Source of the DNA: a virus
Length of the DNA: 41,280 nucleotides
Direction: 5' to 3' (one strand)
Virus record (IMG/VR): IMGVR_UViG_3300042987_003179
Coordinates: 1-41,280 of that record
This document shows positions 1 through 41,280 of this stretch, one piece after another. Made by a program: the position numbers and the translations under genes. Position 1 is the first letter of the stretch. The number at the start of each line of letters is the position of its first letter. A model generated the notes under the pieces. The model was not told the DNA's origin and did no database searches. It saw only the letters and a list, made by a program, of their open reading frames with translations.

Positions 1-263
1 ATAATTTTTACTATACTAATGACCAAGTATTTCTTCGAGATTGTGTCTGGCCTTTTGTAAGAGATAATGCTATGGTTCATTCAATGCATGAGGGATGGTT
101 TGGTGAATCTAGAAAAGCTCTTAAAAATGAATATGAGTTTTGTGGTAATGGTTGGGATGAACACGACAATCCTTTATATCCAAATACATTAGAAAAATGT
201 GTAGGCTTCAACATAAGCCGAGTGAAACCAGAGGATAAATTTGGATGGAAATTTAATGAATAA
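1..263 (+). CDS. C-terminal end of an unidentified protein (5' end outside window)
   Basis: The frame is open from base 3 to a TAA at 261-263, so only the last 86 residues are visible. The visible part reads NFYYTNDQVFLRDCVWPFVR and then HSMHEGWFGES. The spacing of an acidic DQxFLR block, a WP and a following His/Glu region recalls phage proteins with a glycosyltransferase-like (nucleotide-sugar) fold, but I cannot assign a family. Its stop overlaps the ATG of the downstream glycosyltransferase, so the two are probably co-translated and may act in the same glycan or DNA-sugar modification step (inference). Confidence 0.6.
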   Translation, partial: NFYYTNDQVFLRDCVWPFVRDNAMVHSMHEGWFGESRKALKNEYEFCGNGWDEHDNPLYPNTLEKCVGFNISRVKPEDKFGWKFNE

Positions 264-975
264 TCCACTAGTAACAATAATAACAGCAACAACTTGTTCT
301 GAATTTTTAAAGAAGAATTTAGAATCAGTACAAAATCAAACCTATAAAAATATTCAGCATTTGGTTTTTATAGATGGAAAAGAACATTTATCTAATCATG
401 ATTTTGAATTAGATCTCACACAAGATGTTATAGTCCTACCTTATCCAACCGGTACTGATAATTACAATGGTCATAGAATGTATGCAGCAGGTACTTTTTT
501 GGCGAAGGGAGATTATATAGCTTATCTAGATGAAGATAATTGGTTAGAACCCGATCATGTTGAGAGTTTAGTTGAATGTACCAAACCTAATAGTTGGTCA
601 TGCTCACTTAGAAAAATAACAGATATGGATGGTAACTTTATTTGCAATGATGATTGTGAGAGTCTAGGTAATTGGGAATCTGTAGTGAATGATTATTTTG
701 TAGATGTAAACTGTTACTTCCTACCAAAAATTTTAGCAGTTCAATTATCACCTATTTGGTATCGTAGAGCAAGACATCCACAAGAGCAACCAGAGGTGGA
801 TCGCCTATTGACATCTACTCTAAGACATAATAAAATAGAGTGTAATGTGTCAGGTAAGTATACTGTTAACTATAGAGCAGGAAACAGAGCAGATTCAGTA
901 CAGCCAAATTTCTTCATCGAAGGAAACAAAGCTATGGAACAAAAATATGGAGAAACCTTCCCATGGAGAAAATAG
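256..975 (+). CDS. Glycosyltransferase family 2 (GT-A fold)
   Basis: 239 residues from the ATG at 256, which overlaps the stop of the preceding gene; an in-frame TTG at 241 is the less likely start. The N-terminus PLVTIITATTCSEFLKKNLE followed by SVQNQTYKN is the classic GT-A opening, in which beta-1 is followed by the SVxxQTYxN helix. LDEDNW (about residues 91-96) is the DxD-type metal and nucleotide-sugar site. The family transfers a sugar from a nucleotide-sugar. The acceptor cannot be read from sequence; virion, DNA base or host surface glycan are all possible. It is shorter than most GT2 enzymes but covers the catalytic domain. Confidence 0.85.
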   Translation: MNNPLVTIITATTCSEFLKKNLESVQNQTYKNIQHLVFIDGKEHLSNHDFELDLTQDVIVLPYPTGTDNYNGHRMYAAGTFLAKGDYIAYLDEDNWLEPDHVESLVECTKPNSWSCSLRKITDMDGNFICNDDCESLGNWESVVNDYFVDVNCYFLPKILAVQLSPIWYRRARHPQEQPEVDRLLTSTLRHNKIECNVSGKYTVNYRAGNRADSVQPNFFIEGNKAMEQKYGETFPWRK

Positions 976-1274
976 ATTACAAATATAGTGAAGATAAAAT
1001 TTTAGAAGATTTAAAAGTTTATATTGATTCAACGTATAACGAGCATTATGCTCAAAGTAAAATTCAAACATCCGAATTTATTATAGACAATGGGCATGGA
1101 GTTGGATTTACTGTAGGCAACATAATGAAGTATGTTCAAAGATATGGTAAGAAGGAAGGTAGAAATAGAAAAGATATTTTAAAAGTATTACACTATGCTA
1201 TCATGTTACTTCATACTCATGATAAAGAAGTAGGTTCAGATGAAACAACAAAAGTTAGGGATTATAGAAAATGA
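963..1274 (+). CDS. DUF3310 family protein (phage nucleotide-kinase-like)
   Basis: 103 residues, overlapping the glycosyltransferase end by 13 bases. The segment HYAQSKIQTSEFIIDNGHGV, then GFTVGNIMKYVQRYGKKEGR and KDILKVLHYAIMLL carry the GN..KY..RYGKK..R.KD..K..HYA pattern of DUF3310 (SaV-like) proteins, common in phages and often annotated as nucleotide-kinase-like, with no proven reaction. Its stop overlaps the start of gene 45 (ATGA), so it may be translationally coupled to the clamp. Confidence 0.8.
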   Translation: MEKIDYKYSEDKILEDLKVYIDSTYNEHYAQSKIQTSEFIIDNGHGVGFTVGNIMKYVQRYGKKEGRNRKDILKVLHYAIMLLHTHDKEVGSDETTKVRDYRK

Positions 1275-1933
1275 AATTATGTAATGAAACGATTCAAATT
1301 TTGAAAAATTTTGCAATGATTAATCCAAATATGGTTTTTCGTGAAGGGAAGAAGCTTGCCACAGTTAATGTAGCTAAGTCTATTTTCGCCACAGCTCAGA
1401 TCGAGGAAGAGATCCCTCAGAAGTTTGGAATTTATGAACTAAATTCCCTTCTACAAATTCTGTCATTCTCCGATGATCAAGATATTGATTTTGGAGATAA
1501 GAGCATGGTCATTAAGAATGATTCGGGTGCTTTTGAATATTTTTATTGTAGCGTTAATCTGCCAGAGCCACCTACAAAGGAAGTAGAGTTTGAACCTTTC
1601 TTTCAATTTGATTTGACAAGTAAGGACATTCAAACAATCAGTAAGATCATGGCATTACTAGCAGCTCCTACTCTTTCAATTGTATCTGAAAAGGGTACAG
1701 TCACAATGCGTATCGGTGATAAGAAGAATAGTACAGCAAACAATTTCAATCGAGTAATTGGTAAGTGCAAAGATGATTTTCAGTGCGATTTGGCAACAGA
1801 AAATTTCAAACTAATGCCAAACGATTACAAAGTGACTATTGCAAAGAAGCCCGGATTAGCTGTTGAATTTAGAACAACTAAGGGCAAGCAAATGGTTTAT
1901 ATTCTAGCAGTTGAACCAACCTCAAAGATTTAA
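1271..1933 (+). CDS. 45: DNA polymerase sliding clamp (gp45-like)
   Basis: 220 residues against 228 in T4 gp45. The opening LCNETIQILKNFAMINPNMV closely follows the T4 clamp N-terminus, and the ELNSLLQILSFSDDQDI segment corresponds to its interdomain region. The protein forms a trimeric ring that tethers gp43 to DNA and, in T4, is also the mobile activator of late transcription. It opens the 45-44-62-regA cluster, with only two bases before the gene 44 start. The TATAAATA promoters further along the window imply that late transcription uses it too (inference). Confidence 0.95.
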   Translation: MKLCNETIQILKNFAMINPNMVFREGKKLATVNVAKSIFATAQIEEEIPQKFGIYELNSLLQILSFSDDQDIDFGDKSMVIKNDSGAFEYFYCSVNLPEPPTKEVEFEPFFQFDLTSKDIQTISKIMALLAAPTLSIVSEKGTVTMRIGDKKNSTANNFNRVIGKCKDDFQCDLATENFKLMPNDYKVTIAKKPGLAVEFRTTKGKQMVYILAVEPTSKI

Positions 1934-1935
1934 AA

Positions 1936-2883
1936 ATGGATCAAATTCGTGATGAGCAGTTTTTGTGGGTCGAAAGATATCGCCCAGTAACAATTGAAGA
2001 TTGTATTCTCCCAGAGAGTCAAAAGAACACCTTTAAGGAATATATTACTAAAGGTGAGATTCAAAATATGCTACTCTGTGGAGGAGCTGGTATGGGTAAA
2101 ACGACCATAGCTAGAGCTCTTTGTGAGGAGTTGGAAACTGACTATATTATTATCAATGGTTCAGAGGAATCTGGTATTGATACTCTAAGAACAAAGATAA
2201 AGCAGTTTGCATCTACAGTTTCTCTAACAGGTAAGCCTAAGGTAGTCATTCTAGATGAAGCAGATTACCTGCAGGCTAGCTCTACACAACCTGCCCTTAG
2301 ATCTTTCATGGAGGAATTTGCACAAAATTGTAGATTCATTCTAACATGTAACTTTAAGAACAGAATCATTGCTCCTCTACATTCTCGTTGTGCTGTTGTA
2401 GAGTTTAAAATATCAAGGGAGGAAAGTCCCAAGATTGCAGCAAAATTCATGAAAAGAATAAAGTTTATTCTTGATAATGAAAAAATTTCATATGATGAAA
2501 AGGTAATTGCTGCTTTATTGATGAAATTCTTCCCAGATTATAGAAGAATTTTAAACGAACTACAAAAGTATTCAGTTCATGGTAATATCGACGAGGGATT
2601 ACTAAGTAAGGTTGATGATGTAAATACCAAGGAACTAGTCAAGTCTTTGAAAGAAAAAGACTGGAAGAAGATGCGCCAGTGGGTTGTTGCAAATCTAGAC
2701 AATGATCCCTCAACTCTTTTTCGTAAGATTTATGATGATCTTCTAGATAAAGCAAACGAGGTTCCTCAATTAGTTTTAATATTAGCAGATTATGGATATA
2801 AGTCAAGTTTTTGTGCAGATCAAGAGATTAATTTAGTTGCTTGTCTGACAGAGATCATGGCATCAATTACATTTAAGAAATAA
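1936..2883 (+). CDS. 44: Clamp loader large subunit, AAA+ ATPase (gp44-like)
   Basis: 315 residues (T4 gp44 has 319). Walker A CGGAGMGKTT lies at about 48-57, Walker B VVILDEAD at 103-110, sensor LTCN at about 136-139 and the arginine-finger motif SRC at about 150-152, in the order of the RFC/DnaX clade. N-terminal WVERYRP is the clade's box II. Four copies with one gp62 load the gp45 ring onto primed DNA. It sits between its substrate (45) and partner (62), with almost no intergenic spacing. Confidence 0.96.
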   Translation: MDQIRDEQFLWVERYRPVTIEDCILPESQKNTFKEYITKGEIQNMLLCGGAGMGKTTIARALCEELETDYIIINGSEESGIDTLRTKIKQFASTVSLTGKPKVVILDEADYLQASSTQPALRSFMEEFAQNCRFILTCNFKNRIIAPLHSRCAVVEFKISREESPKIAAKFMKRIKFILDNEKISYDEKVIAALLMKFFPDYRRILNELQKYSVHGNIDEGLLSKVDDVNTKELVKSLKEKDWKKMRQWVVANLDNDPSTLFRKIYDDLLDKANEVPQLVLILADYGYKSSFCADQEINLVACLTEIMASITFKK

Positions 2884-2884
2884 A

Positions 2885-3289
2885 ATGGAAGAGTATAAAT
2901 TACCCACAATTGCTCCCTTTGCTTTCGTTGAAAGTATCACAAATAGCAAAGAGAACTTGATTGTTGATGATTGGTCAGAGAAGCAGTATAATCCTTTCAT
3001 CATAAATAAAGCTCTAAGTTTTGGTGCTGACACAGTAATTTACGCTAATGAAATGAACTCTCGCCCACATCTAGACAAGAAACTCCAGCATGACTTTCTT
3101 AAATATATAATTAAACCTAAAAAGCGGTACAACAAATGGTTTAAAGCTGATAAGCTGGAGGCGATTGAGATTATTAAATCTTTTTATGGGTATAGCACAC
3201 AACAAGCCCACAGAGTTCATACTCTCTTTTCGCAAGAACAACTTGATCTGATAAAACAAAAATTACAAAAAGGTGGGCTTTCAAAATGA
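2885..3289 (+). CDS. 62: Clamp loader small subunit (gp62-like)
   Basis: 134 residues, shorter than the 187 of T4 gp62. The block YNPFIINKALSFGADTVIYA, then NEMNSRPHLDKKLQ and KKRYNKWFKA is the conserved N-terminal half of gp62. This subunit has no ATPase motif; it scaffolds the gp44 tetramer into an open ring. It starts one base after the gene 44 stop and overlaps regA by four bases (ATGA). The missing C-terminal stretch suggests a compact version like those of T4 relatives outside the enterobacterial group. Confidence 0.9.
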   Translation: MEEYKLPTIAPFAFVESITNSKENLIVDDWSEKQYNPFIINKALSFGADTVIYANEMNSRPHLDKKLQHDFLKYIIKPKKRYNKWFKADKLEAIEIIKSFYGYSTQQAHRVHTLFSQEQLDLIKQKLQKGGLSK

Positions 3290-3720
3290 CTAATATTAAA
3301 TTCAATGTGAATCTAGAGGGATACCAACCTCTAGAGATAATTTTAGCTAAACCAGATGACTTCTTAAAAATTAAAGAGACTCTGTCTAGAATTGGTGTTG
3401 CTTCCAAAAAAGACAAAATTCTTTATCAGTCATGTCACATTCTGCACAAGCAGGGCAAGTACTTTCTAGTACATTTTAAAGAATTGTTTGCTCTAGATGG
3501 AAAGTATTGTGATATTTCAAATAATGATCTGCAGCGTAGAAATACTATTGCTAAACTTTTAAAAGATTGGGGTTTAATAACTATTGCCGATGAATCAACA
3601 TGCACTGATCTAGCCCCTCTTTCACAAATTAAAGTTCTTACATTTAAAGAAAAGAATGAGTGGACAGCTCAGGCAAAATATAACTTAGGTAGAAGGAAAT
3701 CAGCACAAAAAGTTAACTAG
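3286..3720 (+). CDS. regA: RegA translational repressor
   Basis: 144 residues. The core PDDFLKIKETLSRIG, DKILYQSCHILHKQGKYF and KDWGLITIADES tracks T4 RegA (122 residues) closely. It has an N-terminal extension of about 14 residues (MTNIKFNVNLEGYQ) and a basic C-terminal tail. RegA binds AU-rich ribosome-binding regions of early mRNAs, including in T4 its own and those of 44 and 45, and shuts off their translation. In T4 the next gene is 43. Here regA is the last gene before a promoter and hairpin, and 43 lies about 18.6 kb downstream. Confidence 0.95.
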   Translation: MTNIKFNVNLEGYQPLEIILAKPDDFLKIKETLSRIGVASKKDKILYQSCHILHKQGKYFLVHFKELFALDGKYCDISNNDLQRRNTIAKLLKDWGLITIADESTCTDLAPLSQIKVLTFKEKNEWTAQAKYNLGRRKSAQKVN

Positions 3721-3734
3721 TTTTTGAGTTCTGT

Positions 3735-3742
3735 TATAAATA
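3735..3742 (+). promoter_or_regulatory. T4-type late promoter TATAAATA
   Basis: The exact octamer TATAAATA lies just after the regA stop and 58 bases upstream of the Hsp20 ATG. In T4 this octamer is the only promoter element recognised by the gp55-directed late polymerase with the gp45 clamp. Placement in an intergenic gap supports function. Confidence 0.6.
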
Positions 3743-3743
3743 C

Positions 3744-3774
3744 AAATGTGAGATGCCTTAGGGGTCTCACATTT
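3744..3774 (+). terminator. Hairpin after regA (terminator or 5' mRNA stem)
   Basis: A perfect 10-bp stem AAATGTGAGA / TCTCACATTT with an 11-base loop follows the regA stop. Only a weak T run follows, so it may be a terminator for the 45-44-62-regA transcript. Since the late promoter lies directly before it, it may instead be a 5' stem on the Hsp20 late transcript. Confidence 0.5.
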
Positions 3775-3799
3775 AATTCTTGCTAAAAAGGAGAAAACA

Positions 3800-4264
3800 A
3801 TGACTAAATTACAACCAGTAAACTTTAATGATAAATTTCTTGATCAATATTTTGTAGGGCATGATCGATTCTTTAAAAATATTAATGAGATTTTTGACGA
3901 TATTAGTTCCTCAAAAATTAGTACTTCCTATCCTCCATATAATATCAGAAAGACGAGTGATTCCACATTTGCTATTGATGTAGCAGTAGCAGGTTTTTCT
4001 GAAAAAGATCTTGATATTACTCTTCAAGAAAACACTCTAACTATTGTTGGTACACATGCAGAACAAGCAACCAATGATGTATACTTGCATCATGGCATTG
4101 CAGGTAGAGGCTTTAAGCGCTCCTACATTGTTCAAGATCTTAAAATCACAGAGGTAACATTAGAAAATGGTATGCTTTCTATTAATCTAGAGCATGTACT
4201 ACCAGAAGAAAAGAAACCTAAAAAGATCGAAATTTTAAAAAAGAAACAGCTTCTACAAGAGTAA
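3800..4264 (+). CDS. Hsp20 / alpha-crystallin small heat-shock protein
   Basis: 154 residues with a clear AAAGGAG ribosome site 7 bases before the ATG. PYNIRKTSDSTFAIDVAVAG, then FSEKDLDITLQENTLTIVG and the GRGFKRSYIVQ and LENGMLSINLEHVLPEEKK blocks form a full alpha-crystallin domain (about 45-140), closest in style to IbpA/IbpB. These ATP-independent chaperones hold unfolding proteins. Relatives are common in T4-like cyanophages and assigned to protection or assembly of phage proteins. It is a single-gene unit, with a late promoter before it and a strong terminator after it. Confidence 0.93.
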   Translation: MTKLQPVNFNDKFLDQYFVGHDRFFKNINEIFDDISSSKISTSYPPYNIRKTSDSTFAIDVAVAGFSEKDLDITLQENTLTIVGTHAEQATNDVYLHHGIAGRGFKRSYIVQDLKITEVTLENGMLSINLEHVLPEEKKPKKIEILKKKQLLQE

Positions 4265-4270
4265 ATAAGA

Positions 4271-4293
4271 AAACCCAGCCAGGCTGGGTTTTT
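4271..4293 (+). terminator. Rho-independent terminator after Hsp20 gene
   Basis: Stem AAACCCAG / CTGGGTTT around a CCAGG loop, followed by a T run, starting 7 bases after the Hsp20 stop. The T run is shared with the next late promoter. Confidence 0.85.
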
Positions 4294-4300
4294 ATAAATA
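4293..4300 (+). promoter_or_regulatory. T4-type late promoter TATAAATA
   Basis: Exact TATAAATA whose first T is the end of the preceding terminator's T run, 9 bases before the next ATG (4310). The compact terminator-promoter junction isolates the small gene that follows as a late unit with a very short leader. Confidence 0.6.
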
Positions 4301-4309
4301 AAAATAAAA

Positions 4310-4600
4310 ATGCCTATTCATGTTCAACCTATAGTAGCTAATGTTAGATTTTATTCAGAGGGAAAATCTTTCGAGTCACAAGATGCTTATGATGCTGTTG
4401 CAACTATACAATTTATTGGCAGGAAAGTTTTCCTAGGTTCAATGCATGGTAACATAACAATTGATATGTTAGTTGATTTTTTTAATTATGTTTACAAAAT
4501 GGATTGTGAGGAAGTAATAGCAATTCGTCGAGGTAAAACAAAAATTTATTCTAAGAAAAATATAGAAAAATTCTTAAAAAAATACAATAAAATCGACTGA
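4310..4600 (+). CDS. Hypothetical protein, 96 residues
   Basis: I do not recognise this protein. It reads as an alpha/beta domain with a basic C-terminal end (IRRGKTKIYSKKNIEKFLKK). There is no signal peptide and no membrane segment. The only upstream elements are the late promoter at 4293 and a short AT-rich leader without a good Shine-Dalgarno, so translation may be weak or start from a near-leaderless mRNA. Coding character (codon use, no in-frame stops) is like its neighbours. Confidence 0.65.
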   Translation: MPIHVQPIVANVRFYSEGKSFESQDAYDAVATIQFIGRKVFLGSMHGNITIDMLVDFFNYVYKMDCEEVIAIRRGKTKIYSKKNIEKFLKKYNKID

Positions 4601-4635
4601 GTTGTATATATATTAGTACAATAAGAGGAACTAAA

Positions 4636-4731
4636 ATGTTACATCAATCTATTTTTACAACACCTAGTGGATCAGGCATAGAAAATTGTGCCTATGATGC
4701 ACTATGGATGAAAATAAAGGGGTTGGTGTAA
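4636..4731 (+). CDS. Small ORF, 31 residues
   Basis: ATG at 4636 preceded by AGAGGAA, a good ribosome site 6 bases upstream. The peptide begins MLHQSIFTTPSGSGIENCAY and ends KIKGLV. No family recognised. The good ribosome site and the terminator just downstream make a translated small protein plausible. Confidence 0.45.
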   Translation: MLHQSIFTTPSGSGIENCAYDALWMKIKGLV

Positions 4732-4755
4732 GAAAGTTTGCACAGGAGTTACACT

Positions 4756-4785
4756 AAACCCCAGGTTTAAATCTGGGGTTTTTTG
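4756..4785 (+). terminator. Rho-independent terminator
   Basis: Stem AAACCCCAG / CTGGGGTTT with an 8-base loop GTTTAAAT and a run of six T. It closes the small-gene unit immediately before the tRNA array. Confidence 0.85.
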
Positions 4786-4811
4786 TTTATGGGGCACTGA
4801 AAAAATAATGC

Positions 4812-4839
4812 TTGACATTTAAGCTAAAGGCTGTATAAT
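4812..4839 (+). promoter_or_regulatory. Consensus sigma-70 promoter at head of tRNA array
   Basis: TTGACA (4812-4817), 16-base spacer, TATAAT (4834-4839), both hexamers perfect. Predicted start is near 4846, about 5 bases before the first tRNA. The surroundings (GCTTGACATTTA ... CTGTATAAT) match the promoters at 28201 and 28826, indicating a shared early-promoter family. Confidence 0.9.
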
Positions 4840-4850
4840 GGTCGTAAATT

Positions 4851-4926
4851 GGGCCTATAGCTTAATGGTTAAAGCAGCGAACTCATAATTCGTTGAGTCT
4901 AGGTTCAAATCCTAGTAGGCCCACCA
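4851..4926 (+). tRNA. tRNA with CAT anticodon, probably tRNA-Ile2
   Basis: Acceptor GGGCCTA/TAGGCCC, discriminator A, encoded CCA. The loop CTCATAA gives anticodon CAT. The body (AGCTTAATGGTTAAAGCAGC, then ACTCATAATTCGTTG) resembles E. coli tRNA-Ile2, in which C34 becomes lysidine to read AUA, more than elongator tRNA-Met. The identity call is inference; the tRNA itself is certain. Confidence 0.93.
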
Positions 4927-4933
4927 AATGATA

Positions 4934-5009
4934 GCAGAGTGAGCAAGTCTGGTGATTGCGCGTGCCTGAAGAGCATGAGAATAAGGTTCGATTCCTTAAC
5001 TCTGCACCA
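4934..5009 (+). tRNA. tRNA-Phe(GAA)
   Basis: Acceptor GCAGAGT/ACTCTGC, discriminator A, encoded CCA; D stem GCAA/TTGC; anticodon stem CGTGC/GCATG with loop CTGAAGA (GAA); T arm TAAGG-TTCGATT-CCTTA. Seven bases after the previous tRNA. Confidence 0.92.
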
Positions 5010-5023
5010 AAAAGGAGTTTGAA

Positions 5024-5596
5024 ATGAGAAATCTCATTTTGGCGTTGAATAGCGGTGGTCAACCACATAGTTGGATGACATGGCAAGATGCTATTACACT
5101 TAAGTGTAAGGATCTCATTGCTTGGGAATTTGGTGATGAAGAATTCATGTTTACCGGTGGTATTTCTCGTATGACCGGTCAACAATCGAAAGTTGAAGTT
5201 GCATCTATTATCGCATTGAAGTCTAAGTTTAAGTATATCGAGAGAGTTCCTGCTCTAAACAACAGAAACCTTTTTCGTAGAGACTTGAACTTGTGTGCTT
5301 ACTGTGGTAAGAAGTATACTGAGGCACAATTGACAAAGGATCATATTATTCCTGTTTCTAAGGGTGGTCCTAATACATGGATGAATTGTGTTACTGCATG
5401 CTTAAAGTGTAACAACTACAAGGACAGTATGCTTTTGGATGAGTGTGGTTTGGAACTGTTGTTTGTTCCTTATGTACCAGACAAGGCAGAGGCACTGATT
5501 TTGCAAAATAGAAATATTTTGTCTGATCAGATGCAATTTCTAGCAGATTTTTTGCCTAAGCATTCTCGTGTCAGGCAAATGGTAGTAAAAAGTTAA
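5024..5596 (+). CDS. HNH endonuclease
   Basis: 190 residues with an AAAGGAG ribosome site. A zinc knuckle CAYC (about 91-94) and ACLKC (about 125-129) bracket the HNH core, with DHIIPVSKGG at about 106-115 and a following NCVTACLKCNNYK. This is the arrangement of free-standing phage HNH nucleases of the 5-methylcytosine/McrA type. The first 85 residues are a separate domain with no recognised motif. Its position between two tRNA blocks, each with its own consensus promoter, fits a homing-type mobile gene inserted in the array (inference). Cleavage site unknown. Confidence 0.9.
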   Translation: MRNLILALNSGGQPHSWMTWQDAITLKCKDLIAWEFGDEEFMFTGGISRMTGQQSKVEVASIIALKSKFKYIERVPALNNRNLFRRDLNLCAYCGKKYTEAQLTKDHIIPVSKGGPNTWMNCVTACLKCNNYKDSMLLDECGLELLFVPYVPDKAEALILQNRNILSDQMQFLADFLPKHSRVRQMVVKS

Positions 5597-5605
5597 AAAT
5601 AATGC

Positions 5606-5633
5606 TTGACAACAGTAGCAAATGATGTATAAT
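5606..5633 (+). promoter_or_regulatory. Consensus sigma-70 promoter
   Basis: TTGACA (5606-5611), 16-base spacer, TATAAT (5628-5633). It restarts transcription of the tRNA array after the HNH gene. The roughly 70-base leader to tRNA-Glu holds a short direct repeat GCAGTAAC-GCAGTAAC near 5663-5678. Confidence 0.88.
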
Positions 5634-5712
5634 AGGTACTGTTGGATGTAGCAAAGAAACAAAGCAGTAACGCAGTAACGTAGTACGCTCTTTTACAATT
5701 TGGTTTGGTTAT

Positions 5713-5788
5713 GCTTCCATCGACTACTGGTTAGGTCATTAGGCTTTCAACCTAAAAAAGGAGGGTTCGATTCCCCCTGGGAGCGCCA
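5713..5788 (+). tRNA. tRNA-Glu(TTC)
   Basis: Acceptor GCTTCCA/TGGGAGC with one G-T pair, discriminator G, encoded CCA; anticodon stem TTAGG/CCTAA with loop CTTTCAA (TTC). T stem GAGGG/CCCCC has one A-C mismatch. Confidence 0.9.
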
Positions 5789-5887
5789 TATTAAAGCACA
5801 TTAAGAGGATAAGTCTGAAAAGATAAAGACGGGCAATGAGGCGTGAGACCCGATGCTTCCCAAATAGACTAAAGTGTGTTTTAATAT
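5788..5887 (+). ncRNA. Unassigned structured RNA closed by a 14-bp stem
   Basis: CATATTAAAGCACA at the left end pairs over 14 positions with TGTGTTTTAATATG at the right end (one G-T wobble). Inside are AGTCT/AGACT and CGGG/CCCG stems. It occupies the space of a tRNA between tRNA-Glu and tRNA-His but has no T arm, no D arm and no encoded CCA, and it lacks the CAGCAA motif of the Y-RNA-like family in this window. No long ORF. Boundaries and function are inference from base pairing only. Confidence 0.55.
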
Positions 5888-5894
5888 GGTTAAT

Positions 5895-5968
5895 GGTGTT
5901 AGTGAGGTAGTGGTAGCCTACTCAGCTGTGAACTAAGAAGCGAGGGTTCGATTCCCCCTTTCACCCCA
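5895..5968 (+). tRNA. tRNA-His(GTG)
   Basis: Anticodon stem CTCAG/CTAAG (one mismatch) with loop CTGTGAA (GTG); T loop TTCGATT; encoded CCA preceded by C, the C73 expected of tRNA-His, with an extra 5' G available to pair with it. The acceptor contains two T-T mismatches, so the stem is weaker than usual. Confidence 0.75.
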
Positions 5969-5986
5969 TGAACAGAAAATATTAGT

Positions 5987-6059
5987 TGGTGTGAGTGTAA
6001 TGGTAACACTGCGGAATTTGACTCCGCCATTCTAGGTTCGATTCCTAGCGCGCCTGCCA
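5987..6059 (+). tRNA. tRNA-Gln(TTG)
   Basis: Acceptor TGGTGTG/CGCGCCT with an unpaired U1-U72, consistent with the weak first pair that GlnRS favours; discriminator G and encoded CCA. Anticodon stem GCGGA/TCCGC with loop ATTTGAC (TTG); T arm CTAGG-TTCGATT-CCTAG. Confidence 0.88.
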
Positions 6060-6065
6060 GAATTT

Positions 6066-6141
6066 GGGTCCATGATGAAATTGGTTATCATAGCTGACTT
6101 TTAATCAGTCTTTCAGAGTTCGAGTCTCTGTGGACCTACCA
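6066..6141 (+). tRNA. tRNA-Lys(TTT)
   Basis: Acceptor GGGTCCA/TGGACCT, discriminator A, encoded CCA; anticodon loop CTTTTAA (TTT) on stem GCTGA/TCAGT; T arm CAGAG-TTCGAGT-CTCTG. Confidence 0.93.
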
Positions 6142-6149
6142 AAGAATAT

Positions 6150-6239
6150 GGAAGAGTGGCAGAGTCTGGCTGATTGCACTAGTCTTGAAAACTAGAGGAC
6201 CGAAAGGTTCCGTGGGTTCAAATCCCACCTTTTCCTCCA
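6150..6239 (+). tRNA. tRNA-Ser(TGA)
   Basis: Acceptor GGAAGAG/CTTTTCC, encoded CCA; anticodon loop CTTGAAA (TGA); long class II variable arm GGACCGAAAGGTTCC; T arm GTGGG-TTCAAAT-CCCAC. Confidence 0.93.
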
Positions 6240-6245
6240 CGAATA

Positions 6246-6384
6246 CGGTGGTAGTTTAAATGGCAAAAACAATATGGCGAGCCCAACCTTTACCAGAGGT
6301 TGGGAAAAAGAAATTGAAAGTATACTGGTAATATATTTTTGATGACTAGTCATAAAAACGAAGTGTTCGGCGCGCTTCCCACCG
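6246..6384 (+). ncRNA. tRNA-like RNA with an expanded middle domain
   Basis: CGGTGG (6246-6251) pairs with CCACCG (6379-6384). A D-arm-like TAGTTTAAATGGCAAAAAC follows the 5' strand, and a T-arm-like GAAGTG-TTCGGCG-CGCTTC (6360-6378) precedes the 3' strand. In place of one anticodon arm there are two hairpins: CCCAACCT/AGGTTGGG with a 7-base loop TTACCAG, and ATGAC/GTCAT flanked by T5/A5. No CCA is encoded. It could be a tRNA mimic or a tRNA interrupted by an insertion; I cannot decide. Confidence 0.5.
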
Positions 6385-6395
6385 GCCTAGATTAT

Positions 6396-6469
6396 GCCAT
6401 CATAGTGTAGTGGTCTGCACAGAGCTCAACAAAGCTCAGGTAGGGGATCGTTCCCCCTTGATGGCGCCA
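6396..6469 (+). tRNA. tRNA of undetermined identity (abnormal anticodon loop)
   Basis: Acceptor GCCATCA/TGATGGC, discriminator G, encoded CCA; D stem GTG/CAC; T arm AGGGG-ATCGTTC-CCCCT with A54, a T loop of the same type as tRNA-Gly at 9840. The anticodon arm is GAGCT-CAACAA-AGCTC (6-base loop) or GAGC-TCAACAAA-GCTC (8-base loop), so no standard anticodon can be read. The D-arm style resembles tRNA-Asp/Glu, and Asp is the only amino acid otherwise missing from the array. Confidence 0.7.
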
Positions 6470-6477
6470 AAGTTTTT

Positions 6478-6551
6478 CCTCCTGTAGCTCAATGACAGAG
6501 CAATCGGCTGATAACCGATAGACGTTGGTTTGATTCCAAACTGGAGGACCA
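6478..6551 (+). tRNA. tRNA-Ile(GAT)
   Basis: Acceptor CCTCCTG/CTGGAGG with one T-T mismatch, discriminator A, encoded CCA; D stem GCTC/GAGC; anticodon stem ATCGG/CCGAT with loop CTGATAA (GAT). Confidence 0.9.
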
Positions 6552-6557
6552 GAATAT

Positions 6558-6647
6558 GGAAGATTGTCAGAGAGGCTTATTGACACCGTTTGCTAAACGG
6601 ATGGTCGAGAAATCGGCACAAAGGTTCAAATCCTTTATCTTCCACCA
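6558..6647 (+). tRNA. tRNA-Ser(GCT)
   Basis: Acceptor GGAAGAT/ATCTTCC, encoded CCA; anticodon loop TTGCTAA (GCT); class II variable arm GGTCGAGAAATCGGC; T arm AAAGG-TTCAAAT-CCTTT. Confidence 0.92.
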
Positions 6648-6655
6648 AAATAAAT

Positions 6656-6730
6656 GCATCGATGCCAGAGTGTCTATGGTACTGTCTGCAAAACAGTAAA
6701 AGGTAGGTTAAAATCCTACTCGATGCTCCA
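6656..6730 (+). tRNA. tRNA-Cys(GCA)
   Basis: Acceptor GCATCGA/TCGATGC, discriminator T (the U73 identity element of tRNA-Cys), encoded CCA; anticodon stem ACTGT/ACAGT with loop CTGCAAA (GCA). Confidence 0.93.
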
Positions 6731-6748
6731 GAAAGTATAAAAATATGC

Positions 6749-6777
6749 TTGACAAAATGAAAATGAGCATATATAAT
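6749..6777 (+). promoter_or_regulatory. Perfect sigma-70 promoter
   Basis: TTGACA (6749-6754), 17-base spacer, TATAAT (6772-6777). Predicted start is near 6784. It precedes the GC-rich RNA region and tRNA-Asn. Confidence 0.92.
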
Positions 6778-6783
6778 GCAGTA

Positions 6784-6960
6784 ATGATGTAAGGTTACCC
6801 TCTGAAGATTCCTCGCCTCCTTAGCGAAAAGAGGATGAAACAGTGAGTCGCGGTGATGATCCGGACATCCCCCTCGCTGTAAGGGACACGCCCCATACCT
6901 TTCGGTGTATTGGGTGCGAGGGCTTAAAGCCTAGGAGTTATAATGGGTATGATGCATTAG
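6784..6960 (+). ncRNA. GC-rich structured RNA of unknown class
   Basis: Directly behind a perfect promoter lies a stretch much richer in G and C than the rest of the window. Stems visible: CCCTCGC/GCGAGGG enclosing CCCCATACC / GGTGTATTGGG with a TTTC loop; ATTCCTC/GAGGAT; GATG/CATC around ATCCGGA; TACCC/GGGTA and TAATG/CATTA as possible closing pairs. I see no match to tmRNA, RNase P, 6S, SRP RNA or a known riboswitch. The rest, to about 7020, is AT-rich with one weak hairpin. Ends are approximate. Confidence 0.6.
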
Positions 6961-7022
6961 TACTAGTTAAATTTTGCATGAACAAAATTATACTAAACCG
7001 ATTTTTGCATAGTGTTTTATGC

Positions 7023-7104
7023 TCCAGAGTGCGCGGAGAGGTAACGCAGCGGACTGTTAATCCGTCGCCGAAAGGCATCGTAGGTTCGATCCCTACCTCT
7101 GGAG
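7023..7104 (+). tRNA. tRNA-Asn(GTT) with long variable arm
   Basis: Acceptor TCCAGAG/CTCTGGA, discriminator G, followed by CA rather than CCA; flanking GC/GC would extend the acceptor to 9 bp. Anticodon stem GCGGA/TCCGT with loop CTGTTAA (GTT). The variable region CGCCGAAAGGCAT forms a GCC-GAAA-GGC hairpin, a class II feature not expected in tRNA-Asn. Confidence 0.85.
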
Positions 7105-7117
7105 CATAGAACATTAT

Positions 7118-7193
7118 GCCTTGCAAGCATTGCTGGCGATGCGCTTGATTTGTAACCAAGAGATAGGCGGTTCGATTCCGTCGCAGGGCACCA
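7118..7193 (+). tRNA. tRNA-Thr(TGT)
   Basis: Acceptor GCCTTGC/GCAGGGC, discriminator A, encoded CCA; anticodon stem CTTGA/CCAAG with loop TTTGTAA (TGT); T loop TTCGATT. Confidence 0.88.
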
Positions 7194-7201
7194 AAGAATA
7201 A

Positions 7202-7256
7202 AGAATCCATTCAGCAAACAAAAAACTTTTATGGAAAAAAAGAAAAAACGGATTCT
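7202..7256 (+). ncRNA. Y-RNA-like element 1 (short form)
   Basis: Closing helix AGAATCC (7202-7208) / GGATTCT (7250-7256), then the shared internal motif ATTCAGCAAACA at 7209-7220, a small inner CTTTT/AAAAG hairpin, an A-rich 3' side, and the 3' flank GATAAG. It lies between tRNA-Thr and tRNA-Ala and has no tRNA-like domain. Membership is by motif and helix position shared with the elements at 8029, 8737, 8817, 10497 and 17818; helix sequences differ between copies, so the fold is supported by covariation within the window. Ro60 binding is inference. Confidence 0.6.
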
Positions 7257-7266
7257 GATAAGTTAC

Positions 7267-7341
7267 GGGGGCAGTAGTGGGCTACGGAAATCCCTTGCAA
7301 GGATTTTGTCTACAAGAGTTCGATTCTCTGGGTCTCCACCA
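7267..7341 (+). tRNA. tRNA-Ala(TGC)
   Basis: Acceptor GGGGGCA/GGTCTCC (with wobble pairs and one mismatch), discriminator A, encoded CCA; anticodon stem AATCC/GGATT with loop CTTGCAA (TGC). The D arm is short (TAG/CTA) and the T stem has one mismatch. Confidence 0.82.
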
Positions 7342-7349
7342 TAATGAAT

Positions 7350-7427
7350 TGCGGGAGAGTGAAACGGAATAATCATTCCAGTCTCATAAGCTGGCGATAA
7401 TAGGTTCGACTCCTATGCCCGCATCCA
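7350..7427 (+). tRNA. tRNA-Met(CAT)
   Basis: Acceptor TGCGGGA/GCCCGCA with one end mismatch, discriminator T, encoded CCA; anticodon stem CCAGT/GCTGG with loop CTCATAA (CAT); T arm ATAGG-TTCGACT-CCTAT. Elongator Met versus Ile2 is not settled. Confidence 0.85.
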
Positions 7428-7443
7428 AATATTTTTGAATTAT

Positions 7444-7538
7444 ACTCCTGTAGTTTAATGGTAAAACACCAAGCTTATACCTTGGCATAGGCGCCAGATT
7501 AGCGCACGTTACAGGTTCGAGTCCTGTCGGGAGTACCA
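7444..7538 (+). tRNA. tRNA-Ile(TAT) with long variable arm
   Basis: Acceptor ACTCCTG/CGGGAGT, discriminator A, encoded CCA; D stem GTTT/AAAC; anticodon stem CCAAG/CTTGG with loop CTTATAC (TAT). The variable region is about 25 bases with a GCGC/GCGC stem around CAGATTA, a class II-like arm unusual for tRNA-Ile. Confidence 0.83.
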
Positions 7539-7552
7539 CTTTAGGATAACAT

Positions 7553-7930
7553 ATGAGCTATTTTGAAGAATTGTATAATGAAATTGAGCAATATAAACGT
7601 GAAGATAAGTTAAAGAAGAAGTATATCAGTTTCATTACAGATAAAACTATCGATCTAGACTTACGATGGAAGTTATATTGTCATGCTCCTGCTTCATTTA
7701 AAAATGAAAATTCTTATATAGTTAATTTTGAAGCAGAAAAGTTACTAGAGAGTGGTAAAATTAATTGGTATGATGATTTTTATAGAGATCGTTACTGTAC
7801 AGTTTATATGAAAGATATTGTACAAGATATGTACGAGGATGAAAGAGAAAAGTATTCAGAGGATTTCATTCAAACATTTAAGGAAGAAATTTTAGAGTTA
7901 AATTTAGATTCATTTATCAACGATTGGTAA
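7553..7930 (+). CDS. Hypothetical acidic protein in tRNA array, 125 residues
   Basis: ATG at 7553 with an AGGA ribosome site upstream. The protein is strongly acidic at its C-terminal half (VQDMYEDEREKYSEDFIQTF) and predicted largely helical, with no membrane segment or metal motif. I do not recognise the family. It stands alone between tRNA-Ile and tRNA-Pro and is transcribed with them. Its acidic, small character is compatible with a host-takeover or decoy role, but nothing in the sequence proves this. Confidence 0.75.
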   Translation: MSYFEELYNEIEQYKREDKLKKKYISFITDKTIDLDLRWKLYCHAPASFKNENSYIVNFEAEKLLESGKINWYDDFYRDRYCTVYMKDIVQDMYEDEREKYSEDFIQTFKEEILELNLDSFINDW

Positions 7931-7940
7931 ATGAGTCATT

Positions 7941-8018
7941 CTTGGTGTAGGCTAGTTTGGTTAAGTCGCCTGATTTGGGGTCAGGAAACCGCTGGTTCAA
8001 ATCCAGCCACCAAGACCA
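7941..8018 (+). tRNA. tRNA-Pro(TGG)
   Basis: Acceptor CTTGGTG/CACCAAG, discriminator A, encoded CCA; anticodon stem CCTGA/TCAGG with loop TTTGGGG (TGG); T arm GCTGG-TTCAAAT-CCAGC. Confidence 0.93.
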
Positions 8019-8028
8019 GTTTTAAAAT

Positions 8029-8175
8029 AGGATAGGTTCTGCAAACAAACGACAATGGAGGAAGGCTTATTCGGCAGGTTCAATCAGAGGGGAAACCCTG
8101 CGAAGATTGTGCTGAGCCGTGTCTTCGAGGAGAGTTTCGAGTTCTCTCTTTAAACAAAAAGTAGACAACTATCCT
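8029..8175 (+). ncRNA. Y-RNA-like element 2 (long form)
   Basis: Closing helix AGGATAG (8029-8035) / CTATCCT (8169-8175), internal motif GTTCTGCAAACA at 8036-8047, 3' flank TGATAAAG. The 130-base interior contains nested stems GGCT/AGCC and GCAGG/CCTGC, plus a hairpin GAGAG/CTCTC whose loop TTTCGAGTT resembles a T loop. No full D arm is visible, so tRNA mimicry here is uncertain. Same family as the elements at 7202, 8737, 8817, 10497 and 17818. Confidence 0.6.
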
Positions 8176-8187
8176 GATAAAGTTTTT

Positions 8188-8278
8188 GGGGAGTGCAATA
8201 AGGACTAACTGGTGTGGTCGCCTGGCTGTAAACCAGGTCCCAATGGGCAAGAGGTTCGATTCCATCCATTCCCCACCA
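8188..8278 (+). tRNA. tRNA-Tyr(GTA)
   Basis: Acceptor GGGGAGT/ATTCCCC, discriminator A, encoded CCA; anticodon stem CCTGG/CCAGG with loop CTGTAAA (GTA); long variable arm TCCCAATGGGCAA as expected for bacterial tRNA-Tyr. Confidence 0.93.
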
Positions 8279-8282
8279 ATAT

Positions 8283-8358
8283 GGGAGTATCGTATAGAGG
8301 CTATTATATCTGACTCTTAATCAGAAAGACGAAGGTTCGAGTCCTTCTGCTCCTACCA
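8283..8358 (+). tRNA. tRNA-Lys(CTT)
   Basis: Acceptor GGGAGTA/TGCTCCT, discriminator A, encoded CCA; anticodon stem TCTGA/TCAGA with loop CTCTTAA (CTT); T arm GAAGG-TTCGAGT-CCTTC. Second Lys tRNA of the array. Confidence 0.92.
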
Positions 8359-8362
8359 AACT

Positions 8363-8448
8363 GGCTGCGTGGTGGAATTGGCATACACAACAGACTTAAA
8401 ATCTGTCGCCTTTTAGGCTTGTGGGTTCGAGTCCCACCGCAGCTACCA
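8363..8448 (+). tRNA. tRNA-Leu(TAA)
   Basis: Acceptor GGCTGCG/CGCAGCT, discriminator A, encoded CCA; anticodon stem ACAGA/TCTGT with loop CTTAAAA (TAA); class II variable arm CGCCTTTTAGGCTT; T arm GTGGG-TTCGAGT-CCCAC. Confidence 0.93.
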
Positions 8449-8450
8449 TA

Positions 8451-8559
8451 TTGAAGTGCATTGTTAGCTCAGTAGGAAGAGCGACTGATTAAATTCTAGA
8501 TAGCAGGGACCATAACAAGGCATAGCGCATGGGTTCGAGACCCATACAGTGTACTTCAA
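8451..8559 (+). ncRNA. tRNA-like RNA with 14-bp acceptor stem and no anticodon arm
   Basis: TTGAAGT plus GCATTGT (8451-8464) pairs along its length with ACAGTGT plus ACTTCAA (8546-8559), giving a 14-bp coaxial stem where a tRNA has 7. A normal D arm (GCTC-AGTAGGAA-GAGC) and T arm (ATGGG-TTCGAGA-CCCAT) are present in tRNA order. The 46 bases between them show no anticodon stem-loop. No CCA is encoded. Features are those of a tRNA mimic or a stable decoy rather than an adaptor. Confidence 0.6.
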
Positions 8560-8571
8560 CATGGTTTTAAT

Positions 8572-8650
8572 GCCCGTGTGGACAAATTTGGCAAAGTCGT
8601 CTGCCTTAGAAGCAGAAGTTCTGTGGGTTCGAGTCCCACCTCGGGTACCA
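8572..8650 (+). tRNA. tRNA-Leu(TAG) with short variable loop
   Basis: Acceptor GCCCGTG/CTCGGGT (one mismatch), discriminator A, encoded CCA; Leu-like D arm; anticodon stem TCTGC/GCAGA with loop CTTAGAA (TAG). The variable loop is only AGTTCT, instead of the long arm normal for tRNA-Leu. Confidence 0.87.
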
Positions 8651-8656
8651 AATTTT

Positions 8657-8732
8657 GGTGGTGTGGCTGATTGGTCTAGGCACTGCTCTCATAAGGCAGG
8701 TTAAAGTGGTTCGATTCCACTCACCACCACCA
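8657..8732 (+). tRNA. tRNA-Met(CAT), third CAT tRNA
   Basis: Acceptor GGTGGTG/CACCACC, discriminator A, encoded CCA; anticodon stem CTGCT/GGCAG with loop CTCATAA (CAT); T arm AGTGG-TTCGATT-CCACT. Confidence 0.88.
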
Positions 8733-8736
8733 GTTT

Positions 8737-8807
8737 TGAATAAGTTCAGCAACATTTCGATCATCATGTTTTAAAACTGTTTACTAGATCCAGTAAACAC
8801 TTATTCA
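8737..8807 (+). ncRNA. Y-RNA-like element 3
   Basis: Closing helix TGAATAAG (8737-8744) / CTTATTCA (8800-8807), internal motif TTCAGCAACA at 8745-8754, and an inner perfect hairpin TGTTTACT/AGTAAACA abutting the closing helix on the 3' side; 3' flank GAAATAATAAG. It starts 4 bases after the CCA of tRNA-Met and is followed, 9 bases on, by element 4, so the two form a tandem pair. Confidence 0.62.
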
Positions 8808-8816
8808 GAAATAATA

Positions 8817-8934
8817 AGAATGCTTACAGCAAATATTCTTTTAATCCAAGCAGCGAATATGGGTTCGACTCCCATAGATTCCGAAAGGGTCTTAGTCTAA
8901 TGGTAGGACAGCCGCCAAAAAAGAAGTGCATTCT
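8817..8934 (+). ncRNA. Y-RNA-like element 4 with permuted tRNA-like domain
   Basis: Outer helix AGAATGC (8817-8823) / GCATTCT (8928-8934); internal loop motif TTACAGCAAATA; inner helix TTCTTTT (8836-8842) / AAAAGAA (8919-8925). Above these, an anticodon-stem-like helix GCAGC (8850-8854) / GCCGC (8911-8915) leads to a T arm ATGGG-TTCGACT-CCCAT (8859-8875), an acceptor-like hairpin AGATTC-CGAAA-GGGTCT (8876-8892), then TA and a D arm GTCT-AATGGTA-GGAC (8895-8909). The T arm precedes the D arm, so the tRNA-like part is circularly permuted, as described for bacterial Y RNAs of the YrlA type (from memory). Confidence 0.75.
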
Positions 8935-8936
8935 GA

Positions 8937-8944
8937 TATAAATA
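8937..8944 (+). promoter_or_regulatory. TATAAATA octamer in tRNA array (possible late promoter)
   Basis: Exact late-promoter octamer immediately 3' of the closing helix of the RNA at 8817-8934 and 5 bases before tRNA-Arg. It may be chance, because the same bases form the TGATA-type 3' flank of the RNA family. Confidence 0.3.
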
Positions 8945-8948
8945 CAAT

Positions 8949-9023
8949 GCCCTTGTGGTGAAATGGAAATCACATAACGCTACGGACGTTAAATTCTGGG
9001 TTCGACTCCTAGCAAGGGTGCCA
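8949..9023 (+). tRNA. tRNA-Arg(ACG)
   Basis: Acceptor GCCCTTG/CAAGGGT, discriminator G, encoded CCA; anticodon stem TAACG/CGTTA with loop CTACGGA (ACG), which would be read as inosine after host TadA editing. Confidence 0.88.
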
Positions 9024-9042
9024 TTAATTAAAGTATGAATAT

Positions 9043-9336
9043 ATGAAAAAGCGCGATATAGTTTGGAAAGATTTAGCTGGTGAAGGTTATACACTAGAAG
9101 AATTGATTGATGAATTTAAATTGAGTAAAGTTGTAAACAGAAATTTACAATCATTACTACAAAAATATAAAATACCTTTCACGGAGATTGATAAAGCTAG
9201 TTTCCTAGCAAAGGTAGATCATTATGATTGGCATAAAAAGGTTTCTGTGGCAGAACCGGTAGTCGAAGAAAAAGCAAAGCCAAAAAAGAGAGCTGCAAAG
9301 AAAACAAAGAAACGCAAAACCCCTATGGGCAAATAG
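9043..9336 (+). CDS. Hypothetical protein with lysine-rich tail
   Basis: 97 residues. The N-terminal 65 residues form a compact helical domain (WKDLAGEGYTLEELIDEFKL, then VVNRNLQSLLQKYKI). The tail KPKKRAAKKTKKRKTPMGK is very basic and suggests nucleic-acid binding. The stop codon lies within the D arm of the overlapping tRNA-Leu gene (9319-9395), so the last six codons are also tRNA sequence. Family not recognised. No good Shine-Dalgarno is seen; the ATG follows AAGTATGAATAT. Confidence 0.7.
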   Translation: MKKRDIVWKDLAGEGYTLEELIDEFKLSKVVNRNLQSLLQKYKIPFTEIDKASFLAKVDHYDWHKKVSVAEPVVEEKAKPKKRAAKKTKKRKTPMGK

Positions 9337-9395
9337 GCAAAGCCAACTCTCTCAAAAAGAGTAGTTTCTCGGTTCGAGTCCGAGTAGGGGTACCA
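9319..9395 (+). tRNA. tRNA-Leu(CAA) overlapping a CDS end
   Basis: Acceptor ACCCCTA/TAGGGGT, discriminator A, encoded CCA; D stem GGC/GCC; anticodon stem ACTCT/AGAGT with loop CTCAAAA (CAA); T arm CTCGG-TTCGAGT-CCGAG. The variable loop is only AGTTT, too short for a normal tRNA-Leu. The first 18 bases are the final codons and stop of the lysine-rich CDS. Confidence 0.87.
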
Positions 9396-9422
9396 ATTAC
9401 AACCAAACCAAATAGGTAAAAT

Positions 9423-9737
9423 ATGTGTACAGTATCGATGGTCGGTGATTATTATAATGATAAGTGGAAAAAATGGGATGGACCCGGTTATACGATTCCT
9501 TCTACTCCTACAGTACCTGGCGGAATTTATCCAGTCAGTGTTATTAGTAGACAAGAATTTGATGATTTGAAGAAAGAAGTTCTAGATATGAAAGAACTTC
9601 TAAAGCGTGCAGTAAAATATGATGAAGAAAATAACCAACCAGATTGTCAGATAGAAGATAAAATTGCTTTACTGAAAAAAGTAGCAGAGATGGTTGGAAT
9701 TAGTTTAGATGATGTCTTGACAAACAAAAAGAGTTAA
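9423..9737 (+). CDS. Hypothetical protein with C-terminal helical region, 104 residues
   Basis: MCTVSMVGDYYNDKWKKWDG, then a proline-rich PGYTIPSTPTVPGG stretch, then a helical or coiled-coil half (RQEFDDLKKEVLDMKELLKR). Phages carry similar small proteins with an MCTVSMVGDYY opening; I cannot attach a function. A sigma-70 promoter for tRNA-Trp overlaps its last codons. Start chosen at the ATG with AGGTAAAAT upstream. Confidence 0.75.
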   Translation: MCTVSMVGDYYNDKWKKWDGPGYTIPSTPTVPGGIYPVSVISRQEFDDLKKEVLDMKELLKRAVKYDEENNQPDCQIEDKIALLKKVAEMVGISLDDVLTNKKS

Positions 9738-9745
9738 TATATTAT
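9717..9745 (+). promoter_or_regulatory. Sigma-70 promoter within the end of the upstream CDS
   Basis: TTGACA (9717-9722), 17-base spacer, TATTAT (9740-9745). Predicted start is about 9752, five bases before tRNA-Trp. The -35 box is inside the final codons of the 9423-9737 gene. Confidence 0.7.
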
Positions 9746-9756
9746 TTAAGAATAAT

Positions 9757-9830
9757 ATCTCGATGGTGCAACGGCAGCATAGCGGTCTCCAAAACCGTTG
9801 ATGGGGGTTCAAATCCCTCTCGGGATGCCA
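9757..9830 (+). tRNA. tRNA-Trp(CCA)
   Basis: Acceptor ATCTCGA/TCGGGAT, discriminator G, encoded CCA; anticodon stem GCGGT/ACCGT with loop CTCCAAA (CCA); T loop TTCAAAT. Confidence 0.93.
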
Positions 9831-9839
9831 AGTATTAAA

Positions 9840-9914
9840 GCAGGTAGGGTGAGAATGGACGCACGAGACTTTGCCAAAGTCTAGATTCCGGATCGTTACC
9901 GGATACCTGCTCCA
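9840..9914 (+). tRNA. tRNA-Gly(GCC)
   Basis: Acceptor GCAGGTA/TACCTGC, discriminator T, encoded CCA; anticodon stem AGACT/AGTCT with loop TTGCCAA (GCC); T arm TCCGG-ATCGTTA-CCGGA with A54 in place of T54. Confidence 0.9.
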
Positions 9915-9916
9915 AT

Positions 9917-9991
9917 GCTTCTATAGCTTAACGGTTAAAGTAGCTGTCTCTAAAACAGTGAATGTGAGTTCGATTCTCGCTAGAAGCGCCA
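9917..9991 (+). tRNA. tRNA-Arg(TCT), first copy
   Basis: Acceptor GCTTCTA/TAGAAGC, discriminator G, encoded CCA; anticodon stem GCTGT/ACAGT with loop CTCTAAA (TCT). It starts two bases after the CCA of tRNA-Gly. Confidence 0.93.
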
Positions 9992-10090
9992 GATTAAGGA
10001 GTTAAATATGAGACTACATATTCCATAGATTAGACCGCCATAAAGATTTTCTTGTTTCAAAATAATTTAAATTTTAACAAGGAGATCAAA

Positions 10091-10492
10091 ATGTCAGTAC
10101 AATTAAAAATTAAGCAAAAACATTTAGCATTAGAACCAGCTGTTATTAAAACTGAAGAACGTAAAATTCTAAGTAGAATAAGAGGCATTAAGAATAACGC
10201 TTCTTATATTGCAAATAGTGAGAAGTTAATATATGAATTAGAGTTCACATTCAACAATCTAGTTAATCATAGAAGATGGGATGTGAGAAACGAGTCTAGA
10301 GCAACTCATTTAGCAAGAGCTTATATTGTAGGTAAAGAATATAAGAGCGTGGAGATAAAAAGACACGAGCAAGGTGAGTATGCGTTTAGATCAGATATTA
10401 TTCCTAGAATAGTTAAGATGGTTACTAAGTATGGCAAACCTGACCAGAGAAAAGTAACTAAAGAACAAATTCTAGAGTGGGCTAAAATTTAA
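10091..10492 (+). CDS. Hypothetical protein, 133 residues
   Basis: Start chosen at 10091 because ACAAGGAGATCAAA gives a strong ribosome site; an upstream in-frame ATG at 10052 lacks one. The N-terminal VQLKIKQKHLALEPAVIKTE and a later RNESRATHLARAYIVGKEYK resemble small proteins found in many T4-like and jumbo phages, of unknown role. Basic, soluble, no membrane segment. It lies between tRNA-Arg and the RNA element at 10497. Confidence 0.8.
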   Translation: MSVQLKIKQKHLALEPAVIKTEERKILSRIRGIKNNASYIANSEKLIYELEFTFNNLVNHRRWDVRNESRATHLARAYIVGKEYKSVEIKRHEQGEYAFRSDIIPRIVKMVTKYGKPDQRKVTKEQILEWAKI

Positions 10493-10496
10493 TTAT

Positions 10497-10550
10497 TGGA
10501 TGCATTCAGCAAACATTTTATCTTTAGGTATAAAAGAAAAAGCGCATCCA
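10497..10550 (+). ncRNA. Y-RNA-like element 5 (short form)
   Basis: Closing helix TGGATGC (10497-10503) / GCATCCA (10544-10550), internal motif ATTCAGCAAACA at 10504-10515 (identical to the 7202 copy), inner helix TTTTAT/ATAAAA, A-rich 3' side, 3' flank GAATAAG whose last G is the first base of tRNA-Gly. It begins only 5 bases after the upstream stop codon. Confidence 0.62.
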
Positions 10551-10556
10551 GAATAA

Positions 10557-10633
10557 GCAGGTATGGTGTTTAACGGTTAGCATGGGAGTCTTCCAAACTC
10601 TTGGTGTCGGTTCAAATCCGGCTACCTGCTCCA
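10557..10633 (+). tRNA. tRNA-Gly(TCC)
   Basis: Acceptor GCAGGTA/TACCTGC, discriminator T, encoded CCA; anticodon loop CTTCCAA (TCC) on stem GGAGT/ACTCT; T arm GTCGG-TTCAAAT-CCGGC. Confidence 0.92.
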
Positions 10634-10645
10634 TTGGAGATTTAT

Positions 10646-11005
10646 ATGTATTCTATTAGAATGAAAAAGAGTGTGTTGTATGAAAAGGTTGTAAGTAACA
10701 GAGAAAAGCATAAGAAGGAATATGAAGAAGCTGTTGAGGATTATAAGGCAGCAGTTTTGCGAATTTCTCAAGCAAATCTAAAGCTAGCCAAGACAGCTGA
10801 TTTGAATAAGTTTAAAGAGATTAGATCAATTCCTCCTTCACCAATGAATTATCTCAGTTCGTATGAAAAATCAATCTCTATGTTAGAGCATACAGTTGAA
10901 GAAGAGATTGAAATTGATGATGGCTTGTATAGTCAGTTAGTTCTTGATCAGTGGGCGTGGAAAGATAATTTCACTTTGTCTAATTCTTCATATAAGTTGT
11001 CTTAA
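10646..11005 (+). CDS. Hypothetical helical protein, 119 residues
   Basis: ATG at 10646 with TTGGAGA upstream; an earlier in-frame start at 10601 would lie inside tRNA-Gly and is rejected. The protein is a long charged helix (EKVVSNREKHKKEYEEAVED, then YKAAVLRISQANLKLA) followed by LSSYEKSISMLEHTVEEEIE and a short aromatic end. Similar proteins occur in many T4-like phages without known function. The stop overlaps the start of the next small gene (TAATG). Confidence 0.8.
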   Translation: MYSIRMKKSVLYEKVVSNREKHKKEYEEAVEDYKAAVLRISQANLKLAKTADLNKFKEIRSIPPSPMNYLSSYEKSISMLEHTVEEEIEIDDGLYSQLVLDQWAWKDNFTLSNSSYKLS

Positions 11006-11151
11006 TGCATTTTAAACGTAAAAAATCGAAGCGAGTAGTTAAATGTACTATGTGTACTAAACTAAGATGGATGGGAAATTCTAAAAGTAAAAAAAGAATT
11101 TCCGATCTACGAAATCTAGATCGAGATAAAGATGAAAGAGCTTCTATTTAG
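11005..11151 (+). CDS. Small CxxC protein, 48 residues
   Basis: MHFKRKKSKRVVKCTMCTKL, then RWMGNSKSKKR. A single CTMC knuckle sits in a very basic peptide; relatives with the KCTMC..RW.GNSK pattern are common near phage tRNAs. It may bind a metal or RNA. It overlaps the previous gene by one base and the GGQ-protein gene by 20 bases, implying coupled translation. Confidence 0.7.
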   Translation: MHFKRKKSKRVVKCTMCTKLRWMGNSKSKKRISDLRNLDRDKDERASI

Positions 11152-11479
11152 CGTTACTGCAAAAGATTGTGAATGGTCATATACTAGAGGCACAGGTGCT
11201 GGTGGGCAGAAGAAAAATAAAACTTCTAGTGCAGTACATTGTACTCACAAAGCATCTGGTGCTCATGGCTATGCTGAAGATACAAGAAGTCAAGCAGAAA
11301 ATAAAGTGTTAGCATTTCAAAGAATGGCAAACACTGAAAAGTTTAAAACATGGCATAGATTAGAAACTATGCGTAGATCTGGTGAGATGGCAACTATTGA
11401 CCGTTATGTTGAAAACGAAATGAAAAAGGTCAAAGTTGAGTGTAAAGATGAAAATGGTCGCTGGATCAATATGAATTAA
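11132..11479 (+). CDS. Stand-alone GGQ-domain release factor / peptidyl-tRNA hydrolase
   Basis: 115 residues. YTRGTGAGGQKKNKTSSAVH (about 17-36) is the GGQ loop of class I release factors, with the catalytic GGQ at about 24-26, followed by the conserved HKASGAHGYAEDTRSQAENK. Domains that read stop codons are absent, so it resembles ArfB/ICT1-type ribosome-rescue hydrolases or the phage RF-like family. It lacks a long basic C-terminal tail but has a short MKKVKVE segment. Likely role: releasing peptides from stalled ribosomes late in infection. Position in the tRNA array supports a translation role (inference). Confidence 0.88.
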   Translation: MKELLFSVTAKDCEWSYTRGTGAGGQKKNKTSSAVHCTHKASGAHGYAEDTRSQAENKVLAFQRMANTEKFKTWHRLETMRRSGEMATIDRYVENEMKKVKVECKDENGRWINMN

Positions 11480-11480
11480 T

Positions 11481-11556
11481 GCTAGGTTGCCGTGAGGGGT
11501 TAACGACCGCTCTTACAAAGCGGAGTATGCTGGTTCGAGTCCAGCACCTAGCACCA
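11481..11556 (+). tRNA. tRNA-Val(TAC)
   Basis: Acceptor GCTAGGT/ACCTAGC, discriminator A, encoded CCA; anticodon stem CCGCT/AGCGG with loop CTTACAA (TAC); T arm GCTGG-TTCGAGT-CCAGC. Confidence 0.94.
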
Positions 11557-11558
11557 AA

Positions 11559-11632
11559 GCTTTCATAGTTAAATGGTATAATAGTTTTTTCGTAATAAAC
11601 AGTTCTCGGTTCGATTCCGTGTGGGAGCTCCA
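11559..11632 (+). tRNA. tRNA-Thr(CGT)
   Basis: Acceptor GCTTTCA/TGGGAGC, discriminator T, encoded CCA; anticodon stem GTTTT/TAAAC (one mismatch) with loop TTCGTAA (CGT); T loop TTCGATT. The D and anticodon stems are AT-rich. Confidence 0.83.
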
Positions 11633-11635
11633 TAA

Positions 11636-11980
11636 ATGATTAGAGTCTGCATCTGTGGTGGACGAGATTATACTGACAAATCAAGAGTTTACGCTATTTT
11701 AAACAGACTCTTGACAATTAGATCGGATTTTGTTATAATATCCGGAGGAGCTACAGGAGCTGATTCATTTGCAGTAGATTGGGCGAGAGAAAAGTCTCAT
11801 GAATACGAAACATATTATGCTGATTGGAAAAAGCACAAAAAAGCAGCAGGTCCTATTAGAAATCGTCACATGCTCAAGTTGGGTATAGATTTGTTGATTG
11901 CATTTCCTGGTGGTACGGGAACTGCAGATATGATGAAAATTTGTGAGAACTCCGGAGTTAGAGTTTTAAAGATTAAATAG
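11636..11980 (+). CDS. DUF2493 / SLOG-type nucleotide-binding protein
   Basis: 114 residues. ICGGRDYTDK (about 6-15), the SGGATGADSFAVDWA loop (about 36-50) and the late AFPGGTGTADMMK (about 91-103) are the Rossmann-type motifs of the YspA/DUF2493 family in the SLOG superfamily, which binds nucleotides or nucleotide derivatives. The middle AGPIRNRHML is also typical. Relatives are thought to sense or hydrolyse nucleotide signals or ADP-ribose-type ligands; here the ligand is unknown. The ATG is 3 bases after tRNA-Thr CCA, and its stop codon G is the first base of tRNA-Arg. Confidence 0.88.
   Translation: MIRVCICGGRDYTDKSRVYAILNRLLTIRSDFVIISGGATGADSFAVDWAREKSHEYETYYADWKKHKKAAGPIRNRHMLKLGIDLLIAFPGGTGTADMMKICENSGVRVLKIK
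11711..11739 (+). promoter_or_regulatory. Perfect sigma-70 promoter inside the DUF2493 gene
   Basis: TTGACA (11711-11716), 17-base spacer, TATAAT (11734-11739), wholly within codons of the 11636-11980 gene. It would drive tRNA-Arg and tRNA-Thr downstream. Confidence 0.65.
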
Positions 11981-12054
11981 CCCTCGTCGTTCAACGGAAA
12001 GGACATCGGTCTTCTAAACCGAGAATGCGGGTTCGACTCCTGCCGAGGGTGCCA
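11980..12054 (+). tRNA. tRNA-Arg(TCT), second copy
   Basis: Acceptor GCCCTCG/CGAGGGT, discriminator G, encoded CCA; anticodon loop CTTCTAA (TCT) on stem TCGGT/ACCGA. Its 5' G is the last base of the upstream TAG stop. The body differs from the copy at 9917, so it is not a recent duplication. Confidence 0.92.
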
Positions 12055-12070
12055 AATTTTAGGATATAAA

Positions 12071-12166
12071 ATGTGGATTGAGAATGTTTCTGCAGCAGAT
12101 GTACTTAAAGGTAGGCATCATGATTGTGGACACAATAGTATGCTAATTCAGATGTATGATAGCTAA
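12071..12166 (+). CDS. Small ORF, probably truncated gene, 31 residues
   Basis: MWIENVSAADVLKGRHHDCG, then HNSMLIQMYDS and stop. The HDCG.NSMLIQ.YD pattern looks like the N-terminus of a phage phosphatase-like protein of the T4 57B kind, but the rest is absent and tRNA-Thr starts within its stop codon. Likely a remnant cut by insertion or deletion, though an AGGATATAAA leader could still allow translation. Confidence 0.45.
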   Translation: MWIENVSAADVLKGRHHDCGHNSMLIQMYDS

Positions 12167-12238
12167 TGTAGCACAGTTGGTAGTTGCACTACTTTGGTAA
12201 AGTAGAGGTCGTGGGTTCGAGCCCCACCATTAGCACCA
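12162..12238 (+). tRNA. tRNA-Thr(GGT)
   Basis: Acceptor GCTAATG/CATTAGC, discriminator A, encoded CCA; anticodon stem CTACT/AGTAG with loop TTGGTAA (GGT); T arm GTGGG-TTCGAGC-CCCAC. Last tRNA of the array; overlaps the stop of the preceding small ORF. Confidence 0.93.
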
Positions 12239-12269
12239 TATATACCGTATACTTCTACGGAGCTAAAGC

Positions 12270-12626
12270 ATGGAACTTCTAATATTAATTGCATCAATCG
12301 CTGGTGGAATATTTGTAGTATTCTACATTCTCTGGATTTTATATCTTGCTACAATGAATCTCAAGAAAGCAAGAGACAGCGGAACCCTTCATCCCAATGT
12401 AAAACTTTTAGGTTATCCTATATTCATTGTCGGTTATACGCTAGACATTTTATTGAATATATTTGTGATGACCATTATCTTTTTTGACATGCCAGAGGAA
12501 TTTACTATTTCTTCTAGAATGGAAAGATATTTACGTTATGGAACTGGCTGGAGACTTAAGGTTGCTCGAGCATTTGAATATTTACTAGATCCTTTTGATC
12601 CATCTGGCGATCATCTAGAGGGATAA
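12270..12626 (+). CDS. Membrane protein, 118 residues
   Basis: An N-terminal hydrophobic segment (LLILIASIAGGIFVVFYILW) and a second segment (about 48-72, FIVGYTLDILLNIFVMTIIF) flank a short basic loop. The C-terminal part, with ERYLRYGTGWRLKVARAFEY then LLDPFDPSGDH, is soluble. The same layout is found in inner-membrane proteins of several T4-like phages; no activity is known. GGAGC stands 10 bases before the ATG. It is followed by the cytidylyltransferase after two bases. Confidence 0.8.
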   Translation: MELLILIASIAGGIFVVFYILWILYLATMNLKKARDSGTLHPNVKLLGYPIFIVGYTLDILLNIFVMTIIFFDMPEEFTISSRMERYLRYGTGWRLKVARAFEYLLDPFDPSGDHLEG

Positions 12627-12628
12627 TT

Positions 12629-13075
12629 ATGAACAAAACTATAGTATTAATTACAGGTGGCTTTGACCCTATTCACTCTGGACATATTTCATACATTGAG
12701 GCAGCAAAAAAGTTAGGAGATATTCTAGTAGTTGGAGTGAATTCTGATGAATGGCTAGTAAGGAAGAAGGGCAAAGCTTTTCTTCCTTCTCTCGAGAGAA
12801 CAACTATTATTCGAGCTATGCGAGCGGTGGATTTCGTAATTACTTTTGATGATAAAGATGATACAGCTAAAAATGCTATACAAATGGTAAGGCAGTCATA
12901 TCCTCAAAGTAAAATTATTTTCGCCAATGGTGGAGATAGAACTAAAGATAACATTCCTGAGATGGAATTTGTCGATAGTAATTTAGAGTTTGTTTTTGGT
13001 GTTGGTGGAGAAGACAAGAAAAATTCTTCTAGTTGGATTTTGAAAAAGTGGGAAATAGTTAATTCAGTAAAATAA
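12629..13075 (+). CDS. Cytidylyltransferase-like (HldE-C/GCT family) nucleotidyltransferase
   Basis: 148 residues. LITGGFDPIHSGHISYIEAA (about 8-27) contains the HxGH signature of the nucleotidyltransferase superfamily, and NSDEWLVRKKGKAFLPSLER is the usual second conserved block of HldE-C/RfaE and glycerol-3-phosphate cytidylyltransferases. It should activate a phosphorylated small molecule with CTP or ATP. The substrate cannot be fixed from sequence; a sugar for glycan or capsule-type modification is plausible given the glycosyltransferase at 256. Length is normal for a single catalytic domain. Confidence 0.88.
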   Translation: MNKTIVLITGGFDPIHSGHISYIEAAKKLGDILVVGVNSDEWLVRKKGKAFLPSLERTTIIRAMRAVDFVITFDDKDDTAKNAIQMVRQSYPQSKIIFANGGDRTKDNIPEMEFVDSNLEFVFGVGGEDKKNSSSWILKKWEIVNSVK

Positions 13076-13080
13076 AACTA

Positions 13081-13109
13081 TTGACAATACTACATTAATG
13101 TGTTATGAT
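13081..13109 (+). promoter_or_regulatory. Sigma-70 promoter
   Basis: TTGACA (13081-13086), 17-base spacer, TATGAT (13104-13109), six bases after the cytidylyltransferase stop. It drives the 13134 gene and those following. Confidence 0.82.
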
Positions 13110-13133
13110 GTTGTCACAAACAGTGAGTTTATT

Positions 13134-13475
13134 ATGTTGATTTACACAAATCAGAAGTCGAAGCAAACTCGTAAGCAGAAGCTGAAACAAAAGCAGCGAT
13201 GGGAGAAAGCTCAAATAGCTGTGAATGGTACAATTAGTAAGAGTAAGGAAAAGTTTTCACCCTTACAACAAAAAACTCCAGCACCGCTTCGTCCAGGTGC
13301 GTCGGAATATAAAAAGTATACTTCTCTAGACACTGCTCAGTGTAATACTTTTAAGAAAGAATCTCCAAAATATACTGGAGAAGCAATGATTGGTATTGGA
13401 ACAATGCATAAAAGTAATGCAGTTCCTATTTTCTCTACAGATGAAGCAAAAGACATTTCCTCAATGAGGCGCTAA
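13134..13475 (+). CDS. Hypothetical basic protein, 113 residues
   Basis: The ATG at 13134 is preferred over the in-frame ATG at 13098, which lies inside the promoter. MLIYTNQKSKQTRKQKLKQK opens a strongly basic N-terminal region, followed by a proline-rich linker (PLQQKTPAPLRPGASEYKKY) and an acidic end. The MLIYTNQKSK-type opening is frequent in small phage proteins of unknown role. The disordered, basic composition suggests nucleic-acid or ribosome contact. The ribosome site is weak (GTGAG). Confidence 0.78.
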   Translation: MLIYTNQKSKQTRKQKLKQKQRWEKAQIAVNGTISKSKEKFSPLQQKTPAPLRPGASEYKKYTSLDTAQCNTFKKESPKYTGEAMIGIGTMHKSNAVPIFSTDEAKDISSMRR

Positions 13476-13478
13476 GTT

Positions 13479-13919
13479 ATGAAAACTCTTGAATTTAAAA
13501 GTAACAGTTGGCATTACTGGCTTGCAACAAATCTCTCCGATTTTCGAGAATGGCGAGATACTGATATTTGCACCTACTCTCGTAAAGTGTTAATGGGTTT
13601 TATTACTCTACTAATTCTCCTTGCAATTGTTGGTGCATTTTGCTATGTATTTGGTGATTTTATAGCATGGATTGTCGCAATGATTGTGCGAGATGAACTA
13701 ATCAGCCCCTTTATGCCAGCAATGGTTTGTACACTAGTTATAGTTGTACTTACTTTCTCATATCTGGGTAGCAAGTTTGTAGAATATTCAGCAAAACTGC
13801 TTGCCGAGCACGAGGACGATTTTACCTTTAATGCATTTAAGTCTTTGGACGATTTTACCTTTAATGCATTTAAGTCTTTCAAGGATAAGTATTGTGCCAA
13901 AGTTACCTTTAAAGACTAA
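13479..13919 (+). CDS. Membrane protein with a tandem duplicated tail, 146 residues
   Basis: Two transmembrane segments (about 38-66, VLMGFITLLILLAIVGAFCY; and about 80-98, PAMVCTLVIVVLTFSYLGSK) follow a soluble N-terminal part. The C-terminal cytoplasmic part contains DDFTFNAFKS twice in a row, caused by a 33-base direct repeat. The start is 4 bases after the upstream stop. No family recognised. The recent duplication suggests the tail tolerates length change. Confidence 0.75.
   Translation: MKTLEFKSNSWHYWLATNLSDFREWRDTDICTYSRKVLMGFITLLILLAIVGAFCYVFGDFIAWIVAMIVRDELISPFMPAMVCTLVIVVLTFSYLGSKFVEYSAKLLAEHEDDFTFNAFKSLDDFTFNAFKSFKDKYCAKVTFKD
13815..13880 (+). repeat. Tandem 33-bp duplication within a CDS
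   Basis: The unit beginning GACGATTTTACCTTTAATGC at 13815 is repeated at 13848 with only the final base differing, adding 11 codons in frame. Near-identity indicates a recent slippage event. Confidence 0.9.
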
Positions 13920-13944
13920 GAAGCAATTTGATCCTGGAAACTAT

Positions 13945-14094
13945 ATGCATCTCATATACTATTCTTCATATGTGAGAAATAAAGGATGGAGAGAACTAGG
14001 TGAATGCCCATTTATTCTAGAGGAACCATTTAGTAATATTGTTTCAATGATCAATCATAAAATAGCAGTTCACGCAATCAAAAAATATATATAA
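13945..14094 (+). CDS. Small hypothetical protein, 49 residues
   Basis: MHLIYYSSYVRNKGWRELGE, then a CPFILEEPFSNIVSMINHKI segment. It fills the gap between the membrane protein and the NMNAT-Nudix gene. The ribosome site is weak (CTGGAAAC). The frame continues open upstream into the repeat region in another frame, so the start is uncertain. No family recognised. Confidence 0.5.
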   Translation: MHLIYYSSYVRNKGWRELGECPFILEEPFSNIVSMINHKIAVHAIKKYI

Positions 14095-14123
14095 TTAAAG
14101 AGCGAAATAGATCGTTCTTGTAA

Positions 14124-14140
14124 CCTATAGGAGTTATAGG
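14124..14140 (+). promoter_or_regulatory. Hairpin presenting the ribosome site of the NMNAT-Nudix gene
   Basis: CCTATA / TATAGG form a 6-bp stem whose 5-base loop GGAGT contains the Shine-Dalgarno for the ATG at 14144. Such a loop-presented site could be a binding site for a translational regulator such as RegA (inference). Confidence 0.4.
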
Positions 14141-14143
14141 ACC

Positions 14144-15187
14144 ATGAAAAAGTTTGATATTCTCGTCTATATTGGGCGCTTTCAGCCCGTTCACAATGCT
14201 CACGCTGAGATTATTCGTAGAGCACATTCCCTAGCAGAAAAAGTAATTATTATAGTTGGATCTGGATGGCAACCTCCAACTTACAAAAATCCATGGTCAT
14301 CCGCAGAGCGACATCTAATGCTCGCCAATGTCATTAAAGACATAACTAATGATCCAAAGAAAATTGTTGCAGAACATACTTTTGATACTATCTACAATGA
14401 CGATGCCTGGGCATCTCGCATTCAAAATATAGTAAACAAACATACAAATGTATTTGTAGCCAATTCAAGTACTCCTAAAATTGGTATTATTGGTCATGAC
14501 AAAGACGAAAGTACATTCTATCTAAAGATGTTTCCTCAATGGGAACGAGTTGAGGTTGAACTTATTGAACCTCTAAATGCTACAGATATTCGTGATATTT
14601 ACTTTCGAGAAGGAATGAACCTCAAGTTCCTTGAGGGTGTGGTTCCAGCAACTACAAAATGTTTTCTAGAGTCTTTTGCAAAGAGCTCTAATTATAAACA
14701 AATTATTGCTGAAAGAAAGTTCATCGAGGATTATAAGAAGCAGTTTAGTGGTTTAGCCTATCCTCCTATTTTCGTAACAGTAGATGCTATCGTTATTCAG
14801 TCTGGTCACGTACTAATGGTTCGTAGACGTTCTGAACCTGGTAAGGGTCTGTGGGCATTACCTGGTGGATTCGTCAATGCAAACACTGATCGATCAGTAC
14901 AAGATGCAATGATTAGAGAACTACGAGAGGAAACTGGTATTAAAGTTCCTGCACCGGTTCTTATGGGTTCAATTAAAGAGACTCGAGTGTTTGATGCAAT
15001 TGCACGTAGCACAAGAGGTAGAACTATAACTCACGCTTTCAAAATTCATCTACCTGCTGGTGATCTACCTCGCGTTAAGGGATCAGATGATGCGGAGAAA
15101 GCATCTTGGGTTCCAATTGCAAATATTGATTCTAGTTTTTGCTATGAAGATCATTATGAAATCATTCAATGGGCGGTAGGAGGCTAG
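14144..15187 (+). CDS. Bifunctional NMN adenylyltransferase / Nudix hydrolase
   Basis: 347 residues, two domains. Residues 1-190: nucleotidyltransferase with YIGRFQPVHNAHAEIIRRA (HxxH at 17-20), WSSAERHLML and, near 145-153, NATDIRDIYF, the NadM-type ATP-binding motif. Residues 200-347: Nudix hydrolase with GGFVNANTDRSVQDAMIREL then REETG (about 241-265). The first converts NMN plus ATP to NAD+; the second, in this family, hydrolyses ADP-ribose or related compounds. Next gene but one is nicotinamide phosphoribosyltransferase, so together they rebuild NAD+ from nicotinamide. Equivalent pairs are known in vibriophage KVP40 and in phage anti-defence NAD+ reconstitution pathways. Confidence 0.93.
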   Translation: MKKFDILVYIGRFQPVHNAHAEIIRRAHSLAEKVIIIVGSGWQPPTYKNPWSSAERHLMLANVIKDITNDPKKIVAEHTFDTIYNDDAWASRIQNIVNKHTNVFVANSSTPKIGIIGHDKDESTFYLKMFPQWERVEVELIEPLNATDIRDIYFREGMNLKFLEGVVPATTKCFLESFAKSSNYKQIIAERKFIEDYKKQFSGLAYPPIFVTVDAIVIQSGHVLMVRRRSEPGKGLWALPGGFVNANTDRSVQDAMIRELREETGIKVPAPVLMGSIKETRVFDAIARSTRGRTITHAFKIHLPAGDLPRVKGSDDAEKASWVPIANIDSSFCYEDHYEIIQWAVGG

Positions 15188-15294
15188 AAATAATTAAGAT
15201 TATTAAAACTGAACCCCATAAATCAGTTGTAAAGGAATGTGTTTGTAGAAAGTGTGTTAATATAACAGAAAATCCTAACAATAGAGTTGGGTAG
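15169..15294 (+). CDS. Small ORF with CxCxxC, 41 residues
   Basis: ATG inside the end of the NMNAT-Nudix gene, peptide MGGRRLEIIKIIKTEPHKSV, then VKECVCRKCVNITENPNNRV. The EPHKSVVKECVCRKC segment resembles phage zinc-ribbon proteins, but only one metal half-site is present, so it may be a truncated version. It fills the gap before the NAMPT gene. No clear ribosome site other than GGTAGG after the start. Confidence 0.4.
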   Translation: MGGRRLEIIKIIKTEPHKSVVKECVCRKCVNITENPNNRVG

Positions 15295-15315
15295 CAAAAC
15301 GTAAAGGAGATTTAC

Positions 15316-16698
15316 ATGTCAATTATTCTCAATACCGATTCATACAAGATGTCTATGTACAATCAATATCCCCCAGGGACTGAACGTATCTTTAGTTACG
15401 TAGAAGCTCGTGGTGGTGAATATGATCGTACTTTATTTTTCGGCTTGCAAGCCTTCATTAAGGAATATTTGTGCAAGCCTATTACTCAAGCCGACATTGA
15501 TGAAGCTGAGGAAATTATCAAAGCTCACGGTGAACCATTTTATCGTGAGGGTTGGGAGTATATTATCAATACTCACAATGGTTTTCTTCCTCTGCTAATT
15601 GGTGCTGTTCCCGAGGGTTCAGTTATTCCAGTCAAAAATCTTCTTGCATATGTAACAAATACTGATAGCAAGTGCTACTGGTTGACTACATATGTCGAAA
15701 CTGCTCTACTACGTGCAATTTGGTATCCTACTACAGTCGCAACCAATAGTTGGACTAGTAAGAAGATCATCAAGCACTATTTGGAGAAGAATGGCGATCC
15801 TGGACTCATTAACTTTAAGTTGCACGATTTTGGTGCCCGAGGAGTCTCTTCACTAGAGAGTGCAGGAATTGGCGGTGCTGCTCACCTTGTCAATTTTATG
15901 GGAACAGACACTGTATCGGGTATGCTTTTTGCTCGAAAGTATTATAATGCAGGTATTTCTGGATTTAGTATTCCTGCAATGGAACACAGTACAGTAACCT
16001 CATGGGGTCGTGAAAATGAAGTTGAAGCTTATAGAAATATGGTTCGCAATTATGGAAAGCCTGGTGCATTACTTGCATGTGTTAGTGACAGCTACGACAT
16101 TTTTGCTGCCTGCAATATGTGGGGCACACAACTAAAAGATGAAGTCGTTAAGTCTGGAGCAACTGTTGTCATTCGCCCAGATAGTGGAGATCCTTCAATT
16201 GTTGTGCCTGAATGTGCAAAGATTCTAGAAAAGCACTTTGGAGTAACTGTCAATCAAAAGGGCTACAAGATTTTGAATAATGTTCGTATTATTCAAGGTG
16301 ATGGTATCGATCATGAGACAATCAGAAAGATCCTTTACCAACTTGACATTTTAGGCTATAGCGCTGATAATGTGGCATTCGGACAGGGTGGTGCGCTACT
16401 ACAATCTCTAAACCGAGATACATGTAAGTTTGCAATGAAGTGTAGCGCAGCAACAATTAATGGTATGGACGTTGACGTATATAAGGATCCAATCACAGAT
16501 ATTGGTAAGCGTAGCAAGCGAGGAACTATTGATTTGTACCGAGATACTTGCGACGGATCATATGTAACTCTTAGATTGGGTGAACAAGCTTACAACAGTA
16601 AGCTAGTTTCAGCAACACAACCGGTATATTATAATGGTGATCTGCTTGTAGATCAGAAGTTTGAAACAATTCGAGAACGATCAAATTCGTTTCTATAA
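15316..16698 (+). CDS. nadV: Nicotinamide phosphoribosyltransferase (NAMPT)
   Basis: 460 residues, close to full length for the family, with AAAGGAG 8 bases before the ATG. Key blocks: NTDSYKMSMYNQYPPGTERI at the N-terminus, HDFGARG (170-176), SIPAMEHS (218-225, His224 aligning with the phosphorylated catalytic His of human NAMPT), VIRPDSGDP (285-293) and QGDGID. It makes NMN from nicotinamide and PRPP. With the neighbouring NMN adenylyltransferase it forms a two-gene NAD+ salvage route that can replace NAD+ destroyed by host defence NADases or by host decline (known for related phage pairs). Confidence 0.96.
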   Translation: MSIILNTDSYKMSMYNQYPPGTERIFSYVEARGGEYDRTLFFGLQAFIKEYLCKPITQADIDEAEEIIKAHGEPFYREGWEYIINTHNGFLPLLIGAVPEGSVIPVKNLLAYVTNTDSKCYWLTTYVETALLRAIWYPTTVATNSWTSKKIIKHYLEKNGDPGLINFKLHDFGARGVSSLESAGIGGAAHLVNFMGTDTVSGMLFARKYYNAGISGFSIPAMEHSTVTSWGRENEVEAYRNMVRNYGKPGALLACVSDSYDIFAACNMWGTQLKDEVVKSGATVVIRPDSGDPSIVVPECAKILEKHFGVTVNQKGYKILNNVRIIQGDGIDHETIRKILYQLDILGYSADNVAFGQGGALLQSLNRDTCKFAMKCSAATINGMDVDVYKDPITDIGKRSKRGTIDLYRDTCDGSYVTLRLGEQAYNSKLVSATQPVYYNGDLLVDQKFETIRERSNSFL

Positions 16699-16710
16699 AA
16701 AGGATTTTAA

Positions 16711-16935
16711 ATGAGAATTATAGAATGGTTATGTCAAAGAAGAAGGAACAAAGCTACTCTTTCTACAAGTATATGGATTACTAAAATGAAGAAAAATGGT
16801 TTTACACTCATTGAACTAATGATAATTTTTTGTATTATAGGTATTCTTGTATCAGTTGCTATCCCTGCTTATAAAAGTAAGTCTGAACAAGAAATTAATC
16901 AACAACCACAAACCCTACAATCTAAGTGTAACTAA
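16711..16935 (+). CDS. Type IV pilin-like small protein, 74 residues
   Basis: AAAAGGA precedes the ATG at 16711. Residues 27-55 read KKNGFTLIELMIIFCIIGIL then VSVAIPAYK: a canonical prepilin peptidase site (Gly30 before Phe31, Glu at mature position 5) followed by the N-terminal hydrophobic helix. After the helix only about 20 residues remain, so no pilin globular domain exists. An internal ATG at 16786 would give the usual short leader MKKNG. If processed by the host, it could enter the type IV pilus or type II secretion machinery and cap or block it (inference). Confidence 0.8.
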   Translation: MRIIEWLCQRRRNKATLSTSIWITKMKKNGFTLIELMIIFCIIGILVSVAIPAYKSKSEQEINQQPQTLQSKCN

Positions 16936-16946
16936 AAAGGAATATC

Positions 16947-17426
16947 ATGAAGACTATTGAAAATCTAAATGTTCTAATTGAGCAGTTCGCAGAGGCAAAG
17001 AAAAACTTTCAAGCAGAAGCAAAGAAAAGTCTCACAGCAGTATTCAAGGAATTTTTTGACGAAACACCTGAGATCAAGGTAATTAAGTGGACTCAGTATA
17101 CACCATACTTCAATGATGGTGACACATGTATTTTTCGAGTTAATGATCCCACTTTCTCTAATGTAGATGATTCAACTCTAGTATCCACTTATGGGGAACT
17201 AGATATGGATGAATACGAAGCTAAAGAAGAAGGATTGTATGCTTTTGAAGGGAGTTGGAGTCGCCCAGATGATTTGCCTGCTCATGTAGTCACAAATACA
17301 GATCTAATTTCAAATTTGATTTGCTCTGAAGAAATGGAAGAAGTATTTGAAGCTGCTTTCGGAGACCATGTCTGTGTTACTGTTACACGAGATGGTATTG
17401 ATATTGAAGATCACGACCACGACTAA
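16947..17426 (+). CDS. Hypothetical acidic protein, 159 residues
   Basis: Starts 11 bases after the pilin-like gene with an AAAAGGA site. N-terminal helical segment (NLNVLIEQFAEAKKNFQAEA), central aromatic region around VIKWTQYTPYFNDGDTCIFR, and a very acidic end (DGIDIEDHDHD). Proteins of this type occur in many large phages with no known function. The 3' end overlaps the next gene by 35 bases. Confidence 0.78.
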   Translation: MKTIENLNVLIEQFAEAKKNFQAEAKKSLTAVFKEFFDETPEIKVIKWTQYTPYFNDGDTCIFRVNDPTFSNVDDSTLVSTYGELDMDEYEAKEEGLYAFEGSWSRPDDLPAHVVTNTDLISNLICSEEMEEVFEAAFGDHVCVTVTRDGIDIEDHDHD

Positions 17427-17784
17427 AATTTTTGTTTTTGGTAGTAATCTGGCAGGGCGCCATGGTGCAGGAGCTGCACTATATGCAAGGAAACACCATG
17501 GTGCAATTTATGGTATAGGGGAGGGATTGCAGGGTAACTCATATGCAATTCCAACTAAAGATAGAAACATAAAAACTTTACCTCTAGATGCAATTGAGAA
17601 AAGTGTAGAGAAATTTCTAAACTTTGCAAGAGATCATATGGAGTTACAGTTTCAAGTTACTGCGATTGGTTGTGGTTTGGCTGGATATAAACACCAACAA
17701 ATAGCACCATTTTTTAAGAACTGCCCTAGTAACTGTGATTTGCCAGAAGAATTTAAAAAGTTTAAAAATATTCTTGACAATTGA
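17392..17784 (+). CDS. Macrodomain-like protein
   Basis: 130 residues from the ATG at 17392; in-frame ATGs at 17347 and 17368 overlap the upstream gene further. IFVFGSNLAGRHGAGAALYA, IGEGLQGNSYAIPTKDRN and VTAIGCGLAGYKHQQIAPFF match a phage family related to ADP-ribose-binding macrodomains: the FGSN/GxGAA turn, the GxSYAIPT block and the GCGLAGY loop. Macrodomains bind or hydrolyse ADP-ribose derivatives, which would suit a neighbourhood with NMNAT-Nudix, NAMPT and a SLOG protein. The ligand is inference. Confidence 0.8.
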   Translation: MVLILKITTTTKIFVFGSNLAGRHGAGAALYARKHHGAIYGIGEGLQGNSYAIPTKDRNIKTLPLDAIEKSVEKFLNFARDHMELQFQVTAIGCGLAGYKHQQIAPFFKNCPSNCDLPEEFKKFKNILDN

Positions 17785-17802
17785 AGTTAACTGATATATA
17801 AT
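17774..17802 (+). promoter_or_regulatory. Perfect sigma-70 promoter upstream of the Ro60 locus
   Basis: TTGACA (17774-17779), 17-base spacer, TATAAT (17797-17802). Predicted start is about 17809, nine bases before the closing helix of the RNA at 17818. The -35 box overlaps the last codons of the macrodomain gene. Confidence 0.92.
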
Positions 17803-17817
17803 GGTTACATCAAATTT

Positions 17818-18012
17818 AGGATGATTACAGCAACAAAAAATACTTTAGAGATATGCGGTAAAGGTAAGGTCCTACACAAGGATGCTATTTCCGCAAGCAA
17901 TTGTGTCAGGTGTCTGTAGTAAGTAACAGAATAGGTGTCTGTAAGAAGCAACAGAATTGGGCAGTAGGTATATGTACTGCACGAAAAAAATTAATGACAA
18001 GCCGAGCATCCT
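17818..18012 (+). ncRNA. Y-RNA-like element 6, upstream of the Ro60-like gene
   Basis: Closing helix AGGATG (17818-17823) / CATCCT (18007-18012), internal motif ATTACAGCAACA (17824-17835), 3' flank TGTTAAAAG. Inside: GCGG-AAA/TTT-CCGC enclosing TCCT/AGGA; two successive near-identical hairpins TCTGT/ACAGA; GCAGTA/TACTGC; then an A-rich 3' side. It has its own perfect promoter and stands just before the Ro60-like gene, the usual position for bacterial Y RNAs. No obvious T or D arm is visible in this copy. Confidence 0.7.
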
Positions 18013-18024
18013 GTTAAAAGAATG

Positions 18025-18084
18025 TGGATTGAGTTCCGCAAAAATGTAAAATCAAATTCATAATTTTGATTATTAAGTTCAATC
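18025..18084 (+). promoter_or_regulatory. Nested hairpin in the Ro60-like gene leader
   Basis: GGATTGA (18025-18031) can pair with TCAATCC (about 18078-18084), enclosing AATCAAA/TTTTGATT. The structure ends about 12 bases before the GAGGTG ribosome site. It may separate the upstream RNA from the mRNA as a processing signal or weak terminator (inference). Confidence 0.45.
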
Positions 18085-18103
18085 CGATAAAATGAGGTGA
18101 AAT

Positions 18104-19525
18104 ATGAGTTCATTCGTTAATGCAGTTCGTAATCAAGAAGCACGTACCACCAACGGTATGAAGGCTCGTGCATCCACTGCAAATGCTTGTGTGGATCTAT
18201 TTTTCAAGATTGGTGCATCTCGTGGTAAGAATATTGTGCCAGCCTTTGTGGCAGCCTTTACAGAGAATCAAGAAATCGCACTACGTATCGCTCAGTGGGC
18301 TCGAGATATTCGTGGTGGTGCTGGTGAGCGTCAAATCTTCCGTGATATTCTGTCATGGCTAGAAACCAATGAACCTCTAGTTGCAGCAATGCTTCTAGAA
18401 AAGATTCCTGAAGTAGGTCGTTGGGATGATGCCTTAGTTTTTGGTAAGGATCAGTTTCTTAAGGAACTATCTTTCAGCATGATTGGTGAAGCCATCGCTA
18501 AGGGAAATGGTCTAGCAGCAAAGTGGATGCCACGTAAGGGTGCAATCGCCAATGAACTACGTTCATTCCTTGGTATGTCTCCAAAGCAGTATCGTAAGAC
18601 TCTGGTAAATCTAACCAAGGTTGTAGAACAAAACATGTGTGCTCAAGATTGGGATAGTATTAACTTTTCCCAAGTACCATCTCTAGCACATGCTCGCTAC
18701 AAGAAGGCGTTCAATCGTCATACACCAAAGTATGCCTCTTATGTGGCGGACCTTGTAAAGGGTACCAAGGGAGTTAAGGTTAATGCTGGCGCAGTATATC
18801 CTTATGATGTTCTAAAAGGTCGTATCAACCACTACTTTCATTTCGATAAGACAGAACTTGATCTAATCGAAAAGCAATGGGAAGCTCTACCAGACTACAC
18901 CGGTGGTAAGAACATTCTACCTCTTGTTGACGTATCTGGTTCAATGACTTGCCCAGCTGGTGGTGTTTACAGCAAGAGTATGGTTACATGTCTAGAAGTT
19001 GCAGTATCACTAGGCTTGTATTGTGCTGATAAGAACCAAGGTAAGTTCAAGGATTGTTTCTTGACATTTAGTTCTACACCAGAATTGCTTCACCTAACAG
19101 GTTCAATCAACAAGAAGATTCACCAAATGGTTCAAAGTAATTGGGCTATGAGTACCAATCTTCATGCAGCAATTGAGAAGATTCTTACCACTGCAGTAAA
19201 TGGTAAGGTATCTGCAGACGAAATGCCAGAGATGCTGTTGATTTTCTCTGACATGCAGTTCAATGTTTGCACTCGTTACGACGATACTGCAATGAAGATG
19301 ATTGAGCGTAAGTATGAAAAGCATGGTTACGCAGTGCCAAAGATTGTTTTCTGGAATCTAAACTCAAACGACAATGTACCAGTTAAGTTTGATGAAAGGG
19401 GTACAGCGCTAGTTTCTGGTTTCAGTCCTGCAATCATGAAGGCACTATTTTCTGGTAATGTAGAGAGTTTCACACCAGAATATATCATGCGTGAGGCAGT
19501 ATGTATTCCACGCTATGATCTGTAA
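18104..19525 (+). CDS. Ro60-like TROVE/vWA protein (DUF2828-type)
   Basis: 473 residues with GAGGTG before the ATG. The N-terminal two-thirds is helical-repeat TROVE-like: VDLFFKIGASRGKNIVPAFV, ALRIAQWARDIRGGAGERQI, then KIPEVGRWDDALVFG. The C-terminal vWA domain has a complete MIDAS: DVSGSM (276-281), Thr351 in MSTNLHAA, and FSDMQF (381-386). Ro60 orthologs form rings that bind Y RNAs and misfolded RNA, and in Deinococcus Y RNA bridges the ring to PNPase. Placement directly behind a Y-RNA-like gene supports the same type of RNP. DUF2828 is the closest family I can name. Confidence 0.88.
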   Translation: MSSFVNAVRNQEARTTNGMKARASTANACVDLFFKIGASRGKNIVPAFVAAFTENQEIALRIAQWARDIRGGAGERQIFRDILSWLETNEPLVAAMLLEKIPEVGRWDDALVFGKDQFLKELSFSMIGEAIAKGNGLAAKWMPRKGAIANELRSFLGMSPKQYRKTLVNLTKVVEQNMCAQDWDSINFSQVPSLAHARYKKAFNRHTPKYASYVADLVKGTKGVKVNAGAVYPYDVLKGRINHYFHFDKTELDLIEKQWEALPDYTGGKNILPLVDVSGSMTCPAGGVYSKSMVTCLEVAVSLGLYCADKNQGKFKDCFLTFSSTPELLHLTGSINKKIHQMVQSNWAMSTNLHAAIEKILTTAVNGKVSADEMPEMLLIFSDMQFNVCTRYDDTAMKMIERKYEKHGYAVPKIVFWNLNSNDNVPVKFDERGTALVSGFSPAIMKALFSGNVESFTPEYIMREAVCIPRYDL

Positions 19526-19540
19526 AGTTGTATAAAAAGC

Positions 19541-19561
19541 AATGGGGGCTTGTCCCCCATT
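19541..19561 (+). terminator. Hairpin terminator after Ro60-like gene
   Basis: AATGGGGG / CCCCCATT stem around a 5-base loop CTTGT, 15 bases after the stop, followed by TTCTC. The T run is short, so termination may be partial; the next small gene follows within 20 bases. Confidence 0.7.
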
Positions 19562-19579
19562 TCTCGGAGAATAATAAAA

Positions 19580-19687
19580 ATGAAAAAGCTATTAATTAAG
19601 TTGGCACTTGCACTTGCTGCTGGTGTTGTTGCGTATAAATCGGGTGTTGTAAGTAAAGACAATATTAAGAAAATTTTGAGGAAATAA
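19580..19687 (+). CDS. Tiny membrane or signal-peptide protein, 35 residues
   Basis: CGGAGAATAATAAAA precedes the ATG. The peptide MKKLLIKLALALAAGVVAYK is a single hydrophobic segment with a basic start, followed by a short basic tail (DNIKKILRK). It could be a membrane-anchored microprotein. The stop overlaps the start of the next gene (TAATG), suggesting coupled translation. Confidence 0.6.
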   Translation: MKKLLIKLALALAAGVVAYKSGVVSKDNIKKILRK

Positions 19688-20229
19688 TGAGCCCAGAACA
19701 TGATCAGAAACTTTGTAATGATTTTCCAGAAATTTTTAAAGACCGTCATGGTGGCATGCGAACCACAGCAATGTGCTGGGGCTTCGAGTGTGGCGATGGT
19801 TGGTACAACATAATTCGTTTTCTTTGTATCAAACTCATGCAAGATTATAATCGTACCAAAGATAGTTATGAACACTACAAGGAAATGGTGGAGACTGAAG
19901 ATAAGTCTCAATGGCACAGATGGCAAATTGAAAATTACACTGAAGAAAAACTTGCTACAAAAAAGCAGGAACTTGATAATACTACAATACCCATTGCAGT
20001 ACAGGTCAAAGAAAAGTTCGGTGGACTTAGATTTTATGTAAATCGTGCCACAGATAAACAACATGATATGATTTCTTTCACTGAAAGTTTAAGTCATTAT
20101 GTATGTGAGGAATGTGGTACGATGAAAGATGTTCATTGCTATGACATGGGTTGGATTAGAACACTTTGTCGCCAGCATGCAAATGAGCGTTATGGTGAAG
20201 AAGCAGTTAAGGAGTATCATGAAGGTTAA
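19687..20229 (+). CDS. Hypothetical protein with putative C-terminal zinc site, 180 residues
   Basis: The N-terminal RTTAMCWGFECGDGWYNIIR and the middle VQVKEKFGGLRFYVN are hallmarks of a phage family of unknown function. The C-terminal CEECGTMKDVHCYDMGWIRT then LCRQHA holds a CxxC and a C...H pair that could bind zinc. It is soluble, begins by overlap with the tiny gene upstream and ends overlapping the next gene, forming a small operon. Confidence 0.8.
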   Translation: MSPEHDQKLCNDFPEIFKDRHGGMRTTAMCWGFECGDGWYNIIRFLCIKLMQDYNRTKDSYEHYKEMVETEDKSQWHRWQIENYTEEKLATKKQELDNTTIPIAVQVKEKFGGLRFYVNRATDKQHDMISFTESLSHYVCEECGTMKDVHCYDMGWIRTLCRQHANERYGEEAVKEYHEG

Positions 20230-20842
20230 TATCGGTCCTTATAAGAGTTGGTTTGGTCCATATCAGTTAGCCGATCTACTACAAAAGGTCGGCGTCTCTG
20301 AAGAGACTTGCTACAAGATTGGTAGTTATCTCTCCACCAAGGCATGGATTAAAGATCTGTGCTTATGGTTAGATAGAGAGAAGTCTAGAAAAGTATTAGT
20401 GGAAATTCATCCATACGATACATGGAACATGAATGATACTCTAGCTTTGATCATTCTTCCAATGCTACAACAGTTGCAAAGAACAACACATGGAGCACCA
20501 TATGTAGATGATGAAGATGTTCCGGAGCCTCTACGTAGTACATCTGCTCCACCAAAAGAAAATGAGTGGGACACAGATGAAAATCATTTCAAGCGTTGGG
20601 ATTGGATTCTTGATGAAATGATCTGGGGTTTCTCTGAAATGAACACGGATTGGGAATCACAATTTTACTCTGGAGAAGTTGATTTTCTCTTCGAGAAACA
20701 GGAAAATTCAATATTATTAGAGATGAAGCAGGGTCCTGGGCATACCTTCGATGTTGATCAAGAGGGACTTAAGAAACATTCTCAAAGAATCGATAACTCA
20801 TTGAGATTATTCGGAAAATACTACAGAAATCTGTGGGATTGA
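20219..20842 (+). CDS. Conserved phage hypothetical protein, 207 residues
   Basis: Start at 20219 (AAGGAG immediately upstream). The N-terminal KVNIGPYKSWFGPYQLADLL, then IHPYDTWNMNDTLALIILPM, VDDEDVPEPLRST and ENEWDTDENHFKRWDWILDE match a widespread family of large-phage proteins with no assigned function. The family is highly conserved, which suggests an enzymatic or assembly role, but no catalytic motif can be named with confidence. It overlaps the upstream gene by 11 bases. Confidence 0.85.
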   Translation: MKVNIGPYKSWFGPYQLADLLQKVGVSEETCYKIGSYLSTKAWIKDLCLWLDREKSRKVLVEIHPYDTWNMNDTLALIILPMLQQLQRTTHGAPYVDDEDVPEPLRSTSAPPKENEWDTDENHFKRWDWILDEMIWGFSEMNTDWESQFYSGEVDFLFEKQENSILLEMKQGPGHTFDVDQEGLKKHSQRIDNSLRLFGKYYRNLWD

Positions 20843-20863
20843 CATTTTAAACCGGGTATGATA

Positions 20864-20872
20864 TGCTATAAT
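20864..20872 (+). promoter_or_regulatory. Extended -10 sigma-70 promoter
   Basis: TGCTATAAT is a perfect extended -10. A TTGACA at 20839 is too far upstream (22 bases) for standard spacing. Predicted start near 20880 for the deaminase-like gene at 20892. Confidence 0.6.
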
Positions 20873-20891
20873 AGCATAACCATTTAAAATC

Positions 20892-21203
20892 ATGTCAAAG
20901 ACGCGACAATATATTACTGCAATCATCTACGACAAGCGTGGTCGAGTATTGTCGATGGGTCAGAATCAATATCTAAAAACTCATCCGATGCAAGCTAAGT
21001 TCGCTCATGAGGTCGGGCAAGATGAAAAGATGTTTCTGCATGCAGAGATTCATGCAATAGTTCGCTGCAAAAAATTATTTAAGGCACACAAAATTTTTGT
21101 TAGTCGTTGGGACAAGAGAGGAAATCCCATGCTAGCAAAGCCTTGCCTCATCTGTCAAAGTGCAATCAAACATGCTGGTATCAAAATAATTGAACACACC
21201 TAG
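20892..21203 (+). CDS. Small cytidine/deoxycytidylate deaminase-like protein
   Basis: 103 residues. HAEIHAIVRC (His50-Ala-Glu52) and PCLIC (84-88) are the zinc-binding and catalytic motifs of the CDA superfamily. The protein is shorter than typical dCMP deaminases and sits near a second, full-length one at 21706. The substrate could be a free nucleotide or a nucleic acid base; the sequence alone does not decide. The ATG follows the extended -10 promoter after 19 bases, so its leader is very short. Confidence 0.82.
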   Translation: MSKTRQYITAIIYDKRGRVLSMGQNQYLKTHPMQAKFAHEVGQDEKMFLHAEIHAIVRCKKLFKAHKIFVSRWDKRGNPMLAKPCLICQSAIKHAGIKIIEHT

Positions 21204-21250
21204 GATCAAATGAACAAATATCAAAAATTGCTGCAGCTAAAGAGATAAAA

Positions 21251-21475
21251 ATGAGTGAGAAAAGAATTCATATCAATATAAGTGAACTACAGAAAATTCT
21301 AAAGATAATGGAACATTATGGTAAAGATTTCACTACTATAATTTATGATAATAGCTCTGGTATTGGTACTAATATTAGTTGTGAATTTGAAGATAATAGT
21401 TGTGATCTAGCTCTATTAGAACTAGAACATGCACCAAAAATTATTTTTCCTATCACTACAGTGGAGAATTGGTAA
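21251..21475 (+). CDS. Small hypothetical acidic protein, 74 residues
   Basis: Has an AGAGAT site upstream. The N-terminal ISELQKILKIMEHYGKDFTT is followed by a beta-rich portion. No family recognised. It belongs to the deaminase gene cluster. Confidence 0.65.
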   Translation: MSEKRIHINISELQKILKIMEHYGKDFTTIIYDNSSGIGTNISCEFEDNSCDLALLELEHAPKIIFPITTVENW

Positions 21476-21530
21476 TGTCATACACTACCCAGCAAACTTC
21501 AATGCACTAATGCTGAAGTAAGGAGTTAGA

Positions 21531-21719
21531 ATGCAGAAATACTTTATTACATTTAATGGATCTGAGCTAGAGTTTCCAAGCATTGATGATATAATAAAAT
21601 ACATTGAAGCAAACAACCTGAGTGAAGGAATTATCTCAATGCGAGTGTATTCCATCACTCACCAAATTGACATGACAGTAGCAGAGTTGAAAGATTTTAA
21701 AAAATATGGAATCAGATAA
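21531..21719 (+). CDS. Small hypothetical protein, 62 residues
   Basis: MQKYFITFNGSELEFPSIDD, then IIKYIEANNLSEGI and a C-terminal helix; GGAGTTAG precedes the ATG. No family recognised. The 3' end overlaps the dCMP deaminase start by 14 bases, so it is probably translationally coupled to it. Confidence 0.65.
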   Translation: MQKYFITFNGSELEFPSIDDIIKYIEANNLSEGIISMRVYSITHQIDMTVAELKDFKKYGIR

Positions 21720-22143
21720 ATGGAATGGTAGATTTTTAGAACTAGCACAAGTAGTAGCAAGTTGGTCTAAAGATCCCTCTACACAAGTAGGTGCTGTAAT
21801 TGTCGATTCAAGGAATCGAATTTTGTCTACTGGATTCAATGGATTTCCACAGAGAATAAAAGATGATGAAAGGTATTGCAATAAGCAAACGAAACATGAT
21901 ATAGTAATACATGCAGAGGTTAATGCTATACTGTTTGCAAATACAAATTTAAATGGATTAAACTTAGGCGGTTGTACTTTATACTCAACACTAATGCCAT
22001 GTTCTAGATGTGCAGCAATCATAATTCAATCGGGTATAGAAACCGTTTGTTATGCATCAAGAAATCATCCTAATTTACAGGCAAATTTCGATCTTACTCA
22101 AAGACTTTTTGAGGAAGCTCGTATTAAATTAATAAAAGGATAA
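21706..22143 (+). CDS. cd: dCMP deaminase
   Basis: 145 residues. FLELAQVVASWSKDPSTQVG (about 10-29) and GFNGFPQRIKDDERY are typical of the T4 Cd family; HAEVNAI (69-75) and MPCSRCA (97-103) supply zinc ligands and the catalytic Glu. It converts dCMP to dUMP, feeding dTMP synthesis for phage DNA. Its placement just upstream of the DNA polymerase fits nucleotide supply. It is a little shorter than T4 Cd (193), lacking some insertions. Confidence 0.93.
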   Translation: MESDKWNGRFLELAQVVASWSKDPSTQVGAVIVDSRNRILSTGFNGFPQRIKDDERYCNKQTKHDIVIHAEVNAILFANTNLNGLNLGGCTLYSTLMPCSRCAAIIIQSGIETVCYASRNHPNLQANFDLTQRLFEEARIKLIKG

Positions 22144-22145
22144 TA

Positions 22146-22328
22146 ATGAAAGCTGATAAAAACTTTAAAATGCCAAAGCCATGTAAGCGAATCCTCATGA
22201 CTATGAGCGGAGAAAATAAGACGATCTATAGAAAAATGATCATTGATAGTGTTCTATGCTGTGAAGAACATCTTAAGCGAAGCATGCGCTCGTCTAAGAC
22301 AATGGGAGAATCTTCTACAGCAGAATAA
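22146..22328 (+). CDS. Small conserved phage protein, 60 residues
   Basis: MKADKNFKMPKPCKRILMTM, then a basic helical rest. The FKMPKxxKRxLxTM pattern is found in a small phage family without known function. It lies between the dCMP deaminase (2-base gap) and DNA polymerase (1-base gap), so it is part of the polymerase transcription unit. Confidence 0.7.
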   Translation: MKADKNFKMPKPCKRILMTMSGENKTIYRKMIIDSVLCCEEHLKRSMRSSKTMGESSTAE

Positions 22329-22329
22329 T

Positions 22330-24813
22330 ATGAAAAAATTTTATACCAACGTAGTACAGTATGGTAATAAGATTCTTTACAGGGGGTACGAAAATGGTAC
22401 CCCCTTTAGTTTTAAAGAATCATTTTCACCTACACTGTTTCTAAAATCAAGAAAAAAATCAACTTACAAATCTATCTTTGGTGATACTCTAGAACCAATT
22501 CATTTTGGTGACATCAATGATGCTAAGGACTACATCAAGCAGTATTCCGATGTTGATAATTTTGCCATCTTTGGCAATACTAACTTTGCCTATCAATTCA
22601 TTACAGAGAATTATTCTGAAGAAGTTCATTTCGATATTTCAAACATTAATATTCAAACAATAGACATTGAAACATCATCTGAGAATGGATTTCCTAATGT
22701 ACATAATCCCATCGAAGAAATTCTTCTAATCTCTCTACAAAATGCCAACACAAAGGAAATTATTACCTTTGGTACTCGACCATGCTCTACAAAGAGTGCT
22801 AAGTATGTTTATTGTGTTTCAGAGAAAGACTTAATTACTCGTTTCATCGAATACTGGCAACATTCATTCCCAGATATTATCACTGGGTGGAATTGTGATA
22901 CGTTTGATATTCCATATTTAGTAAAAAGAATTGAGAGAGTTTTTGGAGAAGATACTGCAAAGAAACTTTCTCCATGGAATATTATCAAGGATAAATCATT
23001 CACTCGAAATGAAAAAGAGATTTTATCTCTAGAGTTAGTTGGTATCTCAACTCTAGACTATCTAGATCTCTACAAAAAATTCACCTACAATGTTCGAGAG
23101 TCTTATAAGCTAGATTATATCGCTAAGGTAGAATTGAACGAGAAGAAATTAGAGAATCCATTTGAGACATTTCGTGAATTTTATACAAAAGCGTGGGATA
23201 CTTTCGTAGAGTATAACATTCATGACGTTCGTCTAGTTGATAAGTTAGAAGATAAAATGAAGTTGATTGAACTTATCATCACTATGGCATATGATGCTAA
23301 ATGTAACTTTGTTGATATATTCTCGGCAGTTCGTACCTGGGATTGTATTCTATACAATCATTTCTGGCAAAAGAACATCATAGTTCATCAGAGAGATACA
23401 ACAAGAAAGGCAAGATCAATTGTAGGTGCTTATGTGCAAGAGCCAAAGCCCGGAAAATATGAGTGGGTAGTTTGTTTCGATGCAACTTCACTTTATCCCT
23501 CTATCATCATGCAATACAATATGTCTACAGAGACAATTATAGAGGGAGAATCACATGATACAACCGTTGATGGTATGCTTACAAAGAAATATGATCTAGA
23601 TGTCCAAAATAAAAATTATGCTATAGCAGCTAACGGTTATTGCTATAAACGTGACAAACAAGGTATGATGCCTGAGGTCGTGCAGAAGCTTTTTGATGAT
23701 AGACAAAAATATAAGAAGTTAATGATTGAGGCTCAGAAGAAGTATGAACAAACAAAAGATCCCGCGCATCAAAAGGTAATTGCAAAGTACAACAACTTTC
23801 AGATGGCAAGAAAAATTCAGCTGAACTCATTGTTCGGTGCCTGGGCTAATGAATGGTTTCGCTTGTATGATGATAGAATTGCTGAAGGTATTACTATCAC
23901 GGGTCAGTATATTATTAGAGCAGTAGGTGAGGCTCTAGACAAATATCTTAACAAGATTTGTGGTACGACTGATTTCAATTACTCGTTTTATAGTGATACC
24001 GATTCATGTTATATTACTTTAGATCCTCTAGTACAAAAGTTCTTAAAGGGTAAGAGTAAAGAAAAAATCATTGAGGCTCTTGACAAGATTTGTGAAGAAA
24101 AGATTGTCAAGGTAATTAATGCAGCATGTAAAGATTTATTTGTATACACAAATGGTTTTGAAGAAAAGATATTTTTCAAGCGAGAAGCTATAGCTGATCG
24201 TGGTATTTGGGTTGCAAAGAAAAGATATGCACTCAATGTTTACGATAATGAAGGTGTTCGTTATGTAGAGCCTAAATTAAAAGTAATGGGATTAGAAATT
24301 GTTAGATCATCTACTCCAGAGCCAATTAGAAATGCTTTAAAAGAAGCAGTAAAAATTGCATTGACAAAAACAGAATCTGAACTACAGGACTACATAGCCG
24401 AGTTGGAGATTAACTTTCAAAAATTGCCACCAGAAGAGATTGCATTTCCTCGCGGTGTTAATGGACTAGAAAGATATAGTGATAACTCATCTATCTACAG
24501 ATCAGCAACACCAATGCATGTGCGAGGATCATTACTATATAATCACTACATACAGAAAAACAATCTAAATAAAAAATATGAGCTAATACAAGAAGGTGAA
24601 AAGATTAAATTTCTTTATCTAGCAGAACCCAATCCAATAGGAGAAAATTGTATAGCGTTTATTTCTAAAATGCCTCAGGAACTTGAATTGACATCCTTCA
24701 TAGATTATAATACAATGTTTGAGAAAGCATTTATTGAACCACTAACAACAATATTAAAAGGTGTCGGCTGGAGTGCTAGACCTAAAGCCAGTTTAGAACA
24801 TCTTTTTGGATAA
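22330..24813 (+). CDS. 43: DNA polymerase, family B (gp43-like)
   Basis: 827 residues from the ATG at 22330 (T4 gp43: 898); an upstream in-frame ATG at 22243 would overlap the small gene and is rejected. The 3'-5' exonuclease is intact: Exo I IDIETSS (111-117), Exo II ITGWNCDTFDIPYL, Exo III YNIHDVRLVDKL. Polymerase motif A DATSLYPS (384-391), motif B KIQLNSLFGAWANE, motif C YSDTDS (554-559), and KKRYAL. The C-terminus ends LEHLFG, a clamp-binding peptide like that of T4 gp43, matching the gp45 clamp at 1271. Confidence 0.97.
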   Translation: MKKFYTNVVQYGNKILYRGYENGTPFSFKESFSPTLFLKSRKKSTYKSIFGDTLEPIHFGDINDAKDYIKQYSDVDNFAIFGNTNFAYQFITENYSEEVHFDISNINIQTIDIETSSENGFPNVHNPIEEILLISLQNANTKEIITFGTRPCSTKSAKYVYCVSEKDLITRFIEYWQHSFPDIITGWNCDTFDIPYLVKRIERVFGEDTAKKLSPWNIIKDKSFTRNEKEILSLELVGISTLDYLDLYKKFTYNVRESYKLDYIAKVELNEKKLENPFETFREFYTKAWDTFVEYNIHDVRLVDKLEDKMKLIELIITMAYDAKCNFVDIFSAVRTWDCILYNHFWQKNIIVHQRDTTRKARSIVGAYVQEPKPGKYEWVVCFDATSLYPSIIMQYNMSTETIIEGESHDTTVDGMLTKKYDLDVQNKNYAIAANGYCYKRDKQGMMPEVVQKLFDDRQKYKKLMIEAQKKYEQTKDPAHQKVIAKYNNFQMARKIQLNSLFGAWANEWFRLYDDRIAEGITITGQYIIRAVGEALDKYLNKICGTTDFNYSFYSDTDSCYITLDPLVQKFLKGKSKEKIIEALDKICEEKIVKVINAACKDLFVYTNGFEEKIFFKREAIADRGIWVAKKRYALNVYDNEGVRYVEPKLKVMGLEIVRSSTPEPIRNALKEAVKIALTKTESELQDYIAELEINFQKLPPEEIAFPRGVNGLERYSDNSSIYRSATPMHVRGSLLYNHYIQKNNLNKKYELIQEGEKIKFLYLAEPNPIGENCIAFISKMPQELELTSFIDYNTMFEKAFIEPLTTILKGVGWSARPKASLEHLFG

Positions 24814-24824
24814 CAGGATAAAAT

Positions 24825-25871
24825 ATGTCAATACTAGAAAAACTTAAGAAAAATTCTACAATTAAAGATACAGCGATTCTATCAAAATCAATTATTTTCA
24901 ATGAAAAGGATATGATTCAATCATCAATCCCCATTTTAAATGTTGCTTTGTCTGGTTCACTTTCGGGTGGTTTAACTCCTGGTTTAACAGTGTTTGCTGG
25001 ACCTAGTAAACATTTTAAGACTGCTTTTGCTCTTTTGTTAGCAAAGGCTTATCTAGACAAGTATGATGATGCAGTTGTACTATTCTATGATTCGGAATTT
25101 GGCTCACCACAAAGTTATTTCGATAGCTTTGATATAGACACTGAAAGAGTTCTACACTCACCCATTACAGATATTGAACAACTTAAGTTTGATACAATGG
25201 CACAATTGAACGATATTGCTAGAGGAGATCATGTAATCATTATTGTAGACTCTGTTGGTAATCTCGCTTCTAAAAAGGAAGTAGAAGATGCTCTAGAGGG
25301 TAAATCTGTAGCTGATATGTCTAGAGCTAAACAATTAAAATCTCTTTTCAGAATGGTTACACCACATCTAGCTTTAAAGAATATTCCAATGATAGTTGTT
25401 AATCATACTTACAAGGAAATTGGAATGTTTCCCAAGGATGTTGTAAGTGGTGGAACTGGTGTGTATTATTCAGCAGACAATATTTACATTATTGGTCGCC
25501 AGCAAGAGAAAGATGGTACTGATTTAATGGGTTACAATTTCATAATCAATGTAGAGAAGTCTCGTTATGTGAGAGAAAAGTCTAAAATTCCAGTACAAGT
25601 TTCATTTGAAGGTGGAATTAGTAAGTGGTCTGGTTTACTTGATGTTGCTCTTGAAGGTGGTTTTGTTGTTAAACCTTCTAATGGATGGTATGCAAAGAAG
25701 GGGTTTCCTGACAAGAAATATAGAATCAAGGATACCAATACATGGGAATTTTGGCAAACAATCATTACATCAAATGATTTTAAGGAATATATTGAGGGTA
25801 AATACAAAATGAATTCTACCACAATGTTAGATTCCACTATAGATGAGGAATATGAAGATGCAGAAGAATAA
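24825..25871 (+). CDS. uvsX: UvsX, RecA-like recombinase
   Basis: 348 residues. Walker A GPSKHFKT (about 59-66), with the UvsX-type SKHFK loop in place of GxGKT, VLFYDSEFGS, Walker B VIIIVDSVGN and VNHTYKEIG are in the usual order. UvsX forms filaments on single-stranded DNA for strand exchange and recombination-dependent replication. The acidic C-terminal tail (EEYEDAEE) resembles that of T4 UvsX. It follows gene 43 by 11 bases and overlaps the next gene. Confidence 0.96.
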   Translation: MSILEKLKKNSTIKDTAILSKSIIFNEKDMIQSSIPILNVALSGSLSGGLTPGLTVFAGPSKHFKTAFALLLAKAYLDKYDDAVVLFYDSEFGSPQSYFDSFDIDTERVLHSPITDIEQLKFDTMAQLNDIARGDHVIIIVDSVGNLASKKEVEDALEGKSVADMSRAKQLKSLFRMVTPHLALKNIPMIVVNHTYKEIGMFPKDVVSGGTGVYYSADNIYIIGRQQEKDGTDLMGYNFIINVEKSRYVREKSKIPVQVSFEGGISKWSGLLDVALEGGFVVKPSNGWYAKKGFPDKKYRIKDTNTWEFWQTIITSNDFKEYIEGKYKMNSTTMLDSTIDEEYEDAEE

Positions 25872-26154
25872 AGTAGATTATACAATCTGGTCTGTACCAG
25901 AAAAATTTGATGCCTGGGGTATAGAGATTCTCAGCGGAGAATTTAAGGACACTGTAATAGAAATAGATGAGTTAAATTTTGCTGATGAAGATGGTACATT
26001 AACATTTGATTTCTACATCACTAAATTTCCAGAGGGTATGGTATATGAGGATGTTAAATCGAATCCAAATTTTGATGAAGTATTACAGAGTATACTTCTA
26101 GAGATTATAACTTCAGCAATAGATTTTGCTAAGAATCAGGAACAAAATGATTGA
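25858..26154 (+). CDS. Hypothetical protein between uvsX and gene 41, 98 residues
   Basis: Start chosen at 25858 (GAGGAATATGAAG upstream gives correct spacing); ATGs at 25843 and 25852 are alternatives. VDYTIWSVPEKFDAWGIEIL, then TVIEIDELNFADEDGTLTFD and a FITKFPEG-like segment. It is acidic and occupies the place of gene 40 in T4, but I see no similarity to gp40. It overlaps both neighbours, so it is in the recombination-replication operon. Confidence 0.7.
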   Translation: MQKNKVDYTIWSVPEKFDAWGIEILSGEFKDTVIEIDELNFADEDGTLTFDFYITKFPEGMVYEDVKSNPNFDEVLQSILLEIITSAIDFAKNQEQND

Positions 26155-27505
26155 AGACTTAATACTGAGCAATTTACTTACTAATGAGGAGTACACTAGA
26201 AAAGTACTTCCTTTCATTAAAGAAGAATATTTCTCTGATTATAATACAAAAAACATCTTCAAGAAGATAAATTCTTTTGTGGGTGAATATAATGCAGTTC
26301 CTTCAATAGATTCACTTAAAATTGCTATTCACAATGATAAGTTAATCAATGAAGATGTTTATTCAGATATAATCAATCTTCTCTCTACACTAACCAATAA
26401 AGAGAATAATCTGCAATGGCTTGTAGAGGAGACTGAAAAGTATTGTAGAGAAAGAGCAGTATATAATGCTATAGTTGACTCTATAAGTATTTTAGATGGT
26501 AGAGATAAAGAAAGATCAAAGGATGGAATTCCTCAGTTACTTCAGGATGCTTTAGGTGTTACATTTGACAATGCAGTTGGTCATGATTATTTTAATGATG
26601 CTCTAGAGCGTTTAGCTTTCTACAATAGAGTTGAGGATAGATTAGCTTTTGATCTGGCATATTTCAATAAAATCACTGGGCACGGTGTACCTAGAAAGAC
26701 ATTAAATATTGCACTTGCAGGAACCGGTGTAGGTAAAAGTCTATTTCTCTGCCACATTTCATCTGCTTTTATTAAGCAGGGGTTCAATGTGTTATACATT
26801 ACATTAGAAATGGCAGAGGAAAGAATTGCTGAGAGAATTGATGCTAATTTACTAAATACAAACATTCAGGAATTAAAAGATTTACCTCAGTCAACATTTA
26901 AAGATAGAATGCAGAAGATTGAGTCAAAGACACATGGTAAGTTAATCATCAAAGAATATCCAACAGCATCTGCACATGTTGGTCATTTTAAATCTCTACT
27001 CAATGAACTAAAAGTAAAGAAGAATTTTATTCCAGACATCATATGTGTTGACTATTTGAATATTTGTATTAGTTCACGATACAAACCAAGTGCAAGCTTG
27101 AATTCCTACACAGTAGTCAAATCTATTGCAGAGGAGTTGCGTGGATTAGCAGTTGAGAAAAATGTTGCTGTATTCTCAGCAACACAAACAACTCGCTCAG
27201 GATTTGCTAATACAGATGTTGAACTAACTGATACATCAGAATCGTTTGGTTTACCTGCAACTGCAGATTTAATGTTTGCTCTAATCAGCACAGAAGATTT
27301 AGAGAAAATGAATCAATTGATGGTTAAACAATTGAAGAACAGATACAATGATCCTAGCCAAAATAAAAGGTTTTTAATTGGTATTGATCGAGCGAAAATG
27401 AGATTGTATGATTTAGAGGAAGATGCTCAAACAGGCATCTCAGATAGAGGAGAGGAACCACAACCTTTTAGAGCAAAGAGGGATTTTAGTTCTATAAAAA
27501 CATAA
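26147..27505 (+). CDS. 41: Replicative DNA helicase (gp41-like, DnaB family)
   Basis: 452 residues from the ATG at 26147 (T4 gp41: 475). N-terminal helical primase-contact domain, then the RecA-like ATPase with Walker A AGTGVGKS (191-198), LYITLEMAEERIAERIDANL (DnaB motif 1a), Walker B IICVDYLNI and the DTSESFGLPATADLMFALIS motif. It forms hexamers moving 5' to 3' on the lagging strand. The order 43-uvsX-(small gene)-41 is as in T4. Confidence 0.95.
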   Translation: MIEDLILSNLLTNEEYTRKVLPFIKEEYFSDYNTKNIFKKINSFVGEYNAVPSIDSLKIAIHNDKLINEDVYSDIINLLSTLTNKENNLQWLVEETEKYCRERAVYNAIVDSISILDGRDKERSKDGIPQLLQDALGVTFDNAVGHDYFNDALERLAFYNRVEDRLAFDLAYFNKITGHGVPRKTLNIALAGTGVGKSLFLCHISSAFIKQGFNVLYITLEMAEERIAERIDANLLNTNIQELKDLPQSTFKDRMQKIESKTHGKLIIKEYPTASAHVGHFKSLLNELKVKKNFIPDIICVDYLNICISSRYKPSASLNSYTVVKSIAEELRGLAVEKNVAVFSATQTTRSGFANTDVELTDTSESFGLPATADLMFALISTEDLEKMNQLMVKQLKNRYNDPSQNKRFLIGIDRAKMRLYDLEEDAQTGISDRGEEPQPFRAKRDFSSIKT

Positions 27506-27535
27506 ATATTATGTCCAATTTTCGGAGAGGATATA

Positions 27536-28180
27536 ATGTATCTTGGCAAAAAAATTTGGAAAAGATTACTGAAATATTCAACCGAACTAAAAGGTAATGT
27601 TAGTGACACTAAATTACAGGAACAAGTATATAAAATAGTAAAACCTCTGGGTTGTAGGATTGAAGTTGTTTATGGTAAGTTACCAAAAAAAGTTCATTTT
27701 TTAATAGGCGGGGAGTATGATCCTTGTCTCACCAAACAACCTATAACAATATTCATTCATCTAAATAAAATAAAGCAAGGAATATATTTTACAGAGAACA
27801 GGCTTAAAGCCTTTCTCTTTTCCTTGTCTCAGACTATTCAGCATGAATTGATTCACAAAATACAATGTGAGAGTAACAGACAGTTTTATACTAAAGAATA
27901 TTATTATACTAAAGGATCTGCGAAATTTAGATTTGCCACAATGAGTTATCTAGCAACAATGGAGGAAGTTGATGCTTATGCTCATGATCTAGCAATGGAG
28001 ATATGCTTTCATTATAACGGAAATAAAGGTGTTTTAAAAAATCCTGACATGTATCAGCAGCTAACTACATGGATTCTTTATCGTCGCGCATTTAGGCATG
28101 CAAGGTGGATTGATGTAAGAACGCAATTGCTAAAGAAAACATACAAGTGGCTTCCGACAGTAAAGGAAAAGTTCTTTTAA
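27536..28180 (+). CDS. HExxH metalloprotease-like protein
   Basis: 214 residues with CGGAGAGGATATA upstream. HELIH (103-107) is a zinc metallopeptidase signature, and EEVDAYAHDL (143-152) is well placed for the downstream glutamate ligand of gluzincin-type sites. There is no signal peptide or transmembrane segment, so it would act in the cytoplasm. Related phage proteins are uncharacterised. The early/middle location after the helicase gene and behind a CATAAATA-type octamer does not reveal timing. Confidence 0.75.
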   Translation: MYLGKKIWKRLLKYSTELKGNVSDTKLQEQVYKIVKPLGCRIEVVYGKLPKKVHFLIGGEYDPCLTKQPITIFIHLNKIKQGIYFTENRLKAFLFSLSQTIQHELIHKIQCESNRQFYTKEYYYTKGSAKFRFATMSYLATMEEVDAYAHDLAMEICFHYNGNKGVLKNPDMYQQLTTWILYRRAFRHARWIDVRTQLLKKTYKWLPTVKEKFF

Positions 28181-28200
28181 ATCAATGGGTTAGAAACTGC

Positions 28201-28228
28201 TTGACATTTAGTTTAAAACCTGTATAAT
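28201..28228 (+). promoter_or_regulatory. Consensus sigma-70 promoter, first of a near-identical pair
   Basis: TTGACA (28201-28206), 16-base spacer, TATAAT (28223-28228). The 20-base block CTTGACATTTAGTTTAAAAC is nearly identical to that at 28825. Confidence 0.92.
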
Positions 28229-28252
28229 AACAATCATTGAAATGAGGAAAAT

Positions 28253-28435
28253 ATGAGAGAAGTTAAATTTTCTTCGGCAGAACAAGGTGTAAAAGTAACG
28301 GTGAAAGAACCCGTCTCAAAGACAGAGAAGCGTACATTGTATGAGGGAATTTTTGCCACATACACAGAGGCTACAATGTTTTTGAGAAAGTTTAATCTTA
28401 CAACACATAAGCATTTTTCAATATTTCATGACTAG
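28253..28435 (+). CDS. Small hypothetical protein, 60 residues
   Basis: GAGGAAA precedes the ATG; peptide MREVKFSSAEQGVKVTVKEP, then KRTLYEGIFATYTEATMFLR. No family recognised. It overlaps the SWIM-finger gene by 8 bases. Confidence 0.65.
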   Translation: MREVKFSSAEQGVKVTVKEPVSKTEKRTLYEGIFATYTEATMFLRKFNLTTHKHFSIFHD

Positions 28436-28829
28436 TATTCCTGAAGTCGGTTCGTTTGTCACGGTCACCACTAGGTTTCCAAAGACATACTTATACTCAG
28501 AATCTGAGTATGAGTTTTATACACACACCGGCGAGGTTGTAAAGCCGGATAGTTGGTTGAGATCAGATGATTTCAATCTGAGGACAAATAATCCTAACTA
28601 TCCAGTTTCGACCATCAATGTGAGAAACATTGTCGATATTAAGTATATAAGTGGTAAGGCAAGAGAACTGGCTTTGCCAACAGCAACTCGGCAGTTCAAG
28701 GTTACCAGCAAATCAACCGGTAAGACATATATCGTCACTGCAGTCGGAACAAAAATCACTTGCAACTGCCCCGGTTTTGTGTTTCGTCGATATTGCAAGC
28801 ACTCTGCAGCAGTTGCTAAAAAGGCTTGA
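28428..28829 (+). CDS. SWIM zinc-finger protein
   Basis: 133 residues. C-terminal CNCPGFVFRRYCKH (about 112-125) is the CxCx(n)CxH SWIM signature, preceded by a beta hairpin TGKTYIVTAVGTKI as is usual. The N-terminal part resembles a small beta-barrel with a VTVTTRFPKTYLY strand. SWIM fingers bind DNA or protein in recombination mediators, transposases and kinases. The function here is open; the start overlaps the upstream gene. Confidence 0.82.
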   Translation: MTSIPEVGSFVTVTTRFPKTYLYSESEYEFYTHTGEVVKPDSWLRSDDFNLRTNNPNYPVSTINVRNIVDIKYISGKARELALPTATRQFKVTSKSTGKTYIVTAVGTKITCNCPGFVFRRYCKHSAAVAKKA

Positions 28830-28853
28830 CATTTAGTTTAGAACCTGTATAAT
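28826..28853 (+). promoter_or_regulatory. Consensus sigma-70 promoter, second of a near-identical pair
   Basis: TTGACA (28826-28831), 16-base spacer, TATAAT (28848-28853). The -35 box overlaps the stop codon of the SWIM gene. Differs from the 28201 copy at one base of the spacer. Confidence 0.92.
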
Positions 28854-28875
28854 ATATTTTTAATTGGAGACATTC

Positions 28876-29136
28876 ATGGTCATTATCCCCGTTCCTGTTG
28901 CTGGCGATCATAAGACTGGTTCACTCACTGGTTACTCTGTAGAGGAAATTCGAGAGATTCTCGGCTTCGACTGCAATGTGCAAGATGATCCAGATAAGGT
29001 GAGTCATAGTTGGGGCTTTCTTGCTGATGGGCGTCAGTGTGGTATCTGGTCCTATAAGGGTTCTGAACAGTGGAATACTTTCAGTTGTTATGGACCCAAG
29101 GAAGTTTTTGATGAACTGTTTGCTCCGAAGAGTTAA
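28876..29136 (+). CDS. Hypothetical protein, 86 residues
   Basis: ATG at 28876 with TTGGAGACA upstream; an in-frame TTG at 28864 is less likely. VIIPVPVAGDHKTGSLTGYS opens it, then VEEIREILGF and SWGFLADGRQCGIWSYKGSE. No catalytic motif is visible. It has the character of a small single-domain protein expressed early from its own promoter. The alpha/beta hydrolase follows after 3 bases. Confidence 0.72.
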   Translation: MVIIPVPVAGDHKTGSLTGYSVEEIREILGFDCNVQDDPDKVSHSWGFLADGRQCGIWSYKGSEQWNTFSCYGPKEVFDELFAPKS

Positions 29137-29139
29137 GCC

Positions 29140-29661
29140 ATGATTTTTTACATCCACGGCTATAACAGCGACGGCATTGAAACCGCCTCAAAAATTTTGA
29201 GTGGGTTGAAGGATATTGCTGAGGTAAAGGTTATTCAGTATAACTTCAATGATGCTGATAAAGGACACGCTGATATTAAAAACCAACTGCGTCCCTATAT
29301 CGATGAAGATATCTTGCTTGTCGGTTCTAGCCTCGGTGGTTTCTGGACTAATTTCTTCGCCAGTGCATACAATTATAGATGTGTACTGATCAATCCAGCA
29401 ATTAAGCCCCATGTCTCTCTGAAAAAGTATCAAGTTGAAACTGACTCATACGTTAAGTATGAAACTGATTCGCCTAAGAATGAGATTTATCGTGCCTTAA
29501 TTTTGGGCATGAAGGATGATGTTATTGATCCAGTAGAGACATTGAACTATTACACTCCAACAAAACCTAGAATTTTTACGTTTCCGGGTGAGGGGCATCG
29601 ATTCACTGATTTTAGTCCGATAAATACTATCATTAGAAAAGTATACAACACCTATTACTGA
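29140..29661 (+). CDS. YqiA-like alpha/beta hydrolase (esterase)
   Basis: 173 residues. MIFYIHGYNSDG at the N-terminus is the oxyanion HG motif, GSSLGGF (62-68) the nucleophile elbow with Ser64, GMKDDVIDP the acidic residue and GEGHRF the catalytic His, in correct order. It resembles YqiA/UPF0227 esterases, which cleave small esters. The target in infection is unknown; a lipid or acyl-modified molecule is possible. There is no signal peptide, so it is cytoplasmic. Confidence 0.85.
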   Translation: MIFYIHGYNSDGIETASKILSGLKDIAEVKVIQYNFNDADKGHADIKNQLRPYIDEDILLVGSSLGGFWTNFFASAYNYRCVLINPAIKPHVSLKKYQVETDSYVKYETDSPKNEIYRALILGMKDDVIDPVETLNYYTPTKPRIFTFPGEGHRFTDFSPINTIIRKVYNTYY

Positions 29662-29662
29662 T

Positions 29663-30247
29663 ATGGATAATTTCAAAAAATTTCTAGAAGAAAAGTTTGT
29701 AAATCTTTTTCCTGAACACGAAAAAGAAAAACATGCTCACGCAGACCATGTCTGGAATATGCTTCAATCAGCATACAAACCAATCGGTGGTATTCATGGC
29801 TCGGGTTTTGAGTCAAAAGAGGACATGGTTAAAAAGATTCCTTTCTGGAAATTGCACAAGGAAAACGGCAAAGTTCGTTCAGTGCAGCTATACAAAGACA
29901 AAGAGGGAAGAAAGCGTGTTGCTGTTGCAACCGATGGCTCTGATGCTGGTAAAAAAGGTCTAGCAAAGATGATGAAGGATGACTTCACTCAGAAAAGATC
30001 TTATGGTGAAGTATCTGGTCCCTCTCTATCTTTTTTGAAAAAGCATCTTCCTAACGTCAAAGATTTTGCAATCCCTCGCCACCATGCTAGTAAGCTAGCA
30101 AAAGAGGAAACTCGAGTACCTCCGCATGACGATCCAGAGGTTCAGAAACACCCTGAACTAAAAGACCATTTCTACCAAAGAAAAATTGGCGGCGAATGGC
30201 ATACCAAGATTATGCTTGGGGCTCCGGGAAAGAAGATAACTCGTTGA
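29663..30247 (+). CDS. Probable packaged phage protein with capsid-targeting-like N-terminus
   Basis: 194 residues beginning MDNFKKFLEEKF, which resembles the T4 capsid-targeting sequence MKTYQEFIAE and those of late genes at 32549, 34920 and 35479. The body has KIPFWKLHKENGKVRSVQLY, then RVAVATDGSDAGKKG and a YGEVSGPSLSFLKKHLP block found in T4-like phages without assigned function. The C-terminal region is His/Pro-rich. It lies among early-promoter genes, so packaging is inference from the N-terminus alone. Confidence 0.72.
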   Translation: MDNFKKFLEEKFVNLFPEHEKEKHAHADHVWNMLQSAYKPIGGIHGSGFESKEDMVKKIPFWKLHKENGKVRSVQLYKDKEGRKRVAVATDGSDAGKKGLAKMMKDDFTQKRSYGEVSGPSLSFLKKHLPNVKDFAIPRHHASKLAKEETRVPPHDDPEVQKHPELKDHFYQRKIGGEWHTKIMLGAPGKKITR

Positions 30248-30370
30248 TTCTAAAGGACTTTTAGTTTTCTAAAAAGTACTGGTAAATCAATAGGTTACGG
30301 ATTTTTGGGCGCTACAGAGCGTTTTAGTATAGTTTCGTGGATAATGAATCGATCAATCTGCAGTAATTCC

Positions 30371-30390
30371 TGTTACACTTTGTTACACTT
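30371..30390 (+). repeat. Tandem 10-mer TGTTACACTT x2
   Basis: TGTTACACTT occurs twice head to tail immediately upstream of the -35 box at 30397; a possible operator or chance repeat. The rest of 30248-30370 contains no ORF with a ribosome site and only a weak GCGCTACAGAGCGTT hairpin. Confidence 0.5.
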
Positions 30391-30396
30391 CTTTTC

Positions 30397-30424
30397 TTGA
30401 CATTTTTGTCTATTCCTGTATAAT
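30397..30424 (+). promoter_or_regulatory. Consensus sigma-70 promoter
   Basis: TTGACA (30397-30402), 16-base spacer, TATAA-T (30419-30424). It drives the small genes at 30451-31659. Confidence 0.9.
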
Positions 30425-30450
30425 GTGGGTATCCTAATAAAGGAAGTGAG

Positions 30451-30621
30451 ATGACAGATAAAACGTATTTCGTCAAGTGCCGCTGTGAGAATCATTTTCA
30501 TATGGCAGCAGATGTGAAAGTTATTCGCATCGAAGAAATGGTTAAATGCGGCGAGGACATTATGGAGTTTGAATGTCCGGAAACTGCAGAAAAACAACGT
30601 TCTCGTCTCGTTTTGAGGTAA
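30451..30621 (+). CDS. Small cysteine-containing protein, 56 residues
   Basis: AAAGGAAGTGAG precedes the ATG. MTDKTYFVKCRCENHFHMAA, then KVIRIEEMVKCGEDIMEFEC. Four cysteines (CxC, C, C) and a His pair could form a zinc site. No family recognised. First gene of an early operon. Confidence 0.72.
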   Translation: MTDKTYFVKCRCENHFHMAADVKVIRIEEMVKCGEDIMEFECPETAEKQRSRLVLR

Positions 30622-30624
30622 ATC

Positions 30625-30735
30625 ATGGAGTCATTGTACATATTCTTTGTTATTTGGTTGATCGTAATTATCGGAATTCTTCGCTTATTTTACGTAATGG
30701 ATACTAATGATGACGATGAAGACCTTGGTGGCTGA
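30625..30735 (+). CDS. Tiny membrane protein, 36 residues
   Basis: MESLYIFFVIWLIVIIGILR is a single transmembrane segment, followed by an acidic tail (DTNDDDEDLGG). The ATG is 3 bases after the previous stop, with TTTTGAGGTAA as ribosome site. Confidence 0.65.
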   Translation: MESLYIFFVIWLIVIIGILRLFYVMDTNDDDEDLGG

Positions 30736-30796
30736 TTTTATTGGAGCAGTTTGTATCACTTTGCTCCCTATTCTCATTCTCTTGTACCAAGCATGA
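30707..30796 (+). CDS. Overlapping tiny hydrophobic ORF, 29 residues
   Basis: In another frame, overlapping the preceding tiny gene by 29 bases: MMTMKTLVADFIGAVCITLL, then PILILLYQA. A single hydrophobic segment; its acidic-coding overlap region is shared with the upstream gene tail. Its stop overlaps ATGA next to the following start. Translation is plausible but unproven. Confidence 0.4.
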   Translation: MMTMKTLVADFIGAVCITLLPILILLYQA

Positions 30797-30797
30797 T

Positions 30798-30938
30798 ATG
30801 CTATATCTAATCTCTTTAGTGTGGTGGCTTGTAGCATACGTCAATATAATTGACGAAAAGAGTTGGGTTTTATTTGCCATGGGTAGTTGTGTATTCTTTC
30901 ATCTAGCTAGGCAAGAAAAAGTTAAAGAAATAGAGTGA
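30798..30938 (+). CDS. Tiny membrane protein, 46 residues
   Basis: MLYLISLVWWLVAYVNIIDE, then KSWVLFAMGSCVFFHLARQE: two hydrophobic segments with a short loop. It follows the overlapping hydrophobic ORF directly. An in-frame TTG at 30741 would add residues from the overlap and is less likely. Confidence 0.55.
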   Translation: MLYLISLVWWLVAYVNIIDEKSWVLFAMGSCVFFHLARQEKVKEIE

Positions 30939-30965
30939 TTTTTTATTTTATAATGGAGAAATAAC

Positions 30966-31403
30966 ATGAGCGAAAAGTATGATTTCGGTGGTGTTTCAAA
31001 GCGTATTGGTAAGTTTAAGGTTCGTGTCGGTCAAGGTGATATGGTCACTCGTATCAAAGCCATGATCAAGGCAGGTCATACTGACATTGAACTAGTGGAA
31101 TTCGGCAAGAAAATGTCGAAGGCAGACATCTGTAAAGAGCTTCTAAAGATGGAAAAGTTCAACAAGTTCACAGATGTTATCAATGAAACTCATAATAAAA
31201 AGATGGGTCTGGTAACCAAGAAAACCGTAAAGGCTGCAACAAAAAAGACAGTTACAAAGGTTGCTAGCAAGAAGGCAAGTAAGAGCCCTGCTAAGAAGGC
31301 ATCGCCAGCTAAGCCCACAGAAAAGAAGGCAGTTACGCCTTCAAAAAAGGTAGAGAAGGAGGATGACCTTCTCATTGAAGAACTGAAGCAGTTAGTTGTA
31401 TAA
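30966..31403 (+). CDS. Protein with histone H1-like basic tail, 145 residues
   Basis: AATGGAGAAATA precedes the ATG. Residues 1-75 form a folded domain (GKFKVRVGQGDMVTRIKAMI, then ELVEFGKKMSKADICKELLK). Residues 80-135 are an Ala/Lys/Pro-rich, low-complexity tail (KTVKAATKKTVTKVASKKAS, then KSPAKKASPAKPTEKK) of the histone H1 and bacterial H1-like type, and an acidic end follows. Such tails bind DNA without sequence preference. It may compact or protect nucleic acid. It belongs to an early operon. Confidence 0.75.
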   Translation: MSEKYDFGGVSKRIGKFKVRVGQGDMVTRIKAMIKAGHTDIELVEFGKKMSKADICKELLKMEKFNKFTDVINETHNKKMGLVTKKTVKAATKKTVTKVASKKASKSPAKKASPAKPTEKKAVTPSKKVEKEDDLLIEELKQLVV

Positions 31404-31416
31404 TTAAGGAGATATT

Positions 31417-31659
31417 ATGACACAAAATCAAAAACTATTATCGTTTCTCAAATCAGGTAAGAATATTAGTGCTAAGCAGGCACGCGGACTTTTCGGTATT
31501 AAGAACCTTCGCGCTCGTGTTCAGGAGCTTCGCTTTGATGGTTTCGCAGTTTACACCAACAAGCATTCCACCCGCGAGACATCTTATCGTCTAGGTAAGC
31601 CTACACAACGCATGGTGCAGGCAGCTTACCATCTAATGGGCGACCGCGCTTTCCAGTAA
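31417..31659 (+). CDS. Winged-helix DNA-binding-like protein, 80 residues
   Basis: AAGGAGATATT precedes the ATG. QKLLSFLKSGKNISAKQARG, then LFGIKNLRARVQELRFDGFA and VYTNKHSTRETSYRLG follow the winged-helix pattern used in many small phage proteins of the helix-turn-helix class. It may regulate transcription or bind DNA ends; target unknown. It is followed by a strong terminator closing the operon. Confidence 0.8.
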   Translation: MTQNQKLLSFLKSGKNISAKQARGLFGIKNLRARVQELRFDGFAVYTNKHSTRETSYRLGKPTQRMVQAAYHLMGDRAFQ

Positions 31660-31680
31660 TTGATTTCCTGGTTTGTTTTT

Positions 31681-31705
31681 AAGGGCACTTCGGTGCCCTT
31701 TTTTA
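31681..31705 (+). terminator. Strong Rho-independent terminator
   Basis: AAGGGCAC-TTCG-GTGCCCTT with a UUCG tetraloop, followed by TTTTTT. It separates the early operon from the late virion genes. Confidence 0.95.
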
Positions 31706-31708
31706 TTG

Positions 31709-31716
31709 CATAAATA
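31709..31716 (+). promoter_or_regulatory. Variant late promoter CATAAATA
   Basis: CATAAATA directly after the terminator, 29 bases before the ATG at 31745; a TATAAATT lies at 31723-31730. A one-base variant of the TATAAATA octamer; activity is inference. Confidence 0.4.
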
Positions 31717-31744
31717 ATAAATTATAAATTCAGCGGGATACAAA

Positions 31745-32545
31745 ATGGCAGCGTCGGAGGGGGTAGATCTAGAGTGGTGTATAATCAAATACCTTGGCGG
31801 CGACTATGGCGACCGTAAATTTTCTTCTAAAATAGAAGAGCAAGGTAAAGCGTGCGCTCAAAACATTAAAAAATTTGCAGGAGCACGAAAAATTCAAGCA
31901 TGGCATTCAGACGATTCAAAGGGCCCGTTCGGCTCAATATATGCAAAACCTGAACCAAAAACAGATATTGTGCTAAAAATCGGAAGCACAATTTATACCA
32001 CATCTGTAAAAATGGCAGGTCCTATACAATTGGCATCTGGGCAGGGAGCTTCAACAGCGGAATTGTTTGAGTCTGCAGCGGATAATCTAAAAAACGATGC
32101 TAGTAAACGTGTGCTCAAATCAATAGTTAAAGAATTGAAAGTAATGCCTACTAGATTACTTTCAATGTCAAACTACGACAGAATTGTTGAAGAAGGTAAT
32201 CCAAAAATAGTTTCAGAGTTTATAAAAAATGGGAAAATACTGAAAGACAAGAGCTATGAGTATTGGTTGGAGAATAATAAACCCGAATTGCTAGGAGCAC
32301 TTTTGAAATTTGTGAAACAAAATCCTGAATATTACAACGCTATCCTTCTAGAAGCTCTCACAGGTAAACAAACGCTTGCAAGCTATAGGGGTGCTGTGGC
32401 AAATTCTATAGTTTCACCTGTAGGATTTTTTATTATCAATGATCAATATGTCTCTTCAATAAAACAAAAAGTAAAGATGGATTTGCGCGCTAAATCTCGC
32501 GGTGGTATCAGCAGTGTAGCTTTTAGAATTGAAACAAAAGGGTAA
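31745..32545 (+). CDS. Putative PD-(D/E)XK nuclease-like protein, 266 residues
   Basis: PKTDIVLKIGSTIYTTSVKM then AGPIQLASGQG (about 76-106) has the spacing of a PD-(D/E)XK active site: Asp, a beta-strand, SxK, and a following Gln as in many restriction-like enzymes. The N-terminal portion includes DRKFSSKIEEQGKACAQNIK. If correct it would cleave DNA, perhaps during packaging or host attack. The similarity is by motif only. It lies directly behind the early terminator with late genes downstream. I cannot name a family. Confidence 0.55.
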   Translation: MAASEGVDLEWCIIKYLGGDYGDRKFSSKIEEQGKACAQNIKKFAGARKIQAWHSDDSKGPFGSIYAKPEPKTDIVLKIGSTIYTTSVKMAGPIQLASGQGASTAELFESAADNLKNDASKRVLKSIVKELKVMPTRLLSMSNYDRIVEEGNPKIVSEFIKNGKILKDKSYEYWLENNKPELLGALLKFVKQNPEYYNAILLEALTGKQTLASYRGAVANSIVSPVGFFIINDQYVSSIKQKVKMDLRAKSRGGISSVAFRIETKG

Positions 32546-32548
32546 TTA

Positions 32549-33718
32549 ATGCTATCATTCAATTCATACTTACTTGAATCCTCAAATGAGGAAAAATTAA
32601 CTCATCTAGAGCATGCAGAAGATCATCCAATAAATGCAGGTGAGGCTGGATTTGAACATGCATATAACACTTTGTCTGGTGTGCATGATCTTTTGAAAAA
32701 GAAGCCTTCAAAGGTATCAATATCAACTAAATATGATGGTTTACCTAGCATAGTTTTTGGTTATCACCCAGAGAATAAAAGATTTTTTGTTGCATCTAAA
32801 TCTGCTTTTAATAAAAATCCTAAGCTAAATTATACTACAGATGACGTAGAGAAGAATCATGGGCACGCACCAGGATTAGTAGCAAAGTTAAAAGAGGGAT
32901 TAACTCACCTACCCAAGGTATCACCACATGAAGGAGTGTATCAGGGTGACTTCATGTACTCAAAGAAAGATGGTGATGTAACATCTAAAGGTGACACATA
33001 TCATTTCAAACCGAACACTATTACATACTCTGCAAAGAAGAATTCTGACCACGGGCAAGCTATTAAAAATGCAAAAATAGGCGTAGTAGTTCATACTGCA
33101 TACCATGGTAATAATTTAGAGAATATGAAAGCAGAATATAATGCTGATACTAGTCATTTCAGTAAAAACTCAGATGTACACATTATAAATCCAAAATATG
33201 ATCCAAAAAATGCTCACTATGGTCCTGAGCAACAAAAACAATTTGCTTCTCAAATGAAGATGGCACTTAATGAACATAAAAAGCTAGGTGATTATTCTCA
33301 TCTACAAGGTCATGTTGATACGTTGAAAGCATACATAAACAAAACTGTCAGAGAAGATACTAAACCATCTACTCAGGACTACATGTCTCATCTTCAAACA
33401 GTTCACAACAAAAAAATTGCTGATGTAAAAACAGTAGCCTCTAAAGCTAAAAAACAAGAAGAGGCTGATAAAGAAATGGAGCATGTAAAGTCGAATAAGA
33501 GTTTATTTGATCATACCTTTAAACTTCATCATCACTTGCAGGCAGCCAAAAATGTTCTCAATGATGTTTTATCAGCATCGGAGCAACCATTTCACCACAC
33601 TATAGATGGTAAGTTAGCAAAACCTGAAGGACATGTGGCAGTAATCAACAATAGACCAACTAAGTTAGTCGACCGCGCTGAATTCAGTAGAGCTAACTTT
33701 TTAGCAGCTAGAGGATAA
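32549..33718 (+). CDS. Ligase-superfamily nucleotidyltransferase (DUF6267-type), likely head-packaged
   Basis: 389 residues. KVSISTKYDGLPSIVFGYHP (about 55-74) contains KYDG, the motif I lysine of ATP-dependent DNA/RNA ligases; FVASKSAFNKNPKLNY follows, and EGVYQGDFMYS (about 128-138) fits motif III, with IGVVVHTAYHG as a possible motif IV. It belongs to a conserved family of T4-like phages. The N-terminus MLSFNSYLLE resembles a capsid-targeting sequence, so the enzyme may be cleaved by prohead protease and ejected with DNA. Ligase activity is not proven for the family. Confidence 0.75.
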   Translation: MLSFNSYLLESSNEEKLTHLEHAEDHPINAGEAGFEHAYNTLSGVHDLLKKKPSKVSISTKYDGLPSIVFGYHPENKRFFVASKSAFNKNPKLNYTTDDVEKNHGHAPGLVAKLKEGLTHLPKVSPHEGVYQGDFMYSKKDGDVTSKGDTYHFKPNTITYSAKKNSDHGQAIKNAKIGVVVHTAYHGNNLENMKAEYNADTSHFSKNSDVHIINPKYDPKNAHYGPEQQKQFASQMKMALNEHKKLGDYSHLQGHVDTLKAYINKTVREDTKPSTQDYMSHLQTVHNKKIADVKTVASKAKKQEEADKEMEHVKSNKSLFDHTFKLHHHLQAAKNVLNDVLSASEQPFHHTIDGKLAKPEGHVAVINNRPTKLVDRAEFSRANFLAARG

Positions 33719-33719
33719 A

Positions 33720-33788
33720 ATGAAAAAATTTAAGGAATTAGTTACTGAAGTAAAGAAAGTTGCAGCAGATAAAGCAGGTAAGGATTAG
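33720..33788 (+). CDS. Stand-alone capsid-targeting-like peptide, 22 residues
   Basis: MKKFKELVTEVKKVAADKAG, then KD and stop. The first ten residues match the capsid-targeting pattern (aromatic-K-E-aliphatic-x-x-E), yet nothing follows. The ATG overlaps the preceding gene's end. It may be a small internal peptide or the remnant of a lost internal-protein gene. Confidence 0.5.
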   Translation: MKKFKELVTEVKKVAADKAGKD

Positions 33789-33837
33789 TATATCTTCATC
33801 ATTAACTACATAGCGATTTTACAACATTTGTCAATAG

Positions 33838-34854
33838 GTGTCAATAGAAAAAGTGAACTCAAAAGAAAAGTTGTTGCTTGTAAAACTATCTAAGAATTTG
33901 GGTATTGAACCCGAAGAAAGTATGTTGCAGGAGGTTATGCAACGTGAAAAGTTAAATTCTTCTATAGCCGAATCTATTCGATCAAATTTGGTCAATGATC
34001 TTCTATCTGCAGCAGAAAGTTTAAAACCATCTACACAAAATATACCATATGGTAATATACCAACTGCAAAAGAGGTAGAAGAACTCTTAGAGGAAAAAGT
34101 TGAACCTAAAGCTGAACCACCTGCTTCACCAACTCTAATTGAAAAAACATCTAAAATAATAAGGAAACAAGATTCATTTCAACAACCTTCTTCTCAGCCA
34201 GTAGATGCTACAATATCAGCTCTAGTAAATAAAGTAAAATTTCTTGAGAAAGCTATTGGTAAAATAGCTGCAACTGGACCTGGTAGTGGTGAAGTTAATT
34301 TAAGATATCTTGATGATGTAGATAGATCGTCTATAGCAGATGGTTTGTTTATGCGGTATAATGCTACATCTAAAAAGTTTGAGTTTGATGAAATTGATCA
34401 TCTTACTAGTTTCTCCACAATAAATCAATCTATAGCAAACATTACTCTAGCTCAAGTTGTTGATTTGGGTAATGTAGAGGTAACAAATAATATAGAGCTG
34501 GGTGCTAATTCTACTATAATTTTCTCTAAAACAAATACGTACAATATTGTTCCTAGTATACAGCTTTATAATGTAGGAAATGAAAACTTTGATTTTCAAT
34601 TATGGTTAAGAAAAAATAATGTTGATGTAGAATATACCAACAGCATATTTACTGTACCTGCAAAGAAAAACACAGGAACTCCGGGTAAATTAATTGCAAC
34701 AACTCCTCTACCAATTAGAGTAAATGCGGGTGACTCTATACAAATAATGTGTCATTGTGATAGTACAGATGTGTCTATTCAAACTATTCCTGGTAGTGTT
34801 TCTCCGCCAACTCCCATCGCGCCCGGAGTTATACTGATGGTTTCAAGAGTATAA
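33838..34854 (+). CDS. Virion structural protein, 338 residues
   Basis: The frame opens with GTG at 33838 (SIEKVNSKEKLLLVKLSKNL), without a convincing ribosome site, so the start is uncertain. Residues 1-150 are charged and linker-like (EELLEEKVEPKAEPPASPTL). A hinge GPGSGEVNLRYLDDVDRSSI leads to a beta-rich C-terminal domain (about 200-338) typical of phage surface decoration or fibre domains in marine T4-like phages. Its 3' end and the downstream late promoter are duplicated at 35425. Confidence 0.72.
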   Translation: MSIEKVNSKEKLLLVKLSKNLGIEPEESMLQEVMQREKLNSSIAESIRSNLVNDLLSAAESLKPSTQNIPYGNIPTAKEVEELLEEKVEPKAEPPASPTLIEKTSKIIRKQDSFQQPSSQPVDATISALVNKVKFLEKAIGKIAATGPGSGEVNLRYLDDVDRSSIADGLFMRYNATSKKFEFDEIDHLTSFSTINQSIANITLAQVVDLGNVEVTNNIELGANSTIIFSKTNTYNIVPSIQLYNVGNENFDFQLWLRKNNVDVEYTNSIFTVPAKKNTGTPGKLIATTPLPIRVNAGDSIQIMCHCDSTDVSIQTIPGSVSPPTPIAPGVILMVSRV

Positions 34855-34871
34855 ATATTAAATAAGTTTTA
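34828..34871 (+). repeat. Direct repeat A (gene 3' end plus late promoter), copy 1
   Basis: GTTATACTGATGGTTTCAAG through AGTATAAATATTAAATAAG and TTTTA, matched at 35425-35468 with only two differences. It comprises the last codons of the structural gene, its stop and the late promoter. Confidence 0.9.
34850..34857 (+). promoter_or_regulatory. T4-type late promoter TATAAATA
   Basis: Exact octamer overlapping the stop codon of the structural gene; 62 bases before the ATG at 34920. Confidence 0.65.
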
Positions 34872-34919
34872 TTAACAAAGCGACCTATTATCAACAATTA
34901 AGATTGCGAGGAGATCAGT

Positions 34920-35366
34920 ATGATCTCATTTAAAGAATATCTAGAAGAAAAACGTGGATTGTGGGATAATATTCACGCTAAACAAGAGCGCATTAAAAAT
35001 GGTTCTGGTGAACGTATGCGAAAACCAGGAAGTAAAGGTGCACCAACCGCAGCTGCATTTAAAGCAGCAGCTGAAGAATATACACCAGAAAAAAATATAG
35101 ATGAGGGTGAAACTGCTGATGCAAAGGGATATAAAAGTAAAACTGGTGGTTTGACACAAAAGGGTCGTGATCACTATAACAGAACAACTGGATCTAATTT
35201 AAAAGCACCTGTTACTAAAAAACCAAGCACATTAAAGAAAGGTAGCATAGCTTATAATCGTCGCAAATCTTTCTGTGCTCGTATGTCTGGTGTTGAAGGT
35301 CCAATGAAAAAACCAAATGGTGAACCAACTCGTAAGGCACTAGCATTAAGAAAGTGGAATTGCTAA
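34920..35366 (+). CDS. DUF6321-like phage protein with capsid-targeting-like N-terminus
   Basis: 148 residues, GAGGAGAT before the ATG. MISFKEYLEEKRGLWDNIHA starts with a capsid-targeting-like motif. The C-terminal half, KTGGLTQKGRDHYNRTTGSN, TLKKGSIAYNRRKSFCARMS and PNGEPTRKALALRKWNC, is a very conserved phage block (DUF6321, from memory). The protein is basic, which suits a DNA-associated head-internal protein. Function unknown. The stop overlaps the next tiny ORF (TAATG). Confidence 0.82.
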   Translation: MISFKEYLEEKRGLWDNIHAKQERIKNGSGERMRKPGSKGAPTAAAFKAAAEEYTPEKNIDEGETADAKGYKSKTGGLTQKGRDHYNRTTGSNLKAPVTKKPSTLKKGSIAYNRRKSFCARMSGVEGPMKKPNGEPTRKALALRKWNC

Positions 35367-35434
35367 TGATTACCTACAAAGACTTCATGGAAGCGTTTCT
35401 CCTCCAATTCCTACAGCTTCGGGTGTTATACTGA
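35366..35434 (+). pseudogene. Chimeric remnant: capsid-targeting start fused out of frame to a structural-gene end
   Basis: MITYKDFMEAFLLQFLQLRV, then LY and stop. The first ten residues are a capsid-targeting-like N-terminus. From about 35397 the DNA copies the 3' end of the structural gene at 34801-34854 in a different frame (in that frame: SPPIPTASGVILIISRV). A deletion has joined two gene ends and left no full gene. Confidence 0.65.
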
Positions 35435-35468
35435 TTATTTCAAGAGTATAAATATTAAATAAGTTTTA
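35425..35468 (+). repeat. Direct repeat A, copy 2
   Basis: Second copy of the gene-3'-end and late-promoter segment, 597 bases after the first. Similarity continues more weakly upstream to about 35397, as expected for the end of a diverged paralogous gene. Confidence 0.9.
35447..35454 (+). promoter_or_regulatory. T4-type late promoter TATAAATA
   Basis: Exact octamer within repeat copy 2, 24 bases before the ATG at 35479. Confidence 0.65.
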
Positions 35469-35478
35469 GGGAATTATA

Positions 35479-36603
35479 ATGAAATTTAAAGAATTTTTAA
35501 CAGAATCCACCAAAGATAAGACAACTGTTTTAGCTTTCGGTAGAATGAATCCACCAACTACTGGGCATGCTAAACTGGTAGATAAAGTTCATTCTTTGGC
35601 TAAAGAGCATAATGCTGATCATTCGATTGTATTATCCCACTCTCATGATTCAGATAAAAATCCATTAACTCCTGAACAAAAATTGAAACACGCAAAGCGT
35701 TTCTTTCCTAAAACAAAACTTTCATTAGCCTCAAAAGAACACCCTTCATTTTTATCACATGCAGAGAAATTGCATAAGTCAGGTACTAAACATTTAATAA
35801 TGGTTGGTGGATCTGACAGAGTAGATGAGTATCATAAAATTCTACACAAATATAACGGAGAGGGCGATAAAAAGCTATTTAATTTTAAATCAATTAAAGT
35901 TGTATCTGCAGGTGAAAGAGATCCAGATGCTGAAGGTACCTCTGGTATGTCGGCATCCAAGATGAGAGCACATGCCTCTTCTAATAACTATAATGAATTT
36001 AAAAAAGGTATTCCCTCACATGTTCCTGAAAAACATGCTAGAGAGTTATTTAGTGATGTTCAGAATGGAATAAAGGAAAAGAAAAAATCTATTAGAGAGA
36101 GATATCTCAATAGTGAAATTTACAACATTGGTGATAGAGTTTTTGTAGAGAATAAAGAAGTTCAAATAATTGCTAGAGCAAGTAATTTTGTAACTATAGA
36201 GACAGAATCTGGCTCCATAGAGAAAAGATGGCTTGATGATGTAAAGGAAGAATACTCAGTATTCGATAATGTTGTAGAGGAAGAAACAGAAATTCCTGCT
36301 CTAGAGACTCGAAAGAAAGTTATCAGAGAGATTCCTCGTCTATTAATGACGCCTAAACAAATTAAAGAAGAGTCTGAAAAAATTCAAAAAAGATCTCAAG
36401 TATCTTATATGGGTTATACTACAAAAAATTTTGATGTAGAACCTAAAGCAAGAGAAATGTTTCAAAAACTAATTGCTGCTATAGGTGAAGTAACTAAACC
36501 AGAATCAGAATCTGAAAAGAAAGCTACTGCAGTCGAAGTGGGAAGTTTAGTAAAACCAACACATATTCGCCACCAACAAACCAAAAATTACCTGAATAAT
36601 TGA
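35479..36603 (+). CDS. Cytidylyltransferase-like protein with capsid-targeting-like N-terminus
   Basis: 374 residues. MKFKEFLTESTKDK is a clear capsid-targeting-like start. LAFGRMNPPTTGHAKLVDKV (about 18-37) has the nucleotidyltransferase TxGH motif, and VGGSDRVDEYHKILHKY and GMSASKMRAHASSNN (the ISSTxxR-like site) follow, so the fold resembles NMN/pantetheine adenylyltransferases. Residues 205-374 are a separate charged region with a small beta domain (NIGDRVFVENKEVQIIARAS). Likely packaged and injected (inference). It may act on nucleotides early in infection. Confidence 0.82.
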   Translation: MKFKEFLTESTKDKTTVLAFGRMNPPTTGHAKLVDKVHSLAKEHNADHSIVLSHSHDSDKNPLTPEQKLKHAKRFFPKTKLSLASKEHPSFLSHAEKLHKSGTKHLIMVGGSDRVDEYHKILHKYNGEGDKKLFNFKSIKVVSAGERDPDAEGTSGMSASKMRAHASSNNYNEFKKGIPSHVPEKHARELFSDVQNGIKEKKKSIRERYLNSEIYNIGDRVFVENKEVQIIARASNFVTIETESGSIEKRWLDDVKEEYSVFDNVVEEETEIPALETRKKVIREIPRLLMTPKQIKEESEKIQKRSQVSYMGYTTKNFDVEPKAREMFQKLIAAIGEVTKPESESEKKATAVEVGSLVKPTHIRHQQTKNYLNN

Positions 36604-36604
36604 T

Positions 36605-37039
36605 ATGGACACATTAATAAATTTTTTGAAAATTAATTTAGCTAATAGCTTTAGCTTCTATCTAAAGGCTCATGGATTTCACTGGAATGTAGAGGGTGAA
36701 AATTTCTTTGAGTATCATTCTTTGTTTGAAAAGATTTATAGTGAAGTATATGGATCCATAGATCAGTTAGCTGAACTAATACGAACTTTAGATGATTATG
36801 CACCAGGATCATTATCTAGATTAAAAGATTTGAGTTCAATCAGTGAAACAGATGTAATAATGAGTGCCAAGGATATGGTTAATGATTTGATTAAGTCAAA
36901 TGATAAAGTTTTATTGAGTTTATTCTCTACTTATAAGGCTGCAGAGGCTGCCGGAGAGATTGGAATATCTAATATAATACAAGATAGAATTGCAAATCAC
37001 CAGAAACATGCATGGTTTTTAAAGGCATCACTTAAATGA
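36605..37039 (+). CDS. Dps/ferritin-like protein
   Basis: 144 residues. SFSFYLKAHGFHWNVEGENF, then FEYHSLFEKIYSEVYGSIDQ and ELIRTLDDYAPGSL reproduce the Dps signature: HWN, HxxFExxYxE and the RxLxxxAPGS helix. Dps proteins form 12-mers that bind DNA and oxidise iron. In a phage, a Dps-like protein could protect DNA in the head or cell. Its location among packaged proteins fits a virion role (inference). The 3' end overlaps the next gene (ATGA). Confidence 0.85.
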   Translation: MDTLINFLKINLANSFSFYLKAHGFHWNVEGENFFEYHSLFEKIYSEVYGSIDQLAELIRTLDDYAPGSLSRLKDLSSISETDVIMSAKDMVNDLIKSNDKVLLSLFSTYKAAEAAGEIGISNIIQDRIANHQKHAWFLKASLK

Positions 37040-37827
37040 CAGCTAAAATAAATGCAGAATTGCTTAAGCAAGCTCTAATTGCTACAGATGATTATTTGGG
37101 AATTTACAGAGAAGCGCTTGATAAAGGTAAAGCTACATCGTTTGATGTTCATGACTTTACAGCTAGATTATCTGTTGCTATGGAGGCATTGAAAAAATTT
37201 GATGAACTAGAGAATCACAATATCTACATTGAAACAACTATAACCAAAATGGCTGAGTTGTTTAAAGATGAAGATATTTCTCTTTTTGATGAACCATTTG
37301 CTCATGTTCCGTCTGCATCCGGTGAAGCTGAATCTGTAGAACTAGCTGGTGATATTATAGAGAATAAAACATCATTTAAAAATTATCTTGATAAAAACCC
37401 ACTAAAAGACCCTTTGTCAGAGGAAGAGATAGAAGAATTGGCTCAATCTGTACAATGGGAAGATTTTGGAGACTTATATACTGATGAAGAACTTGAGGAA
37501 TCTACTTTAACCGAAAAACTTAGTGCAGCAGTAAGATTAAAGAAGCACATGGATTTTGCTAGACATAGCGCAATACGTGGAGTGGCTTTATCTATGAAAA
37601 TTAGACGCCCAGCCTCGCAAGATGTTATTGCAAGGAGAGCTAAGGTTGCTGCTAGAAGATTATTAGCTAAGAGACTTCTACAGGGCAGAGATAGATCACA
37701 ATTGACAGCTCAACAAAAAGACGAATTAGAGTCAAGAATTAAAGCTATGGGTAAAATCCAACAAGTTTTAATACAAAAACTGATTCCTCATATGAGAGAT
37801 GTTGAAAGAAAACGTCTGAAAAAATAA
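37036..37827 (+). CDS. Conserved virion-associated protein, 263 residues
   Basis: The N-terminal 90 residues are helical, the centre is acidic (DPLSEEEIEELAQSVQWEDF) and the C-terminal third is highly basic: LSAAVRLKKHMDFARHSAIR, VALSMKIRRPASQDVIARRA, RLLAKRLLQGRDRSQLTAQQ and a final MRDVERKRLKK. This C-terminal block is well conserved in T4-like phages and contacts DNA or head shell by inference. No enzymatic motif. Confidence 0.8.
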   Translation: MTAKINAELLKQALIATDDYLGIYREALDKGKATSFDVHDFTARLSVAMEALKKFDELENHNIYIETTITKMAELFKDEDISLFDEPFAHVPSASGEAESVELAGDIIENKTSFKNYLDKNPLKDPLSEEEIEELAQSVQWEDFGDLYTDEELEESTLTEKLSAAVRLKKHMDFARHSAIRGVALSMKIRRPASQDVIARRAKVAARRLLAKRLLQGRDRSQLTAQQKDELESRIKAMGKIQQVLIQKLIPHMRDVERKRLKK

Positions 37828-37869
37828 GTATAATAAATATTAAATCAAAAATCTTCCTAAGAGGGAATC

Positions 37870-38529
37870 ATGAAAAATCAACTGAAAACCTTCGCTAACA
37901 GCGATTTGGTGAAAGATATAAGAAAAGTTATGAATTCTTCTGTAATTAAAGAGTCTGAGGCTACCGAGGAAACTGCAGAGCAGATTGAGAAAGTTACAGA
38001 AGAATCTGAACAAGTCGATGAAAGAGCTGTAGATACTGAAGCTGGAGTTCGCGCTTCAATGTCAGGGACTCCATCTACATCTTCACATTCAATTGTTCAT
38101 AGAACGACAGGACAGGTTGTGAAAAAATTTAATAACTTTAATCAAGCTTTAGCATACCACAAAACACTACAAAATTCTAATCAATATGTGATTAAGAAGG
38201 ATGTTAGTGAAGGCGAGGAAAAACAACCATATTCTTACTATGTAGAAACTTATCTACAAGAAGAAGGTCTTGAATCTTTATCTCAAATTCCTGCAGAAGA
38301 ATTACAAGTAGTAATGGATGTTATTGAGATTGCATTTCAACAACAAGTTGAAAATTTTGAGCAGATTGATGAAGTAAGTGTAGAAAAGTTGCTAAAGGCA
38401 AGAGCTGCAGCAAAAAGAAAAGCTTCTTCAGCTGAGGAAAAAGGTGACGAGGGAGAAGTTATGAAACGTACTTCTCAAGCATCAAAATTCGGTAATGCTG
38501 CTAAAGCAAAACACAATAAATCTTGCTAA
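37870..38529 (+). CDS. Hypothetical late protein, 219 residues
   Basis: AAGAGGGAATC precedes the ATG. Acidic, Glu-rich N-terminal part (SEATEETAEQIEKVTEESEQ); central HRTTGQVVKKFNNFNQALAY may be a small fold; the C-terminal end is basic (LLKARAAAKRKASSAEEKGD). The final TSQASKFGNAAKAKHNKSC resembles tails of other T4-like internal proteins. An AATAAATATT-type octamer lies upstream (near 37831). Function unknown. Confidence 0.7.
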   Translation: MKNQLKTFANSDLVKDIRKVMNSSVIKESEATEETAEQIEKVTEESEQVDERAVDTEAGVRASMSGTPSTSSHSIVHRTTGQVVKKFNNFNQALAYHKTLQNSNQYVIKKDVSEGEEKQPYSYYVETYLQEEGLESLSQIPAEELQVVMDVIEIAFQQQVENFEQIDEVSVEKLLKARAAAKRKASSAEEKGDEGEVMKRTSQASKFGNAAKAKHNKSC

Positions 38530-38567
38530 TAAATACTATGCAAGCCTAAAAGAAATAGGAGAAAATA

Positions 38568-39125
38568 ATGTCAGGATGGGGTAAACTAGATAGCTCTCGC
38601 ATTACCGGTAATGTGACAGTGACAAATGGAAGCAGATTTGTCACGAATGCTTTAGCTAACGCAACAACTTTTCTTACAGATGTGAAGCCGGGTGATTATT
38701 TCGCATTCGGTCAGATGACTGCAAATACAAATGCAAAATATCAAATCGCAGCTGTAGCTAATAATATTTCATTTACTTTAACTACACCATTCAATGGTAC
38801 AACAGCTTCAGGTCTAGCTAATATTCAGCAAGGTCCCAAGTTTGTTACTGCAGTTTCTAATGCATTTAGTAACACATATTCAATTCAAAGAATTGTGGGT
38901 ATAGATGCTGTAGAAGCAAATATTGGTGGCAATAAAGCTAATGGATTTGTATCACCTGGTTGGACTTCTTTCATGAGATATACAAATTCTCAAGGTAATG
39001 TAAGAATCAAAACTGAAGTGTTAGTAGCTATGTCAAAGAACTTTAATAGAACAATTTCAGCTAACGGCAATCCTAATGTTCTATTGACAGATGCCAATGA
39101 CGATGCAATCATTAGAAATTCATAA
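38568..39125 (+). CDS. Virion structural protein, 185 residues
   Basis: AATAGGAGAAAATA precedes the ATG. SGWGKLDSSRITGNVTVTNG, FLTDVKPGDYFAFGQMTANT and FVSPGWTSFMRYTNSQGNVR are characteristic of a beta-rich virion protein conserved in marine T4-like phages. An N-terminal repeat-like beta sandwich is likely. It may be a neck or head-surface component. An AATAAATAC octamer upstream (38528) suggests late expression. Confidence 0.8.
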   Translation: MSGWGKLDSSRITGNVTVTNGSRFVTNALANATTFLTDVKPGDYFAFGQMTANTNAKYQIAAVANNISFTLTTPFNGTTASGLANIQQGPKFVTAVSNAFSNTYSIQRIVGIDAVEANIGGNKANGFVSPGWTSFMRYTNSQGNVRIKTEVLVAMSKNFNRTISANGNPNVLLTDANDDAIIRNS

Positions 39126-39132
39126 TTAACAA

Positions 39133-39411
39133 ATGTCTGATTCTAAATTATCTGAGTTAACTGCAGCATCCACAGTTGGAGCTTCTGATCTATTCTATAT
39201 AGTTCAGTCAAACTCTAGCAAGAGGATTGCTGCAGCTAATTTGATTGCAGGTCTTACACAAGTAAAAAGTCCGCCAGCTAACGTAAAAGGCTCTTCCGGT
39301 GACAGTATCGGAATGATAGCTTTTGATGCAAGTAATCTTTACATATGTGTACAATCATATACAACTGGAACTGATAATATCTGGCGTAGAATAACTCTAA
39401 CTGCATGGTAG
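39133..39411 (+). CDS. Small virion or fibre-associated protein, 92 residues
   Basis: SDSKLSELTAASTVGASDLF, then YIVQSNSSKRIAAANLIAGL is the common opening of phage tail-fibre and structural proteins (the SKLSELTA-DLxYIVQ motif). The rest is a small beta domain ending in NIWRRITLTAW. Starts 8 bases after the preceding gene. Confidence 0.75.
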   Translation: MSDSKLSELTAASTVGASDLFYIVQSNSSKRIAAANLIAGLTQVKSPPANVKGSSGDSIGMIAFDASNLYICVQSYTTGTDNIWRRITLTAW

Positions 39412-39418
39412 GTATTAT

Positions 39419-39766
39419 ATGGCAGATCCATCTCATTTCATTGCAGCAAAAATAGCTGCAGCTATCGGTGGTCTCTTTGGAGGTGCATCTATGATGACCT
39501 TCATAAGACCAAAATCTATATCTGAAGCATTTATAAGAGGTGGTTTATCAACAGGGTGTGCAATAATTTTTTCAACCCCGGTTATTCATTTAATAAATTT
39601 AACTGATGATTGGGAGATACAGTTAATGACAGGCGGTATTATAGGATTTTTAGCATATAGTATATTGGGAGCTGTGGCGAATTTCTTTATAAAAAACGAA
39701 CAATCAGATATTTTTGAACTAGTAACTAAGGTCAAAAATAAAACTAATTTAAGAGCTAAAAAATGA
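39419..39766 (+). CDS. Small membrane protein, holin-like candidate
   Basis: 115 residues with three hydrophobic segments (AAKIAAAIGGLFGGASMMTF; GLSTGCAIIFSTPVIHLI; LMTGGIIGFLAYSILGAVAN) and a basic C-terminal tail. The size, number of membrane segments and place in late genes are consistent with a holin, but no lysin is nearby, so the role is open. The 3' end overlaps the next membrane gene by 4 bases. Confidence 0.6.
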   Translation: MADPSHFIAAKIAAAIGGLFGGASMMTFIRPKSISEAFIRGGLSTGCAIIFSTPVIHLINLTDDWEIQLMTGGIIGFLAYSILGAVANFFIKNEQSDIFELVTKVKNKTNLRAKK

Positions 39767-40167
39767 TAGTTGAGTTAACTGACATCTTAGATAGTTTTAT
39801 TCTATCTATAAATTTTATTTGTAATGTTGTTATATGTTCATCTTGTTTCTACTTTGTTATGCATAATATTTCTTTCATTAATGGAAGAAGACTGTATGAT
39901 AGACAGTTATGTAAAACTGCCATATGGTATTGTGGAGTTTCTAGTTTCTTTGTATCACTCACAATATTACTACAATGGATTTTTGGAAATAAATTTCCTT
40001 TGAGTTATGATAACCTAGGTATCTTAGGTGAAGTCGGCATTAATATTAATCTTGCTATACTAGGTTTTCTAAGTTTTTATAGCATCTTCAAGCACAATGA
40101 AGAAGTAAAAGCCAATTCAACACCTCTTAAGTCTCAAAGAAGAAAGCCCGCAACAAAAAAGAAATAA
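39763..40167 (+). CDS. Membrane protein, 134 residues
   Basis: Three hydrophobic segments (ILSINFICNVVICSSCFYFV; AIWYCGVSSFFVSLTILLQW; INLAILGFLSFYSIFKH) and a basic, disordered tail (LKSQRRKPATKKK). Overlap with the preceding membrane gene suggests the two are made and perhaps act together, for example as a holin pair or membrane anchor for assembly. Confidence 0.6.
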   Translation: MIVELTDILDSFILSINFICNVVICSSCFYFVMHNISFINGRRLYDRQLCKTAIWYCGVSSFFVSLTILLQWIFGNKFPLSYDNLGILGEVGININLAILGFLSFYSIFKHNEEVKANSTPLKSQRRKPATKKK

Positions 40168-40168
40168 T

Positions 40169-40549
40169 ATGAATTTTGATTTAAAAAAGGATAACTTTTT
40201 ATTATACGCGATTAAAAATTATAATGCTGATATTCATAAAGGTATTAATGATTTTTTAGAGGAAATAAAGAGATTTAAGTATATTAAAAAACTTTTGAAC
40301 AGATACAAAACTGAAGGTGTTCTTAAAGAACGTTTGATATTAAACCACATCATTATATTATACAACACCTTCGGAGCCGAGGCCACAGTCAAAATGCTTT
40401 TTTACAAAATGGATAAGAAGTATTGGAGTGAATTAAAAACTTTTTTAATATATTTGAATTTAATGCCAGATAATGTTATTATCTACGGAATAAATGATTC
40501 GGATATTTCTATTAATACTGAAATAGTAAATAAATTGCGAGCACTTTAA
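40169..40549 (+). CDS. Conserved T4-like late protein, 126 residues
   Basis: FLLYAIKNYNADIHKGINDF, then LEEIKRFKYIKKLLNRYKTE and LKERLILNHIIILYNTFGAE match a family present in nearly all marine T4-like phages (annotated DUF7207 in some, from memory). Soluble, mostly helical. It ends overlapping the next gene by one base. Role unknown, probably assembly. Confidence 0.78.
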   Translation: MNFDLKKDNFLLYAIKNYNADIHKGINDFLEEIKRFKYIKKLLNRYKTEGVLKERLILNHIIILYNTFGAEATVKMLFYKMDKKYWSELKTFLIYLNLMPDNVIIYGINDSDISINTEIVNKLRAL

Positions 40550-41112
40550 TGCCAGTAGCTAGATTCACAGATAAATTAATAGTTTATAGAATTCTTCGCA
40601 TGTTAGTTACTCCGTTTGATAAAACGGATGCCTTTCGTCTAGGAATTATAGATGCTAAAGGTAATGTTCTAAAAAGAGACACGCAATTAAAAACTCAAAA
40701 CGAAAAAGAAGCTTATACACTACTACATCGTTTAGTGTTTAGAATAAAACGTATTCTCGAAAAAGTTCCAGTTGAAAATAAAAAATTACTTTCATATATG
40801 GCTGCATATGTTTTAGTTAGAGAATGTGTAGAACAAAAGATAGAACCATTAAATTTAGAGTCAATATTTATTGAGAGTTTAACTTTTGAAATGGATACAA
40901 CTTTAGTAGAAAACTTTTTTAAAGAAAAATACATGAAAACATTTAAGCAATTTCATGAGGATACTACGCTAGGTGGGGTACCAGCAAACAATGCTGCTGC
41001 TAGTCCTGGTCTACCATCACTAACAGGTGAGCCACCAATTACTTCAGTGACAGCTAATAAATACAAAAAAGGTAGTAAAAAGTTACCTACATTATTTAAG
41101 AGAGATAAATGA
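40549..41112 (+). CDS. Conserved T4-like late protein with internal targeting-like motif, 187 residues
   Basis: The N-terminal FTDKLIVYRILRMLVTPFDK, then DAFRLGIIDAKGNVLKRDTQ, HRLVFRIKRILEKVP is a conserved phage block, mostly helical. At residues 129-138 MKTFKQFHED appears, strikingly like a capsid-targeting sequence, followed by a disordered Ala/Pro/Ser linker and a basic end. This could mean fusion of an assembly protein to a targeting peptide. The stop overlaps the next gene start (ATGA). Confidence 0.75.
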   Translation: MPVARFTDKLIVYRILRMLVTPFDKTDAFRLGIIDAKGNVLKRDTQLKTQNEKEAYTLLHRLVFRIKRILEKVPVENKKLLSYMAAYVLVRECVEQKIEPLNLESIFIESLTFEMDTTLVENFFKEKYMKTFKQFHEDTTLGGVPANNAAASPGLPSLTGEPPITSVTANKYKKGSKKLPTLFKRDK

Positions 41113-41280
41113 AAAGAGCAGAATTTGAAGTTGAAGATGCAACCTTAGTTATTCATACACATAAATTCACAAAAGTAGTTGAGATTCCTGAAAAAATGTT
41201 TGAACATAATAAACATATCTCAACTGTCCCAGAGGCAGATGTTTCAATACTCATGATTATTGGAATATTTTGCATTTTTT
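41109..41280 (+). CDS. Start of an unidentified gene (3' end outside window)
   Basis: ATG at 41109, overlapping the upstream stop, open to the window end (57 residues visible). MKRAEFEVEDATLVIHTHKF, then TKVVEIPEKMFEHNKHISTV. The visible part ends in a hydrophobic stretch ILMIIGIFCIF, perhaps a membrane segment. No family recognised. Confidence 0.6.
   Translation, partial: MKRAEFEVEDATLVIHTHKFTKVVEIPEKMFEHNKHISTVPEADVSILMIIGIFCIF

Follow-up and report, generated by a model that had tools for sequence, protein, structure and literature searches.

A YrlA-like RNA with permuted tRNA arms in a phage tRNA array and the handle it shares with RNAs of other phages carrying a Ro60-like gene

YrlA-type RNA modules are partners of Ro proteins in Salmonella and other bacteria (PMC7790460, PMC8394870). 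The tRNA-like domain of Salmonella YrlA is modified like a tRNA, and in Deinococcus Rsr is tethered to PNPase by a Y RNA (PMC7790460, PMC8394870). Among phages, Y RNAs have been reported for mycobacteriophages (Chen et al. 2014, as related in PMC12282133). Mycobacteriophages aside, the accessible literature offers at most guesses at the RNA partners of phage Ro60-like proteins (PMC12282133). In Listeria phage CKA15, three very abundant unexplained RNAs lie upstream of the Ro60-like gene, no farther than 2 kb from it, and were guessed in 2025 to be Y RNAs (PMC12282133).

In this study, we analyse a window of 41,280 bases, a whole IMG/VR virus record with T4-like replication genes (clamp, clamp loader, UvsX, B-family polymerase and DnaB-like helicase). 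It contains an element, E4, which very probably is a YrlA-type phage Y RNA, with a handle as docking site for a Ro60-like protein and a permuted tRNA mimic at its far end. Ro60 proteins of phages were already known, as were the Y RNAs of mycobacteriophages; the larger finding here is a Y RNA family spread across phages, together with its handle. This main finding was made beyond 8817-8934 and concerns the handle, the siblings that carry it and the gene for a Ro60-like protein.

Permuted tRNA arms in an element of a phage tRNA array

ARAGORN places 30 tRNAs at 4851-12238 of the window. E4 is located inside this array, with tRNA-Met (8657-8732) on one side and tRNA-Arg (8949-9023) on the other. 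Searched by nucleotide similarity, known phages match the E4 region over tRNA-sized stretches only. E4 is composed of the following parts.

8817-8934, plus strand: E4, putative YrlA-like Y RNA, 118 nt
8817-8823, plus strand: closing helix, 5' strand AGAATGC; seven of seven Watson-Crick pairs with 8928-8934, pairing probabilities 0.72-1.0
8824-8832, plus strand: handle motif TTACAGCAA, adjoining the closing helix; predicted binding site of a Ro60-like protein
8836-8842, plus strand: inner helix, 5' strand TTCTTTT; seven of seven pairs with 8919-8925
8850-8854, plus strand: anticodon-stem-like strand GCAGC; four pairs and a central A-C mismatch with GCCGC at 8911-8915
8859-8875, plus strand: T arm, stem ATGGG/CCCAT, loop TTCGACT
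8876-8892, plus strand: closed acceptor-like hairpin AGATTC-CGAAA-GGGTCT; six pairs, two of them G-U
8893-8894, plus strand: UA, equivalent to tRNA positions 8-9
8895-8909, plus strand: D arm GTCT-AATGGTA-GGAC
8911-8915, plus strand: anticodon-stem-like strand GCCGC, partner of 8850-8854
8919-8925, plus strand: inner helix, 3' strand AAAAGAA, partner of 8836-8842
8928-8934, plus strand: closing helix, 3' strand GCATTCT, followed by GAT

A preliminary description had proposed the closing and inner helices, the T arm, the acceptor-like hairpin, the UA and the D arm, and all of them were recovered where it had placed them or close by. The anticodon-stem-like helix GCAGC/GCCGC that it had also drawn exists with four pairs but is interrupted at its centre, where A faces C.

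Thermodynamics alone does not show that E4 folds above chance. In single-sequence folding the z-score of the minimum free energy was -1.07, which is not significant, and the acceptor and D helices reached base-pair probabilities of only 0.05-0.29. Comparison, by blind scan and covariation, is decisive, and together with an Rfam match it places the permuted module clearly above chance.

The Rfam model of YrlA (RF02553) matches 8858-8909 with the arms in the right order (E 0.034, 191 bases searched). The score is 20.4 bits, where the cut-off is 69, and the match covers positions 30-81 only. E4 and YrlA have in common the outer stem, the 5' bulge and the inner helix, further the T arm, the closed acceptor hairpin, the UA and the D arm in permuted order, and a genome that encodes a Ro60-fold protein as well, the fold being a prediction in the case of E4. 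They differ in the handle bulge, which is UUACAGCAAAUA in E4 and AUGCU in the YrlA consensus, and E4 has CUUACAGCAA in place of the consensus handle sequence of YrlA. E4 is located in a phage tRNA array, unlike YrlA, and its presumed partner belongs to the DUF2828 type in Pfam, whereas that of YrlA belongs to TROVE. Since the Rfam threshold is missed and the YrlA handle sequence is absent, we do not file E4 as a YrlA member. The comparison with Rfam YrlA that the preliminary description had proposed ends below threshold; its reading as a YrlA-like Y RNA is supported by the module order, the handle-bearing siblings and the predicted Ro60 fold. By its architecture and gene linkage, both read from sequence, E4 qualifies as a Y RNA. 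Two further YrlA matches in the window (8399-8506 and 8594-8691) are ordinary tRNAs and were discarded; similar weak matches occur in 13 of 14 control genomes.

Judged as a standard tRNA, E4 is rejected. It has neither the standard arm order nor an anticodon loop nor a CCA-ready 3' end; ARAGORN makes no call, and the Rfam tRNA model matches the T arm only (12.6 bits).

The permuted order recurs in related phages. A blind scan for T arm, hairpin and D arm in this succession, which ignored the handle, yielded 40 sense and no antisense matches in 3.08 Mb of related contigs; in the shuffled window a single match appeared in 200 shuffles, and four phages without the Ro60-like gene gave none. Several matches are ordinary tRNA-tRNA junctions with a CCA end inside (e.g. 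in contigs L122, L133 and L170). Most carry the handle, including two in Enterococcus phage EA1 and the module of Mycobacterium phage Krypton555, which lies directly 3' of gene 56, annotated as 'Ro-like RNA binding protein'. Krypton555 has the same permuted module as E4 and the same handle, built as stem, CACAGCAA, stem and GUUA, while its sequence is unrelated outside the conserved positions and E4 possesses an extra A/U-rich inner helix.

Homologous modules with an E4-type handle were found at 26808-26933 of E. coli phage wV8 and in the IMG/VR contigs L118, L119, L125, L126, L137, L152, L156, L190, L197, L199 and L335; degenerate modules are present in KVP40, L120, L128, L141, L143 and L185. 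The Felix-O1-like phage wV8 has its Ro60-like gene at 24405-25820 and its predicted RNAs at 26159-26933. Covariation establishes the fold. In an alignment of 12 homologous modules all 156 cells form standard pairs, and the covariation score is 0.97, compared with 0.26 +/- 0.04 after shuffling and at most 0.28 when the alignment is slid. Both sides change in nine of 13 pairs, namely in three of five in the T arm stem, in all four counted in the acceptor-like hairpin and in two of four in the D arm. At the equivalent of tRNA positions 8-9, most siblings with a full D arm have UA or UG. The T arm lying 5' of the D arm, the reverse of a tRNA gene and noted in the preliminary description, is borne out by the partial YrlA match, the blind scan and the covariation of 12 modules.

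A Ro60-like gene and the handle common to sibling RNAs

Located 9.2 kb from E4 and co-directional with it is a gene for a Ro60-like protein.

18104-19525, plus strand: Ro60-like protein, 473 aa; Pfam DUF2828 and DUF7788; vWA domain with DVSGS MIDAS motif

Its product falls into PHROG 850 ('RNA-binding protein') and has relatives in 681 phage records, of which some from mycobacteriophages are annotated 'Ro-like RNA binding protein'. The literature found on DUF2828 consisted of plant studies only. As a single sequence, the protein found nothing in the PDB by phmmer and nothing in IMG/VR, where relatives appeared only with an alignment as query. In a profile of 19 phage relatives the DVSGS-type MIDAS is invariant, and a PDB search with this profile returned Ro60 first (E 0.007). 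AlphaFold2 modelled the protein with pLDDT 90.5 and pTM 0.90 from 49 window and IMG/VR sequences (pLDDT 36 without alignment). The nine best PDB matches of this model in Foldseek are all Ro60/TROVE proteins (best E 1.3e-10), among them Ro60 of Thermus phage phiLo and D. radiodurans Rsr. Compared with vertebrate Ro60, D. radiodurans Rsr and phiLo Ro60, the predicted fold is alike over the full length (TM about 0.5-0.65) and includes the MIDAS, with 12-17% sequence identity and Pfam DUF2828/DUF7788 instead of TROVE. The modelling strongly predicts a Ro60 fold, that is, a helical-repeat ring and a vWA domain with MIDAS.

At least six RNAs of the window have a common handle, E4 and the five siblings listed here, of which E6 is a candidate.

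7202-7256, plus strand: E1, small sibling RNA, 55 nt; AGAATCC-ATTCAGCAAAC...GGATTCT-GATAAG
8029-8175, plus strand: E2, sibling RNA, 147 nt; AGGATAG-GTTCTGCAAAC...CTATCCT-GATAAA
8737-8807, plus strand: E3, sibling RNA directly 5' of E4; TGAATAA-GTTCAGCAACA...TTATTCA-GAAATAA
10497-10550, plus strand: E5, small sibling RNA, 54 nt; TGGATGC-ATTCAGCAAAC...GCATCCA-GAATAA
17818-18012, plus strand: E6, candidate sibling RNA, 195 nt, with a 6-bp stem, just upstream of the Ro60-like gene; AGGATG-ATTACAGCAAC...CATCCT-GTTAAA

These elements follow one design: a stem, (N)UUCAGCAAAC or UUACAGCAA, a variable middle, the returning stem and GAUAA or GAAUAA. The handle consensus is a stem AG-N5, then (N)UUCAGCAA or UUACAGCAA, and a closing stem ..CU-G(U/A)U.

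Concerning the occurrence of the handle beyond the window, we scanned 80 IMG/VR contigs that carry close relatives of the Ro60-like gene, having turned each contig to bring the gene onto its plus strand. Stem plus motif gave 87 sense matches and one antisense match, and the full AG...CU-G signature 78 and none; altered control motifs gave at most nine stem matches per strand, of which 0-4 had the signature. In 238 contigs, the strict signature yielded 165 sense and no antisense elements and a loose scan 503 sense and 24 antisense (control motifs 14-41), all these handle counts coming from a contig set that was not de-duplicated and includes some contigs twice. The loose scan found at least one element in 197 of the 238 contigs (83%), and 147 of 491 elements lie at most 200 nt upstream of the Ro60-like gene.

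The 179 unique elements have 53 distinct 5' stems, and most of the stem positions 3 to 7 show four or five pair types. Because stem pairing was preselected in the scan, the evidence is this variety of stems rather than the pairing. The handle motif occupies the same position as in E4 in all 179 and is also found in the Rfam family Dicty_Class_I_RNA. Of 18 named phages that have the Ro60-like gene, 12 contain strict-handle elements; in nine of them the search reached only about 20 kb from the gene. The gene-negative phages T4, 44RR and S-PM2 have none and SPO1 one probable chance match, these four being the only such controls. Handles near the Ro60-like gene are seen in Felix-O1-like, KVP40-like, Listeria, Enterococcus and Mycobacterium phages.

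Most handle elements lack any tRNA-like part; their median length is 79 nt and many are about 55 nt long. At the site of the anticodon stem of E4, siblings have either a complete anticodon hairpin or nothing. Two siblings (L118:9298 and L125:5824) are complete permuted tRNAs of a four-arm type with an intact anticodon arm. Further, tRNA-like domains in normal order are placed in the same handle, with the anticodon loop CTTCTAA and without a CCA end.

L120, 7703-7800: normal-order tRNA-like domain
L126, 4484-4580: normal-order tRNA-like domain
L137, 5187-5292: normal-order tRNA-like domain
L143, 2662-2758: normal-order tRNA-like domain
L187, 18-115: normal-order tRNA-like domain

With both permuted and normal-order siblings in one handle, the far end is modular. 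E2 has another far end, a GAGAG-TTTCGAGTT-CTCTC hairpin that is also present in other phages. Siblings with such a hairpin (GAGAG-TTTCGA(G/T)TT-CTCTC-like) are those at 8029-8175 of the window, L125:9766, L126:9784, L140:9801, L141:9753 and L153:2485, and they usually lie just upstream of the Ro60-like gene.

Relation to Dictyostelium Class I RNAs and to other phages

The Class I RNAs of Dictyostelium are abundant and have been unexplained since 2004. They start with AAG, carry an 11-nt motif CCUUACAGCAA beside the 5' stem and end with CUGU (PMC7919456). Like them, the phage handle has an AAG start, a short stem joining the ends, UUACAGCAA by the 5' strand and a CUG(U) end. E4 itself shows AAG, CUUACAGCAA and CUGA, differing in the last base, and many of its relatives have CUGU. 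Class I RNAs of D. discoideum measure 42-65 nt, a length that E1 and E5 (54-55 nt) fit, as against 118 nt for E4, and unlike E4 they have no tRNA-like part.

The Rfam model Dicty_Class_I_RNA (RF01414) matches E4 through CUUACAGCAA beside the closing helix at 17.6 bits and E1 (7203-7257) at 37.7 bits (E 0.001 in the window). The latter is the best score of all phage elements, every one of which stays below the cut-off of 41.5. Of 35 records that have the Ro60-like gene, 23 give matches, all of them sub-cut-off; none of 14 control genomes gives any. The model is incompletely specific, as it weakly matches one of four gene-negative phages, T4. This match (NC_000866, 132052-132103, minus strand, 24.3 bits) in a phage without Ro60-like gene may be chance or a relic.

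Given the sub-cut-off scores throughout the phages and the match in T4, the link to the amoeba is, on sequence grounds, a strong lead and no demonstration. We put forward tentatively, at somewhat less than an even chance, that the handle represents a single ancient docking signal of Ro type, phage Y RNAs and Dictyostelium Class I RNAs being one kind of RNA. Those of the amoeba would then be the Y RNAs of a DUF2828-type Ro60 relative, and an abundant eukaryotic RNA class would gain a likely protein partner.

In Listeria phage LP-124, three handle elements lie in tandem directly upstream of the Ro60-like gene. It is plausible that the three RNAs of the related phage CKA15 are elements of this type; their published transcript coordinates could not be aligned with those of the LP-124 elements. 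Staphylococcus phage S-CoN_Ph13 has two equal-scoring pairs of Class-I-like elements, at 14791-14927 (minus strand) and 23390-23526 (plus strand). One pair follows just after its Ro60-like gene (21858-23369), and the record holds a second match to the gene.

Possible roles of E4 and other features of the window

For E4 we infer direct binding to a protein, processing, a tRNA-shaped three-dimensional structure, a partner and a purpose as follows. The handle (closing helix, UUACAGCAA and flanking CU-G) would dock the phage's own Ro60-like protein (18104-19525). The far end would form a circularly permuted tRNA mimic, the RNA ends leaving at the anticodon position and the acceptor end being closed by a loop. 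E4 is probably excised from the transcript of the tRNA array; its position between two tRNA genes makes processing by tRNA-maturation nucleases plausible. It may link the Ro60-like ring with a partner able to recognise tRNA shape, either host PNPase, as in the Deinococcus Ro RNPs, or a tRNA enzyme; alternatively, it may gate access to the ring. The tRNA-shaped end would bring in such a partner or compete for it, and in this way the phage could direct how RNA is turned over or repaired while it infects its host. With far ends as modular as short loops, normal-order and permuted tRNA mimics, several Y RNAs may route one Ro60 ring to different partners. One recognisable handle allows the Y RNAs of each phage to be listed and provides a testable system.

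The main functional rival to this docking and tethering role is an unlikely one, namely that E4, free or bound to Ro60, is a decoy that occupies host anticodon nucleases or other defences attacking tRNAs and so spares the tRNAs of the phage. The phage carries 30 tRNAs, some siblings have complete anticodon arms (L118:9298, L125:5824 and the normal-order types with loop CTTCTAA), and such a role has been proposed for Salmonella YrlA (PMC7790460). E4 itself, however, has no anticodon loop, and since a tRNA-like part is missing altogether from most siblings (median length 79 nt, with many of about 55 nt), the family overall is not a set of decoys.

It is more improbable still that the handle binds a different protein, e.g. 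an RRM protein, and is linked to the Ro60-like gene only indirectly. Dictyostelium Class I RNA is directly bound by the RRM protein Rnp1A (PMC7919456). The tie between handle and Ro60-like gene is a correlation of co-occurrence and clustering, and another co-inherited phage protein could be the true ligand. Yet phages of very different kinds have these elements clustered close to the Ro60-like gene, and in bacteria such as Salmonella Ro has YrlA-type modules as partners (PMC7790460, PMC8394870).

There is very little to recommend E4 as a functionless remnant in which array deletion juxtaposed a 3' and a 5' tRNA half. Its location in a tandem tRNA array would suit such an origin, and the blind scan indeed also catches ordinary tRNA-tRNA junctions (L122, L133, L170). 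Against it stand the missing CCA end, the acceptor closed by a 5-nt loop, the handle motif, the precision of the outer and inner helices and pairs that covary between unrelated phages; as sole explanation it is refuted by the covariation of 12 modules. Permuted tRNA genes giving rise to working tRNAs are found in some algae and archaea. That E4 is such a gene, to be circularised and cut into a working tRNA, is the least credible reading, for although 3' half precedes 5' half here too and the two are joined at the anticodon stem, E4 has no CCA or discriminator-CCA, no anticodon loop, a mismatched anticodon stem and no ARAGORN gene call, the closed acceptor hairpin is stable in homologues, and a Y-type handle, common to siblings that are not tRNA-like, seals the ends.

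Several other features of the window were observed. Three strong, near-identical promoter-like sites at 4808, 5601 and 6745 (GCTTGACA, about 17 bases, TATAAT) lie upstream of blocks of the tRNA array. The tRNA at 9917-9991 has a CTA anticodon (Pyl according to ARAGORN; Rfam tRNA 65.9 bits) and is a possible amber suppressor of the phage array. There are three odd tRNA-like genes (6396-6469, 8458-8553 and 8189-8273): one with a two-base anticodon call, another with a long insertion and a third with a weak match to the tRNA-Sec model only. Within the array, 11132-11479 encodes a short RF-1-domain protein with a GGQ motif that resembles a ribosome-rescue hydrolase. At 14144-16698, a gene for a cytidylyltransferase-like/NUDIX protein adjoins one for a NAMPT-like protein; the two are likely an NAD salvage pair, which may counter NAD-depleting defences.
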